Positions 1 to 64,000 of a stretch of 64,000 nucleotides of DNA are shown here, in pieces. Source of the DNA: Viola odorata. Taxonomy: Eukaryota > Streptophyta > Magnoliopsida > Malpighiales > Violaceae. The stretch spans positions 33,528,579-33,592,578 of the forward strand of contig OY829542.1 in assembly GCA_963691705.1 (NCBI GenBank), written 5' to 3'. A model generated the notes under the pieces. That model did no database searches, was not told the origin of the DNA, and saw only the letters and a list, made by a program, of their open reading frames with translations. Within the stretch, counting starts at the first letter, position 1, and the number at the start of each line of letters is the position of its first letter. A program made the translations under genes and the position numbers.

Positions 1-497
1 TGCAAATTTAGTGCTTTGCTAAGCCATGCAACTATTCACACATGAAAAAAAATATATCGTTGAGGCTCAATCATGCTCACAAGGTTCAATTTTGATTGCA
101 ACTATCCAGACCTAGATGTGGACATAAGGGGCAACAGGCAAAGACTGCGTGACTAGGCCTAGATTGATAAAAAGGACCTTTTTCATGTGCGCAAGCTAGA
201 AGTGTGTGTCCATGCCTTAGGGGTTTTAAAACAAAACTGGCAGTGCAAAAAGATAGCTGGAAAAATTCGAGAAAAATCTGAGAAAATCCGCATCATGCAG
301 TCATGCAACAAATATAAACATGCGTTCACACACAAAAATTAAAAAGCAAGCAAGGATAAAGTCCCTTCCCACACTCAGGCTTCGCATTGTCCTCAATGCG
401 AGAAGGGCACACAAACACAGAAGTTCAAATTTAAAGAAAAGTACAAGACAGAAATTTAAAACCCTCCACGAAGGTGGAACGATTGTTCAGGGCGGGA
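1..497 (-). other. 3' noncoding region of Athila-1
   Basis: No gene is seen. On the minus strand, around 366-407, lies a stretch reading CTCGCATTGAGGACAATGCG followed by a GTGTGGGAAGGGA purine tract. The same stretch follows the envelope-position ORF of Athila-2 (17454-17490) and occurs in Athila-3 (25531-25562), so it is a conserved part of the Athila 3' region. The rest is AT-rich. Confidence 0.6.
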
Positions 498-2346
498 TTA
501 ATGGGGGAGAAGATTGCGGCGCGCGACTTCAGTAGTCAGACCGCGAAGTTCAGTAAGGATTGCGTGGATGAGCCTTTCAAGGGTTGGAGCATTGATGGAC
601 ATAGGAGTGATATCGGGGGCTGGAGTCGCTGCTGGGCGGGAGCTACTAGCTGGGTCTGGAGGGGGCTGAGTAGAAGATTGCGCTTCCGAAGGCCAAGTAA
701 ACTTGCCACCGTGCTTTGCTCCAAAAACCTGCTCTTTCTGGCTGGTGCAAACTGTACTGAAAGCCAAAACTTTGCGTGAGAGACAAAGGTGCCCCATCCG
801 GTCAAGAGTTCTGAGGTCCAGAACCGTGTCCGGGATAGGGGTTAAAGAGCTATGCTTAGCAAGGTCGAGACCACGCAAATTAATGGCAAGCAGAGTGATA
901 AGAGAACCAAAGGCGGGGCCTCGACTATTGTTTTGAATACCAGTGACAGTGGTGGCAACCCAAAAGCCTAAGTTAACTCTACGTTTTTTATACATGCACC
1001 ATAAAAAGAACAATTCTTGCAATGACAGCTGGCCTGAAGAAGTATGCTTACCTGCGAAGGTAAGGGCCAGATATCGATGCAAGATGCGCAGGCAAGAATC
1101 ACTGATTTCATGAGCTTTGGCCGATTTCGGGCTAAAGGTGGCATTGGGTTTGCCAGTTAGCTCCCAAAATGCCGAATTACCATCAAAGTCATCAGGATAA
1201 TTAGTCAAAGCAGATGTATATGTATCAGAGCTCAAATCAAAAGCAGTAACAAAACCCAAGACACAGTTAAATTCATCAATAGACATAGGGAGCCATTTTT
1301 CATCAACCTAAAACTAATAGCTTCCGGGGCAGACAAATCAGGGGCAGTCTTACCTCTAGACTTAAAATGCTCAGAGACAGTCCAAAATGACGTAAAGAAC
1401 TCTAGGGAGAGCTCGATAAAGTTCGGATGCTCGAGGAAGAACAACACTTCCCACCCAATATTGGCAATAAACTCCTTAACTCTTGACCCTACATCTTTTC
1501 AAGAAAACTCATATCCAGGCGTGCACAAGGGCGCACGCCTTTCGGGAGCAACACAGCCAGCCTATCTAAAGACGACTTGTCATTAAACTTAACCCAACCA
1601 GCAGAAGGGATAGAAGTCACCTGGGAAGGTTGAGGGGTGGACGCGGAAGACGGTGTCGAGACCTCGACAGAGGGCTTGGCCTTTTTGGCAGTCGAGACCT
1701 TGGCTTTCCCCTTGCTGGATGGTAGTGCTTTGCGCTTCTGGGTAGTCGGAGTGGGTTCATCCTCCGGCGCTGGTGGAACTTTCACCGTGGATTTGGGCTC
1801 AGGGGTTTGCTCAGCTGGGCCAGACTCGGTCGCCTCTTCACTGGCGCCCTTGACGTCCTCTTCTTCTTCTCTTCCATCGCCACTGACATCCATGGTGTCC
1901 TTCCCTTCAACTTCAAGCTCCGGGGCAACCGCAGAACTAGGGGATTCAGTTTCCCCATCAGATCCAGAGATGAGAACCTCTTTCAGCACCTCAGACACCG
2001 TGAGTTCACGTTTGGCCGCGGGAGAGGCCTTGGATTTTGTGGGGTGAGAGCTTTTGGTGGTGGTGTGGCGCACTGGAGCCCTAGATTTGCTGGATCTGGT
2101 CATGGGTGAGAGTTGAGGAACGGTAGTGGTGGCGTCGGGCTCCTTTCTAGGAGAATCGGCGGCGGCGGACTCGGTGGCTGGAGGTTGTGAGGTGGGAGTA
2201 GTAGGTGGAGGTAGAGTGAGAGAGGGTGAAGGAGATGGGTTTTTACTATGTGTAGTGGAAGAAGAAGAAACCACAGGGCTATGAGGTGGAGCGTTGGGGC
2301 TGGAGCCAGTGGTGTTTCTGTGGGCCATCTTCTTCACTCTTACCAT
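498..2346 (-). pseudogene. Athila envelope-position ORF (Athila ORF1-like), frameshifted
   Basis: The extra ORF downstream of integrase, starting at the ATG at 2346. The first part (2346-1489, 285 aa) is low complexity, rich in Ser, Thr, Pro and Lys, with an acidic middle and basic patches. It stops just after a conserved FLEKM; homology continues in other frames (1447-1232 and 1286-498). The conserved core includes KAHEI, LRILHRYLALTFAG, SGQLSLQELFFLWCM and NSRGPAFGSLI, shared closely with Athila-2 at 15892-16977. No signal peptide or clear membrane segment is seen, so a true envelope role is not supported. The resemblance to the Athila ORF1 family is from memory; function is unknown. Confidence 0.75.
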
Positions 2347-2917
2347 GGTGAAAGGTTGGTGGTGAGGTGAAAAAGAGAGAAGAAAGAGGTGGTAGAGATG
2401 GTGAGTTGTTTGGGTGAAAGGGATGTGAGAGAAGTGAGGCTGACAAGGCGTAAAAAGGGGAGGGATGGGAAGAGATAGAGGCGGATGGAGGGAATCACGC
2501 TGTCAGACGCGATCCGCGTCTGACACAGTGTGGACGTGGTGCACTGGGGTTTGGCGTGGCGCCCCTTGTCAGTGTCCACCTGCAAAAAGGTAAGTGAATT
2601 CAAATTTCAAATGCACATGAAGACGAAAAGATAAAAGGGAAAGAGGGAAAATAAAAATAAAGATAATAAATGGATAAACATGGAAAGGAAACAAGGAAAT
2701 TAATGACATGTATGGTAAAAAGAGAAACAAATTAAATTCACATTAATTAAAAAAAAGGAGCGCATGCATGGGCATAAATTATACAATCAGGCAGGAAATT
2801 AAATGCATGTTCAGGGCAAGAAAATAAAGAGAAGGGCAAGAGAGGGGAACGACATGCGGGATGCCCGTTCAGTTGGCCTTGACATTTATGTCCAGGCCTG
2901 GACGTTCTCAACGGAGT
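2347..2917 (-). other. pol to ORF1 spacer of Athila-1 with GC-rich hairpin
   Basis: No gene in this 570-bp gap. At 2502-2524 there is a perfect 10-bp inverted repeat, GTCAGACGCG and CGCGTCTGAC, around a 3-base loop, about 155 bp upstream of the ORF1 start. One arm (GTCAGACGC) recurs at the same place in Athila-2 near 14790. A subgenomic promoter, splice site or structural element is possible but not shown. The stretch 2590-2850 is A-rich and otherwise featureless. Confidence 0.5.
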
Positions 2918-4294
2918 CTAGGTCGGGATGGAAGGATCCTCCAACCCCATCTTATCGATGGTGAAGGGACGAAATCCTTCGTAGTAGGGCTTAAGCCTGT
3001 GGCCATTGACTTTGAATAACACTCTTGTATCCATGCTCTGGATCTCGACAGCACCATGATCAAAAACAGTAGTGACCAGGTAGGGACCAGTCCATTTGGA
3101 TTTCAGCTTGCCCGCGAAGAGTCTCAACCTGGAGTTGTAGAGTAGAACTTTCTGGCCAATTTCGAAGAACTTTGGTGTCAACATCTTGTCATGGTAGTCC
3201 TTGGTCTTACCCTTGTAAATCAGGGCATTCTCATAGGCGTCACTTCGGAGCTCCTCGAGCTCTTGAATTTGTAAGTGGCGTTGCTGCCCGGCTTAGCCTG
3301 GATCCATGTTAACCTTGCGAATTGCCCAAAAAGCTTTGTGTTCGATCTCGACGGGTAAGTGGCATGGCTTACCATAGACAAGGCGATAAGGGGTCATCCC
3401 AATCGGGGTTTTGTAGGCTGTACGGTATGCCCAAAGAGCATCGTCTACCTTCAGACTCCAATCCTTTCGGGACTGGTTGACCATTTTTTCCAAGATTGCT
3501 TTAATCTCCCGGTTAGACACCTCTGCCTGACCATTTTTCTGGGGGTGGTAAGCTGTGGAAACCCGATGGGTGACTCCATACCTGGTCAATAGAGATGCTA
3601 CAACACGGTTATAGAAATGAGTGCCGCGGTCGCTGATGAGTGCTCTAGGGACTCCGAACCGACTGAAGATGTTGGTGCGCAAGAACTCGACTACCACTTT
3701 GGAATCATCAGTCCTTGTGGCCTTAGCCTCAATCCATTTCAAGACATAGTCCACAGCAAGGAGGATATACGTGTTACCATGGGAGTTCGGGAACGGGCCC
3801 ATGAAGTCGATGCCCCATAGATCAAAGATTTCGCAGGAGATAATGCTCGTCAAGGGCATCTGGTTCCGTGCACCTATATTACCCGTGACCTGGCATCTAG
3901 GGCAGGATGCACAATACATGTAGCTATCCTTAAAGATTGAGGGCCAATAGAATCCAGCCTCCAACACCTTGAGGGCCGTCTTCTTTGATGCAAAGTGGCC
4001 TCCTTTTGTTGAGGAATGAAAGAATCTTAGGATCGAGGGCACTTCATCAAGTGTAACACACCACCTAACGATCTGGTCTGAACAATGTTTCCAGAGATAT
4101 GGGCTATCCCATATGTAATACTTGGACTGCTTCTGAATGCGAGTTCGCTCTGAAGCTGAAGCATCTGCTGGAAAAGATCCAGTGGCACAAAAGTTAGCTA
4201 TATCTGAGAACCATGGGTACTGCGGATGGGTTCCTTGGAATTGTCGTCTTGGGCTGGAAGCCTGCTGAGATGGTCGGCCACAAGATTCTCGCAC
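2918..4294 (-). pseudogene. Athila-1 integrase
   Basis: Integrase inserts the cDNA into the host chromosome. The N-terminal zinc-binding HHCC module is visible (His pair in FHSSTKGGH, then CASCPRC), followed by the DDE core: D in [10 protein letters not shown] in [10 protein letters not shown] in [10 protein letters not shown]. After a premature TAA at 3293-3295 (probably CAA to TAA) the frame continues with the C-terminal domain at 3184-2918 ([31 protein letters not shown]). The upstream junction with RNase H near 4215 is frameshifted and seems to lack a short segment that Athila-2 keeps. Defective. Confidence 0.88.
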
Positions 4295-6264
4295 CCTTTC
4301 TTGTCCTTGATTAAAACATCAAATTCTTGGAGCAAGAGGATCCATCTTATGAGACGTGGCTTGGCATCAGCCTTGGTCAACAAGTACCGGAGAGCAGAAT
4401 GATCAGAATACACTATAACATGAGTCCCAAGGAGATACTGGCGGAACTTGTCCAGGGCATAGACAACTGCCAGGAGCTCTTTTTAGGTAGTGGTGTAATT
4501 CTGTTGGGCTGGATCCAAAAGTTTAGACGCGTAATAGATAACATAGGTTTCTTTGTCTTTCTTCTGACCCAAAATGGCGCCCAGGGCCTGGTTGCTTGCA
4601 TCACACATAATTTCAAATGGAAGGGTCCGGTCGGGGGCTCGAATGATAGGAGCAGAAATGAGTTTGCTTTTCAGCAAATCGAACGCAGCCTTGCATTCTT
4701 CATCGAATAGAAACTCTACATCTTTTTGCAATAGTCGGCACACGGGCCTGGAGATTTTTGAGAAGTCCTTAATAAAGCGTCGATAGAACCCAGCATGTCC
4801 GAGGAAGGAACGAATATCCCGCACACTGGATGGGTATGGAAGGGATTCAATCACCTCAACTTTGGCCTTATCAACTTTGATTTCCTTGCTGGATACAATG
4901 TGACCAAGGACGAGACCTTGATCGACCATGAAGTGGCATTTTTCAAAGTTCAGGACTAGGCTGGTCTCAACACATCGACGCAAGACTTTTCTCAAATTGG
5001 AGATGCATTTGTGGAAAGAATTCCCATATACCGTGAAGTCATCCATAAAGACCTCGATACCGTCCTCAACAAATTCTGAGAAGATACTCATCATACAGCG
5101 CTGGAAAGTAGCGGGGGCGTTACAAAGACCAAAGGGCATTCGGCGATACGCGAAGGTTCCAAAAGGGCAAGTAAATGTGGTCTTTTCCTGGTCCTCCAGA
5201 GCAACTGGGATCTGATGGAACCCGGAATAGCCATCTAGACAGCAGTAGTGTGTCTTGCCCGCGAGACGTTCCAACATCTGGTCGATGAATGGAAGCGGGA
5301 AATGATCCTTCCTTGTGGCAGCGTTGAGACGCCGATAGTCAATACACACTCTCCAGCTATTTTGGATTCGGATTGGGATGGATTCACCATCTTGGCCTAG
5401 AGTGATGGTAATGCCAGATTTCTTTGGCACGACCTGGATAGGGCTGACCCAGGGGCTATCAGATATGGGGTAGATGACACCAACATCTAATAATTTCAGC
5501 ACTTTTTTCTTCACTACTTCCATCATGGGAGGGTTCAACCGACGTTGAGGCTGACTAACTGATTTGTTGGTATCATCAAGATAGATTCGGTGGGTGCACA
5601 GGGCTGGAGACAGGCCCTTGATATCGGCAATAGTCCAGCCGATAGCTTGCTTGTATTCTTTCAATAGATCGATCAATTCCGTTTCTTCCTTCTCACTTAA
5701 TTTGTTCGAGACAATCACTGGAAGGGTCTTGTTGTCACCAAGATAGGCATACTTCAGGTGCGAAGGTAGTTCTTTCAAGTCCAGGACGGGAGCTTGAATG
5801 ATAGAAGAAGGAAGCTTGACATGCTCAGCACTATAGGGAGCGAGGGCTGGAGATGTCGAATGATCAATAGGTAGAGCATCAAGGGATGCGACCACAGAAT
5901 GAAGTTCTGGAGTGGTAACTTGCGCGATGGCAATCCCTTCGAGTGCTTCTGAAGTAATACTTTTCTCGAGGGCAAGTCGGAGGGGGTTGTCCAGGGCTGG
6001 ATCGGAAACATCCTCAACACAGAAGTCAATAACATCGACGAAGTTAATGCTGGCAAAATCAGTAGGATGTCGCATAGCTTCAATCATATCAAAATTAATG
6101 ATCTCGCCATCAAATTCGAGAGTAATCGATGCATCATGAATATCAATCTTGGCACGCGCTGTGGCGAGAAACGGGCGTCCAAGGAGAATATCCGAAGGCT
6201 TGGTTGATTCTCCTTCAGCCATAGTAATAACATAAAAATCAGCAGGGTATAGAAAATCTCCTAC
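4198..6264 (-). pseudogene. Athila-1 protease tail, reverse transcriptase and RNase H
   Basis: Continuous with the gag-protease frame apart from a TAA at 6265-6267. The 579-aa stretch from 6222 holds the protease C-terminus (LLGRPFLATARAKIDIHD), then the RT palm: RVCIDYRRLNAAT, CCLDGYSGFHQIP, the catalytic FMDDFTVYG near residue 392, and LGHIVSSKEI. RNase H begins near residue 540 (FEIMCDASNQALGAILGQK). A TAA at 4483-4485 (expected Glu, as TTTEKE in Athila-2) cuts it; the rest, with [11 protein letters not shown] and VADHLSRLP, is at 4413-4198. Role in life: copying element RNA into cDNA. Confidence 0.88.
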
Positions 6265-8397
6265 TTACACGAGGACATCTTCTAGAATACCTTCAGGGTG
6301 GATAATGGATCGGTCGGCCAACTGGATAACAAGGCGGGTTTCCTTCAATGGACCCAGGCCTAGACTGTTATAAACTGTCAAAGGCATAACGTTTATGCCG
6401 GCGCCTAGATCGCACATAGCTTTTCCAAGTTCGATTGATCCAATCTTACATGGAATAACAAACATACCCTGATCTTTACATTTTGGAGGCAATTTTTGTT
6501 GGATATGGGCAATAGCATTTGCTCCCACACTTATCTTGTTGACCCCGGCCAAATGACATTTGTTGGTGCAAAGAGTTTTGAGGAACTTGGCATAACGGGG
6601 CACATTTTTGATTGCTTGAATCAAAGGGATATTGACAAGAACTTTACTGAACATATCAAATATCTCTCGGTCATCCTTCTCCTTTTTCAATTTGACCAAC
6701 CGTTGGGAAAATGGAGGCTCAAGGATCTTATGGATATATTCTTGAGTGAATTCTGGGGGCTTCTTGTCATTCCTCGGAGAACCTCTAGGAGATCGTATTA
6801 TGTCAATCATGACATCTGGAATCGTCTCATTTTTTCTTGGTTTAATCCCGGGCTCGACTGTCTGTTCGGCGTTGAGATCTGGACTAACTCTGGATGGCAA
6901 TTCACGCCCACTGCGGAGAGTGACAGGGCAAGCCTCATGCTTGGGGTTTGCTTCGGTTTGTCCAGGGAGCCTGCCTCTGTTCTTTAATTCTTTCATTTCA
7001 GCTGCCATGGTACCCATCTGCTTTTGCATTTCTGTGATGATGTCTTTGTATTTAGTGCAATCTTCGGGTGGTGGAGGTGAAGGGAAAGGTTGATTTATTT
7101 GTGGTGAGGGTTGGTATTGCTGGTTAGGGTACGGTGGTTGAGGTTTAAAGTACTGCATGTTGGGAGGAGGGGGGTGGTTTCCATAAGGATGTCGCTGTTG
7201 ATTAGAGTTTGGTTGTTGAGGGCTGGGTACCCACCCTGGGCTTGGTTGTTTCCAGCCCTGGTTGTAGTTCTGGCCGGGGGGTGAATTGTAATACCCAGCG
7301 GCATTCACTTGGATCTTGTCCGGGATATGAGGACAAGCATCCATGGGGTGATCCGTGTAATTGCAAATTTGGCATGCCTTGACCTGGATCGGTTGTTGAG
7401 ATGTCATGGTATGTAGCATGCCCTAGATAGAAGTCAGTTGCCCTTGCATAGCGGCTACCTGAGCACTCTGGTCGCTACTTGCCCCTCCCAATAGAATGGC
7501 ATTTTTGACCATGAGCTCAATTATGGCCTTGGCGGCAGCTGGAGTGAGAACACTAAGGGATCCATTAGCGACTGCATGCAACAAGGCTTTATCATGGGGT
7601 CTTAGTCCTTCGGCGAAGTACTGAATAAGATCGTGCTCGGTCAGGTTATGAGAGGGACACAAGGCTTGCATACGCTTGAAGCGTTCATAGTACTGGTCAA
7701 GGGTCTCGTCTTCTTTCTGAAGTATAGTTACAAGTTGCTTGACTGTCACCATCGCCCTGGATGCAGGGTAGTACTTATCCATGAAAGCTTTTGTCATTTC
7801 AGCCCATGAGTGGATCGAACATGGAGGGAGATCATAAAACCAGTCGAGGGCTAAATCTTTGAGTGACCACATAAAAGCTCGGAGCTTGGCCTGCTCGATA
7901 CTGACGTTCGTAGGTTTCATTGCCTCGCAAATAGAATGGAGTTGTTGAAGATGGCGATGAGGATTTTCCTTGGTAGCACCTCGAAAAATAGGGAGATGGT
8001 GCATGACAGCGGACTTGAGTGTCCAGTCGTGAGGTACTTCAGGCCAATCGATGCAGCTGCTGGGCGCTTCTGGGACGGCATTAAGATCATCGATGGTCTG
8101 AGCAACAGGAGGAACTACGTCCTCATTTCCTCCAGGAGGAGGTGGTGGTGGATCTTCCATTTCAGATGTCGGGGGCTGGATAGACTTAACACTGTCGAGG
8201 GCTCGATGTAAAGATGTGATTTCTTCCTGAAACAGGCTTTGAAGAGTATCAAGATCTGAAAGGTCTCTATCGAGAAGAGGGACAGGAGCTCTACTCCGGA
8301 GAGAAGATAATCCTCTGGCTTGCCTTCGGAGTTCTCTTTCTGTCCTAGTGAGCTCTGGATCGTAAGGCAGTAGATCTAAAGCAGATCTCCTGGTCAT
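6265..8397 (-). pseudogene. Athila-1 Gag and protease
   Basis: Starts at the ATG at 8397, just inside the primer site. The first 324 aa contain the capsid-like retrotransposon gag region (LRAFMWSLKDLALDWFYDLP, YYERFKRMQALCPSHNL). A TAG at 7423-7425, probably CAG to TAG, interrupts it; the same frame continues from 7419 with a CCHC zinc knuckle (CQICNYTDHPMDAC) for RNA binding, a Pro/Gln-rich linker, and aspartic protease with the Athila-style CDLGAGINVMP active site. It ends at a TAA (6265-6267) where Athila-2 has a Gln codon (VLVQVGDF), so gag-pro-pol was once one frame. Confidence 0.87.
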
Positions 8398-8429
8398 ACA
8401 AGGAAAAACAAAATATTAGAACCGTCAAT

Positions 8430-8446
8430 CCCCGGCAACGGCGCCA
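8430..8446 (-). promoter_or_regulatory. Primer binding site for tRNA-Asp (Athila-1)
   Basis: The minus strand reads TGGCGCCGTTGCCGGGG, complementary to the 3' end of plant tRNA-Asp including its CCA. It sits 5 bp inside the LTR end. Use of tRNA-Asp is a known Athila trait and fixes the element's orientation and 5' LTR boundary. Confidence 0.9.
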
Positions 8447-8451
8447 AAATT

Positions 8452-9969
8452 TGATCCGTCACTCAAAAGTAATATTTTCTGCTAGCAAAATGCACAATAA
8501 ATGTGTATAGGTCAAATCAGAGTCGAACCACAAGGATTAATGGTAATATTCTGTTCGCAGTGTATGTCCAGGTCTAAACAGTAACAAGTAACACTAGGGG
8601 GGTTTTGGGGCTGGCTAATGAAATTAACCAGCGAGATTTGGATACTAAAGCTAACAAGTGAACTAAATAAAGTAAAAATTATCTAAAGGCAATAAAACAG
8701 TATCACAAGAGGGGTAAATCAGATAATAGGAAAGAGTCTTAGCAAAGTGATTTCGCGGGTTGCGTCTAGGTCTAGTTGGTCATCAGCTCAAGGATATTCC
8801 ACTCTCACAGTGCAGACGTGCTATAGAGGCCAGGTACGCTTAGGCCTCCTGTCTACCTTCGTAAGAGAAGTCTCGCCCAAGGTATGCTTATGGGCAAGAC
8901 CTTGACACTCCGTCCTTCCCCAAGGTTCGCTTATGGGGAGATCTAGAGGCCCATGAAGTGGAGGAAGACACGTCTAGGGCAAGACGTTGTCAGATCCACC
9001 CTAGTTAACCTCCAGCCCTAGCCGGATTGGACCAGCAACTTGATGACTCCGGGCTAGGTGCCTACTGATTCTAAAGAAATGGCAGTAATTACAAAGGAAA
9101 ATACAGCAGTTGATCAGGCTTCTATAGATCCAGTGCAATATGACAGTAAAATGGCAAGAGATTAAATACACGCATAAGAGTTTATGAAGAACATTAAGGC
9201 TTCACAACTACCCTTGCAACCCTTGGAAAAACATTTTGCTAAGACGAAAGGATCTAGCTACTCATACTCATAATAACATAAATATAAATAGATTCAATAG
9301 CAAGCATAAAAGGAAAACAAGAAAATGGGAAGAAAACTATTAAATACCAGCCGGAGCTTGAAAGAGTAAGGCTGGCCGGCGGCTACAGCTTGAAGATGGA
9401 GGAACAAATCCCAAAGAAGAGAGGAAAATAGCAAGTATGCTAATTTCTGCCTCCTACCAATGTTGCTTACCCAAAAAATCCTAAAGTTACTGTTTATATA
9501 CAACCCTAAGCTAACTAGAGGAAAAATCCAGCTAAGGGAAGAAGACAAAACGGGAGGAAAAGGACAGCTGGGCTGGACCACGTCCTAGGGAGAATATTCC
9601 TAGGACGCTCAAAAGGGATCAGAGAGGAATCTCGCTGGCGTCTCTCTTCGTGCGCTCCAAGATGGATTGCAAGCACGTGCGGCTTCTGATTGAGGGCAAA
9701 ATGCAGCACTTTTCGACTTCACAAATAGTCCAGGACTGGACACGAATGCGCGCATCTAGGGCTCGACTGAGGAAATACGTCTAGGCCGCGATGAAGACTG
9801 GGAGACTTCCAAAGCTGCTCAATTCCATCCCAAGGCGTGTGCTTTCTGTCTTTTTCTCCTCCAGGGCTGGATATGGCAAGAAGTATTGAAAACAGAGTAA
9901 GTTAGTAGCATCAAGGAGGGAAAACATGCAAAATTAAAGAGAAAATATCTAGAAAACACACGCATATCA
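8452..9969 (-). repeat. 5' LTR of Athila-1
   Basis: About 1518 bp, beginning TG and ending CA on the minus strand. The inner boundary is fixed by the primer site; the outer one is inferred by collinearity with the Athila-2 LTR (shared blocks include the TTTTGAGTGAC end, GGCAAGACGT/GGGCAAGTAGAC sequences and CCAAGGGTTGCAAGG). The exact outer end could shift by some bases because the second LTR is outside the window. Confidence 0.75.
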
Positions 9970-10570
9970 GTGGCACAAATACTTCTATATATTTTTGTAT
10001 TTGCAGAATTGAATTCCTCTTCTTTCTTTCTTTTTGGAATTTTCTCTTTTCTTTTCTTTTTCTCCCTTTTTTTCTTGACTATGAACACAGTTTAGTGTTT
10101 TGATCACAACTTTTTACTCTGAACTCCGAATCGACTGATTCTTTTTGATTCAGAAGCCCAACAAACACAGCTTTCCAACGGATCCTTTTTCCCTAAAAGA
10201 AGACTTCAATAGATATATATAAAAATTCAATTTCGACTTGACAGAAATTGTGCAGAATTTGGCAGAAAACACAATTTAGTAAATCGGCTATAGCTTTTGA
10301 CTCCGGTATCCGAATCACTTGATTCTTTTTGATTCGGAAACCTAACAGGTGCATCTTTCCAACGAGACCTTTTTCACCAAAATTGGATTCAATAGCTATG
10401 TATTAAATTTTAATTTCGACACTGCCAGAAATTTACACATATAACGAACCAAGCACAGCAAAGAAATCGGTTTTGAATGGAGTAGAAAGAAATACCGATT
10501 TCAGCAATGAAGACTTGAAACAATTAAGATTACTTACCAATCTTTGAACGCCTTAAGCTCCGCTACCAAC
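9970..10570. other. Spacer between Athila-1 and the inverted-repeat unit
   Basis: No gene. It holds a pyrimidine-rich tract (10017-10078) and a diverged direct duplication of about 184 bp (10085-10268 and 10269-10449). Landmarks in both units: ACACAGTTTAG/ACACAATTTAG, GATTCTTTTTGATTC, CTTTCCAACG, and a TTCAATAG-ATAT/TTCAATAGCTATG block. The duplication looks old. Its source is not recognised. Confidence 0.5.
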
Positions 10571-10914
10571 TGATACGATCTTAGTTGCTTAGGATGCGTA
10601 GCACCAATCTCTGCCCATTGTTCATCAATTGAACCTTATTCCTTCTCAAGTCTGCAATACTCGAGTCATCAAACAAGTAAAAGCAAAATTGCATTATTGT
10701 GTCGTTTGTCTTAGTGCGATTCTCACAATCGTTGGGTTTAGTCCTAAGAATCTGATACAAGATCCTTGACGTGAAATCGACTAGAACTCTTAGCATTCAG
10801 TTGGCGAGGTAGTCTACATTCGCACGAGTCAAGTTCTCTATTCCGCATTGAAATCCTCCTTTGAACAACGATCAGATTTGGTGCTACGCATCCTAAGCAA
10901 CTAGGATCATATCA
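10571..10914. repeat. 344-bp unit with terminal inverted repeats
   Basis: The left end TGATACGATCTTAGTTGCTT and the reverse complement of the right end, TGATATGATCCTAGTTGCTT, continue with the shared block AGGATGCGTAGCACCAA; weaker similarity extends to about 65 bp per arm. No target duplication is evident. Recognisable Athila-2 sequence starts at the very next base, so the unit sits exactly at the truncation point. It could be a MITE or a fold-back structure formed at a rearrangement. Confidence 0.6.
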
Positions 10915-12992
10915 CTTGCCATCCAACTTGTTGACCGCTTATTTGTTTACCTAGAGGGCGTTATCGAAGACGTCTTGGTTCAAGTGGGTGACTTTCTATT
11001 TCCAGCAGACTTCTACGTCATCGCCATAGAAAATGCAGATTCAACTAAATCATTAGATGTACTTCTAGGGCGACCATTCCTGGCCACCGCCCGGGCCAAG
11101 ATCGACGTCCATGATGCTACCATCTCCCTCGAATTCGATGGCGAGATCATTAAATTCAACATGATGGAATCCATGCGATATCCTTCTGAATTCTCTAGTG
11201 TCAATTATGTTGATTTAATTGATCCTTTTGTTGATAAGGTTGATGAATTAAATTCTACTGATCCTTTACAATTTGGCTTGGATAACAGTCTCACACAACC
11301 TCAAGTAGATGTCTTGACCTCGATAATCGTTACTCCTCTAGAATTGAATTCAGTCGTCGCAACTCTAGAGGAGTGTGCCATTGTCCCATATGACCCCCCA
11401 ATTATATCTCCCATCTGTTCTGATGACATTAAACTGTCACCATCTATTAAGCAGGCTCCTACCCTCTCATCTCAAATATGTTTATCTTGGCGTCAACGAC
11501 TCCCTTCCCACTATCATCTCTAATAAGCTCAATGATTCTGAAGAAATCCAGTTGATCTCTTTGTTGAAGGAATTTAAACAAGCCATAGGCTGGACTATCA
11601 CAGATATCAAGGGCTTGTCGCCAGCTTTCTGCACTCATCAAATCCATCTAGAGGACACTAGTAAAACAGTCCGTCAGCCTCAGCGCAGACTGAATCCGCC
11701 CATGATGGATGTAGTAAAAAAGAAGATATTGAAGCTGTTAGACGTAGGTGTCATCTATCCCATCTCAGATAGCCCTTGGGTAAGCCCTATTTAAGTCGTG
11801 CCTAAGAAAACCGGTATAACTATCACCATTGGGCAAGACGGTGAAACCATCCCAACAAGAATTCAGAATGGGTGGTGAGTTTGTATTGATTATCACCGTT
11901 TTAATATGGCCACCAAGAAAGATCACTTCCCTCTTCCGTTCACGGATCAGATGCTGGAACGTCTCACAGGCAAGACTCACTATTGTTGTCTAGATGGATA
12001 TTCTGGGTTCCATCAGATTCCTGTTGCCCCCGAAGACCAGGAGAAGACCACTTTCACATGCCCCTTTGGCACTTTTACCTACCGGCGTATGCCCTTCGGC
12101 CTCTGTAATGCCCCGCCACGTTTCAACGGTGCATGGTAAGTATTTTCTCAGAACTTATTGAGGATAGTATCGAGGTCTTTATGGATGACTTCACAGTCTA
12201 TGGCAACTCCTTTTCGAAATGTATGTCTAATTTGAAGAGATGCTTACAAAGATGCATAGAGACTAACCTCGTATTGAATTTCAAAAAATTCCATTTTATG
12301 GTGGATCGAAGGCTGATACTTGGTCATATCGTCTCTAGCAAGGGCATAGAGATGGACAAAGAGAAAATTGAAGTAATCGAGACCTTGCCCCTTCCCACCA
12401 GCGTCCGCGATGTGCGCTCCTTTCTTGGGCACGTAGGTTTCTATCGGAGATTTATTAAGGATTTCTCAAAAATCGCCCAGCCTATGTGCCATTGATTGCA
12501 AAAGGATGTTGAATTCAATTTCGATGAAGGTTGTCAAGTCGCTTTTGATACTCTCAAGAATAAGCTCATCTCTACGCCTATCATTCGTGCCCCAAATTGG
12601 TCACTTCCATTCAAGATCATGTGCGACGCGAGCAACCAAGCATTAGGAGTTGTCCTGGGTCAGAAAAAAGTAAAAAGACTTATGTCATCTATTATGCCTC
12701 TAAATTGCTAGACCCCGCTCAGCAAAACTATACCACCACGGAGAAAGAACTTCTAGCAATCGTCTACGCCTTGGATAAGTTCAGACAGTATCTCTTGGGC
12801 ACGAAAGTGGTCATCTACTCGGACCACTCTACCCTCAGATGTTTACTCAAGAAAGCGGACGCAAAGCCTTGTCTCATCCGCTGGATTTTATTGCTCTAGG
12901 AATTCGACATCGTGATCAAAGACAAAAAAGGCTCGGCAAATTTGGTAGCCGATCACTTGAGCAGGCTCCAGACCCAAAAAGATGATTCGCTA
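10915..12992 (+). pseudogene. Athila-2 protease remnant, RT and RNase H
   Basis: Begins within protease (LAIQLVDR, then EGVIEDVLVQVGDF), with LLGRPFLATARAKIDVHD following. The frame shifts near 11460. TAA at 11792-11794 and TGA at 11876-11878 replace Gln and Arg codons. RT motifs: KTHYCCLDGYSGFHQIP, FMDDFTVYGNS near 12180, LGHIVSSKGI; a small lesion near 12120 disrupts the APATFQR motif. TGA at 12493-12495 replaces Arg. RNase H follows (MCDASNQALGVVLGQK, ELLAIVYALDKF, YSDHSTLRCLL) with a frameshift near 12665 and TAG at 12897-12899 (Gln expected). Clearly non-functional. Confidence 0.87.
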
Positions 12993-13042
12993 ATTCCTAT
13001 CAGGGATACCTTCCCAGACGAGAAATTATGTCTTGCCCACGC

Positions 13043-14313
13043 CGTCTAATTCCCATGGTTCTCTGACATTGCCAATTTTTGTGCTACTGGCTCCTACCCC
13101 GCCGATGCCTCTCTCTCCGAACATATCCGGATCAGGAAGTAGTCCAAATATTACATTTGGGATAACCCATACTTGTGGAAGCATTGTTCGGATCAAATCA
13201 TCCGTCATTGCGTGACTATGGATGAAGTGCCCTCAATCTTGAAATTCTATCATTCATCAACAGAAGGGGGTTATTTTGCTACTAAAAAGACCGCTTTGAA
13301 GGTTTTGGAGCCTAGTTTGTACTGGTCATCCATTTTTAAGGAAAACTATCTCTTTTGTGCTTCGTGCCCTCGATGTCAACTTACAGGCAATATTGAGGCA
13401 AGGAATCATACGCCCTTGACCAACATCATCTCATGCAAAAATTTGATATTCGGGGTATTGACTTCATGGGTCTCTTCCCGAATTCTTTCGGCAATATCTA
13501 CATTCTTCTTGCCGTAGACTATGTCTTTAAGTGGATCGAAGCTAAGGCAACTCGAACGGATAATTCTAAAATGGTGGTAGATTTTCTATGCACTCACATC
13601 TTCAACAGATTTGGTACACCTCGAGCCCTGATTAGTGATCATGACACTCACTTTTGTAACCGTATCGTGACCTCGCTCCTAAACAAATATGGGGACCATT
13701 ATCAAGTTTCTATAGCTTATCATCCCAAACAAATGGTCAAGCTGAAGTTTCCAACCGTGAGATCAAGTCTATACTCGAGAAGACGGTCAACCAATCTCGC
13801 AAAGATTGGAGTTTGAAGCTCGACGACGCCCTTTGGGCCTATCGTACTGCATTCAAGACCCCGATAGGGATGACACCCTACAGACTTATTTATGGGAAAC
13901 CATGCCACCTACCAGTTGAGATAGAACATAAGGCTTTCTGGGCTATTCAAAATGTCAACATGGATCTTGGGCATGTCGGTCAGCACCGCCACCTACAGAT
14001 TCAGGAAATAGAAGAATTGAGGGACGATGCCTACGAAAATGCTTTGATCTATAAGGGCAAGACAAAAGCCCTTCACGATAAGCAACTTCTTCCTAAATCT
14101 TTTATTGTTAGACAAAAAGTATTATTGTACAACTCTCGTCTTCGCCTTTTTGCAGGAAAGCTGAGATCTAAGTGGTCAGGACACTTCATAATCAGAAATG
14201 TTTTCGATCATAGAGCCTTTGAAATCCAGAACCCGGACACAGGCACTATTTTAAAAGTTAATGGCCACAGCTTAAATCCATTTTATGAAGGATTCAAACC
14301 CTCCACGTTATAG
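13043..14313 (+). pseudogene. Athila-2 integrase
   Basis: Homology begins around [19 protein letters not shown] and runs through the zinc module (FYHSSTEGGYFATKKTALKV, CASCPRC), the catalytic D in RGIDFMG (13440s) and D in LISDHDTHF, and the C-terminal domain ending near [13 protein letters not shown] at 13140-13142 replaces Gln. Frameshifts occur near 13435, 13740 and 13810, and the first disturbs the join between zinc module and core. Defective. Confidence 0.87.
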
Positions 14314-14888
14314 GAGATGGCGGTGGTTAACCCACCAGTCGTGCCCTAGACAGGCAACTCCACCTCTAGGCCTCGACGTTAAAAGAGACCATGACGGGAA
14401 GCATGCCTATGCCGTCCCACTTCTCTCTCTCTTTATTGTCTTTTGTTTCATTCCAGAACATTTCCATATTTTGTTTTTCCTTTCTAGTTTTAATTTCTTT
14501 ATTTTAATTTTTCTTTTATTATTTCAGATTTCCTTTTCTTATTTTTCTCCTCTGATCTCTCCCCTTTCCTTTTTCAAGTTGATTTTATTCCTTTTTATTA
14601 TTATTATCTCCTTTATTCTCTCTTTTTGTCCTCATCTACTCTAACTACTTATTTTTCAAATTGAAAAAGATTGCCTTTAGGCAGTTGGGATACGCTCAGG
14701 CCCGTTGCTTCTCTCTCCCCAATACGCCACGTCGTCACCAACTAACGAATAGCAAGCCCTCATTAATAAGGGCTGAGCTATTTGTGTCAGACGCCAAATC
14801 CTAACAACTCTCTCTCACACGCTCCCTCTCCATCTTCTCTCACTCCAGCCGTCTCCATCTTCACTCAAACACCCAATCACCATGAACA
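14314..14888 (+). other. pol to ORF1 spacer of Athila-2
   Basis: No gene. 14410-14640 is pyrimidine-rich (T and C runs), matching the A/G-rich plus strand of the equivalent Athila-1 spacer. Near 14780-14800 GTCAGACGCC matches one arm of the Athila-1 hairpin at 2502-2524, but the second arm is not retained. Confidence 0.5.
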
Positions 14889-17340
14889 ATGGTCATCACC
14901 AAGCAAGTCGCTCACAAGCTACCTGCCTCCCTCTCACCGGACTCCTCCGACGAATCCACTCCATAACCCACCGTAGCACAAACCACACCCACAACTTCGC
15001 TAGCTAACATAAACCCCAAATCTCAACCAGAACCCGTGGCCTCTTCCTTAGGGAAGTGCGAAAATAGTGCCGATGAGCTCACTCCTTCTAGATATGTTTC
15101 GGCGACATCCGCTATGACACGATGCAGGAGGGTTTTAAGGAAAAACCTCCAAGCTGCAAGTCATCCGGCGAAGAAGAAAGTTCCCCCTCTAGCGGATTTG
15201 AAGGAGATGACTGTGGAAGAGGTGATGGCCGAAGTTTTGGTGTCAGATGTAGAAACACTGGAGGGCCTACAAGGAGAAAAAGATGATGATGGTGATGGTG
15301 ACGAACAGATAGACCAAGACATCACTGAAATCGAGGGAGAAATGGTTGCAGAAAAGACCGTCGAGGGCATGCCAGCAACTCCCAAGAAGATCACAACTCC
15401 CGTCTAAGCAAAGCCGCCAGCAATGGTGGATTCTCCTGTCAACAAAAAGAGAAAATAGCAGTCGGTCGTAAAGGGCAAAGGAAAGGCCTCGCCATCAGGA
15501 CAACACTCCCCCAGTCGAGGACAAGACTCCAGTCTCTTCTTCCGCCCCTCGACCCATTTCTACCCGAGTGACTTCTGACCTTTCCACTCTACATGCTTGG
15601 TTAATTTTTAATGATAATCCTTCCATCGATAAGTTGCATTTTCTCAACTCCAAAGGCGTTAGCCCTTGCGCACGCCTGGATTTAGATTTCTTGGGCAAAA
15701 TGGAACTCGAATCTCGAGTCCGAGAGCTTGTAGGAAACATCGATTGGGAACCATTGTTCTTTTTAGAACACCCAACTTTTTTTGAGCTCTCACTTTAATT
15801 CTTTACTACTTTCTAGGTTGCATCTGAGCATTTTAAGCCAAAAGGAAAGTTTGGACCTAATTTATCTACGCCCGATGTCACTAACTTTCGTTTGATGAAC
15901 AAGTGGTCCAAGCTTTCCCTCAATGAATTTAATTGCATGCTTAATTGTGTTAAGCCTAATGAACTGAAATCTAGTGCTTATAAAAATGCCTTGACTGTCA
16001 TCCCTGCTGTTTTTGATGCTGATGTTGCTTTTCATGAATTAGCTGATAATCTTGATGCTGAGTTTAACCCAAAATCCTCTAAAGCCCATGAACTCACTAA
16101 TCCTTCCTTACGAATGTTGCATCGATTTCTAGCCCTCACCTTCGCAGGTAGATTTAATTCATCGGGTCAGTTATCGTTGCAGGAATTGTTTTTCTTGTGG
16201 TGTATGACGACAAACGTAGGGTTAATCTAGGATTTTGGGGGAGCTTAAGCCATTATGCATGTTCAGAATACCTCTCGTGGTCCTCTTTTTGGATCTCTAG
16301 TGAATTTGCTTGCTATCAATATGCATAATCTAGATTTCTTGGGCAAAATGGGACTCGAATCTCGAGTCCGAGAGCTTGTAGGAAACATCGATTGGGAACC
16401 ATTGTTCTTTTTAGAACACCCAACTTTTTTTGAGCTCTCACTTTAATTCTTTACTACTTTCTAGGTTGCATCTGAGCATTTTAAGCCAAAAGGAAAGTTT
16501 GGACCTAATTTATCTACGCCCGATGTCACTAACTTTCGTTTGATGAACAAGTGGTCCAAGCTTTCCCTCAATGAATTTAATTGCATGCTTAATTGTGTTA
16601 AGCCTAATGAACTAAAATCTAGTGCTTATAAAAATGCCTTGACTGTCATCCCTGCTATTTTTGATGCTGATGTTACTTTTCATGAATTAGCTGATCATCC
16701 TGATGCTGAGTTTAACCCAAAATCCTCTAAAGCCCATGAACTCACTAATCCTTCCTTACGAATGTTGCATCGATTTCTAGCCCTCACCTTCGCAGGTAGA
16801 TTTAATTCATCGGGTCAGTTATCGTTGCAGGAATTGTTTTTCTTGTGGTGTATAACGACAAACGTAGGGTTAATCTAGGATTTTGGGGAGCTTAAGCCAT
16901 TATGCATGTTCAGAATACCTCTCGTGGTCCTCTTTTTGGATCTCTAGTGACTTTGCTTGCTATCAATATGCATAATCTAGATTTGAACTCGGTTGACCTT
17001 AGTGAGCCCCTTACTTTTAAGGATTTAGACCCCCGTACCCTTGATGGGATGGGGCATTTATGTCTCTCACAGGGTGTTCTGAGCTTCTCTGCAGGATGTA
17101 CTCCACCTAGAGAAAAGGTCTTTGGAACGAAGCACGACGGCCATTTCAACTATCCCGATCATTCGAGACCCCGACTTCCAACAACCCATGTCGAGTCCTC
17201 CCGTCCATCCCCCAACACTACTCCAGCAACCAACCCCTTTGGCCAAGCTATTCTTCAGACCCCTACAGTCGAGCGTTTGCTCCAGGCCATTCTTACCGAG
17301 CTTCAGGCCTTGACGACTTCCCGATTCCCCCCCCCCCCCG
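14889..17340 (+). pseudogene. Athila-2 envelope-position ORF with internal tandem duplication
   Basis: The ATG at 14889 (MVITKQVAHK) aligns with the Athila-1 start (MVRVKKMAHR). A low-complexity acidic/basic N-terminal region follows, with stops near 14970 and at 15405-15407. The conserved core (LEHPTFFELSL, MNKWSKLSLNEFNCMLN, KAHEL, LRMLHRFLALTFAG, SGQLSLQELFFLWCM) is present twice because of a 648-bp duplication. The C-terminal part (TFKDLDPRTLDGMGHLCLS, TVERLLQAILTELQALTTS) occurs once. It ends at a C-rich run near 17327-17339. Non-functional; role unknown. Confidence 0.75.
15683..16977 (+). repeat. 648-bp direct tandem duplication inside Athila-2 ORF1
   Basis: Unit 1 is 15683-16330 and unit 2 is 16331-16977. 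Both start at the heptamer TAGATTT, which also begins the unique sequence after unit 2 (16978), so each junction is an exact 7-bp microhomology. The copies differ at only a few bases by eye (for example TGTATGACG against TGTATAACG and one extra G in unit 1), so the event is much younger than the element's other damage. Confidence 0.92.
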
Positions 17341-19118
17341 CCCGAACAATCTATCTCGCCCTCGATGAGGGTTTTAAACATTTACGCCACTTTTTATTAA
17401 TTTCCTTATACTGTACTGCTTTAATTTTTGTTGAACTATTTTTGTGCCCTTCTCGCATTGAGGACAATACGCTGCCTAAGTGTGGGGAGGGATTTATCCG
17501 TGCTTATTATCGTTTGATTGCATGTTTAATTTTTTGCTTGTTGCATGACTGCATGTTTTGTGGAATTTCAAAAAAAAAAATTGAATTTTATTTTTAGATT
17601 TTGCTAGGAATTTTGTCACTGCCCTGTTTTAAGACCCTCATAATTGACATGCAATTTTGACTTCTGATGCATAGAAGTAACTTGTCATTCATTCCATCTA
17701 TGCCTGACTTTGCACATCTTGACCTGCTTGCCCTTATGACAAGTCATGCCCTAGACACCAGTAGTCATAATTAGTACCATGTGAGCGCATTGAGCTTCAT
17801 GCCATTTTATTCATGTGTGATTTAATGCTTGACTAGCACTAGCTAGGTTTGCATGAGATCCCTGGGTATAGGCACCATTAGACGGGGGAAAGCAACGAAA
17901 CGACGAAGAGACTTTGTAGTTTTTCTTTCCTTTCTTTTTTGTTTTTATCTGTTTTCCTCTCTTTCTCCATTTTATCTTCTTTTCCTTTTTCATGCCCTCG
18001 ACACCCATTCCCTCCTTGTTTTCTCTTCTAACCACTTAAGCCTTTTTTTTTATCCTTCCTTGGCAGGTGAGTAACACTCTTCAGTAAGAACGACTAGAGC
18101 TAGACTAGAAGAAGATAAGTGTGGGGAGGAAGATAAAGATCAAGGGCAAGACAGAGCAGCTGCTGGAATCAGAAGTCTTGAGCAAGACAGTAACGCCAGA
18201 TTACTTCCTCACCACAACAAAGCCTAAGTGTGGGGAAGTAAAGTCAAAGTATCAAGCCCTCGACGCTAATCACTCAAAGAAGAAATATGCAAAGATTGCC
18301 AATTGCAGCTCCTAGAATTAAAAGATTGAGTCGAGGAAGAAAGATTTGTGCCTGCTCATTCTAATACATTCCCTTTTCTTTAAAAAAAAATCGAATAAAA
18401 GCAGAGCAGGCGCAGCGAGTAGCAAAGCAACAAAAGGCCTCCGTCACGCCCTAGACGCAGATGAAGATCTCCCCCGCAGAAGAATGCAAAAGTCGCCCTC
18501 TAGCCCTCGTTGTCATGCCCTCTCCAGCGGGTGTTACTCACCGACTCGTTCACCTTCAAGCCAAGGAATCCTCCTCCTCCAGATTTGTCTTCTCTCCCTT
18601 TCTTTTCTTTTCTTTTCCCCTTTTTTCTTCTATCCTTTACTTTTTTCCTCATCTTTTGCTTTTATTTTATTTTCCTCTTTTCTCTCTTCCATTTGTACCC
18701 ACTCCTACATCTTCTTGTTGTTTTTCTTTTAATTTTATGCAAAGTCTTCTTTGATCGCTAGATTGCCCTCGCATGTGTACTATGTACTCGGATTGAGGTG
18801 CAAACTCTACTTTGTGTTGTGTTATTTGCATTTTTGAGTGATTAGCCTAAACACATATTTTGTTTGCGAGCGAGAGTGTAAACATCCATGTGAGGACTGC
18901 TGGTGAATAGGCATGGTCTGGGAAAGTCTGATTGATAGGGTCGTTATCCTATTAATCTGGTGCAGGTGCTTGTCTAAGGAAGGGTGTGTTTTGGTTGGGT
19001 GCGGTATGCAGAATGAGTTGTCTATTCCTTGTATTAAGTGGTTGAGGCTGTATGTCATAACATGAGGTGGTTTTTAATTTTGTGAATGCTCGAGGGCGAG
19101 CATTGGGCAGTGTGGGGA
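17341..19118 (+). other. 3' noncoding region of Athila-2
   Basis: No supported gene. It has the conserved CTCGCATTGAGGACAATACG followed by a GTGTGGGGA purine block. That block recurs at 17480, 18119, 18228 and 19110, each time preceded by AA or CA; the last copy directly abuts the LTR and is the likely polypurine tract. Pyrimidine-rich runs lie at 17920-18060 and 18590-18740. A motif of the form CCCTCGACG or CCCTAGACG recurs (17747, 17995, 18258, 18446). Confidence 0.6.
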
Positions 19119-20415
19119 TGTTTGATAGTGTATGTCTAGAGCATATTTTTCTCCTTCTTTTTGGCCCTTTCGTGGGCACGATACGACTGAATTGCCTCTA
19201 TTTCCATCTTTATTGCAGATCAGTGCTAAAAGGAGGAAATGAACAAAAAATATGCAGATTTGGATGGATTTCTTGGGAGCTCGAAGAATCAAGGCCTAGA
19301 AGATCGAAGTATCGGCGTACCCTCGACGCTAACTAGACTAGAGAGCAGTCCTCGTACTTACGACGCTTCTGCATCAGTTCTTAATTGAAAGCAGAAATAG
19401 ATTCCCAAAGATTCCCATGGGATTCCTTGCGATCAGAGAGCCCTAGGCGCTTCCAGAAGATTCTAGAATATTCCTCCTAAAGGACATGTGCTGTCACTCT
19501 CCCCCCTTAGCTATTTTTGTCCCCTAGTGGGTTGTTAGAGTATTTAAGCTAGGTTTTAGGGCTTTTTGTAAGGAGGCTGACATTACATTACTCTCACCTC
19601 TACCTTAATTTTAGGGATTTTGTTCTCTCCCATTTATTAGCAGCAGCAACGCCGCCAACTTGTAAGAGCAAGGAGAAAACATTGATTTCCCCACCGATTT
19701 TATCTAATACACTCCCTTTTCTTTATCTTTTAGTTTATTTATGTTATTTGTTATTTATACCTGCTGTTTTTGTTTAATCATGAGTAGCTAAGCCTTTATC
19801 TTCTTAGTAAAGGGTGTTTCAAGGGTTGCAAGGATTAGTTAAGAGGCCTAAATGTGTTTAATACATCTTTATTGTCATATTCGTATGTTTGCCACTTTCT
19901 TGATATTTTCATCTAGAGATGTTAAGGGCCTGATCAACTTTTAGTATTTCTTTGTGATTGTTGTCATCCTAATTGTATTAACTGACGTGAGGTCATTAGG
20001 AGAAGTAGACACCTAGGTAGAGCTATTGCAATAGAGCGGTCTCGTCTATCTAGGGCAAGTAGACGACTAGGGCGTTATCGCGAGTCTGACAAGCTGAGAG
20101 GTATCACACCCTAGATGTGTCTTACCTCTACTTCATGGGCATTTAGAGTATTTCCTCCCCGCACTTGTGCCTAGGGGGATGCCGAAACGTCGAGGCTACC
20201 TCATATGTGGAAACGGGGGGTAGCTCCTCTTAAGAAGATAAGTAGGGGGTTTACATGGAAATGTGGCCCCTATAGCACGTCTATGGCATTAAGACGAAAT
20301 ATCTTTGAGTCGATGATTAACTAGCCCTGCATGCAACCTAAGAACACCCCTTGCTAAGATCCCGTCTTACCTTATTTAATACCTTTATCTACAATCTTAT
20401 CTTCCTTTGTTATCG

Positions 20416-20446
<31 letters not shown>

Positions 20447-20599
20447 TTGAGTTACCATTTTATTTGTTTGCATTCGCTACTATCATACATTTAAAGTGAG
20501 TTTTTATCCCTCAATCTCTGTGGTTCGACCCTGTCTTGCCCTTTACACATTTTAAACTGTGCAATTAGACATCAGGAAATATATTACATTTGAGTGACA
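19119..20599 (+). repeat. 3' LTR of Athila-2
   Basis: About 1481 bp, starting TGTTTGATAG right after the GTGTGGGGA tract and ending TGAGTGACA. It is collinear with the Athila-1 LTR read on the opposite strand. The start could instead be the TG at 19123. An uninterrupted run of 39 cytosines (20418-20456) lies near the 3' end. No matching 5' LTR or target duplication exists because the element is truncated. Confidence 0.72.
20418..20456 (+). repeat. Poly-C tract, 39 bases
   Basis: An uninterrupted C homopolymer inside the Athila-2 LTR. The equivalent part of the Athila-1 LTR has no such run, so it expanded in this copy or is length-inflated by sequencing. Confidence 0.95.
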
Positions 20600-21804
20600 A
20601 TCAGCCTCACACGGTGAGAGTCCGGATAAGTCGGGCCTGAAAAGGGATCCGAACACTAGGTAGTAATTCCAAAAAAGAAATTGTTCGAACAATCAACATA
20701 CTCTTTGAAGATATAATAAGAAAATACTCTTGTTGTAAAGAAACTATATAGAGATTGTAACTACAGTAATATTAATAAAATTATTATTTGATACACTTTT
20801 TTTCTCGTATTTAATTATTAAACATGAAATTTGTCTATACATGGTCAAGATCTTTTTGACCCGACCCAATTAGTAAGCTTTCATATGGGTCAATTAACCA
20901 GTCAACCCGATTGCTTGCTACCCCTAAAAAGATGGACATTAAAAGAAGAAAAAGAGGAATTAGTACGGGATCCCCAAAACTATACAAGAAAAGAAAATAT
21001 TTCCCCATGGACTACTAAAGAGTAATACCACCTTCCATTCATGTTCAGTAATTAAGTAATTGCCATGTCATGTGACTTGTACATGACTTTTTTATCCTAC
21101 TATTTTAAGAAAAAATATCATAAGTAAATTAGATATCTAGCAGCTTAAATTTTTGGGTTAATAGTTCAATGGTTTAATAAGGTTAAATAAGATTTAAGTG
21201 CTCATTTAAAAGAATATAAAATATATAAAAATAAAAATTTTCGGGTTCAACTGACTAGATCGATTAGTGTATCATTTGGTTCGTCTGGTTCAACCTATTT
21301 TTCCCTATTCAACCACTTTTGTGAAGAAATGTCGAACCGAACTAGCTAGGAGCTCGAGCCGTTAATTTACCAATCACAATCACACTAGTTGGTCTGGTCT
21401 AGTTTTTATAACTACGATTCTAAGTATTTCTCATCTTCAAATAAAAACAATCAATGATTAAATATATAAAAATAATAAAAAATACTAGAAAATAGTTTTT
21501 ATATAAAAGGTTGACTTTATAATAAATTAAAGGAAAATGTGGTTGGTCAATGAATAATTGTACCTATTGAAATTATAAAAAAAATAGAAAAACTCCGCTA
21601 ATTTACAAAAAAATAAAAATTTAATCAAATTCAGTAAATTAGTTTTTAAACAATAGTCTAGCAAATTTAATTTAAAGTATGTGATTAAAGTTGGTTGTAT
21701 GAATTTCCTAAATATTTAAAAAATAATTTTATCTTTATTAAAAATAAATAAATAAAAATCCTTTTGATTAATTACTTTTTAACTTCTTATTTTTAATTTT
21801 TTAT

Positions 21805-22153
21805 GGGGAAATAGTTTTTACCACCCCTGAACTATCGTCGAAAATCAAAAACCTCCCCTAAACTTCATTTTTTAAAATTCGCCCCCTCGACTATTGTTTT
21901 TGGGCAAAAAGCCCCTTCAATGCACAAAAAATCTAAAAAAAATGTAAAAATTCACGAAAAAATGTAATTAACCTAAAAATCAAGAAATATTGTAAAACAT
22001 TCCAAGAATTCACAAAAAAATTGATTTAATTATGGACAGAAGGGGCTTTTTGCCCGAAAACAATAGGCTAGGGGGGTGAATTTTAAAAAATGAAGTTCAA
22101 GGGAGGTTTTTGATTTTCGACAATAGTTCAGGGGTGGTAAAAACTATTTCCCC
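21805..22153. mobile_element. MULE-type MITE with long TIRs and 9-bp target duplication
   Basis: A 349-bp unit. The left arm starts GGGGAAATAGTTTTTACCAC and the right arm is its near-perfect reverse complement over about 120 bp (shared blocks: CCCTGAACTAT, GGTTTTTGATTTTCGA, AAAAAGCCCC/GGGGCTTTTT). It is flanked on both sides by the identical 9-mer ATTTTTTAT (21796-21804 and 22154-22162). Long TIRs plus 9-bp duplications are the signature of Mutator-like elements. There is no coding capacity; the ~100-bp centre is A-rich. Confidence 0.85.
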
Positions 22154-22434
22154 ATTTTTTATTAGTTATTTACTTACAATAGTAGGTTGTCATAAAAAAA
22201 AAGTACATGAAGTAGTGTGTAAATCGTTATTTGAACGAAAGGGAAATGTATTTTATGGAACAAATAGGTTACGATAGACAATTATGTTATACTCAACGTT
22301 ATGAGAACCGCGATAACTCAAGAGAACTTGCACTCTCGAGTACAGGGTTGGTCTCTCGTGATCTCCCTTGTTATACTCAGCTATTCCAAAATTCCAGATT
22401 TGTGCACATTAGTAGGAACTAGTGAGTAGGGATG

Positions 22435-22615
22435 ACAATTCTGTCCACGGATATAGATATCCTTCCAATACCCGCAATTGTGGGTGGATATTACCTGCAC
22501 ATTGTGGATATTTTACGGGTATGGATATACCCGCACCCATAAAGTACGGATATGGATGTGGGTATGGATAGTGGTTACCCGCTCCAATACCCGCACTAAA
22601 TACCCACGATATATA
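22435..22615. repeat. Degenerate GGATATGG / TACCCGC palindromic repeat
   Basis: Repeated words such as GGATATGGAT, GGGTATGGATA and TACCCGCA on both strands make this stretch foldable. It begins TAGGGATGACAA, similar to a common plant MITE end, but no second end or target duplication could be fixed. Class uncertain. Confidence 0.4.
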
Positions 22616-22958
22616 TAATATATTTTAATGTATAATTAATTAAGTGACTGGACACTAGTCTAGGGCGGAGGCAGACAACAACAAAACCACCCACCCTCTC
22701 ATTCTCTCTCGTAGTCACCGTACTATTCTCTTTTCCTCCTCTTTTAACATTCACCAACCAGAGAATCCTTTTACTCTTTCAGCATAACCCGGTCCGCTGC
22801 TCAAGACAGGAACTCAGTGATTGGATCAAGGTGCTCTCAATTTTAGATGGTAGAAAAGTTGTCTTGTTCCTCGACACCAATTGTATCCAGTCGATTTCCT
22901 CATTGTTCTAATTTTTCTGCACATCCAGCTAAAAACCGCGCTCCACAATAAGGTACTT

Positions 22959-24298
22959 GTTGGATGCCGAATCCAGCAAATAATAAATATAATTTCAACT
23001 CAGCATTAATGAGAAAATAAATTGTAAATAGTGACAAGATGTTTGGTCCTTAGGGAAGGTGTAATTTTGAAAACTTTATTTTGACCGTTAAATAATTAAA
23101 CAAGGGGGTTTTGGTTTTGATTTTGAAAATTGATTAAAAGTAAATTAAAATAGTGAAAATTGATTTGGAACAAGTCTATGATAGATTGTTGGTGAAAAAC
23201 TAAATAAAAGACACCAAGCAAAGACAACGGCAAGGTTATGATTCTATTATGTTGATCATTGATTCATGGATGTTTGTTTCTGATTTATGGAGCAGCTATA
23301 GCAACTAGTTACACTTAGGTTCCCTTCTTTCCTCCTACAACAAGTTACTTAAAGGTACGCTTATTAGGCAACCTTAATACATCTAGCAACCTTAAAGTAC
23401 GCTTATAAGATTTAATTAGAAAAAAATGATAAAAAGAGGGAAAGACTACTCTAAGCCAAGACTAAGGTAAGGTACGCTTATGGTCTTTAGACTTAATTAT
23501 TCATTCATTCTAGTCTTAAAGAGCCTGTTACTGAGATCAATCTAGTTGTCTGTTGTGTTCCTCGGGCTTTGTAATCCGCAGCCTTCTAAACCTACATTAA
23601 CTATTCTGATTGAAACCTAAGGTGATCAGTCTTAAATACAACATGAATAATTTGACATTAAATTAATGAATGAATAAACATAAATACAAAAATTAAGAAG
23701 AGTGTTTAGATCTCACAACGATGAAGAATCATAACCCTTGTTGCCTTTGCTAGGAATTGAGCGTTTAGCTCGACATAGACGTAATAATCAAAAATGAGAA
23801 ATTAAGAAATTGCATAAAAATAAATCTGGTGGCCTCAATGAAGAAGACAACCGGAGCTGGTGTTTACAAAGAGTTTAGGTTGAAATTTATTCCTAGAAAA
23901 TGAGATGATTGTAGAGAAAGCAAGGGAGAGTATTTATAGTGTTATTTCTCCCTTAAAATCCTCTAACAAATCCTCTAAAAAAATCCTAGTTTAAAAATTG
24001 TATTTGAATCTAAATTTAGAATCAAATCAAATCAAATATCTAACAAATACAAATCCTCGAATCTTTGCTAAACCAATTTCCATGGTTTTGACTTTGAAAT
24101 TCAAAACAACGACAACTAATTTTCTTGTTTTAATTTGGTATCATTTCTCTTCAATTTCCCGCAACTTTGGCTCATATTTCTTCTTTTCCTCTAAATCATA
24201 TTTTCCTGCAAAAAGGGAGGGAAATGACATAAAATAAGTTGTATCTCTATCTAAAAACACATATTTAGATAGAGTTAATTATCAAATTAAACACAATC
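22959..24298 (-). repeat. 3' LTR of Athila-3
   Basis: About 1.34 kb. The inner end is marked on the minus strand by GTGTGGGGAAATT followed by TGATTGTGTTTAATTTG. The interior has the words seen in the other Athila LTRs, such as AAGGTACGCTTATGGTC and CAAGGGTTATGATTC. The outer end (TGTTGGATGCC on the plus strand) is a best guess, uncertain by some bases. Confidence 0.6.
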
Positions 24299-25656
24299 AA
24301 ATTTCCCCACACTTAGCCTAGTGCTTGTCCTCAAGCATTTTCCTACACTCAACATCAAACTTCATCCTTCTCTTACTGCCAATTTCACCATAAGAGACAC
24401 ATGCATACTTCAATTATGAACTCAATCTCAGATTAACAAGTCCTTTTCAATACTACAAACATGAATCCTTCCCAATAGGTCCATAATAATAAGCTAAGTA
24501 CACAACAATCACTTGAAGGAACAAAATATTTGCATTTTAATTTGTCAATCCATTAAGTCTTTAACCACATAAGAGTTGCTGACTCACAAGCATTTTCTCA
24601 TATAATCAAGCAAATACAAATTTTAAATGCAGCACATAGTCACAACAATAATTTTCTTTTTTGTTTCTTGGCTGAGGCTGCCATTTTTTCTATCTTTTCT
24701 TTGTATTACGTTTTGCACAACTTTTTTTCATTGCTTTTTGCACAACTTTTTTTCATTTGCTTTTTTTTTTCTTTCCAGGCGCTTGCTTTTTGCATCAATG
24801 TTTCTTTCTTTTCAATCAATCAATAATACACTTTTAGCACTTTTAAAGAAAAATAAATATGCATGATTCACGCACACCACCAATGGCATTGGTATTCGAC
24901 CCTTAAGGGGTTAGCACACAACCGACAACCAGAACTTTATCTCAAGACAAGTGGGAGATAGTGCCGAACCACCAACTCCATCTGGGATGAGGGCAAGGTG
25001 GTGGAACAAAACACAAGCAGTCATACAATTAAAAGCAAAAGACTCATCATGCATTGTAGGAATTAAAACTAGCAGCACTTATGCGTTTAAGGAAATCAGT
25101 TTATTCATGTTCGTGACAAAACAGTATAGGGTATTCCTTCAAGTAATTATTAAATCCTGAGCATTATTCATCATGAAACTATGGGGATGAACACATGTTT
25201 TTCAATATTGATAATGTTAAACTAAGTTGGATGACTTGTTAATAAAACATTGAGTTCATCAGTCAAGTGTATTTGTATCTCCAGTATTGAAACAGATTAA
25301 GGAGGATGAAGTTCTTGACCAAAACAAAAAACAAAAACACTGTGACTGACTCAAAAAATTGAAAAAATGAAAAGATGAAACTAAAAAAATCAACGAAAAA
25401 ACTGACTCTAAAAATAAAAATCTAAAATGGACACAACTGACTCTAGTTTGAACAAAAACAAAAACTGACTCGAACTAAAAGAAAAACACAGCATGCATAA
25501 CACCACATCAACAAATATTTACAAAAATCCTCCCCCACACTTATAGGACACATTGTCCTCAATGTGAAACAAAATTTTAATCACAGCATGCACACACACA
25601 AAAGAAGGTAAAAATAGTAAAAAGGTGTAGGAAACACCTGGCGGTTTACGCATTGG
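24299..25656 (-). other. 3' noncoding region of Athila-3
   Basis: No gene. Two GTGTGGGG purine blocks occur on the minus strand: one at 24301-24311 abutting the LTR (likely polypurine tract) and one at 25531-25541 next to the conserved CATTGAGGACAATG stretch. 24640-24800 is T-rich with repeated TTTTTGCA words; 25330-25490 has repeated ACTGACTC words between A-rich tracts. Confidence 0.55.
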
Positions 25657-25661
25657 GGGGT
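25657..25661. repeat. Left target-site duplication of element A (GGGGT)
   Basis: GGGGT immediately precedes the TGATAACAAT end of the left LTR; the identical 5-mer follows the right LTR at 60818-60822. This proves that the LTRs at 25.7 and 60.2 kb belong to one insertion. Confidence 0.93.
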
Positions 25662-26242
25662 TGATAACAATACTCCTAACGACAAGGGCATTTTCGTCTA
25701 ATATCCTACGGTGGGGGGTAAAACTGCTGCTCCTACCTCTCCGACAGCATCGAGGCTATCGCCTCTCCCCATGTGACTGACCCTGGGATGGTCGACATCA
25801 GCGAGGGGGTCCCACACTCACACACTGTCATGACACAAGGCGTTATCCCATCCCAGGCCAAGCTAAGTGTCTCGAGAAGGGCGTAGACGTTGCCTCGCCT
25901 AGGTAACGCCTACCCCATACATATATCTAACGCAACGATAGCACAATACATCAGCGGGGAACTTTAACCACCCCTGACGGGCACGTCAGCACCCTGTGAC
26001 CGAGATCACGCAGAAATGCTCCATATCTGCCTATAAATACCTCCGCCACAAAGGAGGGAGGTAAGCCTAAGATTGCTAGCCAAAGCTCTGCTATTTTACA
26101 CAATCACTACAGACTTAAGCATCGGAGTATTTACGCCGGAGACCCCCTCCGACGCTGTGCAGGTACATTGGACGCCGTGGACAGTCGACCTCCAGACCCA
26201 TAATCCTCTGCTACCCTTTAGCAAATAGTCTGAATCTTATCA
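25662..26242 (+). repeat. 5' LTR of element A with TATA box
   Basis: 581 bp, TGATAACAAT to GAATCTTATCA. The promoter TATA box (TATAAATA) is at 26032-26039, directly followed by an inverted repeat TACCTCC/GGAGGTA (26038-26063) at the expected start of the RNA. A downstream TTAAGCATCGGAGT...GCAGGTA block is typical of Tat-like LTRs. The matching right LTR is 60237-60817. Confidence 0.93.
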
Positions 26243-26264
26243 AATTGGTGTTTTCATTGAGAGC
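26243..26264 (+). promoter_or_regulatory. Candidate primer binding site of element A
   Basis: Directly after the LTR, TTGGTGTTTTCATTGAGAGC; element B has TTGGTGCTTTCATTGAGAGC at the same place. Position and conservation fit a primer site. TGGTG would pair with a CACCA tRNA end, but I could not assign the tRNA. Confidence 0.6.
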
Positions 26265-26327
26265 TTTGGTTTTATTAAGTGAGCGTCCTTAATAGCCAAG
26301 CTCTGTTCCCTTAAAATTCCACGGATT

Positions 26328-28401
26328 ATGGATTCCGACTCAGATCCCACACTGTCCCAGTCTTCTAGCCTCCCGCTTTCTACTCGTAGGCGACTCTTCG
26401 CTTTCGCCACCACTGACGCTTCCATCACGGTGCAGGAAGTTCCACCGGGCATGTCAAATCCTTCTTTTGAGCAAGCGACGGGAACATTTGCATCTCAGGC
26501 ATATACTCCTTTATCTCAGATGCCAGGACCCAGTTACTCTATCCCCCATTCGAGGGCATCTGCGGTAGATGGTGTGGGCAATCCTCTCACGAATTCAATA
26601 TCGGCCCTTCGAGCCCAGTTAGACCAGCTGACGGAATTAGCTGCAGGATTTACGCCTCATGTTTCGGGACCCAGCGTGCCCTCTCATATAGTCTTTACTC
26701 CATCTATCGTCACTGACCGACCGCTGTCACCTCGACAACCTAGAGGCCTTCCTTTATCCCTACCTTTGACATCTGCCCCTGACGGAGTCATGCAACCCGT
26801 GAATAGAAGCACTGAACCGTCTGAACAGCATAGGAGAGAAGCTCCTGTTACTAAAGAGGAGCGATGGGACGGTGAATATAGAGATCAGTGGGATAATAGG
26901 CGGGATGAGATGTTAAGAGACCCATCTCCTAGGCATAGCGAGAGATCGAGTAGCAGAAGACATCGGACTCGAACGCCAAGAAGTCGCAGCCGATCTCCCA
27001 GACGGCATCGTGAGTATGATTTCCGAGCTCAAAGGCAGCTTAACGAGTTTTCTCCTCCTCGTCAACCGTAGGGTATTCCTGATGATAACAGTGGTCATCC
27101 ATTCAACCGCCACATGAGACATCACCGGGTCAATCGACATGTAAAACTTCCTGTGGAGTCATACGATGGCACAAAAGATCCTATTTCTCATCTTAATAAG
27201 ATGAAAGATTTTGTACAGTTTCAAACGCACAGTGACGCCGCGTTATGTCAGATCTTTGTAATGACGCTATCTGGTGTGGCGCATCTTTGGTTCGAGGGAC
27301 TTCCGGCGGGTTCCGTTACAATTTCTCCCAACTGGAAGCTAAATTTCGGAGCCGGTTCAGCATGGTTGTTCCTATTAGGAAATCCGCGGGAGCGTTATTT
27401 GATATTCATCGAAAGCCACAGGAATCCTTGAAGGATTTTCTAAGTCGTTTTGATCTTGAGATGTCGCTAACGCCCAGGGTCACCATTGACTTTGCGGTAG
27501 AAGCTTTGAAACATAACTGCCGTTATGGAAAATTACGAGATACTTTGATGGTGGACCCCCGTTGACTTTAGACGCGTTAAGGTTGAAAGCTCACAATTAT
27601 GCGAGAATGGAGGAAGAAGAAAATAGAGAGCGAATTCAAAGCATACCCCAAGACATGCATCCAGCCCCTAGCGCTCGCGTTAGCACAACCCCTGACACAC
27701 AGCCAACTGATGACTATGGACAGCGGAAAGACCACATTCCTAGAGCCTCAAATCGGCAGAGGGGTAACTTCTCGAGAAGAAAATTTAGGAATTCCCCTAA
27801 CACGAGGCAAGCGGATCCGCCCAAGGGGCGAATATACGATCCTGACCTTCCTTCCCTCATTCTCCCAAGAGCAAAATTTTTAGCGATAGTTCAGCAGCGA
27901 AACCTGCCTATCCGTTACCCAGCTCCTGTGAAACCAGGAGTAATTATGGGAGGAAGGGAAAATGCATTCTGCAGGTTCCACAAAGTCAAAGGGCACTCCA
28001 CAGACGTGTGCAGAGAATTGAAACTAGTGATAGAGCGCTTAGTCGAAGAAGGCTACCTTGGAGAATTTGCCACTAAAGCAAGAGAAGAAATCAGAAACAA
28101 TCCAGTAGATAAGGCGACTGGTGATAGGCAAGTGCCCCCTTACGCCACGGGAGCCAACGTCATCCCTATTGGGAGAAATAAGAAATCATTTGTGGTTAAC
28201 GAGGATGATGTTCCTATGATCAATATTATAGCAGGAGGTACTCCGTATCTCGATGAACCCGTGACACCCGTAGCTGGTGACAAACGAAAGAGAGAAAGCG
28301 CATTAGCAAAAAGTGAAGTAATAAACGCGCTAGATCGAATGGTGTTGTCGTTCTCCGAAGAGGATGAGAAAGGCATTGTCTATCCCCACAACGATGCGTG
28401 A
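26328..28401 (+). pseudogene. Element A Gag
   Basis: Starts at ATG 26328 (MDSDSDPTLSQ). The N-terminal part ends with an arginine/serine tract (ERSSSRRHRTRTPRSRSRSP) and an in-frame TAG at 27069-27071; the same frame resumes with RHVKLPVESYDGTKDPISHL, the start of the capsid-like gag core. Single-base lesions near 27315 and 27557 shift the frame, compared with B. The last part (27562-28401) has the zinc-knuckle variant CRFHKVKGHSTDVC (C-x2-H-x4-H-x4-C) and ends at a TGA (28399-28401) where B reads through NDAMVV. Gag packages element RNA. Confidence 0.88.
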
Positions 28402-29899
28402 GTAGTCACACCCGTCATCGGTAATCATGGAGTCAGGAGAACCCTTGTTGACAACGGGAGTGCGGTCAATTTATTCTCACTTGAAGCATACAACCTGATG
28501 AAGCGTCCCGACAGTGAGCTAACGCCTTGTAAAAAATCAATAATTGGAGTAGACGGGGTCCCAATCCCGGTGGCAGGAGTTATATCATTACCAGTATACT
28601 TTAGAGAGGATACGTCCAAACGATCAGAGGAGCTGTTGTTCCTGGTTGTAGACCTGTCATTGCCTTACAATGCCATACTCGGGCGGCCATACCTCAACCG
28701 CTTTGGAGCCGCAATATCGCAAAAGCACCTAAAGATGAAATACCCTTCGTGGGATGGAGTGGTCTTAGTCAAAGGGGACCAGAAGTTAGCCGCCGAGTGC
28801 TACTTACTCATGACCCAAAAGAGTTGTGATCGTTACGTGTGCGTACCAGATGATCCCTTTGAGGACAGAGAGGAAAAGCGCACTCAGCCAGTAGACAATA
28901 TGAGGCCAATTCCCGTTAACGGGGTCGAAGAAGCGAATTTTCTGGTTAGTGAAAAATTGAGCGCGGAAGAAAGTGAACAACTATCCCGGTTATTGAATAA
29001 ACGTAAAGGAGAATTCGCGTGGAAGCCAGCAGATATGCCTGGAATTTCGCGAGAAATAGCAGAACACCGACTCAACGTTAACCCTAATCCCAAGCCAATC
29101 CAGCAAAAGCGGCGAGCTTTCTCTCCAGAAAAGATAATAGCCATCGAGAAAGAAATATCAAAACTCATGGATGCTGGCTTCATTCAAGAAGTCCAGTACC
29201 CGACATGGCTGGCTAAATCCTGTTCTAGTCCCAAAACCTAACGGAGATTGGCGTATGTGCATTGATTTCACTAATTTGAACGATGCCTGTCCCAAAGACT
29301 GCTATCCTCTACCCCGAATCGATCAGTTGGTCGACCAAACCGCTGGGTATGCCTATCGAAGCTCATTAGATGCTAACTCGAGATACCACCAAATTCCCAT
29401 GGCCGTGGAAGACGAAGAAAAGACCGCCTTCATCACGCCAAAGGCCACCTATTGCTACACAGCGATGCCGTTCGGATTGAAAAACGCCGGGGCAACGTTC
29501 CAGCGCATGGCAAATAAAGTTTTTGAGAAGCAGATTGGGGAAAAGGTGGAGGCCTATGTGGATGATATACTCGTTAAAAGTCGAAGCTTCGAGGACCATG
29601 TGACTGATTTGGAAGAACTTTTCAGCGTGATGAGAGAACATAAGATGAAACTGAACCCCCGAAAATGCATGTTTGTATTTCAAACAGGCAAATTCTTAGG
29701 CTACGTGGTCAGCCTGAAAGGCATCCAGCCTAACCCTTCGAAAGCTAAGGCGATTCAGGACATGATATCTCCCCGAACCGTCAAAGAAGTGCAAAAGCTC
29801 ACGGGACGCATCATTGCGTTAGGGTGGTTTATCTCCAAACAAGGTGAAAGGTGCCTACCCTTCTTTAAAGTCATCCGCAAAAGAGCCCCCTTTGGATAG
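28402..29899 (+). pseudogene. Element A protease and reverse transcriptase
   Basis: Protease active site TLVDNGSAVNLFS near 28441-28480, flap region LPYNAILGRPYLNRFGA. RT follows (ISREIAEHRLNVNP, DWRMCIDFTNLNDACPKDCY, AYVDDILVKSRSF near 29550, KFLGYVVSLKGIQPNP). One extra base near 29215 (TAAATCC against TAATCC in B) shifts the frame at the RT start, so the sequence is split into ORFs 28498-29241 and 29171-29899. It stops at TAG 29897-29899 where B has Trp. Compared with B, Gly-Tyr of the NSGYHQIP motif is Arg-Tyr here. Confidence 0.88.
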
Positions 29900-30847
29900 A
29901 CGGAAGAATGTGAAGAAGCGTTTGCCGGTATAAAAGCCTACCTCTCGTCTGACCTAGTGTTGGCAAGACCTGAGCCTGGCGACACCTTATATCTGTATCT
30001 AGGTGTCGCCGACGAGGTGGTCAATGCTGTCCTTGTACGAAGCGATGGACATATTCATCGCCCCGTATTCTTTGTCAGTCACATACTAAAGGATGCCGAA
30101 TTACGGTACACTCACATTGAGAAAGTAGCGCTTGCCCTCATACAGGCAACCATTAGGGAAAATTTTCAGGAAACCTGAGTCTTCGGGAAGAATGCTGATT
30201 TGGGCAATCGAACTTGAACAATATGGGTTGCAATATAAAGCCCGACCGTCCATTAAAGCTCAAGCGTTAGCAGACTTTATAGCAAAATGCACATTTACAC
30301 AAGGGCCATTGGTAGACCCACCGGAAGGAGAAATAGAGGACTTAGATCTCCCGTCCCCAGACACTTACAGTGGCACATGGATCATCAACGTGGACAGAGC
30401 TAAAAATCAAGATTTAGCTGGTGTTGGAATTTTCATGGTTGGACCTGACGATATACAGATACGCTATGCCATTAGAATTTTGCAGCCGCTGTCCAATAAT
30501 GCGGCTGAGTACGAAGCGTCGCTGGCCTGACTCAGAATAGGCAACAATTTCTTCATTGAAGCTAGTGTGATGAGGGAACAATGCGCGATTCACAAGCTCG
30601 AGAAGCGATGATGATCCAATACCTTGCAAAGGTAAAGCGTGAGCTAACGGAGGCACAGGGAAAAGGCATTCAAGTCTGCTTCGAGCACATTCCTCGAGAA
30701 GATAATAGTGAGGCTGATAATCTTGCTAAACTGGTAGCTAACCCAGCAGCCTCCATACCCAAAGACGTACACTACGGTGAGATACGAGTACCCTCTTTCA
30801 TGGAAGAACAAGTGTCTCTTTGTGTGGAAGAGGTAGAAAGGGATTAG
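29900..30847 (+). pseudogene. Element A RNase H and Tat-type second RNase H
   Basis: RNase H 1 (LYLYLGVADEVVNAVLVRSDG, RPVFFVSHILKDAELRY) has lost about 35-60 bp near 30152 that B keeps (its DRYFQAHPVIVLTDQP segment). RNase H 2 begins TWIINVDRAKNQDLAGVGIF, where B has VDGAKN. It has a TGA at 30528-30530 in LA-stop-LRIGN, at the very same codon as in B, and a deletion near 30555 removing the RGDSKL active-site segment present in B. C-terminal part: VCFEHIPREDNSEADNLAKL. A dual RNase H is diagnostic for Tat-lineage elements. Confidence 0.85.
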
Positions 30848-30868
30848 AGAATTCCCGTTGTAAAATAT

Positions 30869-32080
30869 TTGAAACACGATGAGCTGCCAGTAGATAGCAC
30901 CGAAAAGAGGAAAATTTTGAAGCAAGCGACACGATGCACATACTACAATGGGGAGTTGATTCGAAAGTGTTTCTCTCACCCAACTGCAAAGTGCATAACG
31001 GAGCAGGAAGGCCTCCACACTTTGCGAGAAATCCATGAAGGAATATGCGGCATGCACGTGGCAGGCAACACACTAGTGGCACAAGTCTTCCGTTCAGGAT
31101 TTTACTAGCCCACCATTCGCAGAGACTATCACAACTTTGTGAAATCTTGCCAGAAATGCTAGAAATACGCCAAGATCCCTCGAAGACCAGCCGTGCAAAT
31201 CTTAGAAATTGTTGCCCCTTGCCCGTTTGCCAAATGGGGAATCGACATTTTGGGCCAGTTTCCAAAGGCCAAGTCCTAACTAAAGTTTGTGGTTGTGGCG
31301 GTAGATTATTTCACGAGATGGGCAGAAGCAGAGGTGGTAGCCAACATTATGACGGAAAAAATTTGGCGTTTCTTTAAATATCAAGTCATTATACGATTTG
31401 GGGCACCTCGCATACTGGTTAGCGACAACGGAACGCAATTCACGAGCCAATTTTTCAGAACTCAGTGCGCGAAATTCCAAATCGAACAAAGATTCTCTTC
31501 TGTAGCACATCCGCATACCAACGGTCAGGCTGAAGTAACCAATCGCAGTATCCTCAGTGGCATCAAGAGGAACCTAGAAGGTTCTAAAAAGAAATGGGCA
31601 GACGAACTGCCATACGTAATGTGGGCTTATCGTATGACCGTCAAAACCACCACAGGAGAAACCCCTTTTGCGTTAGCCTTTGGCACAGAAGTTGTCACGC
31701 CGGTAGAAATTGGCACCTTGAGCCTTCGAGTAGCATATTTCAACGAAGAAATAAATGAAGAAAGGTTACGCGCTAACCTTGACACATTGCCAGAAGTACA
31801 AGAGGAGGCTCTCTTGAAAACCTTGCATTACAAAAGAATAATGGCGCGATATCACAACAGACAAGTTAGAGAGCGGCTGCTCAAAATGGGAGATTTAGTG
31901 CTCAGAGACAAACAAGCGGCAGGACAACGCATGGGAAAACTCAGCCCAAATTGGGACGGGCCATATCGCGTCAACCGCGTCATTGGAAAGGGAGTGTATC
32001 ATTTGGAGACACTTGACGGTACTCCCTTACAAAACTCCTGGAATATAGCCCGTTTGAAACTATATCATGTTAGAAGCTAA
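30869..32080 (+). pseudogene. Element A integrase
   Basis: Zinc module (HEGICGMHVAGNTLVAQVF, with the second Cys pair altered to CQKC followed by TAG), then the catalytic core from 31289: VVAVDYFTRWAEAE, the second catalytic Asp in LVSDNGTQFTSQFF, Glu in NGQAEVTNRS. The C-terminal domain ends PLQNSWNIARLKLYHVRS. TAG at 31106-31108 (RSGFY-stop, Trp in B) and a further TAG near 31160 interrupt the N-terminal part, and the first catalytic Asp region is out of frame with the rest. Defective. Confidence 0.88.
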
Positions 32081-32177
32081 CCTCTCCTGTTTTACATTGT
32101 TAACATTGCTCTAATGCATGAATGAAAGGCATTTCTCGTGCATATTATGGTCAATCATATACAGATAATGAAGAATG

Positions 32178-32690
32178 CCCGGAGTGAAAATCTTATCCTT
32201 GTGATGGCTGGTCCTGATCAGACAGCTCACTAAGATGAGGCACGCCCTGACATAATAGCGTTGGGAGTGAAAATCATATCCTTGTGGCAGCCGTGTTAAC
32301 ATAGACGGGCCACTAAGACGAGGCACGCCCCAACACCCCCGGGAGTGAAAATCCTATCCTTGTGGCAACCGTGCTCACATAGACGGCCCACTAAGACGAG
32401 GCATGTCCCGACATCCTTAGGAGTGAAAATCCAATCCTTGTGGCAGCCGTGCTAACATAGGCGGGCCATTAAGACGAGGCACACCCTAAGGAGATAGTAA
32501 CTCCGTCCTGGAAGTGAAAATCCTATCCTTGTGGCAACCGTGCTCACACAGACGGACCACTAAGACGAGGCACGCTCCAGGGGCGTGAGGTTTCAACCCT
32601 TGGGAGTGAAAATCCTATCCTTGTGATGGTCGGTCCTAATCAGACGACTCACCAAGACGAGGCACGCCCCAAGCCGAACGTTGACATTTG
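32178..32690 (+). repeat. Tandem array of six ~80-90 bp units in the 3' region of A
   Basis: Six head-to-tail copies start near 32180, 32262, 32340, 32419, 32510 and 32602. Each opens with GGAGTGAAAATCCTATCCTT and closes with AAGACGAGGCACGCCC; spacing varies from 78 to 92 bp because of variable tails. Two sub-types alternate in the middle (GCAACCGTGCTCACATAGAC and ATGGTCGGTCCTAATCAGAC). Tandem arrays in this 3' region are known from Tat-lineage elements. Confidence 0.9.
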
Positions 32691-33270
32691 AAATAAAGAG
32701 AGATATCCCAGCTAGTAACCGAGCGGTTGATGCCCGGTGAAGTTGAGCTGGAGAGATATCTTTGTCGCAACAACAATATCATAAACAAACTTAGCAGAGC
32801 TAAGTGATTCCCCTAGCAACAAAGGGCGGCATCGAGCGGTACGCAGCATAAATAGAAACAATAAATAATTTTGATGCAAAGTTGAGAATTAAATTCCTGA
32901 TTCTCAACAAGAGAAAAAGCAGACAGAGGCACAATAGGGAAATCTTCCTCAGAAAATGGGCTATTGTGGCTGTTGCTAAAGCACCAAGCCTCTAAAGACA
33001 GAAATACCTTGGCAAACTATGGATAACGTGCGCACGCAAACGCCACGGTTGACCAACCGCATAAGGTACGACGACCACATCACTGTGATCTTAATAATAG
33101 AGCCTACTAACCATATTATGGCAGTAATATCATAAGACAGGACCGACAAATAAATTATAGACAAAAGTAATGGCTTAAAGAGAAGCTGATACTGTCAGAA
33201 TTACAAAATATCCTCACAAGGATAGTCAAAAACATATCAATAGCAAGAGTCAAGGAACAAAGCGCGAGAC
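32691..33270 (+). other. Noncoding tail between pol-side repeats and antisense g2 in A
   Basis: No gene. 32700-32760 is a single diverged copy of the unit that is amplified in B at 45196-45583 (shared AACTAGTAGCCG/AGCTAGTAACCG and GGTTGATGCCCGGTGAAG). The rest has no recognised feature. Confidence 0.5.
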
Positions 33271-34974
33271 TTAAGGGGCGCCTGACGTATTATTTCCTCC
33301 CAGTGAAGCGGCCTTTAAATTGAAGAAACCCTCATCGGACACATATGAGGACCTCTCCTCAAAATATTCAGAAAGAGTTTTTAGTTGAAGATCGTCCATC
33401 CCATGATAGCGCATGAAGCCCTCAGACATGAGCATCGCCCCTTCTTTAAGATACCAACGACATTTCTCAGCAGAAAGGCTGAGATCGGCAGCCAGTTCAG
33501 CGTTTCTCTGCCTTTCTAACGTCAGCCAAGCCTCTTCCTCAGAAAGTCGTGTGTTTAAGGCGACACCTCTCTATTTTTCTTCCTCCAAGGCAAGCCTGGC
33601 AGCCTTCGTCTCTTGTTTAGCAGCATTACCCTCTTGCCTAGCCAGCTCTGCCTCTTGCTTGGCAGATGTGGTAGCATCCAAAAGACCCTGACGCTCAACT
33701 GTCAATCTGTCTATTTCTCTCTGCTTGTCCGCCGCCTCCGTAGCGCCAGCCTCACCCAGGTAATGAGCATGACAGAAGGAAGAAAACATCTGAGACGGAA
33801 GGAAGTCCATACGCTCCTGGTGACTCTTGGCTAAAAATACACCTTTTTTCTCTTTGATGTGACATTATTCGAGCTGCCAACAGAGATGTAGAGGCAAGAA
33901 TAGCCTCAGCATTATCAGTCTCTGAAGCCTGAAAAACTCTCTCTAAGGCAACCCAGATTAACATTATGAGTGGGAAAGCTGGGAGGAGCGTACGGAGTAA
34001 CACCAACTATAAAGCTAGAAGCAGAATTGCCCCTCACGGCAGCAAGTGGAGACAAGGGAACAAAAGATAGTGTAGGAGGAGAAGGAGGGCGATCAGAACC
34101 CCCTGCGGTAGAGACAAAAGACTCACCACCAGCGACTGTCTCATAGCCTAGCATATCTGAACTAAAACTGACGGCACCAGAGGCAGAATGGAGGGGAGAG
34201 TCAGCAAAAGCATGAGGATCGATAGCAGGACCAACATTTTAAGGTTGCCCAAGAGGTGCGCCACCGCCCGAGGCAGTCGTCAAGGATGGATTAACGCCGG
34301 ATGACGACGGACTACTCTGAAGGTCATGGCAGAACTTCTTCCGGCGCTCGGCAAGCTCACTTGCAAAGGACATGTCTTTGGGAGAAGGAGAACAAGTAGA
34401 AGTGGGGCCAACCTCTTAAGGAAAGGAAATACAATAAGAAAATGGCAAAAGAACGAAGGAACCAGGAGCGGTAGCGAATAGAGATACCTGAGCAGAGGGA
34501 GAGACCAAAGGAATCCCGGTAGGAATCAAACCAGCAGACACTTCCGAAGAAGCGATAGCGGTAGCTTGAGAAAGAGCAGGGAGTACGGCGGTTGCTTTTT
34601 TGCTTCTTTTCCTTCTTGTAACGCGTGCCCGTGAACACGATGCTTAAACTGTGCTGGCAGCAGCGGCAACTCCTTGAGAAAGCGAGGTGACTGAAGTAAC
34701 ACCGATAGCCCCACCCACAGCAGCGGCAGCGACAGCAGCAGCGATAGTGGCGGCGGCAGCCTGCGCCCTTCTCGTTTGCTCCCTTCTCTTTTTCATCTGA
34801 ATGTATTCGGTCAAGAGGAAGCCGAAACCCATGGTCAAACAGCTTGGCATACAATATTCTACTATTATCAGGCAATGCACTATTAAGGCAGAGAGGGTCA
34901 GAAGCGACACTAGTCGAGTAGCCCTGAGGAAACTGAACATTGAAATCGGACAGACAACGATGAACTAAGGACAA
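33271..34974 (-). pseudogene. Antisense gene g2 of element A, copy 1
   Basis: Homologous to the better-preserved g2 of B (45967-48258). N-terminal domain fragment (NSRILYAKLFDHGFRLPLD) is cut short and fused by a deletion to the basic/alanine-rich exon (MKKRREQTRRAQAAAAT). A conserved splice donor follows (CTCAG then GTATCT at about 34490); the next exon carries KDMSFASELAERRKK and, further on, the coiled-coil (REIDRLTVERQGLL, AKQETKAARLALEEEK) and a tail ending near 33271 (EGFFNLKAASLGG). No ATG equivalent to B's is present, and several frameshifts and stops make it non-functional. Confidence 0.72.
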
Positions 34975-37078
34975 AGTGTAAAGACAAGTGGGGGTGTTAG
35001 CCTTATTACATCAACGACTTTAAGGTGTTAGCCTTATTATAAGAATAACAAATGACAAATGTCTTTGGGAGGAGTAATTGATCGAAGAATAAACAAGAAG
35101 AGATAAGAAAAGGACAGTAATCAAGAGAGGCCATTACGCGCTACCGCCACCGTCACCAGACTTCTCTCCCTCGAAGACAGACGCGTCGTCTCCATTTTTA
35201 TTAACCTTGTCTATTATGGCAGAGACATAATCGGCGACCTCGATCGGATTGAAGGAATCATTCCCGAAGCGGGCAGCGAGCCCAGAAGTGAGGGCCTCCT
35301 GAACCTTCTTTTTCCAGCACTCCATCTTCAGAGGAAGCCTGGCAGCCTTCGTCTCTTATTTAGCAGTATTAACCTCTTGCCTAGCCAGCTCTGCCTCTTG
35401 CTTGGCAGATGTGGCAGCATCCAAAAGACCCTGACGCTTAACTGTCAATCTGTCTATTTCTCTCTGCTTGTCCGCCGCCTCCGTAGCGCCGGCCTCACCC
35501 AGGTAATGAGCATGACAGAAGGAAGAAAACATCTAAGAGCGAAGGAAGTCCAAACGCTCCTGGTGACTCTTGGCTAAAAATACACCTTTTTTCTCTTTGA
35601 TGTGACATTATTCGAGCTGCCAACAGAGATGTAGAGGCAAGAATAGCCTCAGCATTATCAGTCTCTGAAGCCTGAAAAACTCTCTCGAAGGCAACCCAGA
35701 TTAACATTATGAGTGGGAAAGCTGGGAGGAGCGTACGGAGTAACACCAACTATAAAGCTAGAAGCAGAATTGCCCCTCACGGCAGCAAGTGGAGACAAGG
35801 GAACAAAAGATAGTGTAGGAGGAGAAGGAGGGCGATCAGAACCTCCTGCGGCAGAGACAAAAGACTCACCACCAGCGACTGTCTCATAGCCTAGCATATC
35901 TGAACTAAAACCGACGGCACCAGAGGCAGAATGGAGGGGAGAGTCAGCAAAAGCATGAGGATCGATAGCAGGACCAGCATTTTAAGGTTGCCCAAGAGGT
36001 GCGCCACCGCCCGAGGCAGTTGTCAAGAATGGATTAACGCCGGATGACGACGGACTACTCTGAAGGTCATGGCAGACCTTCTTCCAGCGCTCGGCAAGCT
36101 CACTTGCAAAGGACATGTCTTTGGGAGAAGGAGAACAAGTAGAAGTGGGGCCAACCTCTTAAGGAAAGGAAATACAATAAGAAAATGGCAAAAGAACGAA
36201 GGAACCAGGAGCGGTAGCGAATAGAGATACCTGAGCAGAGGGAGAGACCAAAGGAATCCCGGTAGGAATCAAACCAGCAGACACTTCCGAAGAAGCGATA
36301 GCGGTTGCTTGAGAAAGAGCAGGGAGTACGGCGGTTGCTTTTTTGCTTCTTTTCCTTCTTGTAACGCGTGCCCGTGAAGACGATGCTTGAACTGTGCTGG
36401 CAGCAGCGGCAACTCCTTGAGAAAGCGAGGCGACTGAAGTAACACCGATAGCCCCACCCGCAGCAGCGGCAGCGGCAGCAGCAGCGATAGTGGCGGTGGC
36501 AGCCTGCGCCCTTCTCGTTTGCTCCCTTCTCTTTTTCATCCGAATGCATTCGGTCAAGAGGAAGCCGAAACCCATGGTCAAACAGCTTGGCATACAATAT
36601 TCTACTATTATCGGGCAATGCACTATTAAGGCAGAGAGGGTCAGAAGCGACACTAGTCGAGTAGCCCTGAGGAAACTGAACATTGAAATCGGACAGACAA
36701 TGATGAACTAAGGACAAAGTGTAAAGACAAGTGGGGGTGTTAGCCTTATTACATCAATGACTTTAAGGTGTTAGCCTTATTATAAGAATAACAAATGACA
36801 AATGTCTTTGGGAGGAGTAATTGATCGAAGAATAAAACAAGTATAGATAAGAAAAGGACAGTAATCAAGAGAGGCCATTACGCGCTACCGCCACCGTCAC
36901 CAGACTTCTCTCCCTCGAAGACAGACGCGTCGTCTCCATTTTTATTAACCTTATCTATTATGGCAGAGACACAATCGGCGACCTCGATCGGACTGAAGGA
37001 ATCATTCCCGAAGCGGGCAGCGAGCCCAGAAGTGAGGGCCTCCTGAACCTTCTTTTTCCAGCACTCCATCTTCAGAGG
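33592..37078 (-). repeat. 1743-bp tandem duplication spanning g2 and the end of g1 in element A
   Basis: Unit 1 is 33592-35334, unit 2 is 35335-37078. Both begin AAGCCTGG, which also starts the unique sequence after unit 2 (37079), so each junction is an 8-bp microhomology. The units are nearly identical by eye (single changes such as CGACAGC/CGGCAGC), so the duplication is far younger than A itself. Confidence 0.92.
35134..36717 (-). pseudogene. Antisense g2 copy 2 and duplicated g1 tail in element A
   Basis: 35335-36717 is the second copy of the g2 remnant, with the same internal deletion as copy 1, so the deletion came first. It is cut off at 35335, where the duplication joins it to the last 67 codons of g1 (35134-35333, KKKVQEALTSGLAARFGND). 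Thus a g2 body runs directly into a g1 tail, a by-product of the duplication rather than a real fusion gene. Confidence 0.72.
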
Positions 37079-38256
37079 AAGCCTGGGAAATTCCTCATCT
37101 CGAGCCAGCATCTCTTCGCGAAGAAGATTTTTCTTCTTCTCCAAAGCTAACTCTGCCTACAGAACGTCAACTTTCGCTTTCCCTTTAGATTTTTCTCGGC
37201 TCAGCTCCTTCTGTAAATCACCGTAAAGACGCATTAGCAACCTCATTTGGTCTAGCGACTGGTCAAGCTGTACTTTCTGAGCACACATAGCGTGGGTAGA
37301 ACTTCGCATTTCGTTGTCAAAAGCCTCTACCGCATAATGAATGTAGCGGAAGATATCTAGAGAATCATTTACAACGCACATGTAGCGAGCCCTCGGCAAA
37401 AGCTGGAGGAATTCCCCTTTCTCTGAAGAAGAGCTCATCATTTCCCCTATCAGGGGCGCCGTGAACTCGTCCCTCAAAAAATGATTTTGCACCCCTGCAG
37501 CGCGAAGACTGTTAACGCCAAATCCCGTTAAATCAATGCGATAGCGCGGAGTCCCTTTGGGACCATCAGGAGAGAGGTTGAGCATCGGAGTTAGAGGGGA
37601 GCCTTTATTACTCACCTCTGAGACAGAAGTAAAAAACAATTGGGGAGGAACCTAGAGCGGTAGCTCAGGAGCTAGAGAAGTCGTTGTCACCACCTCTGGA
37701 ATAAATTGAGAAATAGGAGAGTCAGGAACGTTAGGCGGAGGAGGAGAATCTGCCACCAAGGAAACTGTAGCAGCGGTAAGAGGGCATGCAGTTGGCAAGT
37801 CAACAATCTTCGTTGGTTGAGAAGTGCTTGCCACAGAAGAAATGACAAGCGTCGCGGTAGCCTTTGCGTTAGCATGGTCAGGGGAGGGCCCGGTAGCCTG
37901 CTCGTTCATACCCACTCTGAGTCTCTTTCATCGAAGTAAAGAGGCATGACAAAGGTCTGGTTTGGTATCCATGCCCTCGCTTTGGCTGCTGTCATCGCTA
38001 TTAATTGTTCGAATCGAAGGCTGACTTATATTTATCCCTCCACGGTGATGTGGTAGCCAATTGTCGATAAAGCGAGAAGCTTGTGTAGAGGTAACGCGCC
38101 CTCGCCCTCTCCCAGTGACCGTCTTAGTTTTTCCCCTCTTGGGTAGAATGCCTTGAGGACCGAAAGGCGCGGCGGGGGGAGAAGCCGGTATCGTTCTGAA
38201 CGGCACCACGTTCAAAGGAGCATTAGCTTCTTCTGGCAACTGGCCATCAATATCTC
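36878..38256 (-). pseudogene. Antisense gene g1 of element A, exon 2
   Basis: Begins at the splice acceptor (TTGCCAG then GAGATATTG) that was later hit by element B. It reads GDIDGQLPEEANAPLNVV, then a low-complexity linker (RGRGRVTSTQASRFIDNWLP), then a helical C-terminal part (RDEFTAPLIGEMMSSSSEKG, LREEMLARDEE, KKKVQEALTSGLAARFG) ending at GDGGGSA (36878). Stops and frameshifts near 37928, 37650 and 37155 break it; the TAG at 37157-37159 is at a VLEAELALEKKK motif intact in B. Exon 1 is 52977-53682, on the far side of element B. Confidence 0.78.
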
Positions 38257-38260
38257 CTGG
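38256..38260. repeat. Left target-site duplication of element B (CCTGG)
   Basis: CCTGG precedes the left LTR of B; the identical 5-mer follows the right LTR (52910-52914). It falls on the 3' splice site of the g1 intron of element A. Confidence 0.93.
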
Positions 38261-38832
38261 TGATAACAATCCACCTAAAAGAAAGGGTATTTTTCGTCTA
38301 TCACCCAGTGGGAAGAGGCATAGCTACTATTTCGCACCACCACGGTAGGGACAAGATTGCTACCTTCCCCAAAGGCTAATGCTACAAAGGCTAACGGGGC
38401 CCTACCGGCTCCTCTCACGGACCTCCTGCTTGGCTCAAGGAGTTATCTCACCACAGAGGAAACCATGCGTCAGGATTAACGCTCCCGCCATTATCCTACC
38501 GTGGCAATATCTACCTACGCCCCTACCGCCAAGGTAGCGTATCATGATAAGGGCGAACCACAGACCCTAACGCGAGCGATAGCTCCGCACCCGTTTACTC
38601 GGGCGAGAATGCCCCCTTTCTTCTATAAATACCTCCTCTACAAAGGAGGCAGGTAAGCGGACTTGACTGGCCAAAACTCTGCCAATTTCAGTACATCTAC
38701 TGACTTAAGCATCGGAGTGTTTCCGCCAGAGACCCCCTCCGGCGCATTGCAGGTACTGTGGACCGTCGCGCACACTGATCTGAGAAGAGCTGCTCCGCCA
38801 TACATCCTTCGGCAGAAGACATATTATTATCA
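38261..38832 (+). repeat. 5' LTR of element B with TATA box
   Basis: 572 bp, TGATAACAAT to TTATTATCA. TATA box TATAAATA near 38624-38631 followed by an inverted repeat (TACCTCC/GGAGGCAGGTA), as in A. The 3' LTR is 52338-52909. Confidence 0.94.
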
Positions 38833-38854
38833 AATTGGTGCTTTCATTGAGAGC
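38833..38854 (+). promoter_or_regulatory. Candidate primer binding site of element B
   Basis: TTGGTGCTTTCATTGAGAGC lies two bases after the LTR end and is nearly the same as in A. The priming tRNA was not identified. Confidence 0.6.
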
Positions 38855-38917
38855 TTTGGTTCTATTAAGTGAGCATCCTTAATAACCAAGCTCCTCCTCC
38901 CCGAAGCTAGAAGGATT

Positions 38918-39649
38918 ATGGCCTCAGAGTCAGATCCGGCGCTGTCCCGAACTTCCAACATCCTATACAACACCCGCAGACGCTTGTTTCCCTTCACTAC
39001 CTCTGATGCCCCCACCCCAGGGCAGGACGTCAGTGCAGGAGAATTAGACCTTCCTCCTGGGTCAAGTTTAGAAGAAGTTACATTCCAGATTTGCTCTCCC
39101 TTCTCCCATATAGCAGGAACCAGCCATCCTACCCCCCAGGCGGGAAGATCTATGATAGGAGAAGCGGAAAACCCTTTCGTGAATTCAATAGCAGCTCTCC
39201 AAGCTCAACTGGATCAACTGACAGAGATGGCTGCTGGATTTACTCCTCATGCCTCAAGACCTGGTGTGTCCTCCCAAGTAATTTTCACCCCGTCCATTGT
39301 CACCGAACGACCCTTATCGCCCCAACAGTCTAGGGCACTCCCGTCCTCTTTACCTTTCCCCTTGGCCCCCATAAACGTCCCACCATTCACGCGCGGACCT
39401 GCCGACCATTCTGGACAATACAGGGGAGGAATCTCTATCCCCGAAGCAGTCCGCCAGCGTGACGAGTATAGAGAGCCCTGGGATGATCGACGGGGGGATA
39501 TAATGAGAGATCCATCTCCTAGATACAGCGAGAGATCTAGCAGCAGAAGTCGACGAGCTCGAACTCCAAGGAGCCGTAGTCGTTCTCCTAGGAGACATCA
39601 GGAATATGACCCTCAAAATCCCAGATACGATGCTGAAATTCCACATTAG
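38918..39649 (+). CDS. Element B Gag, N-terminal part with RS-rich tract
   Basis: 243 aa from ATG 38918 (MASESDPALSR). Low-complexity, Pro/Ser-rich, ending in a strongly basic Arg/Ser tract (YSERSSSRSRRARTPRSRSR, then SPRRHQEYD) like that of SR splicing factors. TAG at 39647-39649 separates it from the rest of Gag, which continues in the same frame from about 39650. Element A has its own TAG a few codons further on. Either the stop is a mutation (CAG to TAG) or it is read through. The region upstream (38855-38917) is the leader. Confidence 0.8.
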   Translation: MASESDPALSRTSNILYNTRRRLFPFTTSDAPTPGQDVSAGELDLPPGSSLEEVTFQICSPFSHIAGTSHPTPQAGRSMIGEAENPFVNSIAALQAQLDQLTEMAAGFTPHASRPGVSSQVIFTPSIVTERPLSPQQSRALPSSLPFPLAPINVPPFTRGPADHSGQYRGGISIPEAVRQRDEYREPWDDRRGDIMRDPSPRYSERSSSRSRRARTPRSRSRSPRRHQEYDPQNPRYDAEIPH

Positions 39650-39679
39650 CGTCCTCCTCGTAGGATCCCCAATGCTAAC

Positions 39680-42600
39680 GTGGGTCATCCGTTCAGCTAC
39701 CGTGTCAGGCACCACAGAGTCCATCGACATGTGAAACTCCCAGCAGAATCATATGATGGCACAAAAGATCCCATTTCTCACCTCAATAAGGTGAAGGATT
39801 TCGTGCAATTCCAAACGCGCAGTGATGCAGCATTGTGTCAACTTTTCGTAATGACGCTGTCAGGAGTGGCACGTCTATGGTTCGAGGGGCTCCCTGCCGG
39901 GTCTATCGATAATTTTTCTCAGTTGGAAGAAAAATTCAAAAGTCGGTTTAGCACGGCTATTCCTATCAGAAAGTCAGCAGCTGCGCTGTTCGATATCCAT
40001 CGAAAACCACAGGAATCTTTGAACGACTTCTTAGGTCGATTTGATCTTGAAATGTCCCTAACGCCAGGGGTCACTATCGATTTTGCGATTGAGGCCCTGA
40101 AACGCAATTGTCGATACAGTAAACTGAAAGATACGCTAACGGTGGACCCCCCAACGACCCTGGATGCGTTGAGGCTGAAAGCGCATAACTATGCGAGAAT
40201 GGAAGAGGAGGAAAATAGAGAATGGATCCGAGGCATGCCGACGGACCCATATGTGGCCCCTAACGTCCTGAACAGCAATGCCCTTGACGCTAAACTCACC
40301 GAGGATCACGGGCAGCGAAAAGAACATAATACTAAGACCTCTAACCGGCAGAGAGGCAATTTCTCAAAAGGAAGACCTGGAGGCTCCCCCACTCGGAAGC
40401 AAACGGACCCGCCAAAGGGCCGGATATACGATCCTGACCTCCCATCTCTCATACTCCCAAGGGCGGAGATCTTAGCAATAGTCCAACAGAGAAATTTGCC
40501 TATCCGCTACCCAGCTCCCGTGAAACCAGGAGTAATCATGGGAGGAAGAGAAAATGCATACTGCAAATTCCATAAGGTCAAGGGACATTCAACAGATGTA
40601 TGCAGAGAGTTAAAATCGGCTATAGAGCGATTGGTCGAAGAGGGCTACCTTGGGGAATTTGCCACAAAGGCAAGGGAGGAAGCCAGAAACAACCCAACTG
40701 GAAATACAACTGAGCAGAGGCAAGCGCCCTCGCACGCTACAGGGGCTAACGCAGTACCCCTCGGGCCAAATAGAGAAGCGCTCGCTATCGATAGCGACCA
40801 AATGCCCATGATAAATATCATTGCGGGGGGAGCACCCTATTGCGAGGAAATTATGCCGCGAACGCCCAACCCTGGAGAAAAGCGCAAATGGGAGAGCGCG
40901 CAAACGAAAATCGAGGCGATAAGTGCCTTAGACAGAATGATATTGTCTTTCTCAGAGGAGGACGAAAAAGGCATCGTCTTCCCGCATAATGACGCAATGG
41001 TTGTAACGCCCGTCATTGGGAGTCATGGGGTAAGAAGGACCCTTGTCGATAACGGGAGTGCAGTGAATCTATTTTCATTGAAAGCGTACAACTTGATGAA
41101 ACGACCTGACGGTGAGCTATCGTCTTGCACGAGGCCAATTATTGGGATTGATGGAGTACCGATTCCGGTAGCTGGAATAACATCCCTGCCGGTGTACTTC
41201 CGAGAAGACACATCCAAACGCTCCGAAGAGCTACTATTTTTGGTCGTAGACCTAACGTTACCGTATAATGCCATTTTGGGGCGACCATTCCTTAATCGTT
41301 TTGGAGTAGCCATATCTCAAAAACACCTGCGGATGAAATATCCCTCATGGGACGGCGTGGTCTCAATCAAAGGGGACCAAAAGCTGGCAGCCGAATGCTA
41401 CTTGCTTATGACTCAAAGGAGTTGTGACCGCTACGTTTGCGTGGCAGACGACCCTTTCGATGATAAAGAAGAAAAGCGCACTCAGCCGCTAGATCAGATG
41501 GTATCAATCCCTATCGGTAAGGATAGTGAAACGAATCTCTTAGCCAGTGAGAAACTAAGCCTTGAAGAGAACGCGCAATTAATCCGGTTGTTGAGGAAAT
41601 GCAAGGGAGAGTTTGCGTGGAAACCAGCAGACATGCCCGGAATCTCTCGGAAGGTCGCAGAACACCGGCTGAACGTTAGTCCTGACACCAAGCCTGTTCA
41701 ACAAAGGCGACGTGCTTTTTCATCGGAAAAGATAGCAGCCATCGAAAAGGAGTTGCTAAAGCTCACAGAGGCGGGGTTCATTCGAGAAGTCCAGTACCCG
41801 ACCTGGCTAGCTAATCCTGTGTTAGTCCCAAAGCCTAACGGGGACTGGCGCATGTGCATCGACTTTACTGACCTAAATAATGCCTGTCCTAAGGACTGCT
41901 ATCCCCTTCCGCGAATAGATCAGTTAGTCGATCAAACCGCTGGGTATGCTTATCTAAGCTCCCTAGATGCGAATTCCGGATATCACCAAATCCCTATGGT
42001 CGTAGAGGACGAAGAAAAAACTGCCTTCATCACTCCTAAGGCTACATACTGCTATACTGCAATGCCGTTTGGGCTAAAGAATGCTGGTGCAATATTTCAG
42101 CGTATGGCAAACAAAGTTTTTGAAAATCAAATCGGGAGAAATGTAGAGGCCTACGTAGACGACATCCTGATCAAAAGTCGGAGTTTCAGAGAACACCTCA
42201 CTGACTTGGAAGAAGTTTTCAATGTGATGAGAAAGCACAAGATGAAGTTAAACCCGCGGAAGTGCATGTTTGCATTCCAAACGGGAAAATTCTTGGGCTA
42301 TGTCGTCAGCCAGAAGGGCATCCAACCCAACCCGTCAAAGATAAAAGCCATCCAGGATATGATATCCCCGCGAACTGTCAAAGAGATACAGAAGTTAACC
42401 GGGCGCATCATTGCGTTGGGGCGATTCATATCTAAGCAAGGCGAGAGATGTTTGCCTTTCTTCAAAGTCATCCGAAACAAGGCTCCTTTCGGATGGACAG
42501 AGGAATGTGAGAAAGCGTTTGCAGGACTAAAAGCTTACCTATCATCAGATTTAGTGTTGACGAGGCCCGAGCCCGGCGACGAACTATATCTATATTTGGG

Positions 42601-43243
42601 AATAGCTGACGAGGTAGTCAGCGCCGTCCTTGTGCGAAGTGAAGGGCACATGCACCGTCCTGTATTCTTCGTAAGTCATATATTGAAAGATACCGAACTG
42701 CAATACGCTCCTATCGAGAAGATAACACTCGCTCTAGTACAGGCCACGAGAAAGATGGATCGATACTTCCAAGCCCACCCCGTCATTGTACTCACGGATC
42801 AGCCGTTGAGAAGAATCTTCAGAAAACCTGAATCTTCAGGAAGAATGCTAATTTGGGCTATCGAGCTCGAACAATACGGGCTGCAATACAAAGCTAGACC
42901 AGCCGTTAAGGCCCAAGCGTTAGCTGACTTCATAGCTGAGTGCACATTCACAAAGGACACAAAGATAGATCTGTTGGAGGAAGAAGCAGAAAGTCCATGC
43001 CTACCGTCTCCGGAGACATATACAGATACGTGGATCATCCACGTAGATGGAGCAAAAAATCAAGAATTAGCTGGCGCAGGAGTTTTCTTAGTTGGACCAA
43101 AGGCGTGGAGATGCGATACGCCATCAGAATCCTGCAGCCATTGTCCAACAATGCGGCTGAATACGAAGCGCTGCTGGCATGACTCAGAATTGGAAACAGT
43201 TTCTCTATCGGAGCCACTCCTGGTGTGGAGAAGGAAGACATAA
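39680..43243 (+). CDS. Element B Gag-protease-RT-RNase H polyprotein
   Basis: One frame of 1187 codons. Gag core: DFVQFQTRSDAALCQLFVMT, LWFEGLPAGS, with an unusual zinc knuckle CKFHKVKGHSTDVC near residue 293. Aspartic protease DNGSAVNLFS near residue 456. RT: DWRMCIDFTDLNNACPKDCY, SGYHQIP, catalytic YVDD at about residue 825. RNase H 1: LYLYLGIADEVVSAVL to LADFIAECTF. The second RNase H starts at WIIHVDGAKNQELAGAG; then a one-base deletion near 43101 (AAAGGCG for expected AAAGGGCG) sends the last ~45 codons out of frame. It continues in the next frame from EMRYAIRILQPLSNNAAEYE. It is best read as a polyprotein with a recent frameshift. Confidence 0.9.
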   Translation: MGHPFSYRVRHHRVHRHVKLPAESYDGTKDPISHLNKVKDFVQFQTRSDAALCQLFVMTLSGVARLWFEGLPAGSIDNFSQLEEKFKSRFSTAIPIRKSAAALFDIHRKPQESLNDFLGRFDLEMSLTPGVTIDFAIEALKRNCRYSKLKDTLTVDPPTTLDALRLKAHNYARMEEEENREWIRGMPTDPYVAPNVLNSNALDAKLTEDHGQRKEHNTKTSNRQRGNFSKGRPGGSPTRKQTDPPKGRIYDPDLPSLILPRAEILAIVQQRNLPIRYPAPVKPGVIMGGRENAYCKFHKVKGHSTDVCRELKSAIERLVEEGYLGEFATKAREEARNNPTGNTTEQRQAPSHATGANAVPLGPNREALAIDSDQMPMINIIAGGAPYCEEIMPRTPNPGEKRKWESAQTKIEAISALDRMILSFSEEDEKGIVFPHNDAMVVTPVIGSHGVRRTLVDNGSAVNLFSLKAYNLMKRPDGELSSCTRPIIGIDGVPIPVAGITSLPVYFREDTSKRSEELLFLVVDLTLPYNAILGRPFLNRFGVAISQKHLRMKYPSWDGVVSIKGDQKLAAECYLLMTQRSCDRYVCVADDPFDDKEEKRTQPLDQMVSIPIGKDSETNLLASEKLSLEENAQLIRLLRKCKGEFAWKPADMPGISRKVAEHRLNVSPDTKPVQQRRRAFSSEKIAAIEKELLKLTEAGFIREVQYPTWLANPVLVPKPNGDWRMCIDFTDLNNACPKDCYPLPRIDQLVDQTAGYAYLSSLDANSGYHQIPMVVEDEEKTAFITPKATYCYTAMPFGLKNAGAIFQRMANKVFENQIGRNVEAYVDDILIKSRSFREHLTDLEEVFNVMRKHKMKLNPRKCMFAFQTGKFLGYVVSQKGIQPNPSKIKAIQDMISPRTVKEIQKLTGRIIALGRFISKQGERCLPFFKVIRNKAPFGWTEECEKAFAGLKAYLSSDLVLTRPEPGDELYLYLGIADEVVSAVLVRSEGHMHRPVFFVSHILKDTELQYAPIEKITLALVQATRKMDRYFQAHPVIVLTDQPLRRIFRKPESSGRMLIWAIELEQYGLQYKARPAVKAQALADFIAECTFTKDTKIDLLEEEAESPCLPSPETYTDTWIIHVDGAKNQELAGAGVFLVGPKAWRCDTPSESCSHCPTMRLNTKRCWHDSELETVSLSEPLLVWRRKT

Positions 43244-43440
43244 CACGTTTAAAGATCCGAGGAGATTCCAAGCTAATAATGGATCAGGTTCTGGGGAACT
43301 CCCAAGCCAGAGAACCCATCATGGCCCAATACGTAGCCAAAGTGAAGCATGAGCTGTCAAAGATATAGGAAAAAGGCACCCGGGTCACCTTTGAGCACAT
43401 TCCTAGAGAAAACAATGAAGAGGCTGATAGCCTCGCCAAG
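43102..43440 (+). pseudogene. Element B second RNase H, middle part
   Basis: In the frame of the downstream integrase ORF: MRYAIRILQPLSNNAAEYEA, TGA at 43180-43182 followed by CTC (shared with element A), then LRIGNSFSIG, the active-site segment KIRGDSKLIMDQV, and a TAG at 43366-43368 where A has CAG. VTFEHIPRENNEEADSLAKM follows. This archaeal-type extra RNase H is a Tat-clade hallmark. Confidence 0.82.
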
Positions 43441-44790
43441 ATGGCAGCCAATCCGGAAGCCTCAATACCCAGTGACGTGCGCTATGGAGAACTGCCTACA
43501 CCTTCTTTCATGGAAGAGCAGGCATCGCTCTGTGTGGAAGAAATGGAAAATGATTGGAGGATCCCAGTGATAGAATATCTGAAACATGATAAACTACCGG
43601 GAGACCAGACAGAGAAAAAGAAAGTCCTAAAACGGGCAGCACGATGCACATATTATAACGGAGAGTTAATACGAAGATGTTTCTCCCATCCGGCCGCTAA
43701 ATGCATAACGGAGCAAGAAGGCTTACATGTGTTACGTGAAATTCACGAAGGGATATGTGGCATGCACATTGCTAGCGATACTCTGGCAGCCCAAGTCTTT
43801 CGGTCGGGATTTTACTGGCCCACCATTCGACGAGATTGTCATAACTTCGTGAAAACCTGTCAGAAATGCCAGGAATATGCTAAGATTCCTCGAAAGCCTG
43901 TTGTGCCAATTTCAGAAATAGTGGCTCCGTGCCCGTTTGCAAAATGGGGGATTGACATCCTGGGCCCGTTTCCAAAGGCCAGATCTCAGTTAAAATTTGT
44001 GGTCGTAGCGGTAGACTACTTCACAAAGTGGGCCGAAGCTGAGGCGTTAGCTACCATCACCGCCGAAAAAATTTGGCATTTCTTCAATCACCAAGTCATC
44101 ATGCGATTTGGAGTACCACGCGTGCTAGTTAGCGACAACGGGACACAATTTACAAGCCAGTTCTTCAGGGATCAATGTGCAGAGTTCCAGATAGAGCAAA
44201 GATTCTCCTCTGTGGCACATCCCCAAACCAACGGCCAGGCGGAAGTAACCAACCGCAGCATCCTCAGTGGCATCAAAAGAAACTTGGAAGGGTCCAAGAA
44301 GAAATGGCCAGACGAATTGCCATATGTACTATGGGCCTACCGCATGACTGTCAAGGCCAGCATGGGAGAGACCCCATTCGCGTTAGCATTCGGAACCGAA
44401 GCTGTCACACCAGTCGAGATTGGCATGATGAGCCTCCGGGTGGCTCACTTCAAAGAAGAAAACAATGAAGAAAGGTTACGAGCTAACCTCGATACTCTAC
44501 CAGAAACACACGAGGAAACCCTCCTGAAAACCCTGCACTACAAGAGGAAAATGGCACAATATCACAACCGGCAAGTGAGGGAGCGATTGCTCAAAACCGG
44601 AGATTTAGTGCTCAGAGACAGGCGGGCAGCAGGACAACGTATGGGAAAACTCAGTCCAAACTGGGATGGACCGTATCGTGTCACCCGCATTGTGGGAAAA
44701 GGAGCATACCATCTGGAAACGCTCGAGGGAACGCCCCTGCAGAACTCTTGGAACATTGCTCGGCTGAGGTTATACCACGCCAGGAGCTAA
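43441..44790 (+). CDS. Element B integrase (with RNase H 2 tail)
   Basis: 449 codons, intact. The first ~20 residues belong to the RNase H tail (AANPEASIPSDVRYGE). Zinc module: HEGICGMHIA...CQKCQEYAKIP near residues 100-145. DDE core: D in KWGIDILGPF (~171), D in LVSDNGTQF (~231), E in NGQAEVTNRS (~268). The GPY-like C-terminal domain has KLSPNWDGPYRVTRIVGKG and ends SWNIARLRLYHARS. The ATG is internal; in life the protein would be cut from the polyprotein. Confidence 0.9.
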   Translation: MAANPEASIPSDVRYGELPTPSFMEEQASLCVEEMENDWRIPVIEYLKHDKLPGDQTEKKKVLKRAARCTYYNGELIRRCFSHPAAKCITEQEGLHVLREIHEGICGMHIASDTLAAQVFRSGFYWPTIRRDCHNFVKTCQKCQEYAKIPRKPVVPISEIVAPCPFAKWGIDILGPFPKARSQLKFVVVAVDYFTKWAEAEALATITAEKIWHFFNHQVIMRFGVPRVLVSDNGTQFTSQFFRDQCAEFQIEQRFSSVAHPQTNGQAEVTNRSILSGIKRNLEGSKKKWPDELPYVLWAYRMTVKASMGETPFALAFGTEAVTPVEIGMMSLRVAHFKEENNEERLRANLDTLPETHEETLLKTLHYKRKMAQYHNRQVRERLLKTGDLVLRDRRAAGQRMGKLSPNWDGPYRVTRIVGKGAYHLETLEGTPLQNSWNIARLRLYHARS

Positions 44791-44879
44791 TCGGGTAACA
44801 TCAAAGTTATTCTAATAAATGAATATTGAGATATTCACTATGCGTTTGCTACTGGTAATATGCAGGTAGCGAAGAATGC

Positions 44880-45195
44880 CAGGAGTGAAAATCCTATCCT
44901 TGCGGCAACCGTGCTCACATAGACGGCCCGTTAAGATGAGGCACGCCCCGGAATCCTTGGGAGTGAAATCCTATTCTTGTGGTAACCCCATAAGGAGAGG
45001 CACGCCCCAAGGAGAGACCAACTCCGTCCTGGAAGTGAAAATCCTATCCTTGTGGTAACCGTGCTCACATGGACGGCCCATTGAGACGAGGCACGATTCC
45101 ACGGACGTGAGGTACAACGCTTGGGGGTGAAAAGTCCTATCCTTGTGATGGCTGGTCCTAATCAGACAGCTCACTAAGACGAGGCACTCCCCAAA
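44880..45195 (+). repeat. Array of four ~80-bp units in the 3' region of B
   Basis: Same family as the six-unit array of A: GAGTGAAAATCCTATCCTTG to GAGGCACGCCCC, starting near 44880, 44959, 45031 and 45123. The second unit is shortened. Confidence 0.85.
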
Positions 45196-45583
45196 GCCTA
45201 TCTATGGCGAAAAGAAACAAAGATATCCCAACTAGTAGCCGCGCGGTTGATACCCGGTGAAGCGATGTTGGAGCCTATCTGTGGCGAAAGGAAACAAAGA
45301 AATCCTAACTAGTAGCCGCGCGGTCGATACCCGGTGAAGCGATGTTGGAGCCTATCTGTGGCGAAAGAAAACAAAGAAATCCTAACTAGTAGCCGCGCGG
45401 TCGATACCCGGTGAAGCGATGTTGGAGCCTATCTGTGGCGAAAGAAAACAAAGAAATCCTAACTAGTAGCCGCGCGGTTGTTACCCGGTGAAGCGATGTT
45501 GGAGCCTATCTGTGGCAAAAAGAAACAAAAGAAATCCTAACTAGTAGCCGCGCGGTTGATACCCGGTGAAACGATGACGGAGA
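45196..45583 (+). repeat. 77-bp tandem repeat, five copies, in element B
   Basis: Unit starts at 45196, 45273, 45350, 45427 and 45504, a constant 77-bp period. Each begins GCCTATCTGTGGCGAAA and contains CTAACTAGTAGCCGCGCGGT and GATACCCGGTGAAGCGATG. Copies 2-4 are almost identical. Element A has only one diverged copy (32700-32760), so the amplification is specific to B. Confidence 0.95.
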
Positions 45584-45966
45584 GGTGACCATACTGCAAC
45601 AACAACGTTGAAACAGACGTAAAGCCCCCTCTGACAATGAGGGACGGCAGGAATATGAGTGCAGCAGATGCGGAAGCAACACTGATTTACTCTCAGAAAG
45701 GCTATCGGAGGATATAATGGACATGCTACTTGAATGCAGCTGATGAAAAGCTAACGGGATACAACACGAAACTATGTGTCTATGGAAACCTAACGCCAAA
45801 CGTCCCATGCTGACAAATGATCAAACGGCATTATGAAGAAAAGTAGATAAAGAACTTCTATCCAAAAAGAGTGGATTAGCCAAGTCAAGGCCGACATCGT
45901 TTAAAGTACAAAATATGGACGGGCCCGTCAGCCACAAAAATGTAAAACATCTAAACAACAAAAAGT
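45584..45966 (+). other. Noncoding stretch between repeats and g2 of B
   Basis: No gene. It is probably the 3' untranslated region of antisense g2 meeting the 3' noncoding region of pol. Nothing else recognised. Confidence 0.4.
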
Positions 45967-48258
45967 CTAAAGATTGGGCGGCGCGTTGACCCCTCCTTGC
46001 TGAGCAGCCTTCCACTGGTAGAAACCGCTATCAGTAATGGTTGAGGCTCTCTTGTCAAAATACGTAGAGAGATCGTCAATACGGAGCTCCTCAACTCCAT
46101 AATGATGCATCACGGCTTCTGACATGATTCCCCCACCCTGCTCTAAGTACCAACGATTCTTCTCAGCGTTAAGGGAGGAATCGGCAGATAGCTCAGCGTT
46201 TCTCTGTCTCTCCAGACGTAGGCTATTCTCCTCCTGAGAGAGGCGTATGGCCAGATCAGCGCGTTGTCGCTTCTCCTCCTCCAAAGCCAACTTAGCGGCC
46301 TCCAACTCTTGTTTAACCGCGGTAGCCTCTCCCCGAGCAGTCTCCATACCTTCGTTGGCAGCAGCAAGGGCATTTTCAAGACGTTGTCGCTCTTCCAGCA
46401 GCCTGTTTATCTCTCCTTGCCCGTTAGCTGCAGCTCTGGCATTCTCCTCATCCATATAGTGAAGATGGTAAAGTATAGAAAATGCCTGAGAGCGAAGGAA
46501 ATTGATGCGCCCCTGCTCGCCCCGAGCCACAAAGGCATCCCTCTCTCTTGGAAGAGACAAAATCTCTGCCACCAGATAAGCGGTAGAGGAAATCACGGTC
46601 TCATGATCAGCATCGGCAGGAAACTGCAGAATACTGTCCCTAAAGGAGCGTAAGCTAACGTGATGAGTCGGCAGGAGAGGAGGCTCGTATGGAGAGATAC
46701 CAGCCATTAAGGCAGGGGCGGGGCCACCCCTCGCAATAGTTGGATGAGGCATCGGAACAAAGAACAATGCACCAGGAGAAGCTGGCCGGCTAGTGGAGCC
46801 CTCCACATTAGGCATTGAGACCTCATTACCTCCGGGCACCTCAGGATTAAGGGCATCAGAATCATAGCCTGTTGGGGTGTGCGCAGAATGAATCAGAGAA
46901 CCAGGAGGCACATGGGGTTGGCCGCCAAAATCAACAGGTTCAGATTGATCAGCAGACGCACCCTCGCCCCCAAGGACACTCGAACTACGGTTGGCGGCCG
47001 AAGAAGAAGGGCTATTCTTAAGATCATAGCGAGCCTTCTTCTGACGCTCGCGAAGGACATCGGCGATACCCATATCTCCCTGGGAGGTAGAGGGGACAGA
47101 AGCAGCAACCACTTCCTAAATAACGCAGAACGTGATAAGGAAACCGTGCAAAAAGAAAGACAAAAGTTTTAAAAATAAGAAAAATGCTCACCTGAGTGGT
47201 GGAGGACACAAGAGGAATCCCAACAGGAATCGGATCAACCGTAGCCTCTGAAGAGACAACGGTCTGGGACGAAACGGATGGGCAGCACGTGCTTTCCTAG
47301 GCCGTTTCTGTCTTACAACCCGAGGGCCCGTAACGTTAGCGGTAGCAGTGGCCTCCTCTTCCTCGGCGTTAGCAGCAGCAGCAGCAACCCTAGCTTCAGC
47401 GGCAGCTTTCTTTTTCGCCTCCTGTTTCCTTCTCCTCCGGAAATACTCGGGCTCCCAACCAAGCGAAGGCACTGCACAGTCACAAAATGTTAGCGTTAGT
47501 ACTTCTTGACAGCGTAAAGGAAAAAGGTTAAACGCTCACCCTTCTTGCACTGTTCCACGGGCAACCCGTTGGCCACTTTTCGGGCATCAACACTAAAATC
47601 AAATTGAAGCAGCGTCTTCAACCAGCCATCCTCCGGGTCGGAAAAGGGTTTCCGATGACCCCAAGCCCCATCTTTAATTGTTTCGTTGAAGCCAACCCTC
47701 CACAACGGCTCAGGCAGATCAACAATAAAAAATTCCTCTTTCCAGTGAGGAATAGAAGACTCAATGCCCATAAGTTTCCAGGTAAAGGGCTTCAAAGAAC
47801 CGTCTTCGTAGCGAGGCGATATCGATATCACCCCTTTACAGGAATACAATTGGAAAATGTCATGAAGCAACGCTAAAGTGGGAGATTCTATTCCCTTGAA
47901 ACGGCACAGTGCGGCAAAAGCACTAACAACGCAAATTGCGTTAGGACTCAACTGAGCTGGAGCCAAATCAGAATCAGCCAACAACAATTTTACAAACGGG
48001 TCAAGAGGGAGACGAAACCCATGATCGAAGAGCTTAGCATACAGCATTCTACTATTTCAGGGCAAAATGTTGTTCAGTCGAAGCGACTCAGAAGCAGGAT
48101 GCACGGGATATTCCTTGGGAAATCGTGCAGAAAACCCAGCAAGTCTACGGTTAATTAAGGGCAGCGTGTACAGAGAAGTGGGAGTAGTATCAATTACTTC
48201 TTCCCCGGAGGACCTTTGAGGGTCTCCTTCTTCAGAGGATTTCTTAGTTCTAGCCATG
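45967..48258 (-). CDS. Antisense gene g2 of element B (three exons)
   Basis: Start ATG 48258 (MARTKKSSEEGDPQ). Exon 1 (to 47540) has a domain like the 'putative gypsy type transposon' family: GFRLPLDPFVKLLLADSDLA, PNAICVVSAFAALCRFKGI, HWKEEFFIVDLPEPLWRVGF. A TGA near 48062 replaces the Asp seen in A (LPDNSR). Intron 1 is 47472-47539 (GTGAGC...TGTGCAG, 68 bp), exon 2 codes VPSLGWEPEYFRRRRKQEAK and an alanine-rich basic stretch; intron 2 is 47116-47191 (GTGAGC...TTATTTAG, 76 bp). Exon 3 (to 45967) is disordered, then a long coiled coil (GEINRLLEERQRLENALAAA, KLALEEEKRQRADLAIRL) and the tail EELRIDDLSTYFDKR. A one-base frameshift is likely late in exon 2. Function unknown; paralogous to g1. Confidence 0.7.
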
Positions 48259-50357
48259 CCTAACAAGGAAGAAACAAAGAGAAAAGAAAAAGGACGTGTA
48301 CCTTGTACCTTCGTGAAAGAGAATGCGAGGAGTCGAAGGGTTACCTTTGAAGCGGGCCGCAAATCCAGAAATGAAGGCCTCCAGAACTCTCTTCCTCCAT
48401 AACTCTTCCTTTAATGACGCCCTAGCAGACCCCTCATCTCGAGCAAGTATCTCTTCACGGAGAAAAAGATTTTTCTTCTTTTCTAGCGCCAATTCCGCCT
48501 CCAGAACTTCTATCTTGGCTTTCCCGATAGATTTTTCTCTGTCCAATTCCGTTTGGGACGATTCACAAAGACGCGTCAGCAACCTAGAGTGCTCCACCGC
48601 CTTCTCAAGCTGCACCCTTGCAACACACAACGCGCTGGAAAAATTACGTGACTCGCGATCGTGAATTTCGAATTGATAATTCAGATGGCGGAAGAAGTCC
48701 AGAGAATCATTCAGAACATGGCGAAAGCGTGTCGAGGGAGGGAGTTGAAGAAATTCCTCTTTCTCCTTTTTTGAACTCAGCATCTCTCCTATCAAGGGTG
48801 CAGTAAACTCATCTCGAGAAAAAGGTTGGGGAACCCCGACAGCGCGAAGGGCATCAAAGTAAAACCCTGCAAGATTCATACGGTAGGCCGGGACCCCGTC
48901 AGGACCAAGATTGATTGAGGGAGGCGGAGAAGAGCCCTGAGGAAAAATACTCTTGAAAGGAGTAAAAAACAGTTGCGGAGTAACCTTAGGCGGTAGCTCA
49001 GCAGTCAAATCCGCCACAGGAGGTGTGACCACTACGTCAGGAATACAATGAGCAATCGGAGAATCGGGAGCGTCAGATATGGGAGGAGGACATTCCATCG
49101 GTAGGCCCTCTCCCTCAGAAGAACAAGTTTTTTCCAACGCCTCAGCGGCTTCCGTTGGCTGAGAGGCGCCCGCCTCAGACAAAACAGCAGGCGTAGAAAC
49201 AGTTGCCACATCCACAGGAGATGTCCCGGTAGCTTGTCCACTAGTGGCCACTCGAAGTTTTTTCCGACGCTGGGAAGCAGCAAGGGAAGAAGCGTGGCAA
49301 AGGTCTGACTTAGCATCCACATCTTCATCATCGCTAGTAATTACCGTCGTTGAGACAGGCCTGGAGCCCGTCCCTTTGCGACGCTCCGGTAGCCAATTTT
49401 CCACAAAGCGAGAAGTTCATACAGAGCTAACGGGCCTTCGACCTCCCCGGGCAACCGTTTTAGTTCTCTTCCTCGAAGGAGGAACGCCACCCCGACTTGA
49501 GCCCTCGGCCGAAGGCGAGGCCGGTAAGGTTTGAAGCGGTGTTACGTTCAGAGGAGCACCAGTGTCACCTGCGAATCAACCGTTAGCTTCTTATAGCAAA
49601 CAAAGCGTGCGAGGACCAAAGTAAAGAAAATATGGAAAGAAATAGGCTCACTCATAACGCACTCTTCCAGAGGCTTGAATAGAGCAAAGGCACGAATACG
49701 GTAGTGGGTATTCTCGTCTAACAAAGTGTTAGCCTGGTCCAACTCAGTTCTGGACAAAATTGCGGGATTTGTCCAAACGGGACCTATCAGTTCCTGATTG
49801 ACATTGATACGCCACAAACGTGACGGTAGCTCCAGAACAAAGAAGTTGCTCTTCCAATCAGCTACACCCTTCTTGAAGCCGTGAAAACGTTGCCAAAACG
49901 ACTGCACGAGCGCATCATCCCACCGGGGAGTAATCTCGATTAAACAATTGTAGCAAATCATGCTAAAGAATTTGCGAAACAAATTGATAGATGGGGTAAA
50001 AATGTTCTTCAACTCGCAAGCGCGAAGAAAAGCATAAACCGCACACCAAGAGGAAGGAGTTATCTGGGCAGGATTAAGGCTATACTCCCGCAGCAGAGTT
50101 AGTATCGACTCATGAACGGGAAAGCGAAAACCATAAAGGAACATTTTAAAATAAAGAAGCCTACTGTGGCCCCACCCTGGATTATGAAGCCGCATATCAC
50201 TTCCGGGAATAAAAGGCTCATGCCCAGGAGGAAAGGTAATACCATGTTCCTCCAATTCGGCTTTCAGAACCACATCGCAGGTAAAAATACTCGGTGATTG
50301 GGCGACCTCGGGATCCATGGGCCTAGAGATAATCTGGCGAGGTCTATTCCTAGCCAT
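48250..50357 (-). CDS. Antisense gene g1 of element B (two exons)
   Basis: Start ATG 50357 (MARNRPRQIISRPMD). Exon 1 (to 49652) carries the same 'putative gypsy type transposon'-like domain as g2: LLYFKMFLYGFRFPVHESIL, AQITPSSWCAVYAFLRACEL, WKSNFFVLELPSRLWRI. An 83-bp intron (49569-49651, GTGAGC...TTCGCAG) follows; splicing gives ECVM-S-DTGAPLNVTPLQ in frame, and the A copy splices in frame to GDIDGQ...APLNVV. Exon 2 has one TGA near 49421, a disordered linker, DEFTAPLIGEMLSSKKEKEE, and a coiled coil (RVQLEKAVEHSRLLTRL, KIEVLEAELALEKKKNLFL). The 3' end overlaps the start of g2 by 9 bp. Nuclear or DNA-binding role is speculation. Confidence 0.72.
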
Positions 50358-50536
50358 AGCAAACCAACAAAAAAGGAAATCTGAGAAGGGACGAATTGAT
50401 ACCTTAAAGGAGAAGAATCGCAGAGAAATCGGCGGACAGTGACGAGCGGCCGAAAAGGTATTCGGAGAAGAAGACGAAGGAAGACAAAAAGGAAAATTCG
50501 AAGTGAGGGCAAAAGTTTTGAGAAAATGGAGAATGG

Positions 50537-50620
50537 CCCTTCTTAAAGGATAAAAATGCCACCGCATTAATTGAGTCACCAATCGGGCGAAGACGCGTGT
50601 AAAAGAAGTTGGCCACGTGG
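50537..50620 (-). promoter_or_regulatory. Candidate promoter of g1 in B (G-box and TATA-like)
   Basis: GGCCACGTGG, a perfect G-box core, at 50611-50620, and a TATA-like TCCTTTAAGAAGG at 50539-50551 on the minus strand, 180-260 bp before the g1 ATG. Both recur at the same spacing upstream of g1 in A. Confidence 0.5.
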
Positions 50621-50854
50621 AAGCGCACTAAAGAAATTTGAAGAAAGAGAAGTTATTCGTCGAGACTCCCCAAAAGGGCGAGACAGTATTGACCCAGTCA
50701 GAGTAACCGCGAAGCGATTGCCTCAGTCAGGCCAACCACTTGCGTTAGCTATCACCAAGAACCAGCAGGCTAACGGAAATAACGACAAAATTGAAAAGGC
50801 AGAAAACATCATTTTATTCATAAAACGCCAATAGGCGGGTACAATGCAAAACGG

Positions 50855-51277
50855 CTAATCCTCATCAGGCCAGTAAATGCCATGGTGATAAACCCCGTCA
50901 TCATCAAGGAAGGGCATCTTCCCGTCAGCATTCGGGACAGGCTGGTCTACCTCCCTTTCTGGGCAGGACCCTAACGGGCATGACTTTTCTTTGACACTCG
51001 AATCTGCCAACCCCGCACCAGCACTGGTGGGAAAATCCTCGTTCAGCGAGCAATCAGGGGAAGAAAAACGTTTGCCACCCTCTTGAATAGCAGAACCAGA
51101 AGAAGCCAAAGTCGCAAAGGGCGTCGGGGAAGTCCGTTTCCCCTGCCTCTTACGACCCTTTCGGCGGACCAGAGGCCTCCATGGTGGCGAAGGAGGGGGA
51201 TGATCTGAGTCCGGCGAAGTCGGGGGAGTCGGCAAGGAGTCGCGATCCATGGAACTTAAGAAATAAAAATCTGCCAT
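50855..51277 (-). CDS. Antisense gene g3 of element B
   Basis: 140 aa from ATG 51277 (MADFYFLSSMDRDS); the A homologue starts MADSYFLD, supporting this start over the longer frame. Domains: a proline-rich segment (TPPTSPDSDHPPPSPPW), a very basic patch (LVRRKGRKRQGKR) like a nuclear localisation signal, then an acidic C-terminus (DDDGVYHHGIYWPDED). No family recognised. A TATA box lies 67-74 bp upstream. It is followed on its 3' side by an A/T-rich stretch (minus TTTATGAATAAAATGATG near 50808-50826) that could hold a poly(A) signal. Confidence 0.65.
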   Translation of the reverse strand: MADFYFLSSMDRDSLPTPPTSPDSDHPPPSPPWRPLVRRKGRKRQGKRTSPTPFATLASSGSAIQEGGKRFSSPDCSLNEDFPTSAGAGLADSSVKEKSCPLGSCPEREVDQPVPNADGKMPFLDDDGVYHHGIYWPDED

Positions 51278-51343
51278 GTGACCTGCAAAAGCAAAAAAGA
51301 AGGAAAAGGATGAAGATGAACAGGAAAGGGAAACCAAACTCCC

Positions 51344-51351
51344 TTATATAA
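51344..51351 (-). promoter_or_regulatory. TATA box of g3 in B
   Basis: The minus strand reads GGTTATATAAGGG, a good plant TATA box, about 70 bp before the g3 ATG. The A copy has TATTTAATGG at the corresponding site (54649-54655). Confidence 0.6.
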
Positions 51352-51763
51352 CCGAGTAAGCACTTCGATCCCTGAAAAATCAATTAAGACGCTTGGGAAA
51401 AATAACTGCAATTGCAGAATCCGATCCGTCACAGGCGCATCTGCTCGTTGAACGCACCAATCAAAGGGCACCAAAGAACCGCCCAACCACCTGCCACTGA
51501 AAAGACGACCCTGTAACAGTCAAGACAGAGCATTCATTGCTAATTCCCGGAACACGACCACTACAATACAATGTCCCGAGGAAGACCCATTTTCAGTTGG
51601 GCTCATGACAAATATTTCCAACCAATAAAGCAAGCAACCACGCAAGAAAAAGAGAAGACTTGGGAAAAAGCAGAGACAGTTATTTATTTATGGCCAGGTG
51701 GCCTTAGCGTTCAAATATGTACAAGAAGCATAAGTAAAACAACAGAAGAAGCGAAGCCAGCAG

Positions 51764-52144
51764 TCAGATATTGGACCCCGCATCATCTTCCCCTGGCACA
51801 ACGGGAACCTCCGTAAGCGTTAGCGACGGAGGTCAGTTCGGAAGAGCAAGCTCTCATGCCCTTTAGGCAGCAGGCCAGCAGATCTTTCCTCTGCTGCAGC
51901 ATCGAGGCCACCACATCAAGGTGGGCACTGATAGTGGCCAGTTTCGCCAAACTCTCTAGGGGATTAAAATCCTCCAGAGTTATTCCAGTTGTCTAGACAG
52001 AATAGGGGTTAGCACCCCCTGCAACTCCAGGACATCCTCGGAGGTCTTGGTGATCATCCTCTCCAAGAAGCCGATATCACCCTCAGTAAGATTCTTCAGG
52101 GTCAGAGTTTTAGAGATCAGGAAATTGCGAATCAGTTCATCCAT
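51764..52144 (-). pseudogene. Antisense gene g4 of element B, frameshifted
   Basis: Start ATG 52144 (MDELIRNFLISKTLTLKNL). The N-terminal half (GDIGFLERMITKTSEDVLEL, QGVLTPILSRQ) is intact, then a frameshift gives an early stop at 51980. The rest aligns with A in other frames down to a stop at 51764 (PGEDDAGSN at the end, GSHA in A). Predicted to be almost all helical. No family recognised. It lies between two copies of CATTTTCAGTTGGGCT (51588 and 52320). Confidence 0.65.
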
Positions 52145-52204
52145 GGCGAAATATGAAAAGAAAGAACGTGAAAATACGAAGAAACTGGCACAGAGAAACC
52201 TCTG

Positions 52205-52212
52205 ATTTATAG
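52205..52212 (-). promoter_or_regulatory. TATA box of g4 in B
   Basis: CTATAAAT on the minus strand, 61-68 bp upstream of the g4 ATG; the identical box is at 60086-60093 in A, also about 60 bp upstream. Confidence 0.65.
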
Positions 52213-52337
52213 ATCCTAACAAAAAACCGTCAGGACCATCTTCTGAGGCAAAACCGCCCCGGTACTTAAAGGGACTCTCCGTAAGAGAAGGAACGTTAGC
52301 CCTTGGTAAACACTGGGCTCATTTTCAGTTGGGCTTA

Positions 52338-52909
52338 TGATAACAATCCACCTAAAAGAAAGGGTATTTTCGTCTATCACCCGGTGGGAAGAGGCATAGC
52401 TACTGTTTCGCACCACCACGGTAGGGACAAGATTGCTACCTTCCCCAAAGGCTAACGCTACAAAGGCTAACGGGGCCCTACCGGCTCCTCTCACGGACCT
52501 CCTGCTTGGCTCAAGGAGTTATCTCACCCCTAGAGGAAACCACGCGTCAGGATTAACGCTCCGGCCATTATCCTACCGTGGCAATATCTACCTACGCCCC
52601 TACCGCCAAGGTAGCGTATCATGATAAGGGCGAACCACAGACCCTAACGCGAGCGATAGCTCCGTACCCATTTACTCGGGCGGGAACGCCCCCTTTCTTC
52701 TATAAATACCTCCCCCACAAAGGAGGCAGGTAAACGGACTTGACTGGCCAAAACTCTGTCATTTTCAGTACATCTACTGACTTAAGCATCGGAGTGTTTC
52801 CTCCGGAGACCCCCTCCGGTGCATTGCAGGTACTGTGGACCGTCGCGCACACTGATCTGAGAAGAGCTGCTACGCCATACATCCTTCGGCAGAAGACAAA
52901 TTATTATCA
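52338..52909 (+). repeat. 3' LTR of element B
   Basis: 572 bp, same length as the left LTR and about 96% identical by eye. Its upstream flank is CATTTTCAGTTGGGCTTA, not a clean polypurine tract. Confidence 0.94.
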
Positions 52910-52976
52910 CCTGGCAAGGGAATATGTGAGAACAACAAAAAGTAGGAAAGGGGAACGAGAAGTAAGACAAACTCAC

Positions 52977-53682
52977 CCATAACGCACTCGTTCAGAAGCT
53001 TGTATGAGGCGAACTCCCGAATGCGATAGCGTGTACTCTTATCTAGCAAAGCGTTAGCTTGATCCAACTCATTTCTAGTCAGTACCACCGATTTTGCCCA
53101 AAGGGGACCTATAAGCTCCTGATTGAAACCACAACGCCACCAACGGGACGGTAACTCAAGAATGAAAAAGCTCTTTTTCTAGTCAGCCACAACCCTCTCA
53201 AAGCCACAAAACCGCTGCCAGAACGACTGCACAAACGCGTCATCCCACCTTGGAGTAATACTGATTAAACAATTGTGACAGGTCATGCTAAAGAATTTGC
53301 TAAATAAATTGAGAGATGGGGCGAGAATGCCCTCCAACTCGCAAGCGCGAAGAAAGACATAAGCCCCACACCAAGAAGAAGGAGTTATCTGGGCAGGATT
53401 AAGCTTGTATTCCCACAGTAGTGCTGTTATTGAAGTATGGACGGGGAGGCGGAAACCATAGAGGAACATTTTAAAATAAACCAATCTATAGTTCCCCCAC
53501 AACGGATCGTGGAGACGCATGTCACTCTCAGGAACGGTAGGGATACACCCAGGAGGGAAAGTGATGCCGTTCTCCTCCAGTTCAGCATTTAAAACCGCAT
53601 CGCAGGAAAAAATACTGGACGATTGCACGATTTCTAGATCTACGGGCCTCCAGAGGAATCTTTTGGTTCTAGTGACAACCAT
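52977..53682 (-). pseudogene. Antisense gene g1 of element A, exon 1
   Basis: Start ATG 53682 (MVVTRTKRFLWRPVD), aligned with B's MARNRPRQIISRPMD. Same domain: LVYFKMFLYGFRLPVHTSI, AQITPSSWCGAYVFLRACEL, TPRWDDAFVQSFWQRF. A TAG near 53180 (VAD-stop) replaces Trp of B (VADWKSNFF). The frame continues to NECVMG and the donor GTGAGT at 52971-52976. The acceptor is at 52911-52914, now the insertion point of B; the original intron was about 66 bp. Confidence 0.78.
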
Positions 53683-53850
53683 AATAAACTAATGAACAGA
53701 AAATCTGAAGGGATGAAGTGATACCTTGAAAGGAAAGATTCGCAGGCAAATCGGCAAAGGGCGGGGGATGGACAAGAACCTTTTCCAGAGAAGGTGCAGA
53801 GAAGAATGAAAATTTGAAATAAGGGCAAAAAGTATTAGAAAGAGAAGATA

Positions 53851-53935
53851 ACTCCTTTTTAAAGGACCAAATATCACTGCATTAATTGAACTACTAGTCG
53901 TGCGAGGATGCATGTAAAAGAAAGGGGCCACGTGG
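53851..53935 (-). promoter_or_regulatory. Candidate promoter of g1 in A (G-box and TATA-like)
   Basis: GGCCACGTGG at 53926-53935 and, on the minus strand, TCCTTTAAAAAGGAG at 53852-53866. These are the same two motifs in the same order as in B, although the surrounding sequence has diverged. Confidence 0.5.
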
Positions 53936-54144
53936 AATCGTGCTCAGAAGTTATAAGTAAGTAGTTATTTGCCAAGCGGCAGTTAATGATTGGCCGAGCC
54001 AAACCATTGCGGAACGTTTGGCTCAGCAAGGCTAACGCCTCCATATCAGCCATCAACAAAATAACACGATAGCAAGAGAAAGAAAACATCAAGTTTACTT
54101 GTTAAAAGCCATACGACACTTACAACACCCCTAACGCTAGGCCA

Positions 54145-54577
54145 CTAATCCTCATCAGGTCAGTACATGTCATAGTAAAAAACGTCATCATCATCCGAGA
54201 GCGGCAGACCTCCATTGAAAGGAGGAAAAGGTTCGTCAACCCTTTTTTCCTGACCCAGCAATGCCGAGCTCGGCCCGTCTGCAACGCTAGCAACCGTTGT
54301 ACCAGAACCTGTGTCAGAAAGAAAATCTTTTGCCAAGACAAGAGTCACAGAAGGAAGTTGTCCATTGTCCTTTCGTGCGGAGAAAGCGGAAGGGACATCA
54401 ACTGCCTCAGAAGTCTCCTTCCTTAGTCTCTTGCGGCCCTTCCGGCGGACTAGCGGCCCTTCCGGCGGACTAGCGGCTTCCATGGAGGAGATGGAGGAGG
54501 ATGATCCGAATCGGGCGAAGTTGGAGGAGTCGGCGGGGAGTCACGCGCCACAGTATCAAGGAAATAGGAATCTGCCA
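54145..54577 (-). pseudogene. Antisense gene g3 of element A
   Basis: Start ATG 54577 (MADSYFLDTVARDS), with the same TPPTSPDSDHPPPSPPW and LVRRKGRKR segments as B. A 20-bp direct duplication (CGGCCCTTCCGGCGGACTAG twice, about 54435-54474) repeats the basic patch and shifts the frame. Near the end TGG has become TGA (DMY-stop, against GIYWPDED in B), with the old stop at 54145-54147. Confidence 0.65.
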
Positions 54578-54709
54578 TTGATACACAAGCAATCCAAGAA
54601 AAGAAATAAGAAGAAGAGGGTGAATGAGAAAAAGGAAAGAAAACCCCATTAAATAGCTGAGGCAAAAGGATATCCCGATCTCTTTGCGTGTCCCTTGAAA
54701 ACAATAAGT

Positions 54710-54714
54710 ACACC
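54710..54714. repeat. Left target-site duplication of solo LTR C (ACACC)
   Basis: ACACC before TGTCGCGCCC; the same 5-mer follows ATCAACA at 59266-59270. Confidence 0.9.
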
Positions 54715-55630
54715 TGTCGCGCCCCCACGAAAATTAAAAACTCGCGAGTGTGCAACGAAATTTGGGACCTTACAATGCTCAGCGTAGACAGACGCCTCGC
54801 AACATGCAATGAAGTCGCCACCCTAATTTGGTTGCTAGGCTTTAGGGAACCTTAATCGTCATGGCATAGAAAATATAATAAGTAAAAAAACTAAAGGCAC
54901 AAAAAAGGGGTCTGGACCCCAGACAAAAGGTTCGGGGTCGTATTATGGTCTCGGGAAGGTGTTAGGCACCCGAGTCACATCCGAAAACGGTTACCGGTTG
55001 ATGAGAGAGGTGTTTAAAAGGTGTTTTGATGAAAATGCGTTTTATTTTGAAAAAGGGGGCCCTCAGAGGAATCGTCACTTTGGCCTTTTCCACAATCGGG
55101 ACCGTTCAAAAATAATAAAAAAGATCTTTCGGACGGGGTTACCGTTTATCAAGATCCGTCTATTATTCTTGACCGTAACGTGATGGGACTGAATTTTCTG
55201 TAAGACTGAATGAGCGCCCTCTTATTTCATCATCGGGCCATGCATGATTAGATTGATTGCTATGTGAACCTATCATGGATTGCTAACAGAGTACCAATTT
55301 TAAATGATTGGTTTTTGAAGTGGAAAACTGATGTGGGATCGAAAGTCCCCATGTACATGCAGTCAATATATGAGAGAATTTAAAATCACATGAATATGAC
55401 ATTTGAAGCGACTCTTTAAACACGTTGTTCATGTGGGTTGATTTTAATTCTAACAGTTCTATATATCATGCGTACGACTGCTATTTTACGAAAAAAAGCG
55501 CTGAATAAATAAAAGGGAATCGAAAGGCGTACTTTCGAGCGAAGCTTGAATTTAAAACCTACAAAGTGAGAGTATTAGTGATAGCTTGAGAAAGAAGTAA
55601 ACAATTTTATGAGTGCGAAAATTTAAATGA

Positions 55631-57172
55631 CAGTTGATTGCATACGAGAAATGATGATTTTTGCGTATATGAAAGTGAGATGCTGGGTTTGACAAAAATG
55701 ATGACAGTTGTTTGTATGCGAAAAATGATGGATTTTACGTATACGAGAATTTAAATGCTGAGCTGATTTGCATGCGATAAATGATTGATTTTACGCATAC
55801 GAAATTTAAATGTTGGGTTGATCGTATGTGAAAAATGATTGATTTTACACATACGAGAATTTCAATGCTATGGTGATTGCATGCGAAAAATGATTGATTT
55901 TACGCATGTGAGAATTTTAACAGTGCTACGTGATTGCATGCGAAAAATGATTGATTTTAAGCATGTGAGAATTAAAATGCTACGTTGATTGCATGCGAAA
56001 AATGATTGATTTTAAGCATGTGAGAATCTAACATCTACGTGATTGAATGCGAAAAATGATTGATTTTAAGCATGCGAGAATTAAAATGCTACGTGATTGC
56101 ATGCGAAAAATGATTGATTTTAAGCATGTGAGAATTAAAATGCTACGTGATTGCATGCGAAAAATGATTAATTATTACAACAAGTTTAGTAATTAATTAT
56201 TACCCCATACATGCAATTAAAAGTAGCGGACAATTGATCGTCACATACGAATGCATGCGAAAAATGATTGATTTTAAGCATGTGAGAATCTAACATCTAC
56301 GTGATTGCATGCGAAGAATGATTGATTTTACGCATGGGAGAATTAAAATGCTACGTTGATTGTATGCGAAAAATGATTGATTTTAAGCATGTGAGAATCT
56401 AACATCTACGTGATTGCATGCGAAGAATGATTGATTTTACGCATGGGAGAATTAAAATGCTATGTTGATTGTATGCGAAAAATGATTGATTTTAAGCATG
56501 TGAGAATCTAACATCTACGTGATTGCATGCGAAGAATGATTGATTTTACGCATGGGAGAATTTAATATCTACGTTGATTGCATGCGAAAAATGATTGATT
56601 TTAAGCATGCGAGAATTAAAATGCTACGTGATTGCATGCGAAAAATGATTGATTTTAAGCATGTGAGAATTAAAATGCTACGTTGATTGCATGCGAAAAA
56701 TGATTGATTTTAAGCATGTGAGAATTAAAATGCTACGTGATTGCATGCGAAAAATGATTGATTTTAAGCATGTGAGAATTAAAATGCTACGTGATTGCAT
56801 GCGAAAAATGATTGATTTTAAGCATGTGAGAATCTAACATCTACGTGATTGCATGCGAAGAATGATTGATTTTACGCATGGGAGAATTAAAATGCTACGT
56901 TGATTGTATGCGAAAAATGATTGATTTTAAGCATGTGAGAATCTAACATCTACGTGATTGCATGCGAAAAATGATTGATTTTAAGCATGCGAGAATTAAA
57001 ATGCTACGTGATTGCATGCGAAAAATGATTGATTTTAAGCATGTGAGAATTAAACATCTACGTGATTGCATGCGAAGAATGATTGATTTTACGCATGGGA
57101 GAATTTAATATCTACGTTGATTGCATGCGAAAAATGATTGATTTTAAGCATACGAGAATTTAACAGTTGGAT
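55631..57172 (-). repeat. ~54-bp tandem array in solo LTR C
   Basis: About 27-28 units of roughly 54 bp, each with GATTGCATGCGAAAAATGAT then TGATTTTAAGCATGTGAGAA and a variable AT-rich end. Left-hand units are more diverged (TACGAGAATTTAAATG); central units fall into types (AAGCATGTG, ACGCATGGG, AAGCATGCG) that alternate in blocks, for example at 56249-56560. A 75-bp non-repeat segment interrupts at about 56170-56250. Confidence 0.93.
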
Positions 57173-57440
57173 AATTTGCAGAAAGTAGAGAGTTGATATT
57201 TGCAAAAAATAAAACAATTGATATTTGCAGAAAATAAAGCAGTTGATATTTGCGGAAGGATTTCCAGCAGTTGTGCGAAAAATTAAAGCAGTTGATATTG
57301 CGGAAAATAAAACAATTGATATTTGCAGAAAATAAAACAGTTGATATTGCGGAAGGATTTCCAGCAGTTTTGCGGAAAATTAAAGCAGTTGATATTGCGG
57401 AAATTAAAGTGCGACCGTCCATGTAGGCGGTAAAAATAAA
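57173..57440 (-). repeat. Degenerate AGTTGATATTTGCGG repeat in solo LTR C
   Basis: Irregular repetition of CAGTTGATATTTGCAGAAAA with an embedded longer unit (GCGGAAGGATTTCCAGCAGT) present at 57251 and 57350. Transitional between the flanking arrays. Confidence 0.75.
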
Positions 57441-57502
57441 CAACTGAATTTTTAAATTGCAGAAAATAAAGTGCGGAAATTTAAAGTGCTAAGAATTAAA
57501 AC

Positions 57503-57652
57503 AGTTGATAAGTGCAGAAAATTAAACAGTTGATACGTGCAGAAAATTAAACAGTTGATAAGTGCAGAAAATTAAACAGTTGATAAGTGCAGAAAATTAA
57601 ACAGTTGATAAGTGTAGAAAATTAAACAGTTGATAAGTGCAGAAATTAACGT
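57503..57652 (-). repeat. 25-bp tandem repeat, six copies
   Basis: Units start at 57503, 57528, 57553, 57578, 57603 and 57628 with exact 25-bp spacing. Each begins AGTTGATAAGTGCAGAAAAT; two single-base variants occur (ACGTGC, AGTGTAG). Confidence 0.93.
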
Positions 57653-58282
57653 ACGATGCGTACGAATTATTTTTACGAAAAACTTGCGATTTGAAATTTC
57701 GGAAAGAATTAAAAATCGGAGGGACCTAATTGAAAACTTTGAAAACTTGGGAGGGGGGCCAAAACGGCGCCGTGTGATGAATAGGCATGGCACTATTCAT
57801 CACCCCCTCCCTTGGTCGCCGGAGCTACTGCCGGCGACCCAACTCCGGCCACACTTGGCCGTTTTGAAAAATGGACGTACCAAAATGTTCGTCTCTTCGA
57901 CGACTTTCCGACCGTATAAACCTAGATTTTTAGTTTGACTCGTACAAAATTTAATTTCGAAAAAATGACCGAACCGTTAATTATCGAAAACTAATTAATT
58001 CGAACAATCTAGCCAACAATTTTTAAAATTGAAAGCATGTATTTAATCTACATTACGTATGTGAATTAATAGCACAAAAACAATCAATTTATTTGCTCAA
58101 AATCAAGCCAAACGAAATTAAAGAAAACTTGCGCAGAAAAACCGAAGATGAGCTAGAGAGAGAAAGCTCACGTTTCAAACTTTGAACTGGACGATTGTCG
58201 CTCAATATGAGCAAGCTGATCAAGAGGGAGAAGGAGCAAGGGTTTCTTGCGATTTTGGTGCCGTTTTTACGTTGAATGGGAG

Positions 58283-58569
58283 CTCCTATTTATAGGAGAA
58301 AATCGCGTGGAGGAGAGGGAGAAGGAGCTGCGCGTGGTGGTGTTGTTCACGCTGGCGGGGCTACGGCCGTGAGGTGGCTGGGCTAGGGGCGTTGTGATGA
58401 TGGCCGAGGGGACAGGTAACGGCCGAGGGGACGGGAGCGAGCAGCTCGGTGGCTCGCTCCCCTGTTCACGCACGTCCATGGCCGTTCGCGTGTGCCATGC
58501 ACCATGCCCCTTTAATTTGTCAACCGTTGATCTGGTTGACTTTTCTTGAGTTGACCAGATCAACGGTTG
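58283..58569 (-). promoter_or_regulatory. Promoter TATA box and nearby hairpin of solo LTR C
   Basis: CTCCTATAAATAGGAG on the minus strand (58283-58298) is a TATA box within a near-palindrome. About 225 bp upstream of it (minus sense), 58521-58536 and 58554-58569 form a perfect 16-bp inverted repeat (ACCAGATCAACGGTTG) with a 17-base loop. Confidence 0.6.
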
Positions 58570-59643
58570 TGATTAAAATGCCCTTTAATTTATTTAAATG
58601 GGCTCGAGCTGAGTCCTGCGAGCAAACGCTCGGACTTTTCGATCCGAGGGTACCAGCGCGTAGAGAAAAATATGACGGTTTTAACCGTATACAGCGAAGC
58701 ATGAAAATTTCGCGTTTGACGCGTTTATTTTCGCGTTCAAAAGCGCGAAACGCGGGAACGGAAAATAAAAACGTTACGCCGAAAATTACACGAAACGTTG
58801 TATACCGTTGCGAGCAGAAAAAAGGCTAGCAACTAGTTGATGGAAAACATTTAAAAGTCAAGCTGTGGTTCGAGCAGACTTACTCGGGTCCAATAAAAGC
58901 TCGAATAAAAATATTAATAAAATAATAAAAATACTAAAAAATGCGCTAAAACCCTAAAAATCCTAAAATTCGTGAGATGACCAAAAATGCAGAAAAACTA
59001 GCATACGACTGCCGGATAGTCTAAAACGTGATTTTTTTAGGCTAAAAATAATATTAATAATAATAATGAAAATGCATGCCGAAAAATTGAAAAATGCGAT
59101 TTCGAAAGCTGACGATGCTAACGACGATGCAAAAATGCAACGAAACACCTAAAAATGCTAGCGATAGTAAACTAACTACAGATGACTGTAAATCAAGTAA
59201 AAATGACAGTAAATTAAATAAATGACAGAAATGCTAAAATTGATTAAAAATGGCGTCAAAATTTGGGTATCAACAACACCTGGAGAAGAACAATCATAAT
59301 TGCAGAATCTGATACGGCGCATGCAACTGTTCGAGAACTGCGCCAATCAAAAGGCACCAAAAAGCCGCCCAATCACCTACCACGGGAAGCGCGGCGCAAG
59401 GGGCGATCAAGTAAACATTTATTGCTAATTTGGGCATTAAAGATTTCCATTCCAGAAAAAGACTCATTTTCGGTTGGGCTTATAACGACCGTACCTGACT
59501 ATAGTAATAAACAACGAGAAATCAAAGGTAGAAGATGAAACAATGTTTGAAGCAACATTTTATTTAATTATGGCCCGAGTGGCCTAAGCGCTCAAGCGCG
59601 TACACAGAAGTGGCAAAAAAACCAAAGGGGCAGCAACTAAAGG

Positions 59644-60027
59644 TCAAGCATGGGACCCAGCCTCATCATCCTCAAGAGCAGCAGGGATCTCCCTTAAAGC
59701 ATCCGCCACTAAGGACAGTTCGGCTGAGGAAACCCTCATACCCTTCAAGAAGCACACTAGCAGGTCTTTCCTATGCTGCAGCATAGTGATGGTCACCTCG
59801 ATGCGGGAGATCGCAACACCCAGCTTTGACACGCTCTGTATAGGACTAAAATCCTCCATAAAAGCAGCCCCTTGTCTGGACAGCAAAGGAGTTATCATTC
59901 CTTGAAGCTCCAGGACATCCTCAGAGGTTTTAGTCAGCATGGTCTCCAGGAAGCCGATGTCAGACTCGACAAGATTCTTCAGGCTATGCGACTTCGAGAT
60001 CAGAAAGTTTCTCGTAAGATCATCCAT
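59644..60027 (-). CDS. Antisense gene g4 of element A
   Basis: 127 aa, intact, from ATG 60027 (MDDLTRNFLISKSHSLKNL); an upstream ATG at 60033 is possible, but the B copy aligns only from MDEL. Helical throughout: DIGFLETMLTKTSEDVLELQ, then SKLGVAISRIEVTITMLQHR, then SSAELSLVADALREI and an acidic tail. No known domain recognised. This is the only antisense gene of A without a visible lesion. Confidence 0.65.
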   Translation of the reverse strand: MDDLTRNFLISKSHSLKNLVESDIGFLETMLTKTSEDVLELQGMITPLLSRQGAAFMEDFSPIQSVSKLGVAISRIEVTITMLQHRKDLLVCFLKGMRVSSAELSLVADALREIPAALEDDEAGSHA

Positions 60028-60085
60028 AGTCAAAAATCAGAAGAAGTGCAGAAACGGTCATAAAAAAGTAGCGCAATCAAAGACA

Positions 60086-60093
60086 ATTTATAG
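60086..60093 (-). promoter_or_regulatory. TATA box of g4 in A
   Basis: CTATAAAT on the minus strand about 60 bp before the ATG, identical to the box of g4 in B although surrounding sequence differs. Confidence 0.65.
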
Positions 60094-60236
60094 GCTAGAA
60101 AAGAAGGGCGGTTGGAAGGAACGTATTTCTCGGCAAACGGGTCATCTCTACGCATAAAAAACCGGTAAACTTGGCAAGATTAAGGATGAAGCGCTAACCT
60201 TTGGTAAACACTCGGGCTCATTTTAGGTTGGGCTTG

Positions 60237-60817
60237 TGATAACAATACTCCTAACGACAAGGGCATTTTCGTCTAATATCCTGCGGTGGGGGGTAAAACT
60301 GCTGCTCCTACCGCTCCGACAGCATCGAGGTTATCGCTTCTCCCCATGTGACTGACCCTGGGATGGTCGACGTCAGCGAGGGGGTCCCACACTCACACAC
60401 CGTCATGACACAAGGCGTTATCCCATCCCAAGCCAAGCCAAGTGTCTCGAGAAGGGCGTAGACGTTGCCTCGCCTAGGTAACGCCTACCCCATACATATA
60501 TCTAACGCAACGATAGCACAATACATCAGCGGGGAACTTTAACCCCCCCTGACGGACATGTCAGCACCCTATGACCGAGATAACTCAGAAATGCTCCATA
60601 TCTGCCTATAAATACCTCCGCCACAAAGGAGGGAGGTAAGCCTAAGATTGCTAGCCAAAGCTCTGCTATTTTACACAATCACTATTGACTTAAGCATCGG
60701 AGTATTTACGCCGGAGACCCCCTCCGGCGCTGTGCAGGTACATTAGAAGCCGTGGATAGTCGACCTCCAGACCCATAATCCTCTGCTACCCTTCAGCGAA
60801 TAGTCCGAATCTTATCA
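60237..60817 (+). repeat. 3' LTR of element A
   Basis: 581 bp, TGATAACAAT to GAATCTTATCA, matching the left LTR in length with about 25 differences by eye. Followed by the GGGGT duplication (60818-60822). Confidence 0.93.
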
Positions 60818-60822
60818 GGGGT

Positions 60823-61748
60823 GAGTGGTCGCTGAGTCGGTAGTGGGCCTGGTCGTGAAAATGCTGAATTATCTTAGGAACTGCCGTTGTACTCCATTCA
60901 GTTTCCTTTGTTTTGCCAGGATATCAGAGAGCACCTCGTTGGTACATTTTTATCCATCAAGGAGAGAACGCACCCAATCTGGTTGACGTATTATCTGGGT
61001 TTGTGTTGTCCCCTCTGATTTCTCCCCTACCTGCTATAGTGGCAGTGGCTTTCGCTTGGTTTCCTCACTCCTTTTGATACGACCACTAGATGGAGGCGAT
61101 GGTGTGGCTGCAGCATCTACTGCAATACCCTTGCTCACTTTCCTCTTCTATTTTACTAGCTAGGAAATCGCGGCAACATTCTTTCTTTTCATTGCTTCCA
61201 TGTAGGTCCTCCAATCGTCATCCCAATCGCTGGATTCCACTTGCAATTGAACACTAGGCTCGCTAGTTGTATCCTTATGTCATGCATTCACTTCCTCGAT
61301 ATCCTCGTTAGACAAATTGGAAATTGAGAGGAGAGAATGATTTACCAGTAGGGTTTAGGAACAACTATCGGCATGTGGTCGGCGGGGACGTTGCCGTCGC
61401 AGCTCCGACGATAGCCTCCATGTTGGTTTCTTCTTCCTCCTCCTCTGGCATTGTTTCTGTTGAAGAAACCACCGTCACGGCCTCCTCTATTTTGGCTTCT
61501 TTCGGATCTATTTCTATTGAAGAAGCCATTATCATGGGTTTTTTATTCTCTCCATTCTCACCTTCACTCTCTTCAGATCGGATTTTTATGGTTAGGGTTT
61601 GTGTGGTCAGGATTGGCGATGGCGATGATGATTTGGTAGCTGGGTTTTCTGCCGATGGTGTTGTTGGTGTTTCTGCAGCGGCTCTTCTAGTGGTTGAGCG
61701 GGTAACTCTTCTCTGTCGCTGAACAACTTCCTTCTTTCTTATTGCCAT
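60823..61748 (-). pseudogene. Athila-3 envelope-position ORF remnant
   Basis: The ATG at 61748 (MAIRKKEVVQRQRRVTRSTT) resembles the Athila ORF1 starts in position and composition: Lys/Arg at the N-terminus, Ser/Thr/Pro-rich, then acidic (EESEGENGEN, PEEEEEETNME). It is broken by stops after 61365; further ORF1-like basic/acidic words continue toward 60823 (WDDDWRTYMEAMKRKN). The insertion of A truncates it there. The conserved KAHE...LSLQELFFLW core is not seen on either side of A. Confidence 0.55.
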
Positions 61749-62440
61749 TAGTGATGGAAAGGTTGAGGGCACTGGGCACGGGTTAGGAGGTAGAGTTTGT
61801 GTGAGAGATGGAAACTGTTTATGGAAGCAACAGTGGTTGGTTTCTGGGATTTAAGCCTGCTTTTATAGTGTTCGATGTTGTTGGAGTGGCAATAAAACTT
61901 TTAATTTTTCAGCACCTCGAACACATCCTATTTTTCCTTTTCTTTAGACATCTGTACTTCCTGAAATTCATGAAAATGGGGATAAGTTTTTATCTAAACA
62001 AATGTCAGTTTATATTGAAATTGAAACTAAATGAAACGAGAAATTAAAACATGGGTTGTCTCCCATGTAGCACCATTTTTTATTGTCTTAGGCTTGATAT
62101 CAATCCTTTTGCCCCTCATTCTTCGAGAATCAGAAAGATATTTTTCAAGTTTCAATTTATTCATTTGGAATTTGGGATCTTCTACTTCTTTATCTTTAAT
62201 TTGTCTTTATTTGGTGTAACTACTTGAACCGGATGAGAGGAAACTTTCACGTTCGATTTTGAAGGGGGAGATCCAATAGGATCATATCCTAAAAAGTCGA
62301 AGCATTTCAAATTTTTTGTTGACAGACACGGATAAAGTCAAGGAAAACGTCTAAAAAATGAAAGAATACATGACTGACAAAAAAATGTATTGTTTAGTAT
62401 ATTTCATTGTATTGTTTAGTAATTAGCTCCTCCTAATTGT
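61749..62440 (-). other. Noncoding Athila-3 spacer
   Basis: No supported gene. AT-rich; the GGGTTGTCTCCCATGTAGC stretch near 62053 resembles spacer sequence seen in other plant Athila-like elements. Nothing else is recognised. Confidence 0.4.
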
Positions 62441-62537
62441 ATTTCGCTAGAGATGAAAGAAAATCCATTCGTTCGTAGAACTATTTATTCGATCAGAGAT
62501 GTTTCTGGAACACCTGTAACAGAGGGACAAATAGTCA

Positions 62538-62669
62538 ATTGATGTTGTTTCTGATTTTTTGATCTTCTTGCAGACCCCCAAAATAGTTTTTTGGTTGTGC
62601 AAACCAAAAAGAATAAGGATCTTGGGTTGTACCGAGTCTGAAACCAAGTGGATTTATTTTTTGTCCCAT
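62538..62669 (-). pseudogene. rps3: Chloroplast rps3 5' fragment
   Basis: From ATG at 62669 the minus strand reads [16 protein letters not shown] and, after [24 protein letters not shown], the N-terminus of plastid ribosomal protein S3. A single-frame read holds for about 44 codons and then homology ends. It is a nuclear copy without function. Confidence 0.88.
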
Positions 62670-62737
62670 AATCCCATTTGTATCAATGATCTGACCAATC
62701 ATGAATAATTGATTATAAAAACATGTAAATCTAAATA

Positions 62738-62783
62738 AGCGGTACGTGAGCTGGGTTTAGAACGTCGTGAGACAGTTTGGTCC
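62738..62783 (+). pseudogene. Organellar 23S/26S rRNA fragment (3' domain)
   Basis: AGCGGTACGTGAGCTGGGTT then TAGAACGTCGTGAGACAGTT matches the highly conserved 3' domain of bacterial-type large rRNA. The short length does not allow plastid to be told from mitochondrial with certainty. Confidence 0.75.
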
Positions 62784-63047
62784 TTTTTAGTCCCCTTCGT
62801 TTCGGAAGTTGTTTCTATTTCTACATCTGTTTCTTCCTCACTTTCCTCACTTTCTGGGGTCATATTTCTTTTATTTTTTTCATATTTTGATTTTCTGAAG
62901 TTCTTTCTTTGCTACAGCTTGTTTCAAACTTGAGTTTTTTAATTTTTATTTGATTAATAATTAGTTTTATCTTTTCTCCCACCTTCAGAAAAATAAAATA
63001 AACAAAAGAATACATGTCAAAGTGATGGAAAAGAAAGAATATCTTTT

Positions 63048-63182
63048 ACTACGGGAATCGCTTTTGCTTTCTTTTCCTCTAGTTACTAAGATGTTTCAGT
63101 TCGCCAGGTTGTCTCTTACCTACCCATGGATTCGGCAACAGTTTGAAAGATTGACCTATTCAGGAATCTCCGGGTCTTCATC
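63048..63182 (-). pseudogene. Chloroplast 23S rRNA fragment (5' domain)
   Basis: Minus strand contains CGAACTGAAACATCTTAGTA (with GGCAAGAGACAACCTGG-like and GAATCCATGGGTAGG-like words before it) and GCAAAAGCGATTCCCGTAGT, as in plastid 23S rRNA near its 5' end. About 135 bp. Confidence 0.85.
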
Positions 63183-63215
63183 CATAGGATTCCATATACC
63201 TGGATCAATTGAAAG

Positions 63216-63290
63216 TAAGAACATCCACGCCCAAACCGATAAACTATTCATACCAAAGGGGTTATATCCATTGAACTGTGAAAGCCTAAA
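63216..63290 (-). pseudogene. psaB: Chloroplast psaB fragment
   Basis: The minus strand encodes [19 protein letters not shown], a near-invariant stretch of photosystem I subunit PsaB. Homology ends abruptly after MFL. Confidence 0.9.
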
Positions 63291-63317
63291 AATATACATA
63301 CCAAGTTGAGATGGGAT

Positions 63318-63363
63318 ATAATTGTGCGAATTTGTAGGTTCAATTCCTATTGGATGCACGCCA
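63318..63363 (+). pseudogene. 3' half of chloroplast trnI-CAU
   Basis: ATAATTGTGCGAATTTGTAG then GTTCAATTCCTATTGGATGC and ACGCCA match the anticodon-loop to acceptor half of plastid tRNA-Ile(CAU). The 5' half is absent, so it cannot make a tRNA. Confidence 0.8.
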
Positions 63364-63414
63364 ATGAAGGTTGGTTGGAACTATTGTCTCACAGGTGAGA
63401 CCACCTCCTTAGAA

Positions 63415-63587
63415 GTATAACTTCTATTCAAGCAGTTTATGTACCGATGGACGATTTGACCGACCCCGCTCTTGCCACGACATTTGCACATTTAGACGCT
63501 ACTACTGTACTATCAAGAGGATTAGCTGCTAAAGGTATCTATCCGGCAGTATATCCTTTAGATTCAACGTCAACTATGCTTCAACCA
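63415..63587 (+). pseudogene. atpB: Chloroplast atpB fragment
   Basis: Encodes [20 protein letters not shown] and, after [22 protein letters not shown], part of the ATP synthase CF1 beta subunit. Homology stops at TMLQP near 63587, a dozen bases before the Athila-3 pol stop. A few substitutions (DPALA for DPAPA, AVYP for AVDP) show it has drifted in the nucleus. Confidence 0.93.
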
Positions 63588-63601
63588 TTGTGAATTCTTC
63601 T

Positions 63602-64000
63602 TCACTCGGTCTTTGGTGGTTCCTCTACCCTTTCTTCCTCAATTGTTTCTTCTTGAAAACTTTCGTAAAATGGTTTGACTCACTGACCATTTACTTTAAA
63701 CACATGTCCTGTCTTCAAGTTTTCAACTTCCACTGCACCATGAGGAAAAATATTAGTTATGACAAAGGGTCTACTCCATCTAGACCTAAGCTTACCAAGA
63801 AAGATTTTGAACCAAGAATTAAAAACCAAAACTCTCTGTCCCACAAAGTGTGTTTTATTTGAAATCAACTTGTCATGGTATGCTTTAGTCTTGGCCTTGT
63901 ATATCAGAGAATTTTCATATGCGTCTTTTCGGAGTTCCTCAAGTTCGTGGATCTACAGTTTTCTTTCTAACCCGGCTTTGTCCAGCTCCATGTTACAGTC
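63602..64000 (-). pseudogene. Athila-3 integrase C-terminal part
   Basis: Minus strand: LEELRKDAYENSLIYKAKTK, AYHDKLISNKTHFVGQRVLV and HGAVEVENLKTGHVFKVNGQ, aligned with the Athila-1 integrase tail at 2918-3240. Two stops look like C-to-T changes: TAG near 63953 (Gln in Athila-1) and TGA near 63680 (Arg). Pol ends with a Glu-rich tail and a stop at 63602. The rest of pol lies beyond the right edge. Confidence 0.82.

What the first reader, a model, noticed from the sequence alone, without database searches (positions are those of the whole stretch)
45967..52144. Four-gene antisense cluster carried by two related Tat-type retrotransposons
Seen: downstream of pol, both A and B carry g4, g3, g1 and g2 in the same order, all opposite to gag-pol. 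Together they fill over 6 kb, more than a third of the element. Proteins align between A and B through motifs (for example PSSWC-YVFLRACEL, TPPTSPDSDHPPP, TKTSEDVLELQG) although the LTRs have diverged strongly. Known: antisense extra ORFs downstream of pol have been reported in some Tat-lineage elements. Inference: a four-gene set with introns and separate promoters is more elaborate than a single antisense ORF and may work as a regulatory or host-interaction module.
Basis: partly seen in the sequence, partly recalled or inferred. Interest (0 to 1): 0.88.

Follow-up and report, generated by a model that had tools for sequence, protein, structure and literature searches.

The report
Spliced antisense gene pair in retrotransposons
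Two nested plant retrotransposons carry four protein-coding genes on the strand opposite to their replication genes, including a pair of old sister genes with predicted introns; antisense genes are known in this group, but the paired, intron-bearing form was not found described in the papers searched.

Summary
A (38261-52909, TSD CCTGG) sits inside B (25662-60817, TSD GGGGT). Downstream of pol both carry minus-strand genes in the same order. X and Y are paralogs (32% identity over 170 residues) and both match Pfam PF04195 (TRP28). Antisense TRP28 ORFs are a published hallmark of Retand elements (PMC11963269), so the kind is known. Six paper searches listed no report of the tandem X-Y pair or of an intron behind the TRP28 exon (same position and phase in 7 of 7 further TRP28 loci read). 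Across 22 copies from the window's own genome, variants shared between copies have N/S over site ratio 0.10-0.33 per gene piece; N/S falls from 1.69 (private) to 0.67 (shared; Fisher 1.5e-11). A nuclear regulatory role is plausible but untested; no RNA data.

The parts
38261..52909 (+). Element A: LTRs 38261-38832 and 52338-52909 (K2P 0.036), TSD CCTGG; gag-pol 39680-43243 and 43441-44790
25662..60817 (+). Element B, interrupted by A: LTRs 25662-26242 and 60237-60817 (K2P 0.041), TSD GGGGT
49652..50357 (-). Gene X exon 1 (A): ATG to phase-1 donor; PF04195 (TRP28)
   Evidence: (E 3.8e-10)
49569..49651 (-). Gene X intron (predicted), 83 nt, GTGAGC...CGCAG
   Evidence: donor GT 21/21, acceptor AG 20/21 copies
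48253..49568 (-). Gene X exon 2 (A): basic/proline-rich linker then charged C-terminus; one in-frame stop private to A; the natural C-terminus is deleted in A
47540..48257 (-). Gene Y exon 1 (A): PF04195; one in-frame stop private to A
   Evidence: (E 4.8e-9)
47472..47539 (-). Gene Y intron 1 (predicted), 68 nt, same position and phase as the X intron
   Evidence: GT 21/21, AG 21/21
47192..47471 (-). Gene Y exon 2: strongly basic (RRRRKQEAKKK, KRPRK); frameshift in A relative to B
47116..47191 (-). Gene Y intron 2 (predicted), 76 nt
   Evidence: GT 21/21, AG 21/21
45967..47115 (-). Gene Y exon 3: glutamate/arginine-rich C-terminus
50855..51277 (-). g2b, 140 aa: proline-rich N-terminus, basic RRKGRKR, acidic C-terminus
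51786..52144 (-). g2a in A (frameshifted)
59644..60027 (-). g2a in B, open (127 aa); predicted two-helix hairpin
52977..53682 (-). Gene X exon 1 in B (one in-frame stop); A is inserted at the splice acceptor of this gene
36989..38256 (-). Gene X exon 2 in B (several in-frame stops)
33283..36753 (-). Gene Y remains in B: two 1.74-kb tandem copies, TRP28 domain truncated
54145..54578 (-). g2b in B (frameshifted)
50613..50620 (-). CCACGTGG box upstream of X; TATA-like TTTAAGAAGG at 50547; in B CCACGTGG at 53935 and TTTAAAAAGG at 53863
   Evidence: box 19/21, TATA-like 15/21 copies
51344..51350 (-). TATATAA upstream of g2b (TATTTAA at the aligned place in B)
   Evidence: 22/22 copies
52205..52211 (-). 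TATAAAT upstream of g2a (also B, 60092)
   Evidence: 22/22 copies
51683..51688 (-). AATAAA downstream of g2a (in B at 59564); another at 50818 downstream of g2b in A only
45195..45576 (.). 77-bp tandem array (4.9 copies) between pol and gene Y

Best explanation
The region is the antisense accessory-gene block of Tat/Retand-type LTR retrotransposons, here in an expanded form. Four genes are read opposite to gag-pol: two old tandem paralogs, X and Y, each a TRP28 exon followed by an intron, a basic linker and a charged tail, and two small proteins, g2b and g2a. Each has promoter-like sites of its own (those of Y only in sister copies; A has lost that spacer). Shown: the genes, their paralogy, shared intron positions at sequence level, and protein-level constraint over the block. 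Inferred: the mRNAs are made from these antisense promoters and spliced. The replicating RNA carries the introns in reverse, so splicing cannot remove them during retrotransposition; the antisense orientation therefore lets the element keep intron-bearing, separately promoted genes. Inferred, weaker: X and Y act as a nuclear, possibly DNA- or chromatin-associated pair that tunes the element's own expression or a nuclear step of its cycle, as HBZ-type antisense proteins do in deltaretroviruses.
For: PF04195 in both X and Y. Exon 1 homology X-Y over 170 residues without gaps, E 5e-35, and weaker tail homology, E 8e-6. In A-X, B-X and A-Y the donor lies two codons plus one base behind a conserved Cys. 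In 7 of 7 further TRP28 loci read (L001-L005, L007, L008; 30-54% identical to A's X exon 1; five of them one related group) a GT donor lies at the same place and phase, with an AG acceptor; in the five X-type loci it enters a clearly conserved exon 2. A-B dN/dS 0.14-0.40 per piece, 0.26 over 1,316 codons; 0 of 500 random placements as low for each antisense gene piece except Y exon 2 (5 of 500). Across 22 copies, N/S 1.69 for private and 0.67 for shared variants, p 1.5e-11. X-type and Y-type rows fall on opposite sides of a well-supported branch, with members outside A and B; a Y-type exon lies behind 4 of 5 further X-type loci. Promoter-like sites shared by A and B for X and g2a and recurring in copies. 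Basic NLS-like clusters in g2b, X exon 2, Y exons 2 and 3.
Against: No RNA or protein data; splicing and promoters rest on sequence. Splice dinucleotides vary less than the rest of the introns in the A family, but not significantly (1 of 12 vs 62 of 215 sites, P 0.107). The copies are closely related, so recurrence of promoter motifs in them is weak evidence; the motifs had no shuffle control. The private/shared contrast is significant for g2b, X exon 2, Y exon 1 and Y exon 3, not for g2a, X exon 1 or Y exon 2, and is not corrected for the tree of copies. The TRP28 model was useless (pLDDT 44.7), so DNA binding was not tested. Heptad periodicity of the tails was not beyond shuffles (49 and 24 of 200 for X and Y), so coiled coil and pairing are not shown. 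One of two copies chosen by LTR-junction DNA lacks X, so X may be dispensable or supplied in trans. dS between A and B is high to saturated.
Confidence: 0.6

Rival explanations
1. The antisense transcription itself is what matters: RNA complementary to the genomic RNA forms dsRNA or interferes with sense RNA, and the reading frames are incidental.
For: Antisense transcripts would overlap the 3' part of the genomic RNA; the idea is discussed in PMC7264820 (text parts 1-2 of 3 read).
Against: The block shows amino-acid-level constraint in the minus-strand frames, and the intron position is kept while the exon diverges to 30-54% identity. An RNA role in addition is not excluded.
Confidence: 0.12
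2. Passenger cargo: once-captured host genes that ride along and decay without function for the element.
For: A and B carry stops, frameshifts and deletions in these genes; one sampled copy lacks X.
Against: The stops in X exon 2 and Y exon 1 of A are private to A. No stop inside in 133 of 150 X exon 1, 145 of 150 Y exon 1 (172 residues) and 128 of 150 g2a best matches (my count from the listings, which are ranked by protein score and so biased to open frames). Shared variants are depleted in nonsynonymous changes. X and Y types occur beyond A and B.
Confidence: 0.07
3. X and Y are structural or transport factors (for example for nuclear entry of the pre-integration complex or a particle component) rather than regulators of expression.
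For: Basic NLS-like clusters; Grande GENE23 is nuclear (stated in PMC7264820); a role in nuclear entry is raised there.
Against: Nothing found here separates this from a regulatory role.
Confidence: 0.3
4. No introns: X and Y exons are separate genes or ORF fragments, as ORF-based surveys would list them.
For: No cDNA; splice-site conservation within the A family alone is not significant.
Against: The A-B match of X exon 2 starts at the codon behind A's acceptor, hundreds of bases before the first ATG of that frame in A; same position and phase in X, Y and 7 of 7 further loci; in P0124 and P0125 TRP28 and a charged tail, judged by eye, lie in one protein.
Confidence: 0.06

Closest known systems
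Retand-lineage antisense TRP28 ORFs (Vicient 2025, PMC11963269; text parts 1-3 of 5 read)
   Same: Antisense ORFs with PF04195 between pol and the 3' LTR; long POL-3'LTR region; tandem arrays; other antisense ORFs with Smc-like domains.
   Different: That survey lists 57 TRP28 ORFs of at least 600 nt; I count 56 clusters marked plain YES in its Table 1, so about one element at most with two long TRP28 ORFs. The word intron does not occur in its main text. Its longest POL-3'LTR region is 6,566 bp (6,556 in its table); A has 7,547 bp after losing about 630 bp. Here there are two TRP28 paralogs with predicted introns plus two small genes.
Maize Grande gene23 (Gomez-Orte et al. 2013; not read, known from PMC7264820 and PMC11963269)
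   Same: One antisense gene in the 3' internal region, own promoter, nuclear protein.
   Different: One gene in those summaries; four genes here, two of them paralogs with predicted introns. Whether gene23 has introns could not be checked.
Silene Retand ORF3/ORF4 (Kejnovsky et al. 2006; not read, known from PMC7264820 and passages of PMC11728184)
   Same: Extra ORFs, ORF4 antisense with TRP28; an amplified tandem repeat (title) in the element.
   Different: Whether ORF3 and ORF4 are two exons, two genes or paralogs could not be checked.
HTLV-1 HBZ and other retroviral antisense genes (abstract starts in the listing; summaries in PMC11963269 and PMC7264820)
   Same: Antisense gene near the 3' end; works-like comparison only.
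   Different: No sequence relation tested. The HTLV antisense promoter lies in the 3' LTR; here the promoter-like sites lie in the internal region.

Membership tests
Retand (Tat clade) LTR retrotransposon | Antisense TRP28 (PF04195) coding region between pol and 3' LTR | tested here: met
   E 3.8e-10 (A-X), 4.8e-9 (A-Y), 1.3e-10 (B-X), above the curated cut-off
Retand (Tat clade) LTR retrotransposon | RT groups with Retand RTs in a phylogeny | not tested
Retand (Tat clade) LTR retrotransposon | Additional RNase H (aRH) between RH and INT | tested here: inconclusive
   PF13456 partial match just before INT in A, 20.1 bits, below its 21.6 cut-off; no hit in the B piece
Retand (Tat clade) LTR retrotransposon | Long POL-3'LTR region, often with tandem arrays | tested here: met
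   7,547 bp in A; 77-bp array 45195-45576
Retand (Tat clade) LTR retrotransposon | 5-bp TSD (usual in plant LTR elements, so not specific) | tested here: met
   CCTGG and GGGGT
[quoted passage not shown]
   one 1,187-codon ORF in A runs from gag through RT and RNase H
PF04195 Transposase_28 | Profile match over the curated cut-off | tested here: met
   36.8, 40.3 and 41.8 bits against 26.2
HBZ-like antisense regulator | Protein regulates sense transcription of the element | not testable with these tools
   needs expression experiments

The most novel reading that the evidence does not exclude
X and Y are an obligate two-component antisense regulator duplicated in an ancestor of several Retand-type families, and the conserved intron works as a strand check: full proteins can arise only from the element's antisense mRNA. 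The antisense orientation is then an adaptation that lets a retroelement own spliced, independently promoted genes, and many ORFs listed separately in earlier surveys (TRP28 and Smc-like) are exons of one gene.
Probability: 0.3. Interest if true: 0.75.

Novelty: new variant of a known kind. Interest (0 to 1): 0.55.

Why it matters
Why Retand elements keep antisense genes is left open in the papers read (PMC11963269, PMC7264820). The shared intron and the X-Y pair turn it into testable predictions: spliced antisense mRNAs, one TRP28-to-tail protein per gene, co-occurrence of X and Y, and introns in the antisense genes. It also suggests that ORF-only surveys may split single genes and undercount TRP28 genes.

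Tried and rejected
TRP28 fold: the AlphaFold model from four sequences was too poor to search. g2a: a two-helix hairpin (pLDDT 73.5) with no PDB fold match at E 1e-3 or better; the HDAC-complex rows at E 0.03-0.04 are ordinary for long helices. No sequence relative of the TRP28 region or g2a in PDB at E up to 1. No relative of X exon 1 in IMG/VR (3 pattern matches, none confirmed), so a viral source gained no support. A first protein search with X exon 1 found none of 95 candidates; a control with the integrase found 1,525 of 5,459, several named as plant proteins, so the collection holds plant elements; a profile with wider length limits then found 5 of 5,137, all PF04195. Heptad periodicity was not significant for X or Y. 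The copy analysis and the exon-2 windows used a wrong frame for X exon 2 and are superseded. One search had an index error and is superseded. Considered and rejected: g2a and g2b as exons of one gene (own TATA-like boxes, AATAAA between them in A, about 5 kb apart in B); a splice joining X to Y in A (21 sister copies have a 711-739 bp spacer there).
Full report
Anatomy. Element A spans 38261-52909, with 572-bp LTRs (K2P 0.036) and the target duplication CCTGG. It lies inside element B (25662-60817; 581-bp LTRs, K2P 0.041; GGGGT). A has gag, RT and RNase H in one 1,187-codon ORF, then an integrase ORF. A sub-threshold RVT_3 match sits just before the integrase. From the end of pol to the 3' LTR, A has 7,547 bp.

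Gene models. On the minus strand of A, from the 3' LTR inward, are g2a (52144-51786, frameshifted), g2b (51277-50855), gene X (exons 50357-49652 and 49568-48253) and gene Y (exons 48257-47540, 47471-47192 and 47115-45967). X and Y exon 1 both match PF04195 and align without gaps over 170 residues at 32% identity, E 5e-35. Their tails align at 23% over 194 residues, E 8e-6.

Introns. In A-X, B-X and A-Y a GT donor lies two codons and one base behind a conserved Cys. In the sister copies of the A family the donor GT is kept in 21 of 21 for each of three introns, and the acceptor AG in 20, 21 and 21 of 21. Within this family alone the depletion of variants at splice dinucleotides is not significant (1 of 12 against 62 of 215 sites, P 0.107). 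The stronger evidence is comparative. I read 7 of the 8 loci that came with the PF04195 search (L001-L005, L007, L008; L006 was left out because its match is truncated). In 7 of 7 a GT donor sits at the homologous place and phase (in L005 the Cys itself is a Ser). In the five X-type loci, which are one related group, the acceptor leads into the same exon-2 start (PLNVVP, then F or L, then QTLPPSP). Two Y-type proteins from public assemblies of unstated organism (P0121, P0122) run past the Cys in residues compatible with a GTAAGT donor (inference from residues only). A inserted at the acceptor of B's X.

Selection. Between A and B, dN/dS per piece is 0.14-0.40, and 0.26 over 1,316 antisense codons. 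Random placement of the same substitutions never gave a pN/pS as low in 500 trials for any antisense gene piece but Y exon 2 (5 of 500). dS is high (gag-pol pS 0.777, saturated), so the exact ratios are soft. Within the A family I compared 22 copies: 20 of the 150 best X exon-1 matches, spread over the list, plus 2 of the 40 LTR-junction matches. Variants seen in one copy should be mostly post-insertion; variants shared by two or more mostly arose in the active lineage. Private variants have N/S 454/268, shared ones 124/186 (Fisher 1.5e-11, not corrected for relatedness). Scaled by site numbers, shared variants give g2a 0.13 and 0.33 (two pieces), g2b 0.23, X exon 1 0.10, X exon 2 0.31, Y exon 1 0.13, Y exon 2 0.23 (first part only) and Y exon 3 0.20; private ones give 0.17 and 0.98, 0.58, 0.18, 0.68, 0.55, 0.61 and 0.64. 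For X exon 1 the sample was picked by protein similarity, so its private value is biased; the other genes were not picked. Individually the contrast is significant for g2b, X exon 2, Y exon 1 and Y exon 3 (p 0.039, 0.0014, 3.7e-5, 1.1e-4) and not for g2a, X exon 1 and Y exon 2.

Presence. In 22 copies the pieces found at more than half length are: g2a 22, g2b 20, X exon 1 21, X exon 2 21, Y exon 1 22, Y exon 2 21, Y exon 3 19 (several stretches end inside Y exon 3). The order is the same in the 20 copies for the pieces found there. The copy without X (L060) came from the LTR-junction search. Loose genome-wide first looks gave 13,784 (X exon 1), 13,206 (Y exon 1) and 6,903 (g2a) candidates, which are not copy numbers; 150 each were scored, and 133, 145 and 128 of them, the window's own included, had no stop inside by my count. 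These lists are ranked by protein score.

X and Y as an old pair. A tree of 20 TRP28 exon sequences puts the eight X-type rows on one side of a branch (99/97); the seven Y-type rows group at 88/86. X-type rows come from A, B, a further group of elements in this genome and one public assembly protein; Y-type rows from A, that further group and two public assembly proteins. A Y-type exon lies at the expected place behind 4 of 5 of the further X-type loci (L061, L062, L063, L065; none found in the 1.7 kb of L064). The duplication therefore predates the split of A, B and that group.

Promoters. X has CCACGTGG and a TATA-like TTTAARAAGG in A and B; in copies the box is in 19 of 21 and the TATA-like site in 15 of 21. 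Upstream of Y, CACGTG occurs in 21 of 21 copies, mostly at about 200 and 340 bp; A has lost this spacer (87 bp against 711-739 bp). TATAAAT upstream of g2a and TATATAA upstream of g2b are in 22 of 22; B has TATAAAT for g2a and TATTTAA for g2b. The copies are close relatives, so only the A-B agreement carries weight. AATAAA follows g2a in A and B and g2b in A. None of this was tested by RNA.

What is known. Vicient 2025 (PMC11963269; text parts 1-3 of 5 read) reports antisense TRP28 ORFs in 97% of Retand clusters, 104 antisense ORFs in its 63 clusters, and a proposed regulatory, DNA-binding role. Vicient and Casacuberta 2020 (PMC7264820; parts 1-2 of 3 read) describe Grande gene23 as nuclear with its own promoter, and call for attention to spliced antisense transcripts. 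Neumann 2019 (PMC6317226; section 13 and passages read) gives TRP28 in 23% of Retand elements. No title or abstract start in the listings reports a TRP28 intron or an X-Y pair. Many subscription papers are not held; of three relevant older papers I tried one by identifier (not held) and did not read Gomez-Orte 2013 or Kejnovsky 2006, so this absence is weak.

Mechanism. The genomic RNA carries the antisense genes reversed, so their introns cannot be spliced out during replication. This follows from established splicing and reverse-transcription logic and explains how the introns can persist through many rounds of copying. That X and Y are nuclear regulators rests on basic clusters, the published nuclear localisation of GENE23, and analogy; it is the weakest step.

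Noticed in passing
51588-51606, 52320-52338, 59465-59483, 60219-60237 (+): A 19-bp motif (CATTTTCRGTTGGGCTYAT) occurs four times in the window at up to 3 mismatches: at each 3' LTR boundary (primer position for plus-strand synthesis) and again 732 or 754 bp upstream in both elements. The pair recurs 736-741 bp apart in 22 of 22 copies. It may be a second polypurine-tract-like primer or an antisense promoter element.
   Followed up: partly
38256-38260 / 52910-52914: Element A inserted at the splice acceptor of gene X in element B.
   Followed up: partly
33583-37086: B carries a 1.74-kb tandem duplication covering the end of X and a truncated Y.
   Followed up: partly
55712-57163 and 57165-57649: B has a 54-bp satellite-like array (about 27 copies) and 25-bp arrays between g2b and g2a, in an AT-rich stretch with no counterpart in A.
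   Followed up: no
498-8397 (-) and 10975-17597 (+): Two further Ty3-type elements in opposite orientation, Athila-like by recall only; both have ORFs downstream of pol in the sense direction (four tried, no Pfam hit), and the second carries a tandem duplication with 648-bp spacing.
   Followed up: no
L060: A family copy that keeps g2a and Y but lacks X and most of g2b.
   Followed up: no
G000:C2:52335539 and 52337763: Two PF04195 matches 2.2 kb apart on one strand, possibly another tandem TRP28 pair.
   Followed up: no
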